Virus record (IMG/VR): IMGVR_UViG_3300032116_000483 | Location: 1-41,115 of that record | Origin: a virus | Direction: 5' to 3' (one strand) | Length of the DNA stretch: 41,115 bases | Shown here: positions 1 through 41,115 of the stretch, piece after piece | Layout of the letters: each line of letters begins with the position of its first letter | Position numbering within the stretch: the stretch's first letter is position 1 | Notes under the pieces: generated by a model | Database searches by the model: none | What the model was told of the DNA's origin: nothing | The model's input: the letters and a program-made list of their open reading frames with translations, nothing else | Position numbers and translations under genes: made by a program

Positions 1-12
1 TTTCCTGTTTCG

Positions 13-42
13 CACCCCTTTCGAGGGGTGTGATTTTTTTTT
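13..42 (+). terminator. Rho-independent terminator, rightward
   Basis: A 6-bp stem CACCCC/GGGGTG (13-18 and 25-30) with a six-base loop is followed by a run of T (34-42). It would stop transcripts entering from the left edge, so the operon that follows probably has its own promoter. Confidence 0.75.
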
Positions 43-73
43 GTTTACGCGTGTTTTTTCTTAGTAGGCGGCG

Positions 74-123
74 TTCTCACTTGTTCTCACTTGTTCTCAC
101 TTGTTCTCACTTGTTCTCACTTG
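74..123. repeat. Five tandem 10-bp repeats
   Basis: The unit TTCTCACTTG is repeated five times without interruption (74-83, 84-93, 94-103, 104-113, 114-123). It lies between the left-edge terminator and the first gene. It could be an iteron array, an operator array or a slippage-generated repeat. No spacers are present, so it is not CRISPR. Confidence 0.95.
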
Positions 124-179
124 TTCGAAACGGTTCGCAGTGTTTTTTAAAAATTTCAGTATGACAGGGGGGCGGGGGT

Positions 180-256
180 GTAGGTGTTACTTAGCTTTGT
201 GACTACCTACTGCATACAGCACAGTGTTGTATGCAAGCGACATACAGATGTATGTC
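180..256 (+). promoter_or_regulatory. Structured leader of the first gene: bulged hairpin plus two hairpins
   Basis: Three consecutive hairpins precede the first gene. One is GTAGGT-GTTAC / GTGAC-(T)-ACCTAC (180-190 with 199-210, one unpaired T on the 3' side). The second is TGCATAC/GTATGCA (211-217 with 229-235). The third is GACATAC/GTATGTC (239-245 with 250-256). The bulged form recurs at 806-829 and 1379-1402. A leader start near 160-180 is possible, but no convincing -35/-10 pair is visible; 124-179 otherwise shows only T-, A- and G-rich tracts. Confidence 0.5.
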
Positions 257-262
257 GATCAC

Positions 263-277
263 GTCCACAGAAAGGAC
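263..277 (+). promoter_or_regulatory. Leader hairpin carrying the ribosome binding site
   Basis: GTCC (263-266) can pair with GGAC (274-277), placing the AAAGGA ribosome binding site in the hairpin just upstream of the ATG at 286. The same 15-base segment occurs at 834-848 before the second gene. Confidence 0.4.
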
Positions 278-285
278 AAACAGTC

Positions 286-753
286 ATGTCATCAGTCATG
301 AACCAATTCGCTACCATCGCCGCAAGCACAGACGTTGTCTACAACCCAATCATCGAAGTGCTCGACACCGAGACCGTCATCTCGTTGCTGGGCCTCGTGC
401 CCGCTGTCGAGGTCGAGGTCGTGCCCGCTGTCGAGGATCGGCTCGACATCACCTTCGCGGAAGGTGAGTGCGAGCCGTTGGTGGCCACCAACGAACACGG
501 TAAGTTTGTATACCTCAAGACGGCCCAGTGGGCAAAAGTCCGTAGCGGTGATCCAGAAGTTGGTGGGCTAAACAACTTCACGGCGAAGATCGATCTGGTC
601 ATGCACTACAATCGCAAGGGTGAGCACACCGGAACCCTTGCGGTGTTCATGACGGAGGAAATGAACAAGTTCACCATGGACGCAATGGTGGACTGGAACC
701 ATTATCGCGCTGCAATCAATTGCAGCGATGAGATTGAGTTTCTCAACTGGTAG
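286..753 (+). CDS. Hypothetical acidic protein, 155 aa
   Basis: First gene of the rightward operon; no family recognised. The ATG at 286 is chosen over an in-frame upstream start at 184 because it follows AGAAAGGAC and because the upstream stretch overlaps the leader hairpins. Residues about 31-50 are unusual: the PAVEVEVVPAVE segment is an imperfect internal duplication, also visible in the DNA as a repeated CCCGCTGTCGAGG (nucleotides about 400-437). The remainder is a soluble mixed alpha/beta sequence without transmembrane or signal segments. A pseudoknot follows directly after the stop codon. Confidence 0.75.
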   Translation: MSSVMNQFATIAASTDVVYNPIIEVLDTETVISLLGLVPAVEVEVVPAVEDRLDITFAEGECEPLVATNEHGKFVYLKTAQWAKVRSGDPEVGGLNNFTAKIDLVMHYNRKGEHTGTLAVFMTEEMNKFTMDAMVDWNHYRAAINCSDEIEFLNW

Positions 754-762
754 TCAGTTCAC

Positions 763-794
763 CCTCAACGCTCACCTGAGGTAAAGGATGTGAG
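763..794 (+). promoter_or_regulatory. H-type RNA pseudoknot, class A, copy 1
   Basis: Stem 1 is CCTCA (763-767) with TGAGG (777-781). Loop 1 is ACG, then the stem 2 strand CTCAC (771-775) and one C. The linker TAAAGGAT leads to GTGAG (790-794), which pairs with CTCAC. It starts 9 nt after the stop of the first gene. Confidence 0.8.
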
Positions 795-805
795 AGTTTA
801 GTATT

Positions 806-829
806 ACGAGCTACACAGTGTAGACTCGT
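806..829 (+). promoter_or_regulatory. Bulged hairpin in leader
   Basis: ACGAG-CTACA (806-815) pairs with TGTAG-(A)-CTCGT (819-829), leaving a single unpaired A at 824. The shape matches 180-210 and 1379-1402. It lies between the pseudoknot and the ribosome binding site of the next gene. Confidence 0.65.
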
Positions 830-856
830 CAATGTCCACAGAAAGGACGTGCTGGT

Positions 857-1162
857 ATGATCGCTTTGTATGTCATTGCTGCGTTGTTCATTTTGAGCAA
901 GTTGTTTGTGTTCGCAGTGGATATGTACCTCTGGGTGACGATGAATCGGGCCGTGCGGAAAGCAACTCGGTTCAAGCAGTACTACGACATCGCACATCTC
1001 CCCGAAGATGCCGAAGACGCGATTCGTCACTGGCGGGAAGCAAGTCGGATCGCTTTTATCCTCAATAAGGAGACTTTGGCCGATTGGTATTATGAGCAGT
1101 CAACCAAAGTTGCCCCTGTCCGCGATTACGAGCTCGAACGCATCGAGCGCTTAATCAAGTAG
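857..1162 (+). CDS. Small membrane-anchored protein, 101 aa
   Basis: No family recognised. Residues about 2-27 form one hydrophobic transmembrane helix, followed by a basic, helical, soluble tail (residues 30-101) ending in an acidic/basic helix. The topology suggests one membrane pass with most of the protein on one side. The ATG at 857 follows AGAAAGGAC in a leader hairpin shared with the first gene. Class A pseudoknots flank the gene on both sides. Possible roles, not supported further here, are superinfection exclusion or another host-membrane takeover function. Confidence 0.75.
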   Translation: MIALYVIAALFILSKLFVFAVDMYLWVTMNRAVRKATRFKQYYDIAHLPEDAEDAIRHWREASRIAFILNKETLADWYYEQSTKVAPVRDYELERIERLIK

Positions 1163-1167
1163 TTCAC

Positions 1168-1197
1168 CTGCAACGCTCACCTGCAGTAGGATGTGAG
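1168..1197 (+). promoter_or_regulatory. H-type RNA pseudoknot, class A, copy 2
   Basis: Stem 1 CTGCA (1168-1172) pairs with TGCAG (1182-1186). Loop ACG is followed by the stem 2 strand CTCAC (1176-1180) and one C. The linker TAGGAT leads to GTGAG (1193-1197). Relative to copy 1, stem 1 has changed on both strands and pairing is kept. Confidence 0.8.
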
Positions 1198-1234
1198 ATG
1201 CCGCTGTATAGTGTTATGAAAGGAGGTGATTAGC

Positions 1235-1324
1235 ATGGTTAAGCTGTACCGTCGTCGGTATAAGCGTTACGTCCGCATCTGCGGCGTAATGCAGATGATG
1301 TTGCCCAGCACCTACTGGGCGTAG
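1235..1324 (+). CDS. Tiny basic protein, 29 aa
   Basis: The reading frame 1235-1324 begins 7 nt after the strong ribosome binding site AAGGAGGTGAT and ends at TAG just before the third class A pseudoknot. The product is strongly basic at the N-terminus (VKLYRRRYKRYVR) and has a Met/aromatic-rich C-terminus. No family is recognised. The ribosome binding site, and its position between two pseudoknots exactly like the other genes, argue that it is translated. Confidence 0.6.
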   Translation: MVKLYRRRYKRYVRICGVMQMMLPSTYWA

Positions 1325-1331
1325 CGTTCGC

Positions 1332-1363
1332 CCACAACGCCTACCTGTGGTAAAGGATGTAGG
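1332..1363 (+). promoter_or_regulatory. H-type RNA pseudoknot, class A, copy 3
   Basis: Stem 1 CCACA (1332-1336) pairs with TGTGG (1346-1350). Loop ACG is followed by CCTAC (1340-1344) and one C. The linker TAAAGGAT leads to GTAGG (1359-1363), which pairs with CCTAC. Here both stems differ from copies 1 and 2 with compensating changes, while ACG, C and the (AAA)GGAT linker are retained. Confidence 0.85.
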
Positions 1364-1378
1364 ATATATAGTATACTT

Positions 1379-1422
1379 GCGGCGTAGATGTCCTACAGCC
1401 GCGTATCGCCGGAGTACCCGGC
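1379..1422 (+). promoter_or_regulatory. Bulged hairpin followed by GC-rich hairpin
   Basis: GCGGC-GTAG (1379-1387) pairs with CTAC-(A)-GCCGC (1393-1402), again with one unpaired A on the 3' side. A second hairpin GCCGG/CCGGC (1408-1412 with 1418-1422) follows. The AGGGAG ribosome binding site of the next gene comes immediately after. Confidence 0.6.
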
Positions 1423-1434
1423 AGGGAGAACGTC

Positions 1435-1752
1435 GTGTTTTATTCAATCATTGCGTTGTTGTTGATCGTGGTTGCAGGTTTGGGTTTCTACGTTCGGCAC
1501 CTCCGTGCTCAAATCCGCCTGATGGCGGTCGAGCACCGCCATCAGGTGCTTAGCCTGCTCGCCGATGCCGAGCGCATCGAGTGGCAGTATCGTAAGGAGC
1601 TTAAGGCTGCCAAGGAGAGTGAGAAATGGGCGGCTCAAGCCGCTGCGTACCAAGCGGGATTCAAGGACGGGCTGATGACGGCCAAAAAGGCTGTACGCCA
1701 AGCCGCCGCAGCCGCAGCCACTTCGGCCATTGACGAGCTGCTGAAGAAGTAG
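1435..1752 (+). CDS. Membrane-anchored coiled-coil/Ala-rich protein, 105 aa
   Basis: Starts with GTG at 1435 after AGGGAG. Residues about 3-20 are a hydrophobic transmembrane helix. Residues 25-70 form a charged helix with heptad character. A nearly pure Ala stretch lies around residues 88-96 and the C-terminus is short and charged. This resembles small inner-membrane phage proteins with a helical rod, but there are no lysis genes next to it, so a spanin assignment is not justified. The last base of its stop codon is part of the following pseudoknot. Confidence 0.75.
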   Translation: MFYSIIALLLIVVAGLGFYVRHLRAQIRLMAVEHRHQVLSLLADAERIEWQYRKELKAAKESEKWAAQAAAYQAGFKDGLMTAKKAVRQAAAAAATSAIDELLKK

Positions 1753-1780
1753 CCCGTCCGAGGAATGGGCGTGTACCTCG
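1752..1780 (+). promoter_or_regulatory. H-type RNA pseudoknot at gene junction
   Basis: Stem 1 GCCC (1752-1755) pairs with GGGC (1767-1770). The stem 2 strand CGAGG (1759-1763) pairs with CCTCG (1776-1780) across the linker GTGTA. All pairs are Watson-Crick. The first base is the G of the upstream TAG stop codon. Bases 1781-1861 hold possible further pairing (CGTAG 1807-1811 with CTACG 1843-1847, or ACCCG 1815-1819 with CGGGT 1846-1850), which I could not resolve. Confidence 0.65.
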
Positions 1781-1877
1781 TTAAAAACTCTGCCCACCAT
1801 TGCGGACGTAGTACACCCGCGACATAGATACTGTACTCTGGCCTACGGGTCAGCGCTCTTGAAAGGAGCACAGGGTT

Positions 1878-2099
1878 ATGGCTAAGAATTTATTGAAACG
1901 CGTGGCTAACGGCCGCGCAAAGCGTGCGTGGCGAACAGGTACCACTCAGAGCGAGTGGGTCCGCAATCCGGTGCCTTTGGGCTACCGAATTGCGGGGTTT
2001 TGGGCTTTTATGCCCGAGATGGACGTCACGCTGGTAGACCGCCATGGGCGGTTCTACCACTGGGCGGGAGGGAGTGATGCGCCGCGACGGCGCAAGTAA
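1878..2099 (+). CDS. Small basic hypothetical protein, 73 aa
   Basis: ATG at 1878 follows GAAAGGAG. The product is rich in Arg and Lys at both ends (LLKRVANGRAKRAWR near the start, APRRRK at the end), with an aromatic middle (YRIAGFWAFM). No family is recognised; nucleic-acid binding is possible from charge alone. Two tandem pseudoknots separate it from the next gene. Confidence 0.7.
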   Translation: MAKNLLKRVANGRAKRAWRTGTTQSEWVRNPVPLGYRIAGFWAFMPEMDVTLVDRHGRFYHWAGGSDAPRRRK

Positions 2100-2113
2100 G
2101 TAAGTAGTGCCGT

Positions 2114-2148
2114 GTCCGGTACTCCCGCGGACGTTAATATCGGGGAGT
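2114..2148 (+). promoter_or_regulatory. H-type RNA pseudoknot, first of a tandem pair
   Basis: Stem 1 GTCCG (2114-2118) pairs with CGGAC (2128-2132). The loop strand ACTCCC (2121-2126) pairs with GGGAGT (2143-2148). Pairing is perfect in both stems. Confidence 0.7.
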
Positions 2149-2151
2149 CCA

Positions 2152-2187
2152 TTGTGGGAGTAGTGCACCCACAACAAGTTCTGCACT
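2152..2187 (+). promoter_or_regulatory. H-type RNA pseudoknot, second of a tandem pair
   Basis: Stem 1 TTGTGGG (2152-2158) pairs with CCCACAA (2168-2174). The loop strand AGTGCA (2162-2167) abuts stem 1 and pairs with TGCACT (2182-2187). This is a classical pseudoknot geometry, 7 + 6 bp with no base between the stems. Confidence 0.75.
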
Positions 2188-2207
2188 CCCTGTCAGTTTG
2201 ACATGGG
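2188..2207 (+). promoter_or_regulatory. Bulged hairpin in leader
   Basis: CCC-TGTCA (2188-2195) can pair with TGACA-(T)-GGG (2199-2207) with one unpaired base on the 3' side, like the leader hairpins at 180-210, 806-829 and 1379-1402. It precedes the ribosome binding site of the GTG-started gene at 2248. Confidence 0.5.
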
Positions 2208-2247
2208 TCTACACTGTGCTGGCAGTATATCCAGTAAGGAGTACATC

Positions 2248-2772
2248 GTGGCTATTTCCAAAGCTGAGTTCGCAATCTTCGAGTCCGTGAAGCCCAGTCA
2301 CATTCGTCGCCACAAGCGGTCGTGGCGATTCGAAAACGGCGTCAAAAACCGTCACTCGTACAAGACGAGCGAGGGTCCGCGCCCCCGTATGGAGGCCCCA
2401 GAGATTGGGGAATACGACCGTAAGGTCGTGCCCACGCCAAGTTGGGTGTGGCAGGAAACCACTGCCCGGTGGGGCGTGGTAGTCGAATGTGGAGGAACAG
2501 GAACTTTTTTCGTCACAACCGCCGAGCCCGGCTCGGACGGACGCATCAACGTCGACACCCTAGGCGTCATGCCGGGGGTGGTAGCGAAGATAATTGGGGT
2601 CTGTGGATACTGGAGATATCACGAAGACAGATGGCCGAGCGTCGGCCATCTGGTATGCTACCGGGAGTATGGCCATAAGCTGTACCCTTGGTGCAGGGAG
2701 TTGGCAGTAGATGATAGTGGCACTTTGTGGTACCAAGAAATTGAGGCTTGCAGAGTAAATTTCTATTTCTGA
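2248..2772 (+). CDS. Hypothetical protein, 174 aa
   Basis: GTG at 2248 follows AGTAAGGAG with good spacing. The in-frame ATG at 2203 is rejected because it lies inside the leader hairpin and has no ribosome binding site. The first 50 residues are basic (KPSHIRRHKRSWRF); the rest is beta-rich with many Trp, Tyr and Gly, as in small single-domain beta proteins. No family recognised. It sits between the tandem pseudoknots 2114-2187 and another at 2782-2812. Confidence 0.7.
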   Translation: MAISKAEFAIFESVKPSHIRRHKRSWRFENGVKNRHSYKTSEGPRPRMEAPEIGEYDRKVVPTPSWVWQETTARWGVVVECGGTGTFFVTTAEPGSDGRINVDTLGVMPGVVAKIIGVCGYWRYHEDRWPSVGHLVCYREYGHKLYPWCRELAVDDSGTLWYQEIEACRVNFYF

Positions 2773-2781
2773 TTCTGATTT

Positions 2782-2812
2782 GAGCTCTCGGTAAAGCTCG
2801 TTAAACACCGAG
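2782..2812 (+). promoter_or_regulatory. H-type RNA pseudoknot at gene junction
   Basis: Stem 1 GAGCT (2782-2786) pairs with AGCTC (2795-2799). Stem 2 CTCGGT (2787-2792) pairs with ACCGAG (2807-2812) across the linker GTTAAAC. The stem strands are adjacent and all pairs are Watson-Crick. Confidence 0.7.
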
Positions 2813-2841
2813 GCACGTACATCGTGTGCGTGCTTGTAGTG

Positions 2842-2874
2842 TACGGTGGAAGGAGGTAGTATGGACCCACCGTA
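2842..2874 (+). promoter_or_regulatory. Hairpin enclosing a ribosome binding site and start codon
   Basis: TACGGTGG (2842-2849) pairs perfectly with CCACCGTA (2867-2874). The 17-base loop contains AAGGAGG and the ATG at 2861. If formed, it would regulate initiation of the small frame 2861-3040, or simply be the first part of a larger structured RNA. Confidence 0.6.
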
Positions 2875-3040
2875 TGGCCGATCGTGTCCCGCTGTAGAGT
2901 GCGGGACAGCCCTATGGTTACTCTACCTACTATACATCTACGGCGGGTGTATCTGTAGTATGTCGCCGGTTTATTCTCGGCCAGTAGTCTGCTTCTACTA
3001 TGGTGTAGGAGTGCTGCCCGGGAATTATTGTTTCCTATAG
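2861..3040 (+). CDS. Possible 59-aa Cys/Tyr-rich hydrophobic protein (or noncoding)
   Basis: An ATG with AAGGAGG at ideal spacing opens a 59-codon frame ending in TAG at 3038-3040. The product has seven Cys, many Tyr and a hydrophobic middle (residues about 17-35), so it could be a small membrane protein. Against this, the frame overlaps two strong pseudoknots (2885-2926, 2932-2968), its amino-acid composition is unlike its neighbours, and the start is buried in a hairpin. I regard coding and purely structural roles as about equally likely. An alternative GTG start at 2846 lies inside the hairpin stem. Confidence 0.4.
   Translation: MDPPYGRSCPAVECGTALWLLYLLYIYGGCICSMSPVYSRPVVCFYYGVGVLPGNYCFL
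2885..2926 (+). promoter_or_regulatory. Large H-type RNA pseudoknot inside a small reading frame
   Basis: Stem 1 TGTCCCGC (2885-2892) pairs with GCGGGACA (2901-2908). The loop strand GTAGAGT (2894-2900) pairs with ACTCTAC (2920-2926). Both stems are perfect (8 and 7 bp), with no base between them and an 11-base linker. Confidence 0.75.
2932..2968 (+). promoter_or_regulatory. H-type RNA pseudoknot, tandem to the previous one
   Basis: Stem 1 ATACATC (2932-2938) pairs with GGTGTAT (2946-2952, one G-U). The loop strand CGGCG (2941-2945) pairs with CGCCG (2964-2968) across an 11-base linker. The geometry matches the preceding pseudoknot: no base between stems, 11-base third loop. Confidence 0.65.
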
Positions 3041-3048
3041 GAGGGTAA

Positions 3049-3357
3049 GTGGATCCTAGAGCAAAACGTGATTGGACCCACGAGGATGGCTACACAGTCA
3101 TCGAAGCCACTGTCATTCGACGGGTGGCCACACTCGAACCGCGGTCATTCACTTGCACGATCGTCGTGCATCGCGTGATGAGCGCGGCACAAGCACGTCA
3201 GGAATTTGAGTTCACGCAGGACGACGACAACGTCCGTGTGGCCTCGCGTGTGGAGTCTGCATTTCTTGCCTATTCGCAGGCAGAGGTGCAGGAGATCGTC
3301 AATGGGCGAAGTACAATGACAGGGCCGGGGTTTCTGGCCAAGTACAAGCGCCGCTAG
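3049..3357 (+). CDS. Hypothetical protein, 102 aa
   Basis: GTG start at 3049 follows TAGGAGGG, eight bases after the TAG closing the preceding small frame. No family recognised. N-terminal half is beta-like (TVIEATVIRRVATL, FTCTIVVHRV); the C-terminal half is helical and ends in a basic KYKRR tail. No membrane segment. Confidence 0.7.
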   Translation: MDPRAKRDWTHEDGYTVIEATVIRRVATLEPRSFTCTIVVHRVMSAAQARQEFEFTQDDDNVRVASRVESAFLAYSQAEVQEIVNGRSTMTGPGFLAKYKRR

Positions 3358-3360
3358 TAT

Positions 3361-3391
3361 CTCCCTATGCCTGCGTGGGTGAGTATGCAGG
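3361..3391 (+). promoter_or_regulatory. Possible H-type RNA pseudoknot (less certain)
   Basis: CTCCC (3361-3365) can pair with GG-T-GAG (3378-3383, one bulged T). CCTGC (3370-3374) pairs with GCAGG (3387-3391) in crossing order. It sits right after a stop codon like the other elements, but the bulge makes it weaker. Confidence 0.45.
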
Positions 3392-3427
3392 AGTAGTAGT
3401 CGTACGCTAGACAGAAAGGAATCTAAC

Positions 3428-4198
3428 ATGCGTACAATCAGTGCTGGTATGGGGTTCGGGCTTGCCATCGTCAACGGCAAGCTCACGGGCTACGGCATTG
3501 CCGTGCCTGAGTTCAAGTGCGACACCGTTGCCGCTGGTGCGGTCGGCGTGGCAGCCGATACGGCCAACGGCGTGGTGAAGGCGTTCACGCGCCGACCGTC
3601 GGCCCAGTTGGAAGCCATGGTGGCCAAGTTCCACGAGGTAGTTACCTCGATGGAGCTTTACACCGTGTCGGACATCGCAGTGTCCGACCGTGCCATTGGG
3701 ATCATCGGCATGGGCCGGTACGGCTACCGCTTGGCGGTGGTCGGATACACCGGCCTACCACATCAGTCCGTTCCGTCAGACCTCGAAGTTGCAGTAGGTG
3801 ATGAGTCATTCGTCCCCACTGCGGGGTCGACTGGCTGGCTGTTGGCAGTGAAGTCACCTCGCCACTGGCAGGTGACCAATGCTGTGCGTGACCTCACCGT
3901 CACCAACAAGTGGTTGTATTCGGCCACGGGGTGGAAAGCCCCATTCAGTCACTACACTCCGGATGCGGAGTTGGAGTGGTTGGAGTTTGACGGCGGTCAC
4001 TGTGTAGCGGCATATGCCGACTATGTGGCGACCGTAGTCGATGGCACGTTGTACGCGCCAGCGACGATGGTCAATCAATACCAAGTGCGGTACATACCCA
4101 CTTGGCACGGGTGGGCCGAAGTGGTCTTCGGCCACCAGTGCGGCATGGGCCGCGCGGTGAATGGTCAAGTGTATTTCTGGGGTACGCAGCCCCAGTAG
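3428..4198 (+). CDS. Hypothetical protein, 256 aa
   Basis: ATG at 3428 follows GAAAGGAATCTAAC. No recognised domain. The N-terminus has a Gly-rich, beta-type start (GMGFGLAIVNGKLTGYGIAV). The rest is beta-rich with scattered Trp, and the C-terminus ends in a short beta segment (GQVYFWGTQ). Alternating short beta strands with Gly turns are compatible with a beta-propeller or beta-solenoid, but I cannot place it. It is the last gene before the class B pseudoknots begin. Confidence 0.75.
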   Translation: MRTISAGMGFGLAIVNGKLTGYGIAVPEFKCDTVAAGAVGVAADTANGVVKAFTRRPSAQLEAMVAKFHEVVTSMELYTVSDIAVSDRAIGIIGMGRYGYRLAVVGYTGLPHQSVPSDLEVAVGDESFVPTAGSTGWLLAVKSPRHWQVTNAVRDLTVTNKWLYSATGWKAPFSHYTPDAELEWLEFDGGHCVAAYADYVATVVDGTLYAPATMVNQYQVRYIPTWHGWAEVVFGHQCGMGRAVNGQVYFWGTQPQ

Positions 4199-4204
4199 AA
4201 ATAC

Positions 4205-4239
4205 CGTGGAGTCGAGAGCAACCACGTTAAAAGACTTTC
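4205..4239 (+). promoter_or_regulatory. RNA pseudoknot, class B, copy 1
   Basis: Stem 1 CGTGG (4205-4209) pairs with CCACG (4222-4226). The enclosed loop AGT...GCAA matches the class pattern. Stem 2 is either GAGAG (4214-4218) with CTTTC (4235-4239, one G-U) or AGTC (4210-4213) with GACT (4233-4236). This is the least certain stem 2 of the class. Confidence 0.6.
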
Positions 4240-4265
4240 AGTGTTATAGTGTATGGAGGTTTGCC

Positions 4266-4505
4266 ATGAATTACGAAGTACCCCGCCCATTCTTGATCGT
4301 ACCGCAGATCGTCTGCGGTAAGTTGCAGGTCGGAGTCTGGTACAAAGAAATCCCCTCGTACGACTCGGCCGAGTGGTGGTCGACGAGCAGTTTGGAAGTC
4401 GCGATGCAAGATGCCAACCGCATCGCAACCGAAACCGGCATGCCCGTCTACGTGATGGAGAGTTGTGCTGCAGGATTTTGGATCATCGCAAAGGCGGTGA
4501 TGTAA
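4266..4505 (+). CDS. Small hypothetical protein, 79 aa, paralogue of the next gene
   Basis: ATG at 4266 follows TGGAGG. The arrangement is a beta strand, a WYKEIPSYDSA-type turn, a helix (AMQDANRIATETG) and a beta hairpin (VYVMES...FWIIAKA). The following 67-aa protein has the same order of elements (W..IP.Y..A, helix, FLVID...WVWAAY), so the two look like diverged tandem duplicates. The TAA stop overlaps the next ATG (TAATG), indicating translational coupling. No pseudoknot separates the pair. Confidence 0.75.
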   Translation: MNYEVPRPFLIVPQIVCGKLQVGVWYKEIPSYDSAEWWSTSSLEVAMQDANRIATETGMPVYVMESCAAGFWIIAKAVM

Positions 4506-4708
4506 TGTTCAGCGTTCGATCACACCCGGACTTTCAGTGGCAAGCGTGGGACATCCCCACGTACAAAAAAGCTTGTACCGTGGCCAAGGAACAGTCCAAG
4601 GCCTACCCGCAAATACCGTTCTTGGTTATAGACCGCACCAACTGGGTGTGGGCTGCCTACCGAAACGGTAAGGTTATCTCGGGATTTTTACCATATCAGC
4701 TGTGGTAG
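4505..4708 (+). CDS. Small hypothetical protein, 67 aa, paralogue of the preceding gene
   Basis: The ATG at 4505 shares one base with the upstream stop codon and is preceded by GGCGGTGA inside the upstream gene. The sequence repeats the pattern of the preceding protein: W.IPTY, a helix of about 15 residues, then two beta strands with Trp and Tyr. No known family. Compact alpha/beta fold expected, function unknown. Confidence 0.7.
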   Translation: MFSVRSHPDFQWQAWDIPTYKKACTVAKEQSKAYPQIPFLVIDRTNWVWAAYRNGKVISGFLPYQLW

Positions 4709-4715
4709 AATTCCC

Positions 4716-4755
4716 CCACGGAGTTGGGAGTAACCGTGGTATAATAACTTCCAAT
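4716..4755 (+). promoter_or_regulatory. RNA pseudoknot, class B, copy 2
   Basis: Stem 1 CCACGG (4716-4721) pairs with CCGTGG (4734-4739). Stem 2 GTTGG (4723-4727) pairs with CCAAT (4751-4755, one G-U). Loop 2 ends in GTAA and the linker ends in AACTT, as in the other copies; this copy has an extended linker. Confidence 0.75.
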
Positions 4756-4773
4756 TAAGCGAAGGAGACCAAC

Positions 4774-5199
4774 ATGGCCATCGAATGGAAACAGGGTGAG
4801 TGGAGAAACGAGACTTTCTTGAACAACCGGCTGCCTCCAATAGGAGGACCGATGTTGCAGGTTACGCCACAGTTACTTCGCAACCTAAACCCCAATACGC
4901 CGATTGACCCATCCGGGTATGTGGCATACTGGATGGTGGAGAACTTCACATGGTCACCGGTAAAATGTGAGGTCGTAGTGCACACGAAGAAATACGTGCG
5001 GCACTACGATCTCCAACTAGTTCCCCTGAGGGATCTGAAGTGGAACGGGGATAACAACGTTGAGCGTGCAATCGCCCGATTATTCCCCGAAGCCGTGCAG
5101 GTCACGGTCTGGTGGCGTAGCTGGTTCATGGATCGAACGCCGTCTACCGTCGAATACTCGCGACGCTGCAAGGCGTCACATTTGATTGGAGAGGTATGA
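4774..5199 (+). CDS. Hypothetical protein, 141 aa
   Basis: ATG at 4774 follows GAAGGAG. No family recognised. Pro-rich region at residues 19-46; beta strands with paired Trp and Tyr (YVAYWMVENFTW, VTVWWRSWF) toward the middle and C-terminus. Its TGA stop overlaps the start of the next gene, so the two are probably co-translated; there is no pseudoknot at this junction. Confidence 0.7.
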   Translation: MAIEWKQGEWRNETFLNNRLPPIGGPMLQVTPQLLRNLNPNTPIDPSGYVAYWMVENFTWSPVKCEVVVHTKKYVRHYDLQLVPLRDLKWNGDNNVERAIARLFPEAVQVTVWWRSWFMDRTPSTVEYSRRCKASHLIGEV

Positions 5200-5552
5200 T
5201 GGAAGGTCAAATGAAGGTACGAGTGTACCGCAACTTGCACAAGAAATGTTTCTCGGTGCAAACCAAAGTCAACAAGCGGTGGAAGGTCACCGCACACGTA
5301 GACGAGATTCGTCTGCGTGACGTTAGCTTCCTCGTTCACAAAGGCGGCCACAAGCGCTACCTGCGGGAGCGCAGGAAAAATGTCCACGCATTCGTGTGTG
5401 GCACTGTGGTCGACAGCGTAGGGCCAGTGCCCACGTCTGTCTACTACTCGGCGGAAGTAGGATATTTTCACACCCGTATGGGTGTGATGATGTCCACCAT
5501 TGACGAGGCATATCTCGTTGGTGGTAAAATCTATACATCGGACATCTATTAG
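5199..5552 (+). CDS. Conserved-type phage hypothetical protein, 117 aa
   Basis: The opening pattern KVRVYRNLHKKCFSVQ, followed by LRDVSFLVHKGGHKR and RKNVHAFVCGTVVDS, resembles a small uncharacterised protein seen in many unrelated tailed phages (from memory, not searched). No function is known to me. Three ATGs compete (5196, 5199, 5211); 5199 gives the best spacing from GGAGAGG and overlaps the upstream TGA. The C-terminal half (about residue 80 on) is beta-rich with aromatic residues. Confidence 0.75.
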   Translation: MEGQMKVRVYRNLHKKCFSVQTKVNKRWKVTAHVDEIRLRDVSFLVHKGGHKRYLRERRKNVHAFVCGTVVDSVGPVPTSVYYSAEVGYFHTRMGVMMSTIDEAYLVGGKIYTSDIY

Positions 5553-5555
5553 TCC

Positions 5556-5584
5556 ATACGGAGCAGGTAACCGTATAACCTTGC
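5556..5584 (+). promoter_or_regulatory. RNA pseudoknot, class B, copy 3
   Basis: Stem 1 ATACGG (5556-5561) pairs with CCGTAT (5571-5576). Loop AGCAGGTAA contains GCAGG (5563-5567), which pairs with CTTGC (5580-5584, one G-U). The loop retains the class AG...GGTAA signature in shortened form. Confidence 0.7.
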
Positions 5585-5607
5585 AGTTTATTGTAGCGGA
5601 GGTAGAC

Positions 5608-6105
5608 ATGAAACTCTCACTCAAGTATATCATAGTGGATGGAAATGGTCGTGAACTGGAAGCTATTGTTGAGCAGACTATCTTCGATGCTTACATGCTT
5701 CCATCCACAGCCTACGAATGGGCATGGAATTTGGTAAAGACCCAACGATGGGAGTACGCGAGTAAGTGGATTTTAGAAGTCAATGGGAACGTCTTGGACA
5801 TTCCCGAGTGGGGTGTCAAGTTTGTCCATGGGTCATGTCCAAACGGATTTAGTGTGGAAGATGGCGGGATAACTGAGACAACCTTTTGGTTAACAAAGCC
5901 TTTCACTCCCTTCACAGTTGAGGAGATCAACTTGGTAGAGAGAGAATGGTCGTCTTCTGAAGACGATCAGTGGGTTCTTAAAGATGCGGGCATGCCAACG
6001 GGCGGGGTTCTCATTACCCGTGAATATCCAATAGGCCACCCAGCAATTGAACTGAGCTGCTATGTGGCTGACATACTACCGTACGGGCGGCCATATAACC
6101 GCTAG
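5608..6105 (+). CDS. Hypothetical protein, 165 aa
   Basis: ATG at 5608 follows GCGGAGG. No family recognised. Soluble, acidic, Trp-rich alpha/beta protein; begins with a beta strand (LSLKYIIVDGNGRELEAIV) and has a helical middle (residues 27-52). An EEINLVEREW helix and a Gly-rich turn lie toward the C-terminus. Flanked on both sides by class B pseudoknots. Confidence 0.7.
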   Translation: MKLSLKYIIVDGNGRELEAIVEQTIFDAYMLPSTAYEWAWNLVKTQRWEYASKWILEVNGNVLDIPEWGVKFVHGSCPNGFSVEDGGITETTFWLTKPFTPFTVEEINLVEREWSSSEDDQWVLKDAGMPTGGVLITREYPIGHPAIELSCYVADILPYGRPYNR

Positions 6106-6111
6106 TACTAT

Positions 6112-6138
6112 CTGGAATAGGTAACCAGTCAACCTTAT
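6112..6138 (+). promoter_or_regulatory. RNA pseudoknot, class B, copy 4
   Basis: Stem 1 CTGG (6112-6115) pairs with CCAG (6125-6128). Loop AATAGGTAA contains ATAGG (6117-6121), which pairs with CTTAT (6134-6138, one G-U). The G-U is at the same relative position as in copy 3. Confidence 0.65.
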
Positions 6139-6163
6139 ACGTGTATAATGATGGAGGTTTACT

Positions 6164-6622
6164 ATGACTAAGTTCCAAGTATCGGAAAAGGCACAGCGAA
6201 AATTGCGCGTGCTGTTGGCAAAAGCCGAGGTGTTACTTGGCGAGATAATTGCCAAAGAGCGAAAGAGCTCGGAGGCATTTGTCCCCTCACCGGCAGTCAC
6301 ACAGGTGGCGCTAGACCTGTATGCCCTCGGGTTTGAGGCCTTCCAAGCCACTGATTTGAGCATTTTTCACTGGGCGGATGGCTTTGAAGGTACTTTGTAC
6401 AGCCTTACTCACAGCGTTACTGAGGCATTACAACAATGCCCGCAGCAAGTAAAATTACTACGCAAACTAAAGTTGGCGGTCACTCGTATAGACGAGTGGC
6501 ATACTGCGTTTATCGCTGATGCGCCCTCGCCACGTACGGCGCTCATCGGCGAGGGTTATGACTGTCCCCCGGAGTGTATATTCCACCCGGATCATCCCGG
6601 GTTGGTATACGCTAAGAAGTAG
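6164..6622 (+). CDS. Hypothetical helical protein, 152 aa
   Basis: ATG at 6164 follows ATGGAGG. Predominantly helical (KAQRKLRVLLAKAEVLLGEI, then several helices to residue 117), with a short C-terminal segment rich in Pro, Cys and His (CPPECIFHPDHPG). The Cys and His residues there could bind a metal, but the spacing matches no motif I know. No family recognised. Confidence 0.7.
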   Translation: MTKFQVSEKAQRKLRVLLAKAEVLLGEIIAKERKSSEAFVPSPAVTQVALDLYALGFEAFQATDLSIFHWADGFEGTLYSLTHSVTEALQQCPQQVKLLRKLKLAVTRIDEWHTAFIADAPSPRTALIGEGYDCPPECIFHPDHPGLVYAKK

Positions 6623-6627
6623 CCCAC

Positions 6628-6662
6628 ACTGAATAGTGCAGATGTAACAGTAACTTTCTGCA
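6628..6662 (+). promoter_or_regulatory. RNA pseudoknot, class B, copy 5
   Basis: Stem 1 ACTG (6628-6631) pairs with CAGT (6648-6651). Stem 2 TGCAGA (6637-6642) pairs perfectly with TCTGCA (6657-6662). Loop 2 is TGTAA and the linker is AACTT. Confidence 0.85.
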
Positions 6663-6682
6663 TAGTAGTTATGGAGGGTATC

Positions 6683-7216
6683 ATGAGTGAATTTAAAGTC
6701 ATTAGTCCGTACAGCACTCGTCGCGATGCGGTCTTGTATGACCGTATGGAAACCATGCGCGAGGTGCGTTCACGCCTCGCAGAGGGGCTACACGCACTGG
6801 TAGTCAAGGACGACACCCATGTCGTCTATGCGGACACCCCGCACTGGCCATATCTGTTTTCGATCGAGCTGCCTTCTGGTACATGGATCGACACATATCG
6901 GCCCAGCTTCACCGACCCCGCAGGGGACGTGGGCACGCTAGCGGTTATCGACCTCGCGGCGGTCGACCATTTCGTGCAGGCCATCAAAGGCTTGTGCGAG
7001 ACCGAGATGGGTCTCCGTAAGAAAGAGTCTGTTGAGGGGGAATATCTGGATCCCGAAGTGATCCACGATCGTTTGTGGCGATCAGGCTATTTATCCACGA
7101 TTGGCCTGTCGCAGCAGGTATGGGTACAGGGGTACCCGATAGAGTTGGAAGACTGGCTCAATATCGTCTTTCAAGGAGTTGCAGTCTTTTCGAATCACAC
7201 AGTAACTATACTGTAG
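6683..7216 (+). CDS. Hypothetical protein, 177 aa
   Basis: The ATG at 6683 is preferred over the in-frame ATG at 6671 because the latter lies within the ribosome binding site ATGGAGGG. Soluble alpha/beta sequence with a helix at residues 21-36, a DDTHVVYADTPHWPYLF segment and a central helix (VDHFVQAIKGLCETEMGLRK). No family recognised. Confidence 0.7.
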   Translation: MSEFKVISPYSTRRDAVLYDRMETMREVRSRLAEGLHALVVKDDTHVVYADTPHWPYLFSIELPSGTWIDTYRPSFTDPAGDVGTLAVIDLAAVDHFVQAIKGLCETEMGLRKKESVEGEYLDPEVIHDRLWRSGYLSTIGLSQQVWVQGYPIELEDWLNIVFQGVAVFSNHTVTIL

Positions 7217-7220
7217 TGAT

Positions 7221-7255
7221 ACTGAGTAAGGCGGAGGAAACAGTAACTTTCCGTC
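7221..7255 (+). promoter_or_regulatory. RNA pseudoknot, class B, copy 6
   Basis: Stem 1 ACTG (7221-7224) pairs with CAGT (7241-7244). Stem 2 GGCGGA (7230-7235) pairs with TCCGTC (7250-7255, one G-U). It is essentially identical to copy 8 at 8109-8143, including the following T-rich spacer. Confidence 0.85.
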
Positions 7256-7279
7256 AGTTTTATCTATAGGAGGCTCACA

Positions 7280-7768
7280 ATGAGCGACATGCCAACACGC
7301 GAGCAGATGGAGCAGCTGTACGATGCGATGGCCGAGAAGTGCACTGAATTTACCGGTGTACTTCAGCAGGTGATCCGGGACAAGGCCATGGCGATGGAGA
7401 ACGGTTACGAGTGGGTCAACAACGTCATGCCCATCATCGAGCGTATGATCCCCACGGATGGGGACGGATCACAAGATCGTGTTCAGGACTACACCGGGTA
7501 CTCCAAACGTTCGTTTGTGGAGGGTCTAGAGTACGACGTCGAACGGCAGTTGCTATTTGACGCAACGCGGTCAATCACGGCTGTGGATAAAGACGGAAAC
7601 GAACAGCAGTACTATGTGGTATTTGGATTTGTGTATGACGAGGGGAAGACTCTTCATCGCATGCACGATGAAAACTATCGCCGGGATGGCATTGGGTACT
7701 GGGTACCCGAAGATGCCGACGTTGGCTACGCACTTGACGAAGTGTATACGATCGCGTCAATAGACTAG
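7280..7768 (+). CDS. Hypothetical acidic protein, 162 aa
   Basis: ATG at 7280 follows ATAGGAGG. N-terminal helices (REQMEQLYDAMAEKC, LQQVIRDKAMAMEN), then a beta domain with YYVVFGFVYDEG and GIGYWVPEDADVGYA. Strongly acidic overall. No family recognised. DNA mimicry, a known strategy of acidic phage early proteins, is possible but rests only on charge. Confidence 0.7.
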   Translation: MSDMPTREQMEQLYDAMAEKCTEFTGVLQQVIRDKAMAMENGYEWVNNVMPIIERMIPTDGDGSQDRVQDYTGYSKRSFVEGLEYDVERQLLFDATRSITAVDKDGNEQQYYVVFGFVYDEGKTLHRMHDENYRRDGIGYWVPEDADVGYALDEVYTIASID

Positions 7769-7773
7769 TCCAC

Positions 7774-7805
7774 ACTGAGTAGCGGGGTAACAGTAACTTG
7801 CCGCT
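7774..7805 (+). promoter_or_regulatory. RNA pseudoknot, class B, copy 7
   Basis: Stem 1 ACTG (7774-7777) pairs with CAGT (7791-7794). Stem 2 AGCGG (7781-7785) pairs perfectly with CCGCT (7801-7805). Loop 2 is GGTAA and the linker AACTTG. The AGGAGG of the next gene follows about 14 bases later. Confidence 0.85.
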
Positions 7806-7830
7806 AATTATTCTTTTACAGGAGGTTATC

Positions 7831-8103
7831 ATGCGAGAAATGATCAAGGTTGCAACGATTCCCTTCGATTTTTGGGTTTCCGAAGATGGGTCTATGGGTA
7901 ATGATCGGATTATCCTGTATAACTGGCCCCAAGGCGGGATGGAGGAGGAGGAGTCAGTCGAGGTAGATCGGATATTAGAGTACGAGCGTTTTTCAGACCT
8001 TGTCGAATGGGCACGTTCTCGTGGAATAGCCTATGCCCTTTCAGAATTCAATCAGGAAAAGAGGGTCTGGGAACTGAACGTGTACGCACCTAGCAGCACG
8101 TAG
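7831..8103 (+). CDS. Hypothetical acidic protein, 90 aa
   Basis: ATG at 7831 follows CAGGAGG. Beta-like N-terminus (IKVATIPFDFWVSEDG), an acidic stretch (GGMEEEESVEVD), one helix (FSDLVEWARSRGI) and a final beta hairpin. No family recognised. Flanked by class B pseudoknots on both sides. Confidence 0.7.
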   Translation: MREMIKVATIPFDFWVSEDGSMGNDRIILYNWPQGGMEEEESVEVDRILEYERFSDLVEWARSRGIAYALSEFNQEKRVWELNVYAPSST

Positions 8104-8108
8104 TTCCC

Positions 8109-8143
8109 ACTGAGTAAGGCGGAGGAAACAGTAACTTTCCGTC
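8109..8143 (+). promoter_or_regulatory. RNA pseudoknot, class B, copy 8
   Basis: Stem 1 ACTG (8109-8112) pairs with CAGT (8129-8132). Stem 2 GGCGGA (8118-8123) pairs with TCCGTC (8138-8143). Near-identical to copy 6, which suggests a recent duplication or gene conversion. Confidence 0.85.
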
Positions 8144-8166
8144 AGTTTTATTACAGGAGGTCTACT

Positions 8167-8718
8167 ATGACCAATCAGATCGCTCCAGAGTTGTTGGTAA
8201 AGATCGGTCGACTGCCCGGTATGCGCTACAAGTATCACAAGCAGGATGGCCATATCCTGATTGTCGATACAGCGGCAGGCCTCGCTGACCGTGTAATGGT
8301 ATTCGGCAACGGCGCTCGTGCCCTCGAGCACTTGCATATGGCAGTTATGGCCACTGAGGGTGTTCTTGCCCATATGGGCTACGAAGACCCTGCGTCAGGA
8401 AACATCCACGTCAATCGTTGGGTGCAGGTACGGTTCGACAAGCAGGAGCTAATTGACTATGGCATCGATCCTGATGCCCTCAAACAAGCTCTCACGGCAG
8501 AAGGTAATCAAATTATATCAGACAACGCATCCCCGTACTTTCACCGCCATATTCGATATCTGGATGACCCAGAAAAGATAGTGCGGGTCAAATTCTCTCG
8601 AGAGGGGCACACGGAGAGTGAGGAAGACAGCGACGTCTTTTTCTTCGGAGTTCACCCGCTTGACGTCCCTCCGGGCATGAGCTCGGCTGTTGGGGGTTGG
8701 GAGATCGTCGACTACTAA
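8167..8718 (+). CDS. Hypothetical protein, 183 aa
   Basis: ATG at 8167 follows CAGGAGG. N-terminal alpha/beta half (residues 1-75) includes IVDTAAGLADRVMVFGNGARALEHLHMA. The C-terminal half is acidic and ends in a beta segment (VFFFGVHPLDVPPG). No family recognised. Bases 8719-8768 after its stop contain a partial direct repeat of the gene end (TCGTCGACTAC versus TCGTCGACGTAC), a possible remnant of a small duplication. Confidence 0.7.
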   Translation: MTNQIAPELLVKIGRLPGMRYKYHKQDGHILIVDTAAGLADRVMVFGNGARALEHLHMAVMATEGVLAHMGYEDPASGNIHVNRWVQVRFDKQELIDYGIDPDALKQALTAEGNQIISDNASPYFHRHIRYLDDPEKIVRVKFSREGHTESEEDSDVFFFGVHPLDVPPGMSSAVGGWEIVDY

Positions 8719-8768
8719 GTCTTTCCGAACGCCGAGGATGGTCGTCGACGTACTGAGGATTAATTCCC

Positions 8769-8800
8769 ACTGAGTGACGGAGTAACAGTAACTTTCCGTC
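8769..8800 (+). promoter_or_regulatory. RNA pseudoknot, class B, copy 9
   Basis: Stem 1 ACTG (8769-8772) pairs with CAGT (8786-8789). Stem 2 GACGGA (8776-8781) pairs perfectly with TCCGTC (8795-8800). Loop 1 AGT, loop 2 GTAA and linker AACTT are canonical. It leads the ArdC-like gene. Confidence 0.85.
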
Positions 8801-8819
8801 TTTTGTTTAGGAGGTTGCT

Positions 8820-9734
8820 ATGAGCAACAAAGAATTTATGACCGCATTTGACGTAGTAACAGAGCAGCTAGTAAAAGCGATTGAGTCCGGTGCAGAGACC
8901 GGCAAGTGGGTACGACCGTGGGTCAGTGAAGCCAATCAACGGTTTACTGATGGATACGTGTACACCGGCTCCAACCAGTTTTTTCTTTCGCTTTATCGGT
9001 TCATTTCCACGCAGGGTGGGTACGCAGGCAACCACCCCAAACTCAAAGAGGCGTACGAGCGGTTGGCTGGCACGCACCTCACGCAGTACTGGGGGGCATT
9101 CGACCAGTGGAAGGCGCAAGGCGCCACAGTAAAGCTCGGTGCCAAAGGGTTCCCATTGATTCGTCAGGTTACGGCCAAGAGGAAAAACAAGAAGGAGGAC
9201 GGCACTGACGACTTTTTTCAATACTTTACCTCGTACGTGGTATTCAATTCCACGCAAGTCGAAGGTTGGGAACCACCTGTCAATCGTGTGGAGACCGACG
9301 AGCAAATTCGCTCAAGATTTCGCACAATGATTGCTCGCCACAACATCAAGGTGACACACGGTGGGGATCGTGCGTTCTACCTACCGACTGAGGATAGCAT
9401 CACGCTACCTCCGGTCGAAAGTTTTCCGGTCGAGGACGATTACTGGTCCACACTCGGCCATGAAGCAATTCACTGGACCGGCCACGAATCGCGACTGCAG
9501 CGCATTGATCCGGATAATCACCGTGGTGACACATACGCATTCGAGGAGCTCGTTGCTGAACTTGGGTCGGCGGTGTTGGCCACTCAGTATGGCATCGAGG
9601 TAGCGAGTGATGCAAACATTCTCGCATATCTCGGCGGCTGGGCCAAGCGGATCAAGGAGGATAAGACGGCTGTCCGCAAGGCCATGAGTTTGGCAATCAA
9701 AGCCGCTCAGTATCTAGAGAAGGGAGGTGAATAA
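8820..9734 (+). CDS. ArdC-like anti-restriction protein
   Basis: Two-part architecture of the ArdC/TraC-N family. An N-terminal ssDNA-binding-type domain (about residues 5-150) contains W30, the NQFFLSLYR region and the KLGAKGFPLIR segment. The C-terminal zinc metallopeptidase-like domain (about 160-300) has HEAIH at 214-218 and EELVAELG at 243-250. ArdC proteins protect incoming DNA from host restriction and bind ssDNA; whether the HExxH is needed depends on the member. At 304 aa the length is normal for the family. ATG follows TAGGAGG. The stop overlaps the next start (TAATG). An anti-defence gene here suggests the surrounding small genes are early host-takeover or counter-defence functions. 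Confidence 0.9.
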   Translation: MSNKEFMTAFDVVTEQLVKAIESGAETGKWVRPWVSEANQRFTDGYVYTGSNQFFLSLYRFISTQGGYAGNHPKLKEAYERLAGTHLTQYWGAFDQWKAQGATVKLGAKGFPLIRQVTAKRKNKKEDGTDDFFQYFTSYVVFNSTQVEGWEPPVNRVETDEQIRSRFRTMIARHNIKVTHGGDRAFYLPTEDSITLPPVESFPVEDDYWSTLGHEAIHWTGHESRLQRIDPDNHRGDTYAFEELVAELGSAVLATQYGIEVASDANILAYLGGWAKRIKEDKTAVRKAMSLAIKAAQYLEKGGE

Positions 9735-10030
9735 TGTATATAACATGGCGGTTGGAAAACGCCGAGTGGGTCTCATGCTCCGAGGTGACACTCGAGCGTG
9801 GGGCTCAGGTCGTTCTCAACCAAGTCTTTGCACCGGAAATGGTCGAAGACTTGGTTGTTGAGTCCCCTGACAACTACGTACCGTTGGGTCAGTACAGGCC
9901 AGCGTACGACCTTCAGGTGAATTTCACACTGAATGGTGAGCCGTGTGCAGTAAAGATGCACGTCTGGGAAGTTCCGAGAACGACTCCAGATCCTACGTAT
10001 CTGATGCTCCACGAGCGTTACATACGGTAG
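9734..10030 (+). CDS. Hypothetical protein, 98 aa, coupled to the ArdC-like gene
   Basis: ATG at 9734 overlaps the upstream TAA and is preceded by GGGAGGTGA inside the ArdC-like gene, so translation is probably coupled. Beta-rich soluble protein (residues 1-10, 40-80) with a short helix near 32-37. No family recognised. Its close coupling makes a function together with the anti-restriction protein plausible. A class B pseudoknot follows. Confidence 0.7.
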   Translation: MYITWRLENAEWVSCSEVTLERGAQVVLNQVFAPEMVEDLVVESPDNYVPLGQYRPAYDLQVNFTLNGEPCAVKMHVWEVPRTTPDPTYLMLHERYIR

Positions 10031-10035
10031 GCGGC

Positions 10036-10063
10036 ACGAGTGTGAGGGTAACGTACTTCTCAC
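10036..10063 (+). promoter_or_regulatory. RNA pseudoknot, class B, copy 10
   Basis: Stem 2 GTGAG (10042-10046) pairs perfectly with CTCAC (10059-10063). Stem 1 is reduced to ACG (10036-10038) with CGT (10052-10054). Loop 1 AGT, loop 2 GGTAA and linker ACTT are canonical, so it belongs to the class despite the short stem 1. Confidence 0.7.
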
Positions 10064-10081
10064 GTATTGCATGGAGGTGAC

Positions 10082-10411
10082 ATGACCGATTACGAGACAT
10101 GGCTGTTACTGCAGTTTAAGCTGACAGGTCCAAGCCTGTATCAGCTAGGCCATAATCTGGCACTGCTGCGGTATTTCGTCAAGACGTCCACACTCGAGCG
10201 GCCGGGTGTGGCGTACCTGCATTGCCGCCTTCTTCCCGACGGTTCACGTCCTGTGCTCGAGCACTGGGACTCGGGCAAGAAGATCTGGGTCAACCCTGAG
10301 TACAAGTTTCTCATCAAGACTACTCAGGACGCCATTGAGCAGCGGTTCACTTTGTTTGGCTACCACAAAGTATACAGTCGCTTGCTCAACATCCACGACT
10401 ACGAGTTGTAG
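10082..10411 (+). CDS. Hypothetical protein, 109 aa
   Basis: ATG at 10082 follows TGGAGGTG. Helical N-terminus (residues 3-36), beta segment VAYLHCRLLPDG, then a C-terminal helix (TQDAIEQRFTLFGYH). No family recognised. The larger frame beginning at 10206 overlaps it in another phase but is only an upstream extension of the next gene. Confidence 0.7.
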   Translation: MTDYETWLLLQFKLTGPSLYQLGHNLALLRYFVKTSTLERPGVAYLHCRLLPDGSRPVLEHWDSGKKIWVNPEYKFLIKTTQDAIEQRFTLFGYHKVYSRLLNIHDYEL

Positions 10412-10415
10412 TCAC

Positions 10416-10446
10416 ACTGAGAGTAGAGGTAACAGTAACTTTCTAC
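10416..10446 (+). promoter_or_regulatory. RNA pseudoknot, class B, copy 11
   Basis: Stem 1 ACTG (10416-10419) pairs with CAGT (10433-10436). Stem 2 GTAGA (10423-10427) pairs perfectly with TCTAC (10442-10446). Loop 2 GGTAA and linker AACTT are canonical. Confidence 0.85.
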
Positions 10447-10469
10447 AGTTTTCTATTAGGAGGTCAATC

Positions 10470-11315
10470 ATGACCAAGAACAAAACCCCAAAGGCCAAAG
10501 CACCTAAGACCCCAGTGCCACCAACACCGGTCAAGTTTGTGGCAAAGTCGGCCAACGACAAGTTGATCGGTAGCCGCGACTACCATGCGTCGACGTCGTA
10601 CTCGCCGGTTGGGCCAAGCTGCCCAACGACTTGCTGGTACCACCCCAGCAGTGACTTCATTCACTTGCGGCCCAAGGGTTTCAAAGGCTGCTACGCGGCC
10701 AAGGGTCATTCAGCTTTCTCCACACGGCCTGAGGCGTTTGCGGGTGCCGATCTCGATCGTGCAGGGCTTGCCCTTGTGCAGTCACGTATTGAGCGTGCAC
10801 TGCTTGCTCATGTTGCAGGTGACGGGATTATCGACATCTTCCGCTGGCATACCGGCGGCGATGTTCTGCACCCTGATTCCGGTGACGTGTGGGTTGACCA
10901 CGTCAACCTGATCTTGCAGACAGCCGAGCGTTGCCTTGAGCTTGGTATCCCGTTTATCGGGTATACGGCGTGCTGGCGCCTTGCTGACGCACAACCGCTC
11001 AAGGACGTGTTCCTTGCGTCTGTACAGACATTTGACGACGCACTAGAGGCATTGGCCATGGGTTGGCAGGTTGCCCTTGGCGTTATGCCCGAGGATTACG
11101 AGGCTGCGTTGCAGTTCCTGCGTGATCACGGTGCACGCGTATCGGGCTGTCCCGAGCAGCACGGTAAGGCCGACTCGTGTGCAGAATGTGGTATATGCGC
11201 GGTCGTTGATCCGGACAAGATCCACCCACATAAGTACCCGCTGTATATGCGGTATCGTAAATTCGCTCGGGTACACGGCATACTAAGCTCTGTAGTGTTC
11301 GTCAATCATCCGTAG
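10470..11315 (+). CDS. Cys-rich GP88-like phage protein, 281 aa
   Basis: ATG at 10470 follows TTAGGAGG. The frame extends upstream to 10206, but that part overlaps the preceding gene and a pseudoknot. A basic Pro/Lys N-terminal tail (residues 1-25) precedes Cys51, Cys55 and Cys74. The motif FRWHTGGDV lies at 124-132 and the segment PFIGYTACWR at 161-170. A second Cys group follows at 227, 237, 240 and 243. Order and motifs resemble the uncharacterised phage 'gene product 88' family. The clustered Cys suggest a zinc or Fe-S site; enzymatic role unknown. Confidence 0.6.
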   Translation: MTKNKTPKAKAPKTPVPPTPVKFVAKSANDKLIGSRDYHASTSYSPVGPSCPTTCWYHPSSDFIHLRPKGFKGCYAAKGHSAFSTRPEAFAGADLDRAGLALVQSRIERALLAHVAGDGIIDIFRWHTGGDVLHPDSGDVWVDHVNLILQTAERCLELGIPFIGYTACWRLADAQPLKDVFLASVQTFDDALEALAMGWQVALGVMPEDYEAALQFLRDHGARVSGCPEQHGKADSCAECGICAVVDPDKIHPHKYPLYMRYRKFARVHGILSSVVFVNHP

Positions 11316-11321
11316 CAATAC

Positions 11322-11350
11322 GCTGAGTAAGGGGCAACAGTAACTTCCCT
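11322..11350 (+). promoter_or_regulatory. RNA pseudoknot, class B, copy 12
   Basis: Stem 1 GCTG (11322-11325) pairs with CAGT (11338-11341, one G-U). Stem 2 AGGG (11330-11333) pairs with CCCT (11347-11350). Loop 2 is GCAA, as in copy 1; the linker is AACTT. Confidence 0.75.
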
Positions 11351-11375
11351 ACGTCTATCTTATAGGAGGTCTATC

Positions 11376-11834
11376 ATGTCAGATCGTGTACAGGCTTTTC
11401 ACGCCAAGTTCAGCATCATCGGTCCTCGCGAGGCGCAGCATCGTCTTAGCAAAGGAGAAGAGGTCTGGTCGTGCGGCTATGCTGCCGACACACTTGAGGA
11501 TGAGGATGGCGAGCCGTCATTCACTACTATCACACAAGACGACGTTGCTGATTGGACTACTAAGGAGTTCAATGAGATTGGCCCGTTCTCAGCTGACTCG
11601 AGCACCAAGTACTACGAATACAAGGTGCGGTACGAGGCGTGTTACGGTAATCACATCACATTTGTCGAGGTTCAACTGTTCAGCGACGTTGGTCCACAAT
11701 CGGAGAAGGCGAAAAGCTCCCCGCGTTATTTTGCACTAGAGTTGTTAGAGGCCGCGGTTGCTCTGCACATGTCGTACACTGGTGCCTCCAAGCCAGATAA
11801 TTACTGGCTAGACGATTGGTTCGAAGCGATTTAG
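11376..11834 (+). CDS. Hypothetical acidic protein, 152 aa
   Basis: ATG at 11376 follows TAGGAGG. Acidic N-terminal half (EDEDGEPSF, DDVADW). The middle carries YYEYKVRYEACYGNHITFVEVQLF, a beta hairpin; the C-terminus has a helix (LELLEAAVALHMSY). No family recognised. Flanked by class B pseudoknots. Confidence 0.7.
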   Translation: MSDRVQAFHAKFSIIGPREAQHRLSKGEEVWSCGYAADTLEDEDGEPSFTTITQDDVADWTTKEFNEIGPFSADSSTKYYEYKVRYEACYGNHITFVEVQLFSDVGPQSEKAKSSPRYFALELLEAAVALHMSYTGASKPDNYWLDDWFEAI

Positions 11835-11839
11835 TGTAT

Positions 11840-11869
11840 ACTGAGTAAGGGGTAACAGTAACTTCCCTT
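11840..11869 (+). promoter_or_regulatory. RNA pseudoknot, class B, copy 13
   Basis: Stem 1 ACTG (11840-11843) pairs with CAGT (11856-11859). Stem 2 AAGGG (11847-11851) pairs perfectly with CCCTT (11865-11869). The linker is AACTT. Confidence 0.85.
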
Positions 11870-11890
11870 TTGTATTTTATAGGAGGCTAT

Positions 11891-12442
11891 ATGCCAAACA
11901 TCATCGAAAACTACTTGGAGTTGACGTTCGCACAGACGGAGAACGACCGTCGTATGACTACGCTTGTGGCCGAGATTGAGAAGGGTAACTTCTTCAACTA
12001 TCTTTGGCCAATTGCACTTCATACGGAGAGTCTCAAGCGGGACTTCTTCGAGGAGGAAGAGAAGATGCGTCGAAACGCGTGCATTCGCCAGTGGGGTACG
12101 AGACAGGACGCGTACGACGTCATCAACACGACCGTTAGCAACGTATGGTATCTACATTATAATTGCTGGCAACCAACGCTGTGCGTAACATTTTCCACAG
12201 CATGGAGTGCCCCAATCGCCCTCTACCGCAACCTCGTACCAATGGGATACGACATATACGCGGAGTTTTATGACGCTGGCGACGCAACTGCAGGAGTTTT
12301 TAAGACAGTCGATCGCGTGTTGTTTGAGGCATACGCAACAGATGTCACAAATCCGAATGATCCTGTTCGCAAAATGGTGGATCATCGATTCGGCATCTCG
12401 GAGTACGAGCAGATGCAGCGAGATGAGGCATTTAGCGAGTAG
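11891..12442 (+). CDS. Hypothetical protein, 183 aa; last gene of the rightward operon
   Basis: ATG at 11891 follows TAGGAGG; an in-frame TTG/GTG extension to 11870 would overlap the pseudoknot and is rejected. Helical N-terminus with a charged stretch (FFEEEEKMRRNACIR), a beta-rich Trp/Tyr middle, and a helical, acidic C-terminus. No family recognised. Confidence 0.7.
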   Translation: MPNIIENYLELTFAQTENDRRMTTLVAEIEKGNFFNYLWPIALHTESLKRDFFEEEEKMRRNACIRQWGTRQDAYDVINTTVSNVWYLHYNCWQPTLCVTFSTAWSAPIALYRNLVPMGYDIYAEFYDAGDATAGVFKTVDRVLFEAYATDVTNPNDPVRKMVDHRFGISEYEQMQRDEAFSE

Positions 12443-12463
12443 TCTGTAGCCAGCACTCTCACA

Positions 12464-12498
12464 CCCTGAGTAGAGGGTAACAGGGATAAAACTTCTCT
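12464..12498 (+). promoter_or_regulatory. RNA pseudoknot, class B, copy 14, after the last gene
   Basis: Stem 1 CCCTG (12464-12468) pairs with CAGGG (12481-12485), a compensatory change from ACTG/CAGT. Stem 2 AGAG (12472-12475) pairs with CTCT (12495-12498). Loop 2 GGTAA is canonical and the linker is extended but ends in AACTT. No gene with a ribosome binding site follows, so this copy is purely 3' to the operon. Confidence 0.75.
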
Positions 12499-12546
12499 CA
12501 TCAATAAAGGCGGCCATTCTTTCGAGAGTCTCCGCCTGCATATGAT

Positions 12547-12603
12547 GGGGGCCCATCTTATATCCAGAGTAGTCTGGCCGTATAAGAGGGGGCCCCCTTT
12601 TTT
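12547..12603 (+). terminator. Strong rho-independent terminator closing the rightward operon
   Basis: GGGGGCCC (12547-12554) pairs with GGGCCCCC (12590-12597). Nested inner stems are CTTATA/TATAAG (12557-12562 with 12581-12586) and CCAGA/TCTGG (12564-12568 with 12573-12577). A run of six T follows (12598-12603). Confidence 0.9.
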
Positions 12604-12630
12604 GATGCTCGATGTGTGCAAGAGTGGCCC

Positions 12631-12646
12631 GGGGAAAGCTTTCCCC
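12631..12646. repeat. Perfect 16-bp palindrome
   Basis: GGGGAAAGCTTTCCCC is a perfect palindrome just downstream of the operon terminator. A further GC-rich hairpin TCGCGC/GCGCGA (12670-12675 with 12684-12689) follows with four T. Possible operator or replication-related structure. Confidence 0.7.
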
Positions 12647-12743
12647 CAGCCGAGGGGTGCGGAGGGGAGTCGCGCTTCGACTGGCGCGATTTTCGGTGCG
12701 ATCGCTGCAAACATGCGCGCAAGTGTGTAAATAATATTCAAAA

Positions 12744-12765
12744 CAACATTACCGAACTAATGTTG
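12744..12765. repeat. 8-bp inverted repeat in AT-rich region
   Basis: CAACATTA (12744-12751) and TAATGTTG (12758-12765) form a perfect inverted repeat around CCGAAC. It is not followed by a T-run, so it is more likely a protein-binding site or origin element than a terminator. Confidence 0.55.
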
Positions 12766-12936
12766 CTTTAAAACATGGCCAATCGTCGATTTAGGCATCA
12801 CAATGCGCTAAAACGCTGTAGACATAAAAGTTATAAATACTTACAGTGTCGTTTTACCCCTGCTTTTCGCATTACACAGGACTTTCTGGCCACTTTTGTA
12901 TTATTTTCGAGCATATTTCACACCTTCACTGTCAAT

Positions 12937-12998
12937 GTGGATAACTTTATGTCAATGTTTACGTAACAGTTTTGATATTGTGGATAACATGTGGATAA
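12937..12998 (-). other. Cluster of three perfect DnaA boxes; candidate replication origin
   Basis: TGTGGATAA, the complement of the DnaA box TTATCCACA, occurs at 12937-12945, 12979-12987 and 12990-12998, all in the same orientation. The first and third copies share the longer context GTGGATAACTTTATGT (12938-12953 and 12991-13006). They lie in an AT-rich, gene-free stretch where the two convergent operons meet (about 12730-13210). The remainder of that stretch shows only the inverted repeat at 12744-12765 and a TGTCCGGACA palindrome at 13132-13141. A phage or plasmid-type origin using host DnaA is a reasonable inference. Confidence 0.65.
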
Positions 12999-13215
12999 CT
13001 TTATGTATAGTATCTGCGCTTGCGTCAACGATCGCGCTGGCCACAACATAAGCGATTTGAGGCTTTTAAATGCGGAATTCTTAAACGAATGCGGGAATTA
13101 TATCATACGTAGTTTTATGCGAATGTCCAAATGTCCGGACAAAGTAACGAACATGGCCAACCTGCACCCTTAAAACATATACCCCAGATCATATGCATAG
13201 GCTCTTTTTCTCAAT

Positions 13216-13253
13216 AAAAAAAAACACTGCACCTTTGTGAAGAGGTGCAGTGT
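13216..13253 (-). terminator. Rho-independent terminator closing the leftward operon
   Basis: An 11-bp stem ACACTGCACCT (13224-13234) with AGGTGCAGTGT (13243-13253) is preceded on the plus strand by a run of A (13216-13224), giving a U-run for leftward transcripts. Confidence 0.9.
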
Positions 13254-13289
13254 GAGGGATAGTGCGTGATCAATTGTATGAGGATAATG

Positions 13290-13538
13290 CTAATTGTTCT
13301 TCTTGTTATTGGATATACGTTGTACTCGTATTAGCAGTACCTCGCCGGAATTCATTTGCACTCGATAGATGAATCCTTTCGTTGAATACTCCCGCCGGAT
13401 TGAATACACGTCACACTTACAATGATGCTGTGCTGCAAATAACGCAGCGTGACCTCTATGTGGCCGATGCTGGTCATTGGGAATATCCATGATGTACGAC
13501 GTACCGTAAATAAACGCTTCATACTGCGTGGTACTCAT
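13290..13538 (-). CDS. Hypothetical protein, 82 aa; last gene of the leftward operon
   Basis: ATG at 13538 follows AAGGAAG and overlaps the upstream TGA (TGATG); the TTG six bases earlier is not needed. Residues 19-42 are rich in His and Cys (DQHRPHRGHAALFAAQHHCKCDVY), suggestive of metal binding but matching no known motif. The C-terminus is basic. No family recognised. Confidence 0.65.
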   Translation of the reverse strand: MSTTQYEAFIYGTSYIMDIPNDQHRPHRGHAALFAAQHHCKCDVYSIRREYSTKGFIYRVQMNSGEVLLIRVQRISNNKKNN

Positions 13539-13750
13539 CAACAATCTTCCTTGGGTTCTGGCCCTACGGTATCAATGTACGTATGCGCCCACTGAATTGC
13601 GTCGTCTCGCGTGTTTAACGCGGCGTATATGTACTTGCCAATTATCCAGCATTTAATAGACATGATCCAACGTCCAGTGCTTGTCTCTATAATCTGATAC
13701 GCGGTATTGTTGTGTGTTAGATGCTCGATGTGAATTGCAATCTCACTCAT
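13538..13750 (-). CDS. Hypothetical protein, 70 aa
   Basis: ATG at 13750 follows AGAGGAG. Small alpha/beta protein with beta strands around residues 2-10 and 16-40 and a helix (RDDAIQWAHTYI). No family recognised. Its stop overlaps the next start, so it is translated together with its neighbour. Confidence 0.65.
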   Translation of the reverse strand: MSEIAIHIEHLTHNNTAYQIIETSTGRWIMSIKCWIIGKYIYAALNTRDDAIQWAHTYIDTVGPEPKEDC

Positions 13751-13763
13751 AAGTGTTACTCCT

Positions 13764-14117
13764 CTATGTTAACTCGCAAAATACGCCGGGCAACTTATCG
13801 TACAGATTGACATCCGAGCACACGATTCGCAGTAGTTGTGATGGATCATCAAAATTCACAATCCAGCAGCGGTTCAGCTGTAGGAGTGGTTCAAATACTG
13901 TGGGCATAAACCGTGTCTCTTGCGTAAGTTCTATCCATCTGTATGGTGTTGTCTCTGTATCGATAAATTCCTGAAGTACGCCCGGGACTTTATTCTGATC
14001 ACCCTGCTGGTGAAAGTAGTACCGATGCACGTTTTGAAGTTCATTCGCTATCAGCTCCATATTCTTTTGGTAAAACGGCCGATACCGTGTAAGCCGGTCA
14101 TACTCATTCCTTCTCAT
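13764..14117 (-). CDS. Hypothetical protein, 117 aa
   Basis: ATG at 14117 follows GGAGCAGGAG. Basic, Tyr-rich helical N-terminus (NEYDRLTRYRPFYQKN), then a mixed C-terminal part ending in beta strands. No family recognised. Five bases separate it from the 59-aa gene upstream. Confidence 0.65.
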   Translation of the reverse strand: MRRNEYDRLTRYRPFYQKNMELIANELQNVHRYYFHQQGDQNKVPGVLQEFIDTETTPYRWIELTQETRFMPTVFEPLLQLNRCWIVNFDDPSQLLRIVCSDVNLYDKLPGVFCELT

Positions 14118-14122
14118 AAAGT

Positions 14123-14302
14123 CTACTCCTGCTCCTTCTCATGCTGCTTGGCCAATTCCTTCATAATAGCCTTGTAGAAGTAGTCATTCTCCTCAAGTCG
14201 CGCTGCTGCTTCTTCCATCTGCTCGTTTGCGTGAAAGTCGCAGAGAATGGTGTGAGTGCGTGATATTTCACACCCACACTTCTTCTTTTTACGGTCCGCC
14301 AT
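14123..14302 (-). CDS. Small Cys/His protein, 59 aa
   Basis: A short reading frame filling the gap between two neighbours. ATG at 14302 is preceded by AAAGAGGAC and overlaps the upstream gene by 14 bases. N-terminus ADRKKKKCGCE, with a second Cys-x2-His (CDFH) about 12 residues later, gives a CxC...CxxH arrangement that could bind zinc. The remainder is a charged helix rich in Glu and Lys. The size, frame and compact fit into the operon support it being real. Confidence 0.65.
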   Translation of the reverse strand: MADRKKKKCGCEISRTHTILCDFHANEQMEEAAARLEENDYFYKAIMKELAKQHEKEQE

Positions 14303-14678
14303 AGTAGTCCTCTTTCTTTGTATTGTTCTTATCAGTATATGCGGCGATTGAATCTTTCTCGATCTGATTGTACTTGTGCATTAATTGGGATATAGTACTT
14401 TTTGTGGATTCAGACACAGTATCCCGCGGGGTTATCTTCTCAGCCCACGAATGCAACTCACGTACTGCCTGCGCGCGCAGCGTCTGAATAACTTTGGCCA
14501 ATCCTTCTGGCGTGTCTGCATCACGACACGGTACTTCAAAAAGCATGATATACCGTCCTTGATGCACAAGGACTACTGCACCAAATGGTACTAAGTCGTC
14601 AAATCGCGATACACTAATAAGCAATCGTAACTCAGTGCTAAGTACGTGCCGTTCCTCATAACTAAATGTGTTACTCAT
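14289..14678 (-). CDS. Hypothetical protein, 129 aa
   Basis: ATG at 14678 follows GGAGGAAGG. Beta-rich first half (LRLLISVSRFDDLVPFGAVVLVHQGRYIMLFEV) and helical second half (EGLAKVIQTLRAQAVRELHSWAEKI), then a polar tail. The alternation resembles small alpha/beta proteins, but no family is recognised. Overlaps its neighbours at both ends (ATGA with the upstream gene). Confidence 0.65.
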   Translation of the reverse strand: MSNTFSYEERHVLSTELRLLISVSRFDDLVPFGAVVLVHQGRYIMLFEVPCRDADTPEGLAKVIQTLRAQAVRELHSWAEKITPRDTVSESTKSTISQLMHKYNQIEKDSIAAYTDKNNTKKEDYYGGP

Positions 14679-15052
14679 ATAGTTCCTTCCTCCTCCGTTG
14701 AATCAATAAGACGTTTGATGTACTCTTCGTCATAACCAATTGGATCTTCATCACCAGTAACCCCCGGGACTTTCTCTTCGGGTATAGGCGCGGTCACAAT
14801 ACTATCCCCCGGGCCACTTCTCCACAAATTCCCTTCAATAATATACCAACGATCTTCAATACCTTGCGACTCATTCCACATATTGATAAGCTCTACGGTA
14901 ATATCCACTAGATATGGCCGTAAGTACTCATCAAGCACTGCGTCCTCAATCTGAAGCGAGACGTGCTGGGGTACTGATAATGAAAGTACCCCCATAATCA
15001 CGCTTGTCCACTCGGGATTTTTTAAGTCCTGTGCATGAAGTACCTCTACCAT
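14675..15052 (-). CDS. Hypothetical acidic protein, 125 aa
   Basis: ATG at 15052 shares a base with the upstream stop (TAATG) and follows GGGGAAC. Middle region (residues 30-65) is helical; the C-terminal 40 residues are very acidic (DEDPIGYDEEYIKRLIDSTEEEG). No family recognised. Belongs to the run of overlapping small genes 13290-15770. Confidence 0.65.
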   Translation of the reverse strand: MVEVLHAQDLKNPEWTSVIMGVLSLSVPQHVSLQIEDAVLDEYLRPYLVDITVELINMWNESQGIEDRWYIIEGNLWRSGPGDSIVTAPIPEEKVPGVTGDEDPIGYDEEYIKRLIDSTEEEGTI

Positions 15053-15357
15053 TAGAGTTCCCCTGTATATGTCATTAGATCCTTGAGTGTTGCTACTCCT
15101 TCCTTTTCAGTCTGCGGTAGTTTTGCCTCGATCTCCTGCAGAAACAAGATAGGATCACTACCTTCATACACGTTAACATAGTAGTCTAAGTAATTATGAG
15201 TCATTTTTGCTGCAGTGCTAATGCGGGAAAACAACTCCTCACGTTGTCTAATCTCATCAATGGTATACTCCATTGCAATGAGGCTGGTTCGTGTCTCAGT
15301 AGCAATTGACTCGATAATAGTGGTCAATCGCTCCAAGTTCTCTATGTCTATGATCAT
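15052..15357 (-). CDS. Hypothetical helical protein, 101 aa
   Basis: ATG at 15357 follows GGGAGGG and overlaps the upstream stop by four bases; the in-frame GTG at 15378 is rejected for lack of a ribosome binding site. Almost entirely helical and acidic (ENLERLTTIIESIATETRTS, DEIRQREELFSRIS). No family recognised. Confidence 0.65.
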   Translation of the reverse strand: MIIDIENLERLTTIIESIATETRTSLIAMEYTIDEIRQREELFSRISTAAKMTHNYLDYYVNVYEGSDPILFLQEIEAKLPQTEKEGVATLKDLMTYTGEL

Positions 15358-15770
15358 TTGTCCCTCCCGAACGACCACGCTGCCAGTGGTAACTTTGCTG
15401 GAGTCTCTGGCGCGATGTATACGTTAATTATACGATAATTACTGTAGAAATCTTCCTCAGTAAGCGGGCCAATCTCTGTTGGTGGCTCATCACCTTGTTC
15501 AGCTACCTCTCCCCCCTCGTCAACTGAGAGAAATGGTACAAGTGTACCAATATGTTCATAAGCATCAGGAATAGCCTCCCCGGCCACAATTAAACACACG
15601 GTACGCTTAACTATTGTCTCCATGGCAGGATTGTAGTGTACATGGAAGTACACAAAGTTTGCGTACTGCTCTACACTGACAGTTGATTTACTCGGTAAAT
15701 CGACACTTACCTCACTTGGCCACGACTCATCACGAAAATCGAAAAAAGGTTTAATAGCGAACGTTTGCAT
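15354..15770 (-). CDS. Hypothetical protein, 138 aa
   Basis: ATG at 15770 follows AAAAAGGTG and overlaps the upstream stop (TAATG). Beta-rich (VSVEQYANFVYFHVHYNPAM, TVCLIVAGEAI) with an acidic linker (residues 88-105). No family recognised. It directly follows the virion-like coiled-coil protein, so a structural role is possible. Confidence 0.6.
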   Translation of the reverse strand: MQTFAIKPFFDFRDESWPSEVSVDLPSKSTVSVEQYANFVYFHVHYNPAMETIVKRTVCLIVAGEAIPDAYEHIGTLVPFLSVDEGGEVAEQGDEPPTEIGPLTEEDFYSNYRIINVYIAPETPAKLPLAAWSFGRDK

Positions 15771-16444
15771 TACCGCACCTTTTTAATAAACGCGGTGAGA
15801 TCGTTGATCCATCCTTGCGAATTGGGGTCACTGGCTGTACCTTTTGACATATCTTGTCGAAGAATCCAAAGCATATCCCAGATTTTTGACCACACGAGGT
15901 CCGCAATTTCTTGTTTGGATAGCGATTGAGCTGGCTTCTGGGCCTCTAACTGCCGAATTTGATTTTCTAAATCATCGATGCGATTTGCAAGCGTGTTCAC
16001 CTGACTTGTAAGTGTCGCAGCACTATCGCCAGCTGCTACCGCACGATTGGCCAATGTGGTTGCAGTTTGAATAGCAAGCTTCATCTCTGCAACTTGTGCA
16101 TCATTGATGTTAACAGTGGTACCCGAGACTGCTGACTCAGCAGGAATAAACCCGGGAAGTTCAAAATAAAAAATCGGTGCATTATACCCTCGTCCATTTG
16201 ACGGGTCGGTAAATACGACCATCATTTTCCCGTCTACAGAAATTAAAGAAATATTTCCCGGGGCAAAAAACAACTGCTGTGCTTTTTTGCCTACCTCTAT
16301 CTTCCACAAACGAGTACCCCACGGGCCACTTCCACGCAGATTTCCTACCGTCGTAGTATAGATCGCCCCTGTCTTGTCTACTGCAAAAGTTGGGGTCGTT
16401 GCCCCATACGTCCCCATTTCCAAGGGAATTTGTACTGGTTTCAT
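15770..16444 (-). CDS. Probable virion-associated protein with coiled coil, 224 aa
   Basis: ATG at 16444 follows AAGGAGGAC. The N-terminal 105 residues are beta-rich and repetitive (short blade-like units such as TPTFAVDKTGAIYTTTVG and NISLISVDGKMMVVFTD), as in sugar-binding or propeller-like domains. Residues about 115-175 are a heptad-rich coiled coil (LANRIDDLENQIRQLEAQ). The C-terminus is a Trp-rich helix. Next to the endolysin, this organisation fits a head or tail fibre or a base-plate accessory protein; no named family is recognised. Confidence 0.55.
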   Translation of the reverse strand: MKPVQIPLEMGTYGATTPTFAVDKTGAIYTTTVGNLRGSGPWGTRLWKIEVGKKAQQLFFAPGNISLISVDGKMMVVFTDPSNGRGYNAPIFYFELPGFIPAESAVSGTTVNINDAQVAEMKLAIQTATTLANRAVAAGDSAATLTSQVNTLANRIDDLENQIRQLEAQKPAQSLSKQEIADLVWSKIWDMLWILRQDMSKGTASDPNSQGWINDLTAFIKKVR

Positions 16445-16455
16445 TCGTGTCCTCC

Positions 16456-17010
16456 TTAGTTAACATTGACAATAAATTCGGCAATCTTTGCGATTGCCTG
16501 TGCGTACGTTTTGCCGGGATACGCCCAGCGACCGTTTAGATCTACCCATTTCGTTGCAATACCTAGTAAATTTAAACGCTCCAAAGTCGTGTATCGCGGC
16601 GAGCACTTCGCGAGATACTGCAGCTGAGAAATCATCACGCCAGCATACGACGCTGTAGGCTTAACTGCGTACGCAAGTAAGTGTGCATATTGAGCAAAAA
16701 TACCTGCTTCGGGAGTAAGCCACTTACCACCCTCAGCACCGTCATTGGTTGCGCCAATACCGGCCGGATTATAATTCTCCAACCACCGTCTGGAGGTAAA
16801 CCACCCTGTCTCGTGAATAGCTTGAGCAAACGGCATAAGATTGCCAATTAAGGAAATCTCCCCCATTACCACGTACGCCGTAACAATTCGGCTTACGTCT
16901 TCCGATCGCAGTGTTTTGTTCTTTGCTGTAAGCGCAGTCTTCATTTTAGATGCATCAACATTAGGCCCATTGATAATTAAGCAGTTAGCTAAGCGAATTG
17001 ACTCTGTCAT
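16456..17010 (-). CDS. Endolysin, glucosaminidase-type (N-acetylmuramidase/glucosaminidase fold)
   Basis: The central region AQAIHETGWF (62-71), followed by NYNPAGIGAT about ten residues later, GGKW and GIFAQYAHLLAYA, is the signature of the bacterial glucosaminidase/mannosyl-glycoprotein endo-beta-N-acetylglucosaminidase family. Glu67 is the expected catalytic acid. It would cleave the glycan strands of host peptidoglycan during lysis. There is no signal peptide, so export would need a holin, which I do not find next to it. ATG at 17010 follows AAGGAGG. No separate cell-wall-binding domain is visible at 184 aa. Confidence 0.85.
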   Translation of the reverse strand: MTESIRLANCLIINGPNVDASKMKTALTAKNKTLRSEDVSRIVTAYVVMGEISLIGNLMPFAQAIHETGWFTSRRWLENYNPAGIGATNDGAEGGKWLTPEAGIFAQYAHLLAYAVKPTASYAGVMISQLQYLAKCSPRYTTLERLNLLGIATKWVDLNGRWAYPGKTYAQAIAKIAEFIVNVN

Positions 17011-17024
17011 AAAACCTCCTTATT

Positions 17025-17110
17025 TGGTGCCGAAGACGGGAGTCGAACCCGTACGAGGTCCCCCTCAACGGTTTTTAAGACCGTAGCGTCTGCCATTCCG
17101 CCACTCCGGC
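17025..17110 (-). tRNA. tRNA-Leu (anticodon UAA)
   Basis: Complete class II cloverleaf on the minus strand. Acceptor GCCGGAG pairs with CTTCGGC; D-arm GCG/CGC; anticodon stem ACGGT/ACCGT with loop CTTAAAA giving anticodon TAA at 17075-17077. A long variable arm GAGG/CCTC and T-arm ACGGG-TTCGACT-CCCGT follow. CCA is encoded (17025-17027). Confidence 0.95.
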
Positions 17111-17118
17111 AACTATGA

Positions 17119-17151
17119 AATAACTAGGAAGGATTTCCCTTCCTAGTTATT
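17119..17151 (-). terminator. Long hairpin, probable (bi)directional terminator
   Basis: A perfect 14-bp inverted repeat, AATAACTAGGAAGG (17119-17132) and CCTTCCTAGTTATT (17138-17151), with loop ATTTC lies between the glycosyltransferase gene and tRNA-Leu. For leftward transcription the stem ends in TTATT followed by TTC, a weak U-tract; it could also act as a processing hairpin for the tRNA. Confidence 0.65.
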
Positions 17152-17174
17152 ATACACTATCGTTACAGTTTTTG

Positions 17175-17771
17175 CTATTCTCTGTCTGGCGGTGTGCGGA
17201 GATAGTTGTAGTATCCGAGATACTCATCAAGGCAAAGATGACCCCCAAATGAAGCTGCTCGCTCCGCAAGTATACCATCCGCGCAATAATCCATATCGAA
17301 TCGAAGGTGTTTCATTAACCGACCGCGAACCATGTAACAGGAAGTATCAATATTACCCACACGAGGGTTTGGTGAAGGTGGTAGGCGAACCGATCCGTTT
17401 TTCCATACTTGTCCCCAACTAATCATGTTAAGTCGCTCATCCTGCAACCTAATCACACGATTGAACCAGCTTGGGTGAATGATATTGTCGTCATCTAGAA
17501 TATACACCCAGTCTAAGTCATCAAAAGTCATTTGATCAAGAGCGAAGTTTCTATTCGGATTGCCCGCATGCCCAGTAAAAGGGGAGCGATAAAGCGTTAT
17601 CGCTGAGTTATAGTTAGCAGGATCAGAAATATGAATAGGTATATCAAAGCTAATATTAGCATTTGCTTGTGTAGCATCTAACACAATTACCCAAGAACAC
17701 GCAGTAGGCACAGTTGGCCGCATTATGTTTAAATTTTCTGGCCGTGTGCAGGGTGTAATAATATGAATCAT
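17175..17771 (-). CDS. GT-A fold glycosyltransferase, 198 aa
   Basis: Begins with IHIITPCTRPENL, the nucleotide-sugar binding start typical of GT-A enzymes. The acidic metal-binding motif ILDDDNIIHP follows at 91-100 (Asp93-95), as does a Gly/Asn segment (NPNRNFALDQM) like that in GT2/GT43-type enzymes. It would transfer a sugar from a UDP- or GDP-sugar; the acceptor is unknown (virion protein, host surface glycan or modified DNA). Short for the class. ATG at 17771 follows TTAGGAGG. It is paired with another glycosyltransferase upstream, and the two lie between two tRNA genes. Confidence 0.75.
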   Translation of the reverse strand: MIHIITPCTRPENLNIMRPTVPTACSWVIVLDATQANANISFDIPIHISDPANYNSAITLYRSPFTGHAGNPNRNFALDQMTFDDLDWVYILDDDNIIHPSWFNRVIRLQDERLNMISWGQVWKNGSVRLPPSPNPRVGNIDTSCYMVRGRLMKHLRFDMDYCADGILAERAASFGGHLCLDEYLGYYNYLRTPPDRE

Positions 17772-17783
17772 CGAACTTTCCTC

Positions 17784-18587
17784 CTAATCAACTAAGCTTT
17801 TCATAAACTCAGGATTACACCTGTTAATTTGGTGCAGAACAATGTAGAGTTCCCCGACATCATTGACTATTTTATTATCTTGAACATTCAAGCTATCAAA
17901 AACAACACTATCTAATGTTAATATCTGAGAGTCTCTGTGCGGTAGAATTTTTCTAGAGTGTGCGTCTATGTAGTTGTAGATATAAATGTTATACAATCCT
18001 TGATCGAAGAAATCTTTAGAACCCGATTTTCTGCGCTGCACGCCGAGATAAAATTGCAAACAGTTTATTATACCTGAGTACGTGCCTAAGATTGTACCGG
18101 CACACACAACTGGCTGATTTTCAAAATTGTTGTTATTGTATTCGGCTACAGAGGATGCGTGCTCAATCCAGTATCTATTTAAACCTGAGCTGCCATTGTC
18201 TCTATCTGAAAGTATGTTACACTCAGCAGCACAGTAAATTTGCTCGTCAAACTGAATTGAAAAAGGATCCCCTTGAAAAATAACATCGTCTAGATCGCAA
18301 AGCATTATTTTGTCAATTTTTTCACTACCCCACTTTTCGAGTATTTGATGATAGATCTCGTATCGATGCAGCATCAAATCATAGTTAAAAACGAAATCGC
18401 TGTAAATATCGAAGTTATACTCGTTGCATAGATCCTCTAATTCTTTAAACAGCTTCCCTCTTTCGCATAGTATAATTACTTTGCAATCTTTATTGTGCTT
18501 TCTTAAGCTTTTCGCAAAGTAATATATCCCGCCTTTACTAGTTTTTAAACTATTATACCCGCTGTATACACCAAAAATAACATTCAT
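17784..18587 (-). CDS. Glycosyltransferase-like protein with DLDD motif, 267 aa
   Basis: The segment KIMLCDLDDVIFQGDPF (93-109) carries the DxD metal/nucleotide-sugar motif. With the preceding helix (LHRYEIYHQILEKWG) it resembles GT8/GT-A-like transferases. A later Gly-rich part (VVCAGTILGTYSGI) fits the acceptor side. Base composition is visibly more A+T-rich and Asn/Tyr/Ile-rich than the surrounding genes, suggesting recent acquisition. The spacing from AAGGAG to the ATG at 18587 is long (13 bases, A-rich). Confidence 0.65.
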   Translation of the reverse strand: MNVIFGVYSGYNSLKTSKGGIYYFAKSLRKHNKDCKVIILCERGKLFKELEDLCNEYNFDIYSDFVFNYDLMLHRYEIYHQILEKWGSEKIDKIMLCDLDDVIFQGDPFSIQFDEQIYCAAECNILSDRDNGSSGLNRYWIEHASSVAEYNNNNFENQPVVCAGTILGTYSGIINCLQFYLGVQRRKSGSKDFFDQGLYNIYIYNYIDAHSRKILPHRDSQILTLDSVVFDSLNVQDNKIVNDVGELYIVLHQINRCNPEFMKSLVD

Positions 18588-18625
18588 TTTTTTTGTCTAA
18601 CTCCTTATGTTTGTCTAAAAGTAAC

Positions 18626-18701
18626 TGGTGCCGGTGGCGGGACTCGAACCCACAACTTACTGCTTAGAAGGCAGTTACTCTGTCCATTGAGTTACACCGG
18701 C
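18626..18701 (-). tRNA. tRNA-Arg (anticodon UCU)
   Basis: Complete cloverleaf on the minus strand. Acceptor GCCGGTG/CACCGGC, D-arm ACTC/GAGT, anticodon stem ACTGC/GCAGT with loop CTTCTAA (anticodon TCT), T-arm with TTCGAGT. CCA is encoded at 18626-18628. It reads AGA codons. Confidence 0.95.
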
Positions 18702-18734
18702 AAAAAGAATGCAGCATCTACGCTGATGCTGCAT
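18702..18734 (-). terminator. Leftward rho-independent terminator upstream of tRNA-Arg
   Basis: A 10-bp stem ATGCAGCATC (18709-18718) with GATGCTGCAT (18725-18734) is followed, in the leftward direction, by TTCTTTTT. It ends the replication-gene transcript immediately before tRNA-Arg, so the tRNA and glycosyltransferase cassette is either read-through or separately transcribed. Confidence 0.85.
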
Positions 18735-18741
18735 CCCCTTA

Positions 18742-19023
18742 CTACGCTTGCTGAGTTACTTCTCCAGCTGCTTCAGCACGCTTCTCTTCAAGAATCATCT
18801 CTACTTCCTCAACGTCCAGCGATTGTAGCACCATGTTATAGATACCAGTTGTACATGTCACACAAAAGCTGACCGGAAGAATACCCAACCACCCCATGAT
18901 ACCCCACTCATCTTCGTCAAATTCAGTGGAGCAGACACTACACGCTTTACCGTACGGATGCATAGGATCAGTAGCGGGATTATACTCCGGTACTACTACG
19001 GGCACATTCATTTCTTCACTCAT
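18742..19023 (-). CDS. Small zinc-ribbon-like protein, 93 aa
   Basis: Two Cys pairs, Cys28-x2-Cys31 and Cys54-x2-Cys57, frame a hydrophobic segment (WGIMGWLGILPVSF, 40-53), suggesting a zinc-ribbon or treble-clef. The N-terminus is Pro-rich and the C-terminus an acidic helix. ATG at 19023 follows GGGGGAAA. Last gene before the terminator. Function unknown. Confidence 0.65.
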   Translation of the reverse strand: MSEEMNVPVVVPEYNPATDPMHPYGKACSVCSTEFDEDEWGIMGWLGILPVSFCVTCTTGIYNMVLQSLDVEEVEMILEEKRAEAAGEVTQQA

Positions 19024-19024
19024 C

Positions 19025-19372
19025 TTATTTCCCCCATTTACCGCGGCGGTAGATTAGCATAATAATCGCGTAGCTGGCCAAATCAAGAAGTGTGTCTTCA
19101 ATTGGCTCATTCTTCGGATCTTTTGCGTTCCGCAGTGACCCCGTCGTAATATCCCAACCCAACAAGTTCATTAACCGTGCCATCTTGTCCCAGAGACGCA
19201 CCGTAATACCAATTTCTCCGACCCCATTGATGTTTGTAGGGCTGTAATCGGCGGTCTTTGCAATGTGTAATCGCAGTAACTGCTGAAGAATGGCCTCAAA
19301 CTCCGCACGCTGTTTTGGGTACGCCTCATACGCATCAACACGTATGAGCTCCGCTGTGTGCTTTGACTCCAT
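19025..19372 (-). CDS. DUF1599 (nucleotide modification-associated) protein, 115 aa
   Basis: The pattern KTADYSPTNI...GITVRLWDKMARLMNLLGWD...KNEPIEDTLLDLASYAIIMLIYRRGKW matches the DUF1599 group found in many phages and described as nucleotide-modification associated. A helical bundle akin to MazG-like nucleotide pyrophosphohydrolases is expected. The ATG at 19372, not 19393, is chosen because it follows AGGAGAGGAG and fits the upstream stop. Its position beside ThyX supports a role in the nucleotide pool. Confidence 0.75.
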   Translation of the reverse strand: MESKHTAELIRVDAYEAYPKQRAEFEAILQQLLRLHIAKTADYSPTNINGVGEIGITVRLWDKMARLMNLLGWDITTGSLRNAKDPKNEPIEDTLLDLASYAIIMLIYRRGKWGK

Positions 19373-19374
19373 AA

Positions 19375-20064
19375 TCACTCCTCTCCTTTCCATGCGTTTT
19401 GTGGATTAAACTCAGGTTCCCCAAGAACAGGAAAAACCGACACCACAATCTCCCAACACTTCGTAGCCACTTCACGATGTTCCTTCTGTGTCTCAGGCCC
19501 CATGCGTACATAACAGTAATGTAACCATGACCGTAGCGTACCATTCATGTAGATACGAGACATCGTGTTCCCCTCTGGAAGTACAACCCGGGCCAATTCT
19601 TTTGCGATTCCAGCTTCAAGCGCCCAGTTATATTGCTCATGGGCGACGTCAATGACGCGTGCCTGACGCCGTGCCCACTCTTCCCGTAACCATTCGCTCT
19701 CAGGACCATCAGGAAGCTCGATGCTGTTCTGACGATTAGTGTTGTCCTGTAAGCGTGCCTCTCGCAATTCTTTACCAAGCTCCAACGGACTTGTGTACCG
19801 TTGACTCAGCTCCTGAAACGCAAAGCTTCGATGCCGTAAAATCTGCCGTGTGATGTCACGCGGCGCAACAATCTCAATGACTAAGTTAACCATCTCTAAC
19901 GGCGAGTAGTGTTTCTTTCGGAGCAAGTATCGCCAAAGACGTTTGCTTGTTGCGTGATTCCCTTGATTCTTAGGGTTGCTCACTCGAGCTAAGTACGTAA
20001 CAAACTCCTCAATAGAGATTGCTGCGTCCTCTGGCTGCGTTTTTCCTTGCAGTTTTACATACAT
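19375..20064 (-). CDS. thyX: Flavin-dependent thymidylate synthase ThyX
   Basis: Carries the ThyX signature RHRSFAFQELSQRY at 77-90 (consensus RHRxxSxNExSxRY, here with Ala and Gln at variable positions) and the upstream HYSPLEM segment at 52-58. ThyX methylates dUMP to dTMP using methylene-tetrahydrofolate, FAD and NADPH, and works as a tetramer. The length (229 aa) is normal. The ATG at 20064 overlaps the upstream TGA and is preceded by GGGGGA; the GTG at 20079 has no ribosome binding site. It boosts dTMP for phage DNA synthesis. Confidence 0.95.
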   Translation of the reverse strand: MYVKLQGKTQPEDAAISIEEFVTYLARVSNPKNQGNHATSKRLWRYLLRKKHYSPLEMVNLVIEIVAPRDITRQILRHRSFAFQELSQRYTSPLELGKELREARLQDNTNRQNSIELPDGPESEWLREEWARRQARVIDVAHEQYNWALEAGIAKELARVVLPEGNTMSRIYMNGTLRSWLHYCYVRMGPETQKEHREVATKCWEIVVSVFPVLGEPEFNPQNAWKGEE

Positions 20065-20273
20065 CAGCGAGTCCCCCACAGTACTAATGGATTAAGCGAA
20101 AACCAATCAGCGATCTTTAATCGCTCCGATACTTGCGGCGTGATTTCTCCGTTGAGAATCTGCCACACGCGCTCGACAGAAACATCCATGAATTCTGCCA
20201 AATCTTCTGCCGTAGTCCCTGATTCAGCCAGCTCCTGAAGTAAAAGTTGACTTGTACGATTAGTCTTGACCAT
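20064..20273 (-). CDS. Small helix-turn-helix protein, 69 aa
   Basis: Start set at 20273 (VKTNRTSQLL) since the upstream in-frame extension overlaps another gene. Residues 22-43 (AEDLAEFMDVSVERVWQILNGE) form a Cro/HigA-type helix-turn-helix, and the C-terminal ERLKIADWFSLNPLVLWG is typical of HigA-like antitoxin domains. No partner toxin gene is evident nearby, so it is more likely a small phage regulator. The ribosome binding site is weak (AGGT). Confidence 0.7.
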   Translation of the reverse strand: MVKTNRTSQLLLQELAESGTTAEDLAEFMDVSVERVWQILNGEITPQVSERLKIADWFSLNPLVLWGTR

Positions 20274-20439
20274 AGTATACCTGTGCGTAGTGGTGACGCA
20301 TTGCAATCTCCTGCAGCGCTTGATATTCAGCAGTACGCTGGTCTTCTTCTGGGTGCCCTTGCAGGTAGCAGAAACGACAAATACCGTCGTACTGATTTTC
20401 ATCAATAACATCGCCGCATTGCTCACAATAATCACTCAT
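20260..20439 (-). CDS. Small zinc-ribbon protein, 59 aa
   Basis: Cys5-x2-Cys8 and Cys21-x2-Cys24 form a zinc ribbon (CEQCGDVIDE...CRFCYLQ). The C-terminal half is a helix rich in Gln, Tyr and His. ATG at 20439 follows AAGGGG; overlaps both neighbours by 8-14 bases. Such short ribbons in phage operons are of unknown function. Confidence 0.7.
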   Translation of the reverse strand: MSDYCEQCGDVIDENQYDGICRFCYLQGHPEEDQRTAEYQALQEIAMRHHYAQVYYGQD

Positions 20440-21454
20440 CACGATACCCCTTTCGTAAATACGTTAAATACTCACACGCTGTCTTCAGGTTAGATGAGTA
20501 CCAGATACGACCGTCCGGATGAAAAATCACTGCACCACAACCCGTCGTAACTGTCTCTGCGTACCCTAACTCTTTCGAATACGAGTCAAATCGCTTGTAC
20601 GCTCCTGTAAGTATAGCAAGTTTCTCACGTCCGTGCCGAAAAAATGGCCGCATTAACGTACCAATGTGCGTGTGACCGCCCACGCCAATGTCAAACGGAT
20701 TGCTCATGCGGTCGTGACCAACCTCAATACCGTGAGTAGGGTTAAAGACACTGCTGTACTTCCATTGATGGCGGACAAGCACATCCCACGCGGCGGGCCC
20801 ACAGAAGAGCGTCACACGCGTCTCGTATGGATCGTACAGTACATGCGTATCACCAAGCAACTCAGGAATCAAATCAAGGCCCGAAATCTTCTTAGTCCAG
20901 TTGTCATGGTTGCCAGCAACAACTAACAGTAACTTTTGGTGGATTTTACGAAGCCAGCTGCGAAAGATATTGATTTCGAACTGAAAGTTCCCGGCTTGAC
21001 CTCGCTGAAGCGCCTGTAACTTACCCACAATCCAGTTGTCAATACCATCACCGTGGAAAGCGGCGTACATTCCCGGAGTATTGACAATGAGGTTGGTGTC
21101 TTGAAGAATAGCCTCGTAGTCAGTCCCCGCGTTACCCAAATGGAGATCACTTAGAAAAGCAATTCCAGTAGGCTTCTCCCCAAGATAAATATGTTGGCTG
21201 TTTTTTGCATCGTGATGCTCCTTCGCAGTTTTAAATGCCTTGACGCCAATAGCAACCAATTCCTCAAACTCACTGTCGTCTACTTGTGTACTAACGCCAG
21301 TGATAATCGGTTTGTCATCCGCCTTGGTGCGATTAACAAGCGCCTCACAAGCCTCTTCGTAAGTGGCAAAACGACCGCCATGAATAGACTTCTTCAGTTC
21401 TGGATCCCACCAACGAATGCCGTAGCGGCCATTACTAAAATAAACGCCTTTCAC
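20432..21454 (-). CDS. Calcineurin-like metallophosphoesterase with N-terminal AP2-like domain
   Basis: Residues 100-270 hold the metallophosphoesterase motifs in order: SDLHLG (102-107), HGDGID (134-139), GNHD (181-184), a His segment (THGIEVGH), and GGHTH (259-263). These coordinate two metal ions for phosphoester hydrolysis. Residues 2-40 (KGVYFSNGRYGIRWWDPEL and GGRFATYEEACEAL) resemble an AP2/ERF DNA-binding domain, a fusion partner I have not often seen with this fold. Substrate could be DNA ends or nucleotides. GTG start at 21454 follows GAGGAGAAGAA and overlaps the upstream stop by four bases. Confidence 0.8.
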   Translation of the reverse strand: MKGVYFSNGRYGIRWWDPELKKSIHGGRFATYEEACEALVNRTKADDKPIITGVSTQVDDSEFEELVAIGVKAFKTAKEHHDAKNSQHIYLGEKPTGIAFLSDLHLGNAGTDYEAILQDTNLIVNTPGMYAAFHGDGIDNWIVGKLQALQRGQAGNFQFEINIFRSWLRKIHQKLLLVVAGNHDNWTKKISGLDLIPELLGDTHVLYDPYETRVTLFCGPAAWDVLVRHQWKYSSVFNPTHGIEVGHDRMSNPFDIGVGGHTHIGTLMRPFFRHGREKLAILTGAYKRFDSYSKELGYAETVTTGCGAVIFHPDGRIWYSSNLKTACEYLTYLRKGYRDE

Positions 21455-21684
21455 TTCTTCTCCTCTCGAGCCAACTCGCGAATGTACAATCCGAAAGTGA
21501 CCAAATGACTTGCAATCTTATCTAGTGATTGCTGCACTGTAGGCTCATTTTCCACAAAGAGTGGGATAAGCAATGGCTGCTTTTCCCCTGCCCATGAGCT
21601 CGACACTACTAAAGCGACGACCGATCCGTCCACCTCTATATGCACTTTACGCAGTGCATCTTCGGTAAGTGTTCGTTTTTTCAT
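21451..21684 (-). CDS. Hypothetical protein, 77 aa
   Basis: ATG at 21684 overlaps the upstream stop by four bases and follows GGGAGG. Beta-rich middle (VHIEVDGSVVALVVSSSW) and helical C-terminus (SLDKIASHLVTFGLYIREL). No family recognised. It is enclosed between a DNA-binding-like protein and the metallophosphoesterase. Confidence 0.65.
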   Translation of the reverse strand: MKKRTLTEDALRKVHIEVDGSVVALVVSSSWAGEKQPLLIPLFVENEPTVQQSLDKIASHLVTFGLYIRELAREEKK

Positions 21685-22067
21685 ACCATATCTACCTCCC
21701 TCTCTGGTAATTCTGTAAACGTGTCGTAATATGCATGAAACACGTTTTTAGCCATCGGCCTTAGTTGTACAGGAATAGTGTTCAAAACACTCCCGTCTTC
21801 AACATCAAGCTTACGCCCTAGTAACTCAAAACAAAACTTCAAAATATCGCGGACAACTCCTAAATGGAGACCGTTCCGCATCGATATTTCAAATAGTGTG
21901 TAACCCTCGCCCCACTCTCGTAATAAAATTAATGACATTGGATGATTATCTAGCATAAACCGAGCATTTTGCTGCAATGCCTGCTGATATGAGATTCCAT
22001 CATCGGTGGGAAGTCTGTCATTAAAATAGTCCCTCAATTCCTCCCGAAGTAACAGACGACTTTTCAT
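21681..22067 (-). CDS. Hypothetical helical protein with possible HTH, 128 aa
   Basis: ATG at 22067 is deep inside the upstream nuclease gene (47-base overlap). The stretch WGEGYTLFEISMRNGLHLGVVRDILKF (51-77) could be a helix-turn-helix like sigma region 4 or ArpU-type regulators, but the match is weak. The remainder is helical. Might be a small transcription regulator. Confidence 0.55.
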   Translation of the reverse strand: MKSRLLLREELRDYFNDRLPTDDGISYQQALQQNARFMLDNHPMSLILLREWGEGYTLFEISMRNGLHLGVVRDILKFCFELLGRKLDVEDGSVLNTIPVQLRPMAKNVFHAYYDTFTELPEREVDMV

Positions 22068-22791
22068 GTGTGTTTACCCAGCAAAGGTCGTGATAGCTGC
22101 AAAGATTAGTGCAAAAATACCCATAAGGTTGCTTAATAAATTGCTTATCACTAAGAATCGACTGAAGAAGCTCAGTAAGCTTCGCAAGTTTTTGCTCGTA
22201 ATCTACCATTACGTCGGCTTCAATAAGTTCAGCGGTTCGTAGGTGATGCCAGAATACTTTCTCTGGTTTCTTCCCATACACTTGCTCGTATGCCCATACA
22301 TACAATAAAAGTTGCGGATTTACTGCAAGCTCTGCCTTGGTTGGCCGCTTGCCAGCACTTTTATGGTCAAGAATGTATCCTTCCTCAGTAATCATGTCGA
22401 TAAAACCCCTCATGATTACCAGCGGGTTTTCCTTTGGGAACGGAAATCGAAAACCGAATTCGATCTCCGTAGGATTTAACCGACCCCAATCAAAATCTCG
22501 AATGATGTCTTGGCCAATCTGATGCGCCTTGCTAATTAGATTCCCCGCTACAATGCCGGTCTCCGAAGACGCGGCTGCTCGAGACAGCTCATTGAACTTT
22601 GCTGAGAATACACTTAACGGCAGTTCTTTTGACTTATAGTAGTGCTCGATCGCATAGTGCAGTGCACTGCCCATCACGGTGTACGCATGCACGCTCTTTG
22701 GCTGCGACTCATGATACTGATAGTAGTACATGCGGGCACACGTCTTGTACGTGTTGAATCGTGACGCACTAAACTCTGGTAAACTACTCAC
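22021..22791 (-). CDS. PD-(D/E)XK nuclease, Cas4/RecB-like
   Basis: FSASRFNTYKTCARMYYYQY (7-26) and GSALHYAIEHYY (41-52, His45) are the RecB-family N-terminal motifs. RGFIDMI (128-134, Asp132) and ILDHKS (140-145, Asp142, Lys144) are the active-site motifs, and Q160...Y164 is the QxxxY motif. Cys18, Cys227, Cys231 and Cys237 are placed to bind a [4Fe-4S] cluster as in Cas4 and AddB-type exonucleases. GTG start at 22791 follows AGGAG. With RecA and the resolvase-like nuclease nearby, a role in recombination-dependent replication or end processing is likely. Confidence 0.9.
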   Translation of the reverse strand: MSSLPEFSASRFNTYKTCARMYYYQYHESQPKSVHAYTVMGSALHYAIEHYYKSKELPLSVFSAKFNELSRAAASSETGIVAGNLISKAHQIGQDIIRDFDWGRLNPTEIEFGFRFPFPKENPLVIMRGFIDMITEEGYILDHKSAGKRPTKAELAVNPQLLLYVWAYEQVYGKKPEKVFWHHLRTAELIEADVMVDYEQKLAKLTELLQSILSDKQFIKQPYGYFCTNLCSYHDLCWVNTHEKSSVTSGGIEGLF

Positions 22792-23134
22792 TATCTTCTC
22801 CTACTGGCGCATCAAAGCGCATTTTGATGGTGTACGCTGACGAGGCGAACATTGACTTGGTAAACTCGAGTTGTTTGCAATGTGCATCAAGTACAGCCAG
22901 CTCACCCTTCAACTCCGCTAGTTCATCGAGTAGCGTTGACGTTGCTTGAAATCGTTTTGCTCTTGCTGCATTACTTCGAGGCTTATCATCCTCAATTACA
23001 ATTTGCTGCTCTATTCGCTCAATCTCCCGCTCTTTGAGAATGACAAGCTGCTTAATGCGGCCGAGCGATTTATACGCTCGAGTCATGTCATAGTAGTCAG
23101 GTGCATTTGTAACCCAAGTTTGCAGATCACTCAT
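22784..23134 (-). CDS. Hypothetical coiled-coil protein, 116 aa
   Basis: ATG at 23134 follows GGAGATC. Residues about 25-95 form a long charged helix with heptads (VILKEREIERIEQQIVIE, LLDELAELKGELAVLDAH). No family recognised. Lying between RecA and the Cas4-like nuclease with overlaps on both sides, it may be an accessory of recombination. Confidence 0.7.
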   Translation of the reverse strand: MSDLQTWVTNAPDYYDMTRAYKSLGRIKQLVILKEREIERIEQQIVIEDDKPRSNAARAKRFQATSTLLDELAELKGELAVLDAHCKQLEFTKSMFASSAYTIKMRFDAPVGEDSE

Positions 23135-24077
23135 TGCTGGATCTCCCTTCTAAAACTAACCGGTGAAGTTCTGTCATATCAAACTGTTGTAAACAGTTTT
23201 CAAGACCCTGAGCCTTTTGCCCTTTAAATTCATACCACGCCCCGGCTTTACGTATTATACCATACTCTAGAGCTAACGACAACACGTCGTACTCAGGCGC
23301 AAGTCCACGTCCTTGTCGCATAATATACTCACATCGTGAACCATTACCACCCTGCTTAGACTTCGACACCGTTGCTTGGATGGTAACAAGTTCTTCTTCA
23401 GTCTTAATACGAACAAGCTCGATAATTACGCCGGAATTATATCGCAACGCGTATGGTCCAAACGGCTTCTTATTAGTACGCGCCATTGGTGAAAGGTTAG
23501 CACGATACTGATTGATAAAAACCATAAGTGCTTTTGCGTTATCGACCAAACCCACAAGGCGAATTAACCAACGGCTTAGTACACCAGCAGATCCGGCCAT
23601 GCGCGCTGGATCGTCCATGTCCTTTTCAAACTCGTCCTTGGTAATCATTGCGGGTACACTATCAAACACTACAACTTGAAGACCTTGGGACAATAGTGCC
23701 TCAACCTGCGGTAATGCTTGCTCAGCAAAATCAGGTTTGTATACAAGCAGCTTACTCGTATCTACACCGATGGTAGCGGCATACGTGGCATCGTATGTTC
23801 GCTCAAGATCGATGAAAAGCGCATTGATATTACGCGTTACTTTACCGATAGTAATTGGCACGTCTTTTATACCCTTACGCTGTGCCTGAGCTACGTAATC
23901 AAGAGCTAATGTTGTCTTACCATGTCCTGCGTCTGCGAGGAGCTGAACAATCAACCCCCCGCGAATCCCTTGGCCACCAAGTAACTGGTTTAGTGAAATA
24001 ATACTACTTGGGTAGTATTCGAAGTCTTGAGGATTATCCCCAAAGTTCAATCCGGTCGTGTCTAACTTACGTGTCAT
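23127..24077 (-). CDS. recA: RecA-family recombinase
   Basis: Walker A DAGHGKTT (49-56), acidic FIDLERTYD (88-96) corresponding to RecA's FIDAEH, Walker B VVVFDS (135-140), and the L2-adjacent INQYRANL. The C-terminal core LSLALEYGIIRKAGAWYEF is close to RecA's LVDLAVEYGIIEKSGAWYSY. This places it nearer true RecA than phage Sak4. It would coat ssDNA and promote strand exchange during replication. The Walker A sequence departs from GPESSGKT. ATG at 24077 overlaps the polymerase stop by four bases. Confidence 0.9.
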   Translation of the reverse strand: MTRKLDTTGLNFGDNPQDFEYYPSSIISLNQLLGGQGIRGGLIVQLLADAGHGKTTLALDYVAQAQRKGIKDVPITIGKVTRNINALFIDLERTYDATYAATIGVDTSKLLVYKPDFAEQALPQVEALLSQGLQVVVFDSVPAMITKDEFEKDMDDPARMAGSAGVLSRWLIRLVGLVDNAKALMVFINQYRANLSPMARTNKKPFGPYALRYNSGVIIELVRIKTEEELVTIQATVSKSKQGGNGSRCEYIMRQGRGLAPEYDVLSLALEYGIIRKAGAWYEFKGQKAQGLENCLQQFDMTELHRLVLEGRSSNE

Positions 24078-26002
24078 TTGTCGTACCTCGTACTAATTGC
24101 GGGTTCTACTACTACACTTGAACCTAACCGCGGTAACACTTGACGTGCTGCCTTCTCCATTGCATCCTTGAGTATACTGGCCGCAGTCTCTGCGTACGCA
24201 ATGGTACTCTCAAGTATGATCTCATCGTGCACTGTCGAGATGATAGACGCCTGCTGCTCGTCCAACCGTTTATACGTGTCAACAAGCGCCAACTTTACCA
24301 TCGAAGCTGATAGTCCCTGAATTGGGAAGTTCATCGCCTCACGCTCTGCTGCCTCCTTCTTCCATTTCTGAGAGAACTCGTCTCTGTTCCAGTAACGACG
24401 GCGTCCAAACGAATCCGCTACCCATCCGTATACTACCGCACTGCGAGCACTCTTCTTGAGCCAAGCAGTGGCTTGAGGAAACAACGCCTTCCATGAGTCA
24501 ATAATCTTATCCGCTTGTGCTGCATTGAACTTCACATTCAGCGGGGCAAGTTGAATGGTCATCTGCTTGGCCAAACTTTCGCCACCAACTGAGTAAGCAA
24601 TCGAGTAGTTCACCATCTTAGCAACATCACGCCAGATCTTGTACGGATGATCCTTTTTGTTCTTGTTGTTGATATCCTTGACCCCAAGAATCTGCTGGGC
24701 AACAAACGTATGCAAGTCATCCAGATGACTATCCAAAACCTCATCCCCACTGGCGTCGGCGATAATTACTAGCTCAATGGTTGAGTAGTCAGCGATAATC
24801 ATTCGATGCGTCTCTGCATTCACTGCGAATGCATGACGTATGCTATGTGGTAATCCTAAGTTCTTCATCTTCTGATCCGAGGGAAGATTCTGCATATTTG
24901 GTCGTGAACTACTAAACCGTCCAGTAGCGGCCCCAATCTGCGTGAACGTCGCATGGATACGCTTAGTAATAGGCGACTCCATTGACTGGAGCCCCTGTAC
25001 GTAAGTGGATTGAAGCTTCCGTGCACCGCCAAGATACGCGTGCATACGAAGGTAGAAATTCTCGTAACGACCGTACGCGTCAATCGACTCGAGCAGCTCA
25101 TCCTCGAACAACGACGAGTCCGGTACGTACTTTGAAGCAGTCTTACGATTACGGTAATCCCACTCTGTTACCGTGCGTGCATTGAGGTCGGTAACGTCTA
25201 TACCAAGAGCGTTAAATGCGGCCAGCATTTGCTGATTGGACGAGGTGTTAATCGCACTATACCCGTCCTTTGTAAACACGATCTGGTCCACAACCCCAGC
25301 GCTAATAAGCGCGTCCTGCATGCCCCGCTCAGCCTCAGCTATTAACTGATCAAGCACTGGCTGAATACCAATCAAATGGTCCTTCTGAAATGGCATGCCA
25401 GTGTACTCCATCTTCGCGACTACTGGTACAAGATCCATCTCTAGTTGATATACTTGATGTAGGTCGGCATCGAGAATGTCCTTCAGCTGCTGAGCATAGA
25501 TCGCAGGTAATACCGCAACATCAGTAGCGGCGTACGTAATCTGATCGTCTGTCAAGTCAATGCCTGATGCGCCAATAAATGTATCACGAACAGACTTGTC
25601 CAATGACACTTTTAATCGACGCTGTGCCACAGAGGCAAGATCAAACTTATTCTCAATACCAGCTTTAATCAGAACCTCCGCGAACCGCGTATCGTGTACT
25701 GGCCCAACCATATACCCAGCAAAGTGGTAAAACACCTTAAGATCAAACGACGCATTATGAATAACTTTGATCGTTTGTGGTGAGGTTAACACACCCTCAA
25801 AGTGACGCAAAGCAGATAAGGGAATGCGCGTGAAATCATAGACATAGATAGTCTCCTCCGTACCGAGCTGCACCATAAGCAGCTGAGAAGCCCGAGGATC
25901 TAACCCAGTAGTTTCCGTGTCTAAATAAACCACGGGACTGAATTCGAACGTTTCCAACGTACGCACGAGATCGCACTCACTCCGGACGATTTGCACTTGC
26001 AC
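24074..26002 (-). CDS. polA: DNA polymerase I (family A) with 3'-5' exonuclease
   Basis: GTG start at 26002 follows GGAGG with a six-base spacer; the longer frame to 26059 lacks one. The exonuclease domain (about 1-190) has YLDTETTGLDP (Asp28, Glu30), HNASFDLKVF and YAATDVAVL. The polymerase domain has motif A ADYSTIELVIIA (about 400), motif B KMVNYSIAYSVGG (about 462) and motif C STVHDEI (about 591). No 5' nuclease domain, as in T7-type replicative enzymes. The O-helix aromatic is Tyr, as in T7 polymerase. Motif A has Val where the usual DYSQIELR carries Arg. Confidence 0.95.
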   Translation of the reverse strand: MQVQIVRSECDLVRTLETFEFSPVVYLDTETTGLDPRASQLLMVQLGTEETIYVYDFTRIPLSALRHFEGVLTSPQTIKVIHNASFDLKVFYHFAGYMVGPVHDTRFAEVLIKAGIENKFDLASVAQRRLKVSLDKSVRDTFIGASGIDLTDDQITYAATDVAVLPAIYAQQLKDILDADLHQVYQLEMDLVPVVAKMEYTGMPFQKDHLIGIQPVLDQLIAEAERGMQDALISAGVVDQIVFTKDGYSAINTSSNQQMLAAFNALGIDVTDLNARTVTEWDYRNRKTASKYVPDSSLFEDELLESIDAYGRYENFYLRMHAYLGGARKLQSTYVQGLQSMESPITKRIHATFTQIGAATGRFSSSRPNMQNLPSDQKMKNLGLPHSIRHAFAVNAETHRMIIADYSTIELVIIADASGDEVLDSHLDDLHTFVAQQILGVKDINNKNKKDHPYKIWRDVAKMVNYSIAYSVGGESLAKQMTIQLAPLNVKFNAAQADKIIDSWKALFPQATAWLKKSARSAVVYGWVADSFGRRRYWNRDEFSQKWKKEAAEREAMNFPIQGLSASMVKLALVDTYKRLDEQQASIISTVHDEIILESTIAYAETAASILKDAMEKAARQVLPRLGSSVVVEPAISTRYDK

Positions 26003-26303
26003 TGTGAACCTCCAATCGATAAGTCGGAAAAAGAAACCAAAAGCCATCTCGAGATGCAACCAACTGGCAATCCTCTAGCACAATAACTAACGAGCCTGCA
26101 TCAAAAACAAGCCGCAGGCACTTAGGAGTGTACCCTTTACCATCCGACCCAATCCGCTTCTCAGGCGGATTAGCCATACCTGTGAGCTTCTGCAACTCAA
26201 CAGAGACCAAAGTAGCACTGAATGAGTGCGAGCCAAACACAACCAGTAGATTCTGGCCAATTAAGGTGGATAAGGCTGTTACTTCTGTACTAGGCTGTTT
26301 CAT
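25977..26303 (-). CDS. Hypothetical protein, 108 aa
   Basis: ATG at 26303 follows TGGAGG and overlaps the upstream stop. Beta-rich small protein (NLLVVFGSHSFSATLVSVEL, LRLVFDAGSLVIVLEDC) with a Gly/Lys loop in the middle. No family recognised. It overlaps the polymerase start by 26 bases. Confidence 0.65.
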   Translation of the reverse strand: MKQPSTEVTALSTLIGQNLLVVFGSHSFSATLVSVELQKLTGMANPPEKRIGSDGKGYTPKCLRLVFDAGSLVIVLEDCQLVASRDGFWFLFPTYRLEVHSASANRPE

Positions 26304-26905
26304 GCTTCCTCCAAAATCTGCTTAAATTGCACAACCGTCAGCAAATAATATAACACGAAGTCAATCCATACACAAGTCACTCCCGGGGATTCTTTGCAAG
26401 TCTGTGCTTTACTCAGCGGAAAGATCGCCGTCTTCGTCTTAATATTATCAAAACGAAGTATCTTCTCTGTAGTCTCGTTAATAACCGCTATCTGACCCAT
26501 GTCAACCGCTTTGATTAGCATGTAGTCATCCGTACGACCATGATAGCGGAAAATCAACGCTCCGAAAAGCGCTCGTGTTTGCTTTGCCTCTTCGTGTATC
26601 TTTCGTAGCCACGCTTTACTGATTGCAATACACGGCTCACCATATCGCCAAAGCTCGGTAAGCTTACACTCAATAAGAAATTTACCCGGGCGATTATTGA
26701 ATAGCACAACAACATCACCCTTAGTGGTACCGGCCCCAGATTGGGGAGTGCGATCACCCCCAAGAAACTTTGCAATGCGACGCTCCATTGCCTTGGACCG
26801 CTGCCGATTCATACGATTGCGCTCACGTCGCTCTTCTTTCAGCCGCTCGAATTCTTCGGGCGAAGTGATTGGCTTACTAGTAACTGAACTTTTGCGTGCT
26901 CCCAT
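26300..26905 (-). CDS. Holliday-junction-resolvase-like PD-(D/E)XK nuclease
   Basis: Residues 41-82 contain ERRIAKFLGG, GDRTPQSGAGTTKGDVVV and FLIECKLTE, the arrangement of archaeal/phage Hjc-type resolvases: Glu41, Asp64, Glu79 and Lys81 form the active site. The N-terminal 40 residues are a highly charged helix. It would cleave branched DNA arising from recombination, or act as a related nuclease. The 3' end overlaps the 201-aa frame's neighbour by four bases; the 5' end overlaps the helicase gene by 29 bases. Confidence 0.8.
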   Translation of the reverse strand: MGARKSSVTSKPITSPEEFERLKEERRERNRMNRQRSKAMERRIAKFLGGDRTPQSGAGTTKGDVVVLFNNRPGKFLIECKLTELWRYGEPCIAISKAWLRKIHEEAKQTRALFGALIFRYHGRTDDYMLIKAVDMGQIAVINETTEKILRFDNIKTKTAIFPLSKAQTCKESPGVTCVWIDFVLYYLLTVVQFKQILEEA

Positions 26906-28067
26906 TAAATATCACCGTACTCGTGCCGAGCCTCCCATTACGATTTTTATGAAACTTCAAACCAATTGCGCGATTACCCAGTTCGTCTGGTACATCATCG
27001 ATAGGAGACATTTCAATCACCGTATCGGCGACTTGCGAAACCTCACCTGAGTCACGTACCGCATCTAAACCCTCGCCGACCTTGTTCATCTGCGAAAGCA
27101 GTACTACTGCGAGATCAGATTCTTTCGCAGCTTCCTTCAAATTCTGAGCAACCTCACCCAGATCATAGTTCTTCAGACCTGTATTATGATGCTTCACAAT
27201 CTGCAGGTAATCCAAAAATACGACGCGACATCCAGTACGAGCGGCATCACGAATCTCCTTGCGAATGCCTGCTAAACTGATAATGGGGTTGTCAATTACA
27301 GCCATCGGTAATGTCTGTATCATAACAAGCGCCTGTTCTACCTCAGTAAGTTGGGCACCAGAAAGCTTACCAAACTGTAGCAGTGTAGTGTCAATGTTGA
27401 GCATGTATGATACCCACCGAGACATCAACTGCTCTTTGGACATTTCCAGCGAAAAGAACAAACTTGATGTACCGTACTGCAACGCCATCTCGAGCATCGA
27501 TTGACCAACAAGAGCAGTCTTCCCTGTACCGGGTTTGGCCATAATGACTGATAGGCTCTTCGGCAGCCACTCGCCACCAAGCATCTGATCGAGGAATCGA
27601 ATACCAGTATGCGTAAACTTATACGTACCGTTGTACTTTCGATTCAGATCGGACATTAATTTTTGAGCACCCGGTAGTAGGGATAGATCCGATGATGGCA
27701 TAATTGGTGCGAAATTCAGCACCTCGGCCACACGCGTCTCGTTTGGGTTATACTCCTTTGCCTCAAGAGCCAAGATCTCGGCTGCTTGCTGAAGCTGCCG
27801 TCTACGCGCTGTAATAGACAACTCGTCTATAATTGCGCGCTGATTACACTGAATTGAAAGCATGAGTTCACTTGGTACGTCACCATTGAACGCCAACCGT
27901 ATAACTTCGTACGTTAACTCACCGTAGTGCGTGTACGCATTCTTCAGTGCGTTAAACACAATTTGCCGCTCATCAGTAAACAGCGCCGGGGTTACTTGGT
28001 GCATTACTTCTGGCGATTGAGTGAATGATGAGAGTAACCGCCACTCACCAACTACGTCTTGTTGCAT
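26877..28067 (-). CDS. dnaB: Replicative DNA helicase, DnaB family
   Basis: An N-terminal helical domain (about 1-130) is followed by a RecA-fold helicase domain. Walker A AKPGTGKT (177-184), SLFFSLEMSKEQL (H1a), Walker B VVFLDYLQIV (282-291), VVLLSQMNK (H3) and the final KFHKNRNG arginine/lysine motif (H4) are all present. Hexameric ring helicase moving 5'-3' on the lagging strand, acting with the adjacent primase. At 396 aa slightly short, with a reduced N-terminal domain. ATG at 28067 follows AAGGAG and overlaps the primase gene. Confidence 0.95.
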   Translation of the reverse strand: MQQDVVGEWRLLSSFTQSPEVMHQVTPALFTDERQIVFNALKNAYTHYGELTYEVIRLAFNGDVPSELMLSIQCNQRAIIDELSITARRRQLQQAAEILALEAKEYNPNETRVAEVLNFAPIMPSSDLSLLPGAQKLMSDLNRKYNGTYKFTHTGIRFLDQMLGGEWLPKSLSVIMAKPGTGKTALVGQSMLEMALQYGTSSLFFSLEMSKEQLMSRWVSYMLNIDTTLLQFGKLSGAQLTEVEQALVMIQTLPMAVIDNPIISLAGIRKEIRDAARTGCRVVFLDYLQIVKHHNTGLKNYDLGEVAQNLKEAAKESDLAVVLLSQMNKVGEGLDAVRDSGEVSQVADTVIEMSPIDDVPDELGNRAIGLKFHKNRNGRLGTSTVIFNGSTQKFSY

Positions 28068-28956
28068 TGCTCGGTCTCCTTAAAAGTTGGGCCCACGTTT
28101 CGTAGGGCAGTGCTTTATCCAGTACTAGTTTAAGTTCATGTAGGCCCTTTGTCAAGACGAATTCGTCAAGATCCATCTTCTCTCGCCCCATAAGCGGTAG
28201 AGTTGCAACCTTACATGACTCTAGTCTAGATGCTAACTTATCAATAGCTTGGTATACTGCCTCATTCACTGTAGGACTTCTCTGCGAGTCAAACACGACC
28301 GTAACCGACTTTGCGGACAGTTCACGCACGCGCCACTTCCATGTGTTAATACCGGGCAATCCTATTGTCGGGAACCCGTGCTGCGTGGCAACAATCGCCT
28401 TTATTTCTCCCTCAGTGAGTAAAAAAGAATCCGCTGAAATCTCAGCTCCGTACGGCCACTCATCCGCACCACGCACATACGCAGACCCAAACGGTCCTTT
28501 ATACTTGACAGATTCATCGTCAAGGGCGCGTCCACGCATATCCACAATCGCTCCGGTGGTTGGCGCAATGTACGGAAATATAATACGACCATGAAGAACT
28601 GAATTTCTCCCAGAGCTGATACCCGCAGTCTTAGCAATTGGAAGATCGTACAAACTATGATGAGTATCGGGACAATAGCCTATACGACGTTGCTGAATTA
28701 CTGAATCAGAGATACCGCGCTCTCGAAGATACGTAAGTGCCGCGCCAGATAAACAGCTCACGTAGTAGCTTACGCACTTTCCGTAGAAATCACGGATTTC
28801 TTCGATCACCTCGGGATTACTAGTAAATGCATTACCACCTTGACTACGCCCATTACGATAGCCACAGTTAAAACAGTAAGCGAGTCCGTTATGCGGCGTA
28901 ACATACAAGTTGTGTCCTCCACATTCAGGACAAGTTTCTTTATGACCGCTAGCCAT
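28045..28956 (-). CDS. dnaG: DNA primase, DnaG/TOPRIM type
   Basis: N-terminal zinc finger Cys9-x2-Cys12...Cys28-x2-Cys31 (CPECGGHNLY, YCFNCGY). A catalytic core includes LHGRIIFPYI and the TOPRIM motifs LLTEGEIKA (180-188) and VTVVFDSQ (218-225). It makes RNA primers for lagging-strand synthesis with the DnaB helicase. The TOPRIM second acid motif is DSQ rather than the usual DxD. Length 303 aa without the helicase-interaction domain, as in several phage primases. ATG at 28956 follows AGAGGAG and a terminator separates it from the upstream SSB gene. Confidence 0.9.
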   Translation of the reverse strand: MASGHKETCPECGGHNLYVTPHNGLAYCFNCGYRNGRSQGGNAFTSNPEVIEEIRDFYGKCVSYYVSCLSGAALTYLRERGISDSVIQQRRIGYCPDTHHSLYDLPIAKTAGISSGRNSVLHGRIIFPYIAPTTGAIVDMRGRALDDESVKYKGPFGSAYVRGADEWPYGAEISADSFLLTEGEIKAIVATQHGFPTIGLPGINTWKWRVRELSAKSVTVVFDSQRSPTVNEAVYQAIDKLASRLESCKVATLPLMGREKMDLDEFVLTKGLHELKLVLDKALPYETWAQLLRRPSNATRRSW

Positions 28957-28970
28957 GCTTTACTCCTCTA

Positions 28971-29011
28971 AACAAAAATGTTGGCGGTGAGGTAAATTCT
29001 CACCGCCAACA
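28971..29011 (-). terminator. Leftward rho-independent terminator between SSB-like and primase genes
   Basis: TGTTGGCGGTGAG (28979-28991) and CTCACCGCCAACA (28999-29011) form a perfect 13-bp stem with a 7-base loop. In the leftward direction it is followed by a U5 tract (plus-strand A at 28974-28978) and UGUUU. It probably attenuates transcription into the replisome genes. Confidence 0.9.
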
Positions 29012-29023
29012 CCGGACTAAAAA

Positions 29024-29818
29024 CTAGAATAACTCTGGGGTCTCAGCAAGCTTCGGCATCACTTCAATGTTGTATGCTTTGCACACATCACCGTAGTCGG
29101 CCCCCTTGACCAGATCCTTAACAGCGTCCATTGGGAATGGGCGAGCATACTTGGCCAAATCAAAACGCGGTGCAGACAGCAGCGAACCCGGAATAGGATC
29201 ACGATTTGTGCCCACATGCACACTACGTGTCGTCTTAATCTCCTTACCACGCGTGATAATCTCAATATCAATCTCCGTGATAGGAATCAGCTTACCCGTA
29301 TCATCGTCAAAAATCGTCTTCGAAAGTTCCTCAATGTCATTCAACATGCCATTGCGACCTTCCCCGGATGAAACAGATCCCTCAAGCACCTGAATCGCCA
29401 TATGACGCTCGGGCTTATAAGAGGTAAGTGTTTGTGTCTGACCGTCCAGCACAGTAATAAACTGATTCTGATTGTTCGCGTAAACGACCGAACCATTCTC
29501 AAGCTTAACCACCATTGACTTGTCCAACACGTTCATAAAAAAGCGACAGCGGACTGCTTCGTTCACCTTAGCAGGCAGTACAGCGCGAGTCAAGCTGTCC
29601 ACAAAAATGCGACGCTGAACCAATTGCCCGTTCTTAGCCACAGGCATCCACACTGACAACACCGTAGGTCCAATCATGGGTTCCGTTGGGTTGACCAAAT
29701 CAGGAAGGAAGCGGATAATACGCTTACCTTCGCGTGTGTTAATAAACACGTTGGTCTGTTGAGCCGCGCTCGGTGAGCTGTAGGTCGGGATCGATTCAAT
29801 CATCTTGCCAAATGCCAT
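29024..29818 (-). CDS. Probable phage single-stranded DNA-binding protein
   Basis: The N-terminal part NVFINTREGKRIIRFLPDL is the pattern of gp32-like SSBs (Gly-Lys-x-x-Ile-Arg-Phe-Leu-Pro). The protein lies next to the primase and helicase and ends before a strong terminator that would allow higher expression than the downstream genes. The C-terminus has a helical acid-containing tail but lacks the strongly acidic tip of gp32. Start at 29818 is chosen for the ten-base spacing from AAGGAG; 29827 is an alternative. SSB is an inference. Confidence 0.6.
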   Translation of the reverse strand: MAFGKMIESIPTYSSPSAAQQTNVFINTREGKRIIRFLPDLVNPTEPMIGPTVLSVWMPVAKNGQLVQRRIFVDSLTRAVLPAKVNEAVRCRFFMNVLDKSMVVKLENGSVVYANNQNQFITVLDGQTQTLTSYKPERHMAIQVLEGSVSSGEGRNGMLNDIEELSKTIFDDDTGKLIPITEIDIEIITRGKEIKTTRSVHVGTNRDPIPGSLLSAPRFDLAKYARPFPMDAVKDLVKGADYGDVCKAYNIEVMPKLAETPELF

Positions 29819-29819
29819 C

Positions 29820-29984
29820 TTAGTCATGCTCCTTGTGCATTGCGGCGATTTCTCTCGCCATCGAATTGAGTTCATCAAGCACTGCTTTCCGAATCTCTGG
29901 AGTTACTATACCAGACTCCTCAAGCCGTGTCAAGAGTCTTTTTATGTATTTTTTGTTGATCTTACTGATTTTTAAAGAGTCCAT
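29820..29984 (-). CDS. Small helical protein, 54 aa
   Basis: ATG at 29984 follows GTGGAG with suitable spacing; overlaps the glycosyltransferase stop by 23 bases. One long helical protein (KKYIKRLLTRLEESG, EIRKAVLDELNSMAREIAAMHKEH), basic at the start and mixed later. No family recognised. Its TAA stop is adjacent to the SSB start. Confidence 0.6.
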   Translation of the reverse strand: MDSLKISKINKKYIKRLLTRLEESGIVTPEIRKAVLDELNSMAREIAAMHKEHD

Positions 29985-31158
29985 CGATAATCTCCACGAA
30001 CTGACTTCCAATATTCTTCCATGAGAATTTTGCGCTACGCATATGCTCTAATGATTTTTGGCCGAGTTCATTACGCTTTTCTTGATTTGTGTACATGTAG
30101 TGAAGCGCTTGAATCGCGCTTTCCATTTCTGTTACATGATGAATTGTGTTTAATCCGCGATCTGTAAGTTGAGGGAAGGGATAGCAGTCCATGTACACCG
30201 CATTACCTTCGGGCCACTCACTCAAAGCTGAGTGGTTTGGAATAATTGCCGGCTTTCCTGCAGCCATTGCTTCTGCCACTGGTAAACACCAACCCTCTGC
30301 CGCCGTAGTTGTGAAAAAAACATCGGCATTATTATATACCATGTTTAGTTGCTGCGGAGTCAGGCCCTTTGCAGCTGTGATATTCGGTGATGAAATTACC
30401 AGACGATCCTCGATACCTAAATACTCACACCACTGAATTATATCAATACCGAAATCCTGCAAAGCACCGTGATAGTAGATCTTTACACCCTTAGATAAAT
30501 TGTATCGCTTTACCCATTCAGAAAAATAATAAAACGTTAAATCAAGTCTTTTACGTGGTTGATTACGCTGCAAACACAAAACAATATAGTCTGTATCTTT
30601 TAGATTCATTTGTTGACGCAAAACCGCACGCGGCACGTCAATGGGGTGAAACATCGTAGTATCTACTCCGTGTGGAACTACAAAGACATCAGAAACGTCT
30701 ACTTTTGCCAGCTGCTCTTTACCGAAATTAGTGTATGTAGCTACAGCATCAAATTTCTGAAGCCCTTGTGCAAAATCCTTTTTAACATTCTCTGCATCAA
30801 TTGGGGTGTACAAAACAGTTTTAAACTGTTGATCCTTAATTTGCGAAAGAACAGCAATGTAGTCGTTAGCAATCCAAGAGTCATTCAATATGAAAATAAC
30901 ATCCGGTCGAATTGATCGCACCATACTTTCAAGACGTTCCTTACCCCAAACGTCCCCACCACCAAGAGAAGCCGGGTACACTTTAAGTCCTTCGCACAGT
31001 GGGTCATAGTCACCGTAATAGTTCACACCCATAATGTGTAAATCATATTTTTTACGGAACGTTTCAATCAAATTCTTACTGACAACTCCGAAACCAGTTT
31101 GCACTGGAAAATCCCCGATGTACAGCATCTTTTTCTGTACTGGTACAATTCTTCCCAT
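29962..31158 (-). CDS. GT-B fold glycosyltransferase (GT4-like)
   Basis: GFGVVSKNLIETF near the start is the N-terminal acceptor loop. VVPHGVDTTMFHP and the C-terminal EGWCLPVAEAMAAGKPAI, with its EX7E pair, are the donor-binding hallmarks of GT4 enzymes. It transfers a sugar from a nucleotide-sugar to an unknown acceptor. A virion glycosylation or DNA-base glycosylation role would fit its place between replication and structural genes, but is not proven. Start ATG at 31158 follows AAAGGAG; the longer frame to 31194 is rejected. Confidence 0.9.
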   Translation of the reverse strand: MGRIVPVQKKMLYIGDFPVQTGFGVVSKNLIETFRKKYDLHIMGVNYYGDYDPLCEGLKVYPASLGGGDVWGKERLESMVRSIRPDVIFILNDSWIANDYIAVLSQIKDQQFKTVLYTPIDAENVKKDFAQGLQKFDAVATYTNFGKEQLAKVDVSDVFVVPHGVDTTMFHPIDVPRAVLRQQMNLKDTDYIVLCLQRNQPRKRLDLTFYYFSEWVKRYNLSKGVKIYYHGALQDFGIDIIQWCEYLGIEDRLVISSPNITAAKGLTPQQLNMVYNNADVFFTTTAAEGWCLPVAEAMAAGKPAIIPNHSALSEWPEGNAVYMDCYPFPQLTDRGLNTIHHVTEMESAIQALHYMYTNQEKRNELGQKSLEHMRSAKFSWKNIGSQFVEIIDGLFKNQ

Positions 31159-31168
31159 AAGAACTCCT

Positions 31169-31753
31169 TTAATAGTACTTAGTCCCTGTAACAATATTTA
31201 CGGGCTGTCTTGTCGATTTCGGCACCGCAATTTTTGTTTTAAACAGGTAATTTATTTCCTCTAGCAACGCGTCGAGAACGACTTTCATTGCTCTAGAAGA
31301 CTCAGTATTTGTGTATTTTAAATCTTCTGTTGACCATGAAACGAAAGTAGTTGAGCTACTTGTAATCTTAGCCAAATGAATTAAATACACAGCCATTAAT
31401 ACAATGGCATCCTCATCAATCTGCTCAATTACTGGGGGATCCGGCTGATCAAAATCTAAAAATGGATTTCTATAAACATCGTTTACATTAAATGATGAAC
31501 TTATAAATGCATACCCATTAACTGTGCTTACCCACAGTTGACCGGACTCAGCAGCCCCCTGAGGTTGTAAGTCTGCAATTGCATCCGCAGTAAGTATCTG
31601 GTACTTTGCCCTCCATCGCTTTTGCAGTTGCTTCACAGAGTTTACTAACGATGTACGCACCAGCGCACTAGAAAATGCCGTACCACTAAAATCACCCAAG
31701 CGTATTCGCACTGAGTCGATTAGATAATCAAGATTACCACTTGTTGTTATCAT
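31169..31753 (-). CDS. Putative head-tail connector/neck protein, 194 aa
   Basis: The layout resembles a common phage structural protein (from memory): an N-terminal helix (LDYLIDSVRIRLGDF), the segment VRTSLVNSVKQLQKRWRAKY, a central NVNDVYRNPFLDFDQPDPPVIEQ stretch, then a helical hydrophobic part (DAIVLMAVYLIHLAKI). That group is thought to act near the portal or neck. ATG at 31753 follows TTAGGAG. It heads the tail gene cluster from the replication side. Moderate certainty. Confidence 0.5.
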   Translation of the reverse strand: MITTSGNLDYLIDSVRIRLGDFSGTAFSSALVRTSLVNSVKQLQKRWRAKYQILTADAIADLQPQGAAESGQLWVSTVNGYAFISSSFNVNDVYRNPFLDFDQPDPPVIEQIDEDAIVLMAVYLIHLAKITSSSTTFVSWSTEDLKYTNTESSRAMKVVLDALLEEINYLFKTKIAVPKSTRQPVNIVTGTKYY

Positions 31754-31789
31754 AGTCACTCCTAATTATAGTTATTTTTGAGACTCTTG

Positions 31790-32062
31790 TCAACTTGGAG
31801 GTGTCGGCCAAGCAACATTGTTAAATTTTTGAGCTAGTACGAGTTCTGGAAAATCTCTTAAAGACTGTCGATACGCGTACCATTCATTTTTGTTAGTTAT
31901 TGGAGAATCCGGTAAGACTCGCCAATCTGATTCACTAAGGAGCCTGTTTCGCTCTTTTCTGATTACATCTAAAGCCCATTGCTCGTGCGGTTCAATACGC
32001 TCTACCCCCACAGGCTCAATCTCAATCCAACGCACCATAGGAAAAATTTCAATAACTTTCAT
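31790..32062 (-). CDS. Phage tail assembly chaperone-type protein, 90 aa
   Basis: The segment IRKERNRLLSESDWRVLPDS, followed by YAYRQSLRDFPE and the final WPTPPS, is the signature of the tail-fibre assembly/chaperone family (Phage_tail_APC-like: RNxLLxxSDW...YRQxLR...P...WPxPP). It would help fold or assemble the tail fibre encoded immediately upstream, whose gene end overlaps this start by four bases. No transmembrane or signal sequence. Confidence 0.8.
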   Translation of the reverse strand: MKVIEIFPMVRWIEIEPVGVERIEPHEQWALDVIRKERNRLLSESDWRVLPDSPITNKNEWYAYRQSLRDFPELVLAQKFNNVAWPTPPS

Positions 32063-34224
32063 GTTAACCTCACTACTCTTAAAGCACCAGTTACGCTAAT
32101 AGAGCTGCCACCAGTGTTATTTACAAAAAGTCCGACAGTATCGTTTGCACTTAAATAAAATATAGTTGTATTAAGTTGCCGCCCGTCATTAAATGTAAGC
32201 CCGGGTAACATTTGCGTGCCTGTTGTAAAACTAGTTGCGTTTTGGCGCACATTCCATGGTAAGTTAGTGGTAGTAGAAGTCACGGCGGCGTTTACAATGT
32301 AAAGACCGGCATTAGTAACAGTAACTTCGTATGTTGTTGCGTTACCTAAAATATTACCGGTACCAGCAACGTTTAGTTGCACTCTTGCAGAAGTACCAGC
32401 ATTGACAGTCTGCCCCGCAGACCTTGATAAAATTCCTGCGTCTCTATGTGAAATACTACCGCTAACAGTTACATTACCACGAATATCGGTATTTCCATTT
32501 GACGCTACGATACTTACTTTATTTGTGTTAACAGCCACATCCCCTGTTATTGTAACCGCTCCAGTACTAGCTTCAACATTGTAAATGGTTGTTCCAGTAT
32601 AACTTGATAAATTTATTCTGTCTTGACTTAATTCGTAGATTACTGCGTCGGGAACCGAGTCTGCATAACCCCTAATAGCTCCCGGAGGTAAATTAGAGTC
32701 TGCGTCGGGAGTACGGCGTAGATCTAGATTACCGTTGTAAATTCTAAATGCTCCTGTATAAGAATCTTTGAAGTTAACATGAACTGAAGCATCGTCACTG
32801 GTAACATTATTTGCAATCTCAAGTGTAGTCGTACCATCAAGGTTAATTGATGCTTGTGGACTGACTGTGCTTCGAGCGACATTGAACATCGCTATACCTT
32901 GTAGGTCACCAGATGTTCCTGAAGTTACAATAGTAAGTACATTAGAATTGAGTCCCGGAAGGCTTGTCTGGTTAAGTGGACTTGCTAGGCTACCAACGCT
33001 CATACCATTAGTATCAATTTTTGTTTTACCCGCTTTGATGTACCCACTTCCTGAAACTGTAATGTCACTATTAACTGTAAGAGTCCCCATGTTTGCCGCA
33101 ACTGCATCTAATTGAGCTACGGATAATTTGTCGGCAGTAATTGTATTTGCCGCTATCAGACTACCTGATATAGTAGCGGCAGTAATTAAAGAACCGGAGA
33201 TTGTATTAGCAGCAATTTTATCACCAGTAATTGTGTTAGCTTGAATCTTACTTGCTGAGATTGCATTATCGGTAATAAGCACACCTGAGACAGTTCCTGC
33301 TACAATTTTTGCTCCAGTTATAGTTCCATCAGCAATCTGAGCGGCGGTAAGGGTGTTGGAGGCAATCTTATCAGCAGTTAACGTACCCGCAGTAATCAAA
33401 GAACCTGAGATCGTAGCTGCTACAATTTTATCACCAGTGATTGTCGATCCTGCAATAAGCACGCCAGATATCGTACCAGCCTGTACGTTATTGCCCGTTA
33501 CCGTTCCGTTTGCAATTAACACACCCGAAATTGTCCCGTCAATAATCTTACCACCATCGATGCTTTTCTCACCAATTAAGCCTGACCCTACTACAATAGA
33601 GTCTGAAACTTGTAGTGCAATTGTATCGATAAGCGTTGAAGACACATGATACGCCTTAATAGAGTTAACTTCTATATCATACTTTTGTATAATTTTTCGC
33701 GGAAGTATTTGACTTATGCTATAAGTACTTGAGCCCGAGTGAGTAATTGTGAAAGCACGACTTACTAGAGGACTAGGGAAAACTACTGAGTATGTACCCG
33801 GAGTTGTAATCGAGAAGCTGTTTGCAAATGGATCTTGCGGTGTGTCATCGTAGTAAGTCGCAATAAATAAATCGTCTAAACCACCTTCACCAGATACTAT
33901 ATAAGGTCCGGCAATGTACGCGGGATTACTGTCGCCCGCGTACTCCATTGACTGCACATAAAAAGAAATTGAACCACTGGTTGTTAGAGTAATGCTACCA
34001 TAGCGATCCAGCTGACTCGTTGTTACAGTAGTCTGATGTACCCCTGCTGGATATGCTAAATACTGTTCCGAATTATCCGAGTACAAATCGTTTGGATTTA
34101 GAGAACCGGATTGAGTAGGGTATGAAAACAGAAGAGGAAGTTGAGTCTGAAATCTTCCATACGAGTCAGCGTAAGAAATAGATTGCTCTGTGTTTAAATT
34201 TAATAGATAATCCGAGTTTGTCAT
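32059..34224 (-). CDS. Tail fibre / receptor-binding protein with hexad repeats
   Basis: Start ATG at 34224 follows GGAGGG with a four-base spacer. Residues about 215-385 are a long run of imperfect 6- and 12-residue repeats (TITGDKI, GTISGVLIA, ANTISGSLI) that should form a triple beta-helix or stalk. After a connector, the C-terminal region (about 580-721) has the jelly-roll pattern of C1q/TNF-like heads (ATTYEVTVTNAGLYIVNAAV...DTVGLFVNN). It probably binds the host surface. Expect trimerisation. The matching chaperone gene follows. Confidence 0.8.
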   Translation of the reverse strand: MTNSDYLLNLNTEQSISYADSYGRFQTQLPLLFSYPTQSGSLNPNDLYSDNSEQYLAYPAGVHQTTVTTSQLDRYGSITLTTSGSISFYVQSMEYAGDSNPAYIAGPYIVSGEGGLDDLFIATYYDDTPQDPFANSFSITTPGTYSVVFPSPLVSRAFTITHSGSSTYSISQILPRKIIQKYDIEVNSIKAYHVSSTLIDTIALQVSDSIVVGSGLIGEKSIDGGKIIDGTISGVLIANGTVTGNNVQAGTISGVLIAGSTITGDKIVAATISGSLITAGTLTADKIASNTLTAAQIADGTITGAKIVAGTVSGVLITDNAISASKIQANTITGDKIAANTISGSLITAATISGSLIAANTITADKLSVAQLDAVAANMGTLTVNSDITVSGSGYIKAGKTKIDTNGMSVGSLASPLNQTSLPGLNSNVLTIVTSGTSGDLQGIAMFNVARSTVSPQASINLDGTTTLEIANNVTSDDASVHVNFKDSYTGAFRIYNGNLDLRRTPDADSNLPPGAIRGYADSVPDAVIYELSQDRINLSSYTGTTIYNVEASTGAVTITGDVAVNTNKVSIVASNGNTDIRGNVTVSGSISHRDAGILSRSAGQTVNAGTSARVQLNVAGTGNILGNATTYEVTVTNAGLYIVNAAVTSTTTNLPWNVRQNATSFTTGTQMLPGLTFNDGRQLNTTIFYLSANDTVGLFVNNTGGSSISVTGALRVVRLT

Positions 34225-36443
34225 TTGACCCTCCATATATAACCGTAAGTATATTTGTTAGTCGGCAGTGACAAAGTCGAACGAACAAGATGTTTTGTCA
34301 CATTAGCTACTCCATACTGTCTAACAAAGTCAAAAGGAAGCAAGATACTTAACCTGTATTTTTGATTTGTTGTAAATTGAAGTGCCTTAGCTATTAGTTT
34401 TCTCTGATCGCTGCTTATAAGTATCTTTCTTATTTGAGAGCCACCTATTAAAAACTTTTCAATTGAGTAATGTACCCCCTCGACCAACGGTAGATTAATA
34501 GTCGAGTATTTGTATGTTTCGACTTTATTTACTATCTGAGCATACTCTGCAATACAAATCAATTTAGTATTAAACGAAAATGATTCGTTTATTGGTACCG
34601 AGATACTATCAAAATCAAACGTTGTAGCCGAGATGACGCGTAGTTGATTTACAACATCAAGCGGTGTGCCATTTACTGTTAATGCAGTGGATGGAATTAA
34701 CGACTTAGGTTGGAAAATAGAAGATCCGGTAATTTGTCCGTAAAACACCCACTGCTGGGGATTAATAAACGGTGACTCCGCCCGCGTAACGACGGTGGGT
34801 ATGTTAGTAAAGGCAGAAGTTGCTAATTCGTTAAAAAAAGAATCGTAAAAAGTAAACGAGAGTTGTTTACTAGTTGTCATAAGGTAAAGCGCAGCTAATT
34901 CAGTGCTGGTAAGATTAGTCCACTTAAACAAGATATCCACCACGTTTATGTTAGTTGTACTTAACGGTGCCGAACGATCGGCGGACACTTGAAACGAAGT
35001 CTCGATATTGCTAAGACTGACTGAAGTATAATCGGCTTGATTAACAAACGACTTACCTACACGAATACTACACTTTTGGAAAAAGACACCATCTGCTTCA
35101 ACTTGAGTTGAAGAGTAAGTATTAGAGTGTGAGCCGCTTTTAAAAGCAGTGAACTGAGACGCTGGGCTTGCCGTCCTCTTACTCACTGACCCAATTATCA
35201 ATAATTGTCCAGAGGCAGTATCTAACTCGATTCCTCGTAAATTTTCTTTCATAACATACTCACTCAGTTTTAATTGATACCGTAGCTGCACCGGATTTTT
35301 AGGTTCACTGGTACTTTCATGAAGAAGCTGATTAAAAATCCCAGCTGAAGTACTAACTGGTGTAACTCTAAGACCAATTGTTACATTGTAGAGATTATTT
35401 TCAGCTTTGTAAGAGCAGGTATAATTACTAGTATCTAAATTTAACTTTGATGTTGTCGGTTTATGTGTAAAATTTGAAAAAAATACTCCCGTATAAGTAA
35501 CCGTAGTGGAATCAGGTTTAAAAAAGTAATTATATGTCAATTTAGGCTGATCTATGTAAAGACCACTAACCGCATCAATAACGTAGTCACTCATACCTAA
35601 AGACTCGTTTGCAGTAAATAACGTGTTGGTTGTTATAGGTAATTTTAAAGAACTATTAGTCAATAAATTGTTTTTCAAAAAAGAAAAAGAAAGTTGACCC
35701 GATCGAGTAAATTTCCCGTTAAGAAGAATTGAAAGTTGATTACTGTTTTTATTGTAGACCGGGACAGATACAGAGGCACTTGAAACAAGTGGCTCAGGTG
35801 ACTCTACTTGAACTAAATACTCAAACTTTACTTGCAGAGAAAATCCTGTTTGATACTCACTCGAACTTGTAGATCGATACAAAAAATCAAGTTGCATTGT
35901 TAAGCTAGATAAGTTATTTCTAAAATAAACGTACGGGTCTCCTATTTCTACTGAATCTAATGCTGCGAGAATACTTTGTAATTTATAGTGCAAAGCGTCA
36001 GTCAAAAGAGAAGCAATCTTACTAGCACTAATTTGGATATTAAAATTTGCAGCATCAGTTAAATTAGCATTTGCGTAATTCTGAACGGATTGAACAAGTG
36101 CCTCTTGATTAGAACGAGTTGCTGTGAATTGTGTAAGTTGAACGTTTAACAGCGAAGGGACTATTAAAAAATCGTACAATAACTCTTGATCTTCGGTAAA
36201 CGCAAAAATGATTACATCACTTAACTTAAAAAAAGTAACAAACGAGTTAATCATTACCTGCTGTGCCGACCGAGCGCTGCTGTAAATTAACTGAACATTA
36301 GATATTCTAGAAATCTCTGTTGTCTGATTATCTAAAAGTGCAAAGGAAGTGTCTTTGAGAAAATCATTGATATCTGGATAGCGAAGATCTATCTGATAGT
36401 TATTATCAATTCTTGGAAGGGATCTACGTTTGTTATCTGACAT
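34221..36443 (-). CDS. Putative tail protein, 740 aa
   Basis: Large, Ser/Thr/Asn-rich, beta-dominated protein without Cys-rich or enzymatic motifs visible. It ends in a Lys/Tyr-rich C-terminus (TYGYIWRVK), and its start codon at 36443 overlaps the upstream gene. It lies between the tail fibre and another tail-type protein. I cannot place a family; a base-plate, fibre-attachment or tail-tip role is inferred from position. Confidence 0.55.
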   Translation of the reverse strand: MSDNKRRSLPRIDNNYQIDLRYPDINDFLKDTSFALLDNQTTEISRISNVQLIYSSARSAQQVMINSFVTFFKLSDVIIFAFTEDQELLYDFLIVPSLLNVQLTQFTATRSNQEALVQSVQNYANANLTDAANFNIQISASKIASLLTDALHYKLQSILAALDSVEIGDPYVYFRNNLSSLTMQLDFLYRSTSSSEYQTGFSLQVKFEYLVQVESPEPLVSSASVSVPVYNKNSNQLSILLNGKFTRSGQLSFSFLKNNLLTNSSLKLPITTNTLFTANESLGMSDYVIDAVSGLYIDQPKLTYNYFFKPDSTTVTYTGVFFSNFTHKPTTSKLNLDTSNYTCSYKAENNLYNVTIGLRVTPVSTSAGIFNQLLHESTSEPKNPVQLRYQLKLSEYVMKENLRGIELDTASGQLLIIGSVSKRTASPASQFTAFKSGSHSNTYSSTQVEADGVFFQKCSIRVGKSFVNQADYTSVSLSNIETSFQVSADRSAPLSTTNINVVDILFKWTNLTSTELAALYLMTTSKQLSFTFYDSFFNELATSAFTNIPTVVTRAESPFINPQQWVFYGQITGSSIFQPKSLIPSTALTVNGTPLDVVNQLRVISATTFDFDSISVPINESFSFNTKLICIAEYAQIVNKVETYKYSTINLPLVEGVHYSIEKFLIGGSQIRKILISSDQRKLIAKALQFTTNQKYRLSILLPFDFVRQYGVANVTKHLVRSTLSLPTNKYTYGYIWRVK

Positions 36444-38731
36444 TAAGGCACCCCCATAGTCTCTGCGGCATATCGGACATCGCCTTGTAAGTAGTAGCGT
36501 TCGCCATGAGAAAGACCTTCTAAAGAGTCAAATCCAAGTACAATAGTTTCTAAAACGTCACCGCAAAGTGACTGCTCTTTTAAAAACTCAAATTGAAGTG
36601 CAGCGGGCCAAGTTGCTACTGGATTATCTCGGTAAACTTTATCAAAACCACCCCACCCAATACGTATATTAGTCCCACGAACAATTAGATAGTCGGCCTG
36701 ACGCGTATTTGAGTAGTAAACCGTAGCGCGCTCCAATTTAGAATAGAATCTATCAGCGTCATTTGAGGTAGAGCCGGCATTCATATACTTGTCATGATGA
36801 TTTAAAAAACTTTTAGGTTTTGTCCAGAACACAGGAATATAACGATAAATATCAAGCTGTTCAGTAAGCAGTTTAACTGAATTAAGTCGAGTGTTTATTT
36901 CATTAAGATGATTAAGTAGCCCACTATAAGTAATTGAATTAAATGAATTATACCTTTCAAATACATCAAGATTATATTCTGTGTTGATTCTTGAAACGTC
37001 TGTTAAACGAAACGTTCCAATATAACTTGCTTTTGAGTACGTAGCTCCTTCTGCTGATTCTTGCAGATCAACAGAGAAATCGCAGTAATCATCGCTACTT
37101 TCTATGTAATAGGAGGAATGATTACTTAAACCACTGTAAGCCTGATAGATTAAAGGATAAAATCTATTTGTATTCTCAATTTGGGGAATAAGTGAGAAAT
37201 TGAAAGAATCCGCATAATACAATGCGTTATTATCTGAACCACGTTTAAAAAAGTCAATGCTTGTTCCCAGTACAGTAGTTGCGGCATTATTATAGTAGGA
37301 TACCGGATTAAATGTAGACGGATTAATAAAGTAAAAACCGTTAAACTCCGGAGCAAACGAGGCCCCGTAATTTGCGTTGTTTTCTAATCCGGCTGACGAA
37401 CCCGCATAAAAAAGAAAATACCCGGGATCAGGAAAATTTGGCGGTGTTGTGATACTTACAGCCGGTGATCTACTACTAGGACCCATGGTTTGAAGAAGGC
37501 CTTGACGAGCGACCTTTCCCTCCATTTTAGAAAAGGAGACTGCCTTATTATTAAGTACTGTAGAATACCACTGAGGAACAGCAGCCTTACTTTCTTTATC
37601 TAAATCATATCTATACCAAGCAGCGCTTGTTACTTTCTTAGACAAGATACCTAACATTGTAAATCGAGTAAGTGTGTTTGTGCTTGTGGCATAGCTTACT
37701 CGTATTGTATTCTTTAAATCAAAGCGTTTTTGAGTATAATAACGTGCTTGTTGAGCCACTCTGCTGGCACTTAGATAATTCCAGTTTTGAATTAACCCGT
37801 ACAAATAATTTAACATATTGTATTCTCGAACAGACTTAAAAACATGAAAATTAGAGCCGACAAGTACTTGATCCCACAATGCAACTCGTAGTGGATTATC
37901 ATAAACTTTGAAATAATTAACTAGATACTGTTGATTTTTAATTAAGGTTTTTATATCAGACAACGATTGAATCGATTCTAAATTCTGCCATGTGTTCGGT
38001 ACAACAGAGTGATCTATATTTGCATAGATCATACTAAAATAGTACGTGGACGTAGCATTGTCGGCGTCTCTATTAGGATTGTTAGATGTTGTATTATACG
38101 GTGCAATACGAAACTTTATACTTACTACCTCACCCGGAGTCAAATCTAAATTAGTAAGATCAATTGAAGCATACGAAATATTTGTATGATTTGCGGCAAG
38201 CGTAAGTTCTTCAAAAGTGTTTACTGGAGAACCAAACGCAATATTAGGATTGTATCGCCATATTCTATTGTATTTACCATATTTAGTCTGATTTTTTATT
38301 TGTTCGTGAATTGGTACGTCAGTATACTTTAAAGTAGTGAATAAGCAAATACTACCCATCTTTCCGTCTACGTGACGAAATAATTTTCCATTTGCGCTGT
38401 AGTTTGCGCGATACGATTGAAAAGCGACTCGTAGTGTGTGCATACCTTCTCTGTACACAAAACTACCTTCCCATACGTCAATCTCAGAAAAGCGGAATTT
38501 CTTGCCGCTAAGCGTAATTACCTTACCATCATTACCCGTAACGCTAATATCTCCGGTATTACTTAGAAAAAACATCGGAGGTGCGTACGCCCAGCTGCTA
38601 AGAAAGAGACGATCAGGTCCGTTTACAATCTGCTCAAGAACTTCAGTATTTTGTGCTAAATTATTTAAATCAGCGGCCGATAACTCTTGCCCATCAAATA
38701 GTGATGGAACAGTCGAAAGCGCAAAAATCAT
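36443..38731 (-). CDS. Putative tail/base-plate protein, 762 aa
   Basis: ATG at 38731 follows AAGGAGGAG. The N-terminal LSTVPSLFDGQELSAADLNNLAQN resembles the attachment region of base-plate or fibre proteins. A Gly-rich turn (DGKVITLSGKKFRF) and long Tyr/Asn/Ser-rich beta segments follow. No enzymatic motif seen. Start codon and downstream stop abut their neighbours, consistent with a tail-module operon. Confidence 0.55.
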   Translation of the reverse strand: MIFALSTVPSLFDGQELSAADLNNLAQNTEVLEQIVNGPDRLFLSSWAYAPPMFFLSNTGDISVTGNDGKVITLSGKKFRFSEIDVWEGSFVYREGMHTLRVAFQSYRANYSANGKLFRHVDGKMGSICLFTTLKYTDVPIHEQIKNQTKYGKYNRIWRYNPNIAFGSPVNTFEELTLAANHTNISYASIDLTNLDLTPGEVVSIKFRIAPYNTTSNNPNRDADNATSTYYFSMIYANIDHSVVPNTWQNLESIQSLSDIKTLIKNQQYLVNYFKVYDNPLRVALWDQVLVGSNFHVFKSVREYNMLNYLYGLIQNWNYLSASRVAQQARYYTQKRFDLKNTIRVSYATSTNTLTRFTMLGILSKKVTSAAWYRYDLDKESKAAVPQWYSTVLNNKAVSFSKMEGKVARQGLLQTMGPSSRSPAVSITTPPNFPDPGYFLFYAGSSAGLENNANYGASFAPEFNGFYFINPSTFNPVSYYNNAATTVLGTSIDFFKRGSDNNALYYADSFNFSLIPQIENTNRFYPLIYQAYSGLSNHSSYYIESSDDYCDFSVDLQESAEGATYSKASYIGTFRLTDVSRINTEYNLDVFERYNSFNSITYSGLLNHLNEINTRLNSVKLLTEQLDIYRYIPVFWTKPKSFLNHHDKYMNAGSTSNDADRFYSKLERATVYYSNTRQADYLIVRGTNIRIGWGGFDKVYRDNPVATWPAALQFEFLKEQSLCGDVLETIVLGFDSLEGLSHGERYYLQGDVRYAAETMGVP

Positions 38732-38743
38732 GACATCTCCTCC

Positions 38744-40480
38744 TTAAAATGAAAGTAACTTTGTATCAGTAGCCTGATAGCTGTTACCAATTATAAAAAA
38801 ATCTTCGCGCTCTGCTAGATCGTTTACGTCTACGCAAGCAAGATCCATACGCGCTCCTGTATTTTTAACAATAATTTCAACAATTTTGTACTTACCCTTA
38901 ATTTGGTAAAACGTACTATTAACAGAAACAATGTCCCCTAATGCCAATGTCGGATTATAAACCAAGTCAGTAAATCGATGTACAGGTCTAGGTCGTTTAT
39001 GAAGATACTTTACAATTTCAAGCATACGCATCGCGTGATCCTTTGATTGAACGTATGCATTCTCACTCATACGGATTTCTCTAAAACCGGAGGGAATAAT
39101 ACCAGTCTGTACAAGCCCGCTAAACACAATCGGTATATCTTTTTTGATTGTTTGTTGTTCACCGGCAATTAAAGGAATTCCGTAAAGTGTTAATTTACTT
39201 AAGTATAAACCACGACCTACGTCGTCATTACGGACAAACACCTGCATAAACTGTCCGGGTGTCTTTGTAACGTCCTCAATGACTGTCCAGTAACCGGACG
39301 CAGCCACTGAATCCCAAAACCATTTATTTTTGGGATACATTACTTCATTTAACCGTGGAACCTTTAGAGAGACAGAGGCAATGTCGCCGTTAAAGTCAAC
39401 TGCTTTTACAAAATCGCGACTTGTAATATACTCGTCAATTCCAAAGTAACCGCCGCTAGCTGCGAAACTAATTCCCGAGCCGTAGTATGTGTTGTTAGTT
39501 AACCTACTAACTGGTTGCGGAAATTCAATATCGTGAACATACTCCTCGCCGTATGGTAGATACTTACTTAAACTAGCATCAATAAGTGCTTTATTTGCAC
39601 CGAGAAAACGCGGCGAGAACGTTGCGATAACTTTACCAAACGTCACCGCAGCCTCGTCATCGATAGATAAAGAGGAAAACATTGAATCAGTAATTGTAAA
39701 ATTATTTTTTGATTTTGTAAACGAAAGGGCATTTACAAACTGCACTACACCATTCGCTGATTGCGTTAGCTGCCCGCCACCTGCAATAGCTAAAGCGGTT
39801 AAATCTTGTAGAATGTCTTCGCGATTCAACCACGTAAACCGAGGGGAAATTATAGACGCATCACAGTCAAAGTAAAACCGTGGAATTTGATTGGTCTCTT
39901 CTAAAAAAGTTTTATACTTATACGGCCTACCTCCGCATAGCCAGAATACTGTATTAATTGTTCCTATTGTACTACCACTAAGCGTGGTAGGATTTTGAGA
40001 ATTATACAATTGCCCCCAGATACCGCTTACTGATGTTGAGTAAGGTGTTGGTGGATCAGGTATGACAGTAGCGGCAGGTTTGTTCTCCCACAATGGTGTG
40101 AGGTGCTTATAGTATTCGACATACCGTAAATACCCACAAGCTTTAAATGTCACCTGTGTCAGACTTTCCTGACGTGACTCTAGGAATCCAGCAAAAGCAG
40201 GGTAGAAGTTAAGGGCATCTATTGAATAGAGTACAAGAACATTGGCTAATCTCCAGTTATATTGCCGATCCGCAAAAAAATTATAGGCTGATTTAATCAG
40301 CGTTATTGAGCACTCAGGAGGTGCCATCTGTCCGAGAGTAACACCTGAGGTCATCTGAGTAGCCATAGTGTGCGATATGCCTATATCCTGCACATACTGG
40401 CTGGGTATTAAATTTGCCGGTTGATCTACCTTAGTATTAATCGCGGAAACATAGACACGATACGAAAGCTGATAGTTCAT
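38744..40480 (-). CDS. Putative tail/base-plate hub protein, 578 aa
   Basis: ATG at 40480 overlaps the upstream stop by four bases. N-terminus LSYRVYVSAINTKVDQPANLIPSQYVQDI and the segment YSIDALNFYPAFAGFLESRQESLTQVTFKACGYLRY look like distal-tail/base-plate hub sequences. The C-terminal IVSVNSTFYQIKGKYKIVEI resembles the phage tail protein fold with two beta domains. No named family can be assigned with confidence. Confidence 0.5.
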   Translation of the reverse strand: MNYQLSYRVYVSAINTKVDQPANLIPSQYVQDIGISHTMATQMTSGVTLGQMAPPECSITLIKSAYNFFADRQYNWRLANVLVLYSIDALNFYPAFAGFLESRQESLTQVTFKACGYLRYVEYYKHLTPLWENKPAATVIPDPPTPYSTSVSGIWGQLYNSQNPTTLSGSTIGTINTVFWLCGGRPYKYKTFLEETNQIPRFYFDCDASIISPRFTWLNREDILQDLTALAIAGGGQLTQSANGVVQFVNALSFTKSKNNFTITDSMFSSLSIDDEAAVTFGKVIATFSPRFLGANKALIDASLSKYLPYGEEYVHDIEFPQPVSRLTNNTYYGSGISFAASGGYFGIDEYITSRDFVKAVDFNGDIASVSLKVPRLNEVMYPKNKWFWDSVAASGYWTVIEDVTKTPGQFMQVFVRNDDVGRGLYLSKLTLYGIPLIAGEQQTIKKDIPIVFSGLVQTGIIPSGFREIRMSENAYVQSKDHAMRMLEIVKYLHKRPRPVHRFTDLVYNPTLALGDIVSVNSTFYQIKGKYKIVEIIVKNTGARMDLACVDVNDLAEREDFFIIGNSYQATDTKLLSF

Positions 40481-40893
40481 GTCTGCACCACTCTAAAACT
40501 TACTGTGTAATACGGGACATTAGTTAACGTTACTTCGTTGGCCGATAATTGTTCCGACCATGAGTTTGGATCAGGAATAACATTATAGGTCTGACCCTGA
40601 ATGACAAGGTTAATACTTGTCCCGGATAATGCAACTGAGCGATAGAAAGTCTTTAGTTTTTCTACGGTTGCAAGAGGATACCCTTCTGGCGCAGAATAAC
40701 GAATCAAGTTCCATGTAAACGTCCACTGGTCTTTAAATGAGCGATGCATGTAATGTACTGACCCATCAACTGCTTCAAGTTTATCTCCAAAAGTCACGGT
40801 GCTTTTTTGAAATGAACTTGCTTTGGCATCCATATAAAACACGGTTGTACCTTGATAACCGCTAAAGTATATTGGACTTAATTCATATGTCAT
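40477..40893 (-). CDS. Hypothetical structural protein, 138 aa
   Basis: ATG at 40893 follows AAAGGGAG. Beta-rich with Tyr and Trp (YFSGYQGTTVFYMDA, DQWTFTWNLIRY), like small tail or head-decoration domains. No family recognised. Co-directional with the tail genes and overlapping the next one by four bases. Confidence 0.5.
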   Translation of the reverse strand: MTYELSPIYFSGYQGTTVFYMDAKASSFQKSTVTFGDKLEAVDGSVHYMHRSFKDQWTFTWNLIRYSAPEGYPLATVEKLKTFYRSVALSGTSINLVIQGQTYNVIPDPNSWSEQLSANEVTLTNVPYYTVSFRVVQT

Positions 40894-40907
40894 ATTTCTC
40901 CCTTTAG

Positions 40908-40949
40908 TTAAAGAAGGGAAAATTAAATTTTCCCTTCTTTAACTTTTTT
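40908..40949. terminator. Long inverted repeat, likely rightward/bidirectional terminator
   Basis: A roughly 17-bp perfect inverted repeat (about 40908-40924 with 40926-40942, AAAGAAGGGAAAATT with its complement) is followed on the plus strand by CTTTTTTAAG. For leftward transcription only a weak T-tract follows. It separates the truncated upstream gene from the tail-module genes. Confidence 0.55.
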
Positions 40950-40963
40950 AAGTTAATTACCTA

Positions 40964-41115
40964 TTATGGCTCAACACCTTGATCCGGTTTCATTGGGTCT
41001 CTACCGTTTCCGGTGACTGTTGTAGTCGTAGTAACCACAGGTGCAATAGTACTAGCGTCTCTTACTATTACGCGTAAATAGTTTTTACCGTCAGCACCCA
41101 CTTCACCGTACGCAC
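40964..41115 (-). CDS. C-terminal part of a structural protein (truncated by window edge)
   Basis: Reading leftward from the right edge the frame encodes AYGEVGADGKNYLRVIVRDA, then a Thr/Val tract, and ends GNGRDPMKPDQGVEP before TAA at 40964-40966. The first segment looks like the end of an Ig-like or tail-tube domain, and the rest is a disordered tail. Only 50 residues are visible, so no family can be given. Confidence 0.5.
   Translation of the reverse strand, partial: AYGEVGADGKNYLRVIVRDASTIAPVVTTTTTVTGNGRDPMKPDQGVEP

Follow-up and report, generated by a model that had tools for sequence, protein, structure and literature searches.

The window, which is the whole 41,115-nucleotide stretch of an IMG/VR viral record, carries a long early-type operon of small genes from an uncultured tailed-phage group. 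The initial annotation had described 14 copies of one pseudoknot architecture (class B) between stop codons and the next ribosome binding site or operon end. All 14 were located on the plus strand between 4205 and 12499, and every stem pair cited there was present. The element measures about 30 to 40 nt and occurs in many natural variants. The copies fill 14/14 of the non-overlapping junctions of this stretch, the 14th lying 3' of the last gene, while no class-B copy was found at the overlapping gene junctions at 4505, 5196-5199, and 9734. The copies (stems in capitals) and the operon end are as follows.

4205 to 4239 (+): pseudoknot 1, CGTGG agtc GAGAG caa CCACG ttaaaaga CTTTC; TAG 6 nt upstream
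4716 to 4754 (+): pseudoknot 2, CCACGG ag TTGGGAGT aa CCGTGG tataata ACTTCCAA; TAG 7 nt upstream
5556 to 5584 (+): pseudoknot 3 (B2), ATACGG a GCAGG taa CCGTAT aac CTTGC; B2 alignment
6112 to 6138 (+): pseudoknot 4 (B2), CTGG a ATAGG taa CCAG tcaac CTTAT; B2 alignment
6628 to 6663 (+): pseudoknot 5 (B1), ACTG aata GTGCAGA tgtaa CAGT aactt TCTGCAT
7221 to 7255 (+): pseudoknot 6 (B1), ACTG agtaa GGCGGA ggaaa CAGT aactt TCCGTC
7774 to 7805 (+): pseudoknot 7 (B1), ACTG agt AGCGG ggtaa CAGT aacttg CCGCT
8109 to 8143 (+): pseudoknot 8 (B1), stems identical to those of pseudoknot 6
8769 to 8800 (+): pseudoknot 9 (B1), ACTG agt GACGGA gtaa CAGT aactt TCCGTC
10036 to 10063 (+): pseudoknot 10 (B3; weak, stem 1 of 3 bp), ACG agt GTGAG ggtaa CGT actt CTCAC
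10416 to 10446 (+): pseudoknot 11 (B1), ACTG aga GTAGA ggtaa CAGT aactt TCTAC
11323 to 11350 (+): pseudoknot 12 (B1), CTG agta AGGG gcaa CAG taactt CCCT
11840 to 11869 (+): pseudoknot 13 (B1), ACTG agt AAGGG gtaa CAGT aactt CCCTT
12464 to 12499 (+): pseudoknot 14, 3' of the operon's last gene, CCCTG agta GAGGG taa CAGGG ataaaactt CTCTC
12547 to 12604 (+): terminator-like long hairpin with a T-run at the operon end (z-score of -5.8 for 12500-12610)

Pseudoknot 1 has an orthologous copy in L129 at 10778. Pseudoknot 9 lies 5 nt 3' of an in-frame second TAA (8761-8763), the upstream gene now stopping at 8718. Many more copies were supplied by IMG/VR relatives.

The whole 41-kb window was searched on both strands with a strict descriptor (stem 1 of at least 4, stem 2 of at least 5, an A at the start of L1, AA at the end of L2, and AAC, TAA, or ACT in L3). 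This gave 12 matches on the plus strand, 11 of them class-B copies, and 2 on the minus strand, so that 11/14 copies were recovered together with 3 further matches; block-shuffled windows gave 0 to 2 matches per strand. Among 68 left-arm gaps selected independently of pairing, a strong two-stem crossing fold was found near the stop in 44, compared with a mean of 3.5 and a maximum of 8 after shuffling.

Base pairing was kept while the sequence varied. In the alignment of subfamily B2, 98.8% of cells were paired, and two-sided changes occurred in 5/9 pairs; neither this level of pairing nor the 13 cells with double-sided changes was reached in any of 500 shuffles. A hand-compiled set of 49 class B and C copies contained 25 distinct strands of stem 1 and 38 of stem 2. 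The copies with an ACTG-type stem 1 had 14 distinct stem-2 strands, with 89/90 positions paired (GU counted) in a register set by hand from the loop letters, because the MAFFT alignment misplaced their stem 1. When each strand was tested against the partners from other copies, its own partner paired better, both in stem 2 of B1 and in stem 1 of B2 and C (p of ~5e-5, the floor of the test). Stem 1 was nearly invariant (ACTG/CAGT) across most ACTG-type copies, and within the window its covariation therefore came from the copies at 4205, 4716, 5556, 6112, and 12464. It had just 3 bp at 10036 and 11323, and in subclass B3 (10036 and its relatives in L131, L129, and L008) stem 1 of 2 to 3 bp was without covariation support. 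Both stems were confirmed to covary in crossing order. Crossing stems with compensatory changes on both sides, the defining features of an H-type pseudoknot, were seen among paralogues and related phages alike with loop letters largely kept, which supports the initial annotation's choice of an RNA pseudoknot over a DNA motif. The loops had also been called constant; this held only in part, as L2 (GTAA, GCAA, GAAA, CAA, or TAA) and L3 varied between copies, the latter being AACTT in ACTG-type copies and TCAAC, ATAAC, TTAAAAGA, or TATAATAACT elsewhere. We infer that the pseudoknots fold in the cell.

Further pseudoknots were found nearer the start of the operon. Class A is a second covarying family, and classes B and C seem to form a single superfamily.

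763 to 794 (+): class A pseudoknot, CCTCA acg CTCAC c TGAGG taaaggat GTGAG
1168 to 1197 (+): class A pseudoknot, CTGCA acg CTCAC c TGCAG taggat GTGAG
1332 to 1363 (+): class A pseudoknot, CCACA acg CCTAC c TGTGG taaaggat GTAGG
1759 to 1796 (+): class C pseudoknot, CGAGG aa TGGGCG tgta CCTCG ttaaaaactc TGCCCA
2112 to 2148 (+): class C-like pseudoknot, GTGTCCG gt ACTCCC g CGGACGT taatatcg GGGAGT; same fold in L135 at 7240
2782 to 2812 (+): class C pseudoknot, GAGC t CTCGGT aaa GCTC gttaaac ACCGAG

Elsewhere, plain hairpins or a terminator occupy the same position; in L008 and L131 a terminator stem lies directly 3' of the last stop. Because classes A, B/C, and D and plain hairpins share one slot despite their differing folds, the structure rather than a single sequence partner appears to be what matters.

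At the gathering threshold, Rfam release 15 identified only two tRNAs in the whole window. At a relaxed threshold, the region 4190-12620 gave one chance match (REN-SRE, E=2.1), located elsewhere than the copies, in agreement with the initial annotation, which had recognized no named family. No DNA match to a cultured phage relative was found, and protein similarity was limited to distant homologues (helicase and ArdC) and weak matches for a 281-aa protein. A DNA polymerase search of genome contigs, directed at the host, returned a sole, uninformative match, 26% identical, in a MAG. The near-identical records L009-L014 contained no match to either left-arm protein query, and the first exact-pattern match elsewhere (L007) lay inside a long ORF and was discarded as chance. 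The repeated intergenic elements of Cluster K mycobacteriophages, SAS and ESAS, are similarly numerous per genome and distributed among small genes (PMC3203893). SAS, however, is a 13-bp sequence conserved at start codons, and ESAS consists of two inverted repeats of 17 bp each (PMC3203893), whereas here a covarying pseudoknot is phased to stop codons; in the gaps as read, no conserved 13-mer was found at the start, and the conserved unit lay 3' of the stop. We read the class-B copies as a new family of H-type RNA pseudoknots serving as cistron trailers.

The gaps were not enriched in promoter- or terminator-like sites. Terminator-like sites (an intrinsic terminator having a GC-rich stem and then a T-run) showed no excess in 1-12700, and no plus-strand site of this kind was listed at a class-B copy; a promoter or terminator per gap was therefore rejected. 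A DNA-level repeat (an operator, recombination, or packaging site) would account for many copies in a single orientation, yet the complementary arms covary in crossing order, for which a DNA-binding site has no need, and the copies keep step with the stop codons of the coding strand; this explanation, already disfavored, is hardly credible. In T7-type early operons the RNA is cut between genes, in T7 early mRNA by RNase III at long intercistronic hairpins. The present operon likewise carries one structured element at each non-overlapping junction, with an AU-rich, single-stranded linker 3' of most window copies, as would suit a processing signal or ribozyme at which host nuclease cleavage or self-cleavage splits the operon RNA. 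Here, however, the stems are short and crossing, with no known nuclease; at 4 to 8 bp they are too short for RNase III, and no known ribozyme family in Rfam was matched, making such a role improbable.

In about half of the pseudoknot-scored gaps, stem 1 begins 4 to 6 nt 3' of the stop, the spacing of frameshift and readthrough pseudoknots. The stop was UAG in 59 of 74 pseudoknot-scored gaps, which were picked by fold score and include some plain-hairpin gaps, versus 23/89 other genes (p = 4e-12). Both observations would fit a pseudoknot that acts on the ribosome at the stop, slowing or tuning UAG termination (RF1), recycling, or re-initiation, on the model of recoding pseudoknots, which act on a ribosome 5 to 9 nt upstream. 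UAG readthrough in MuLV gag-pol likewise combines this codon, a short spacer, and an H-type pseudoknot, but a conserved in-frame extension is missing here. Most extensions were short and variable (0 to ~33 codons), one was closed by an immediate TGA (TAGTGA at 7216), and in-frame fusion to the next gene occurred at two junctions only; stop-codon readthrough was therefore rejected. Moreover, copies in L008 often follow TAA, and part of the TAG bias is general to the left arm, where 25/54 junctions without a pseudoknot also use TAG. An action on the terminating ribosome is accordingly a doubtful though serious candidate, and operon-wide cis-acting control of termination (UAG/RF1, recycling, or re-initiation) by at least two independent RNA folds in the same slot is unlikely. 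If the copies formed a shared operator, their conserved loops would be bound by a protein (phage or host) or a ligand that governs how the whole set is translated, much as gp32 acts on the pseudoknot of T4 gene 32; the loops are indeed kept while the stems diverge, and the many copies per genome would allow coordinated control. Against this, in the five operons checked no member of these families was found 5' of the first gene, and the last copy has no downstream gene, for which reasons the leader control suggested in the initial annotation is disfavored. The Shine-Dalgarno site also lies outside the fold (typically 9 to 29 nt downstream in pseudoknot-scored gaps), and classes with unlike loops occupy one slot, so that a shared operator is quite unlikely. 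The first-gene leaders held a small hairpin at the Shine-Dalgarno site in 4/5 cases and generic two-stem crossing matches outside these families.

The T4/T2 gene 32 mRNA offers a likeness in form, a small H-type pseudoknot in phage mRNA upstream of the ribosome binding site (PMC3014915), and a 2010 review considered the T4-type element possibly the sole viral pseudoknot in translational autoregulation (PMC3014915). That element, however, is a single copy in the leader of the one gene that it regulates, where gp32 binds over an A+U-rich site; here at least 14 copies keep to the stop codon that precedes them, and the first-gene leaders yielded none.

The explanation that we favor as the likeliest, quite possible if short of probable, is a putative mechanical barrier between cistrons, giving RNA-end protection and/or insulation against post-termination ribosomes. 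Stem 1 would stand about 5 nt past the stop, crossed by stem 2, with the AU-rich linker leading to the next Shine-Dalgarno site. After a cut in the single-stranded linker, the fold would defend the upstream message against exonucleases at its 3' end; it may also, or instead, keep terminated ribosomes from running on, so that translation of each gene would begin solely at the strong AGGAGG site belonging to it. We infer that the genes are transcribed as one operon, that the linker is cut, and that the fold acts as a barrier; for the last, the evidence comprises the copies, their covarying crossing stems, the phasing to stops, the location at junctions rather than leaders, and the hairpins or terminator that take over the slot elsewhere. 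There are precedents, though from eukaryotic viruses: one small viral RNA fold can stop both an exonuclease and scanning ribosomes (PMC10520033), and bacterial RNase J1 is blocked by a viral xrRNA (PMC5760640). The former, coremin or xrRNA_C of plant viruses, is a short untranslated or intergenic fold that blocks Xrn1 and scanning ribosomes, with GUUAAAC following its hairpin (PMC10520033); class C has TTAAAC or TTAAAA after the 3' strand of stem 1. Coremin, however, needs a YGAD tetraloop (or a longer one such as YGNNAD) in a short hairpin, the GUUAAACUAC spacer, and a separate second hairpin, whereas in the copies read against its consensus (PMC10520033) stem 2 crosses into the loop of stem 1, and no second hairpin lies past the spacer. 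A coremin-like reading of class C was retained as an analogy only, with no sequence membership. A barrier by itself leaves unexplained why loops are so strongly conserved within a class, why the 4- to 6-nt phasing is so tight, and why UAG is favored, and each terminating ribosome would open a fold so near the stop. The generic crossing matches in first-gene leaders were also counted against it.

To our knowledge, no phage described so far places a covarying pseudoknot after almost all the stop codons of an operon, and a search of the open literature returned none. The element lends itself to tests in simple reporters of two genes, and it raises the questions of how phages keep small neighboring genes independent on one RNA, whether UAG termination serves as a control point, and whether DNA phages, like eukaryotic RNA viruses, have folds that block nucleases or ribosomes.

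All 14 copies of class B, the crossing-stem RNA element proposed in the initial annotation (4205-12499, + strand), were present, one at each of the 14 gap-separated gene junctions, including one 3' of the last gene; overlapping gene junctions (4505, 5196-5199, and 9734) were without a copy. Searching the full 41,115-base window, an IMG/VR virus record, on both strands with a strict descriptor gave 12 matches on the + strand, 11 of them class B copies, and 2 on the - strand, while block-shuffled windows gave 0 to 2 matches each. The arms of the record are arranged as follows.

Left arm, ~1-12,500, + strand: about 25 small genes, all co-directional
Right arm, - strand: DNA polymerase I-like, DnaB-like helicase, primase, RecA-like, and nuclease genes, and two tRNA genes

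A 281-aa protein encoded at 10470-11312 matched DUF7227 and, weakly, phage GP88, and was kept in three related phages. At 73-126, close to where the record begins on the left and 5' of the first gene, TTCTCACTTG occurred five times in tandem; these repeats could be iterons or operator sites.

No close cultured phage relative was found. IMG/VR relatives were retrieved through left-arm proteins and through RNA patterns, and pseudoknots of class A (described below), B, or C (the copies at 1759, 2112, and 2782, probably of one superfamily with B) followed stop codons in these loci.

L008: IMGVR_UViG_3300032328_000934
L129/L131: 3300042453_003986
L132: 3300047546_002695
L112/L113: 3300034092_002634
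L121: 3300008262_000126
L133/L139: 3300044638_005512
L135: 3300016667_000666

The claim of a crossing-stem pseudoknot was supported by a gap test, a partner-swap test, and pair counts on alignments. For the gap test, the window was taken together with seven related loci, and gaps were picked solely by intergenic position, blind to pairing; 44 of 68 held a strong two-stem crossing fold beginning ≤15 nt past the stop, whereas 100 dinucleotide-shuffled sets averaged 3.5 and never exceeded 8. Mixed control gaps from elsewhere in the genomes gave 7/38 versus 2.0 when shuffled. For the swap test, copies were identified by their loop letters, and pairing with their own partner exceeded that with partners from other copies both for stem 2 of the ACTG type (6.4 versus 4.45) and for stem 1 of subtype B2 (5556, 6112, and relatives) plus class C (5.56 versus 3.88), each with a P value of ∼5e-5, the floor of the test. 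In the B2 alignment, 98.8% of cells were paired, with both-side changes in 5/9 pairs; slid registers gave ≤50%, and 0/500 shuffles reached the observed pairing. Stem 2 of the ACTG type comprised 83 Watson-Crick and 6 GU pairs among 90 positions, with 14 distinct strands; stem 1 of these copies was nearly invariant, and that of subtype B3 (10036 and relatives) was too short for judging. A clean case of stem 2 covariation was GCAGG/CTTGC (5556) versus ATAGG/CTTAT (6112), and stem 1 varied across relatives as CCGG/CCGG, CTGG/CCAG, ACGG/CCGT, TCGG/CCGA, and GCGG/CCGC. A hand-compiled set of 49 B/C copies, assembled with pairing in view and thus descriptive only, contained 25 distinct stem 1 and 38 distinct stem 2 strands, with loop 1 starting with A in 44/49 and loop 2 ending in AA in 40/49.

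Class A (window 763-794, 1168-1197, and 1332-1363) was a second covarying pseudoknot family, also located after stops, with the order S1 - ACG - S2 - C - S1' - ..GGAT - S2' (S, stem; primes, partners). It was also present in L113, L121, L129, L133, and L135, and 94.4% of its alignment cells were paired, with both-side changes in 6/10 pairs (0/500 shuffles). Second crossing folds lay immediately 3' of the class C copies (1800-1840, 2152-2190, and 2811-2850), given which some gaps may hold tandem pseudoknots. Another crossing fold, CCCTA..CCTGC GTGGG TGAGTAT GCAGG, was conserved at window 3357-3400, L008 2600-2632, and L135 11321, preceding the same 256-aa gene in the window and L008. Plain hairpins took the post-stop slot in other gaps, among them gaps of L113 (4259-6250), L121 (2844-5200, - strand), and L122; some in L113 and L121 shared a GTGG..CC prefix and a TAAAGTG loop, and these hairpins are possibly yet another RNA family.

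The initial annotation had not recognized the element as a named family; an Rfam search returned no matching family, and no description of a pseudoknot behind nearly every stop of a phage operon was found in the open-access papers searched. The closest analogs are the T4 gene 32 pseudoknot, the SAS/ESAS repeats, and the coremin xrRNA, but for each of the three a defining feature is lacking in the window elements.

Placement was scored in 74 left-arm gaps with a two-stem fold, a few plain-hairpin gaps included. Stem 1 began 4 to 6 nt past the stop in about half of them. The preceding stops were TAG (59), TAA (13), and TGA (2), with TAG in 23/89 other genes of these phages (P = 4e-12) and also favored at the remaining left-arm junctions (25/54). 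Copy 9 (8769) lies 5 nt past an in-frame TAA at 8761-8763, and its gene (8167-8718) ends at 8718; this gene seems to have been shortened by a later-arisen in-frame TAA 45 nt 5' of the stop preceding the copy (8716-8763). The Shine-Dalgarno site was outside the fold, usually 9 to 29 nt past the end of stem 2. In the first-gene leaders of five operons, no members of these pseudoknot families were found, although generic two-stem matches outside the families do occur there; in 4/5, the Shine-Dalgarno site bore a small hairpin, a feature shared with many inner gaps. One such hairpin (GTCC..GGAC, GCTCTTGAAAGGAGC) was seen at window 835-850 and 270-285, L129 7200-7245, and L135 3785-3820, often with an upstream hairpin containing CTACACAGTGTAG; both types were also seen in first-gene leaders. 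The last gene of the window was followed by a class B copy and, ∼50 nt further, a strong terminator-like hairpin; in L008 and L131, a terminator stem directly followed the last stop. In L132 (1-1030), classic intrinsic terminators stood after several genes, followed by a repeated leader, so that terminators and pseudoknots are combined in this relative.

Taken together, the stop codon placement, the first-gene leaders without family members, and the operon-end layout point to an intercistronic element, or trailer, and away from leader control, one of the possible roles suggested initially. A shared operator is quite improbable, because first-gene copies are missing and the same slot holds different loop classes. 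The main rival, in which the pseudoknot acts on the ribosome at UAG, would explain the stop phasing and UAG bias better than a barrier between cistrons does, but there is no readthrough product behind it, and we regard it as rather unlikely.

We tentatively favor a mechanical barrier that would separate cistrons through RNA-end protection and/or ribosome blocking. In other systems, small viral folds are capable of both: Xrn1 and scanning ribosomes alike are blocked by the coremin xrRNA (PMC10520033), and the xrRNA of a flavivirus stops bacterial RNase J1 (PMC5760640). With such a barrier, the RNA would be cut in the AU-rich linker, after which the pseudoknot would shield the RNA ends, and/or post-termination ribosomes would be halted between cistrons.
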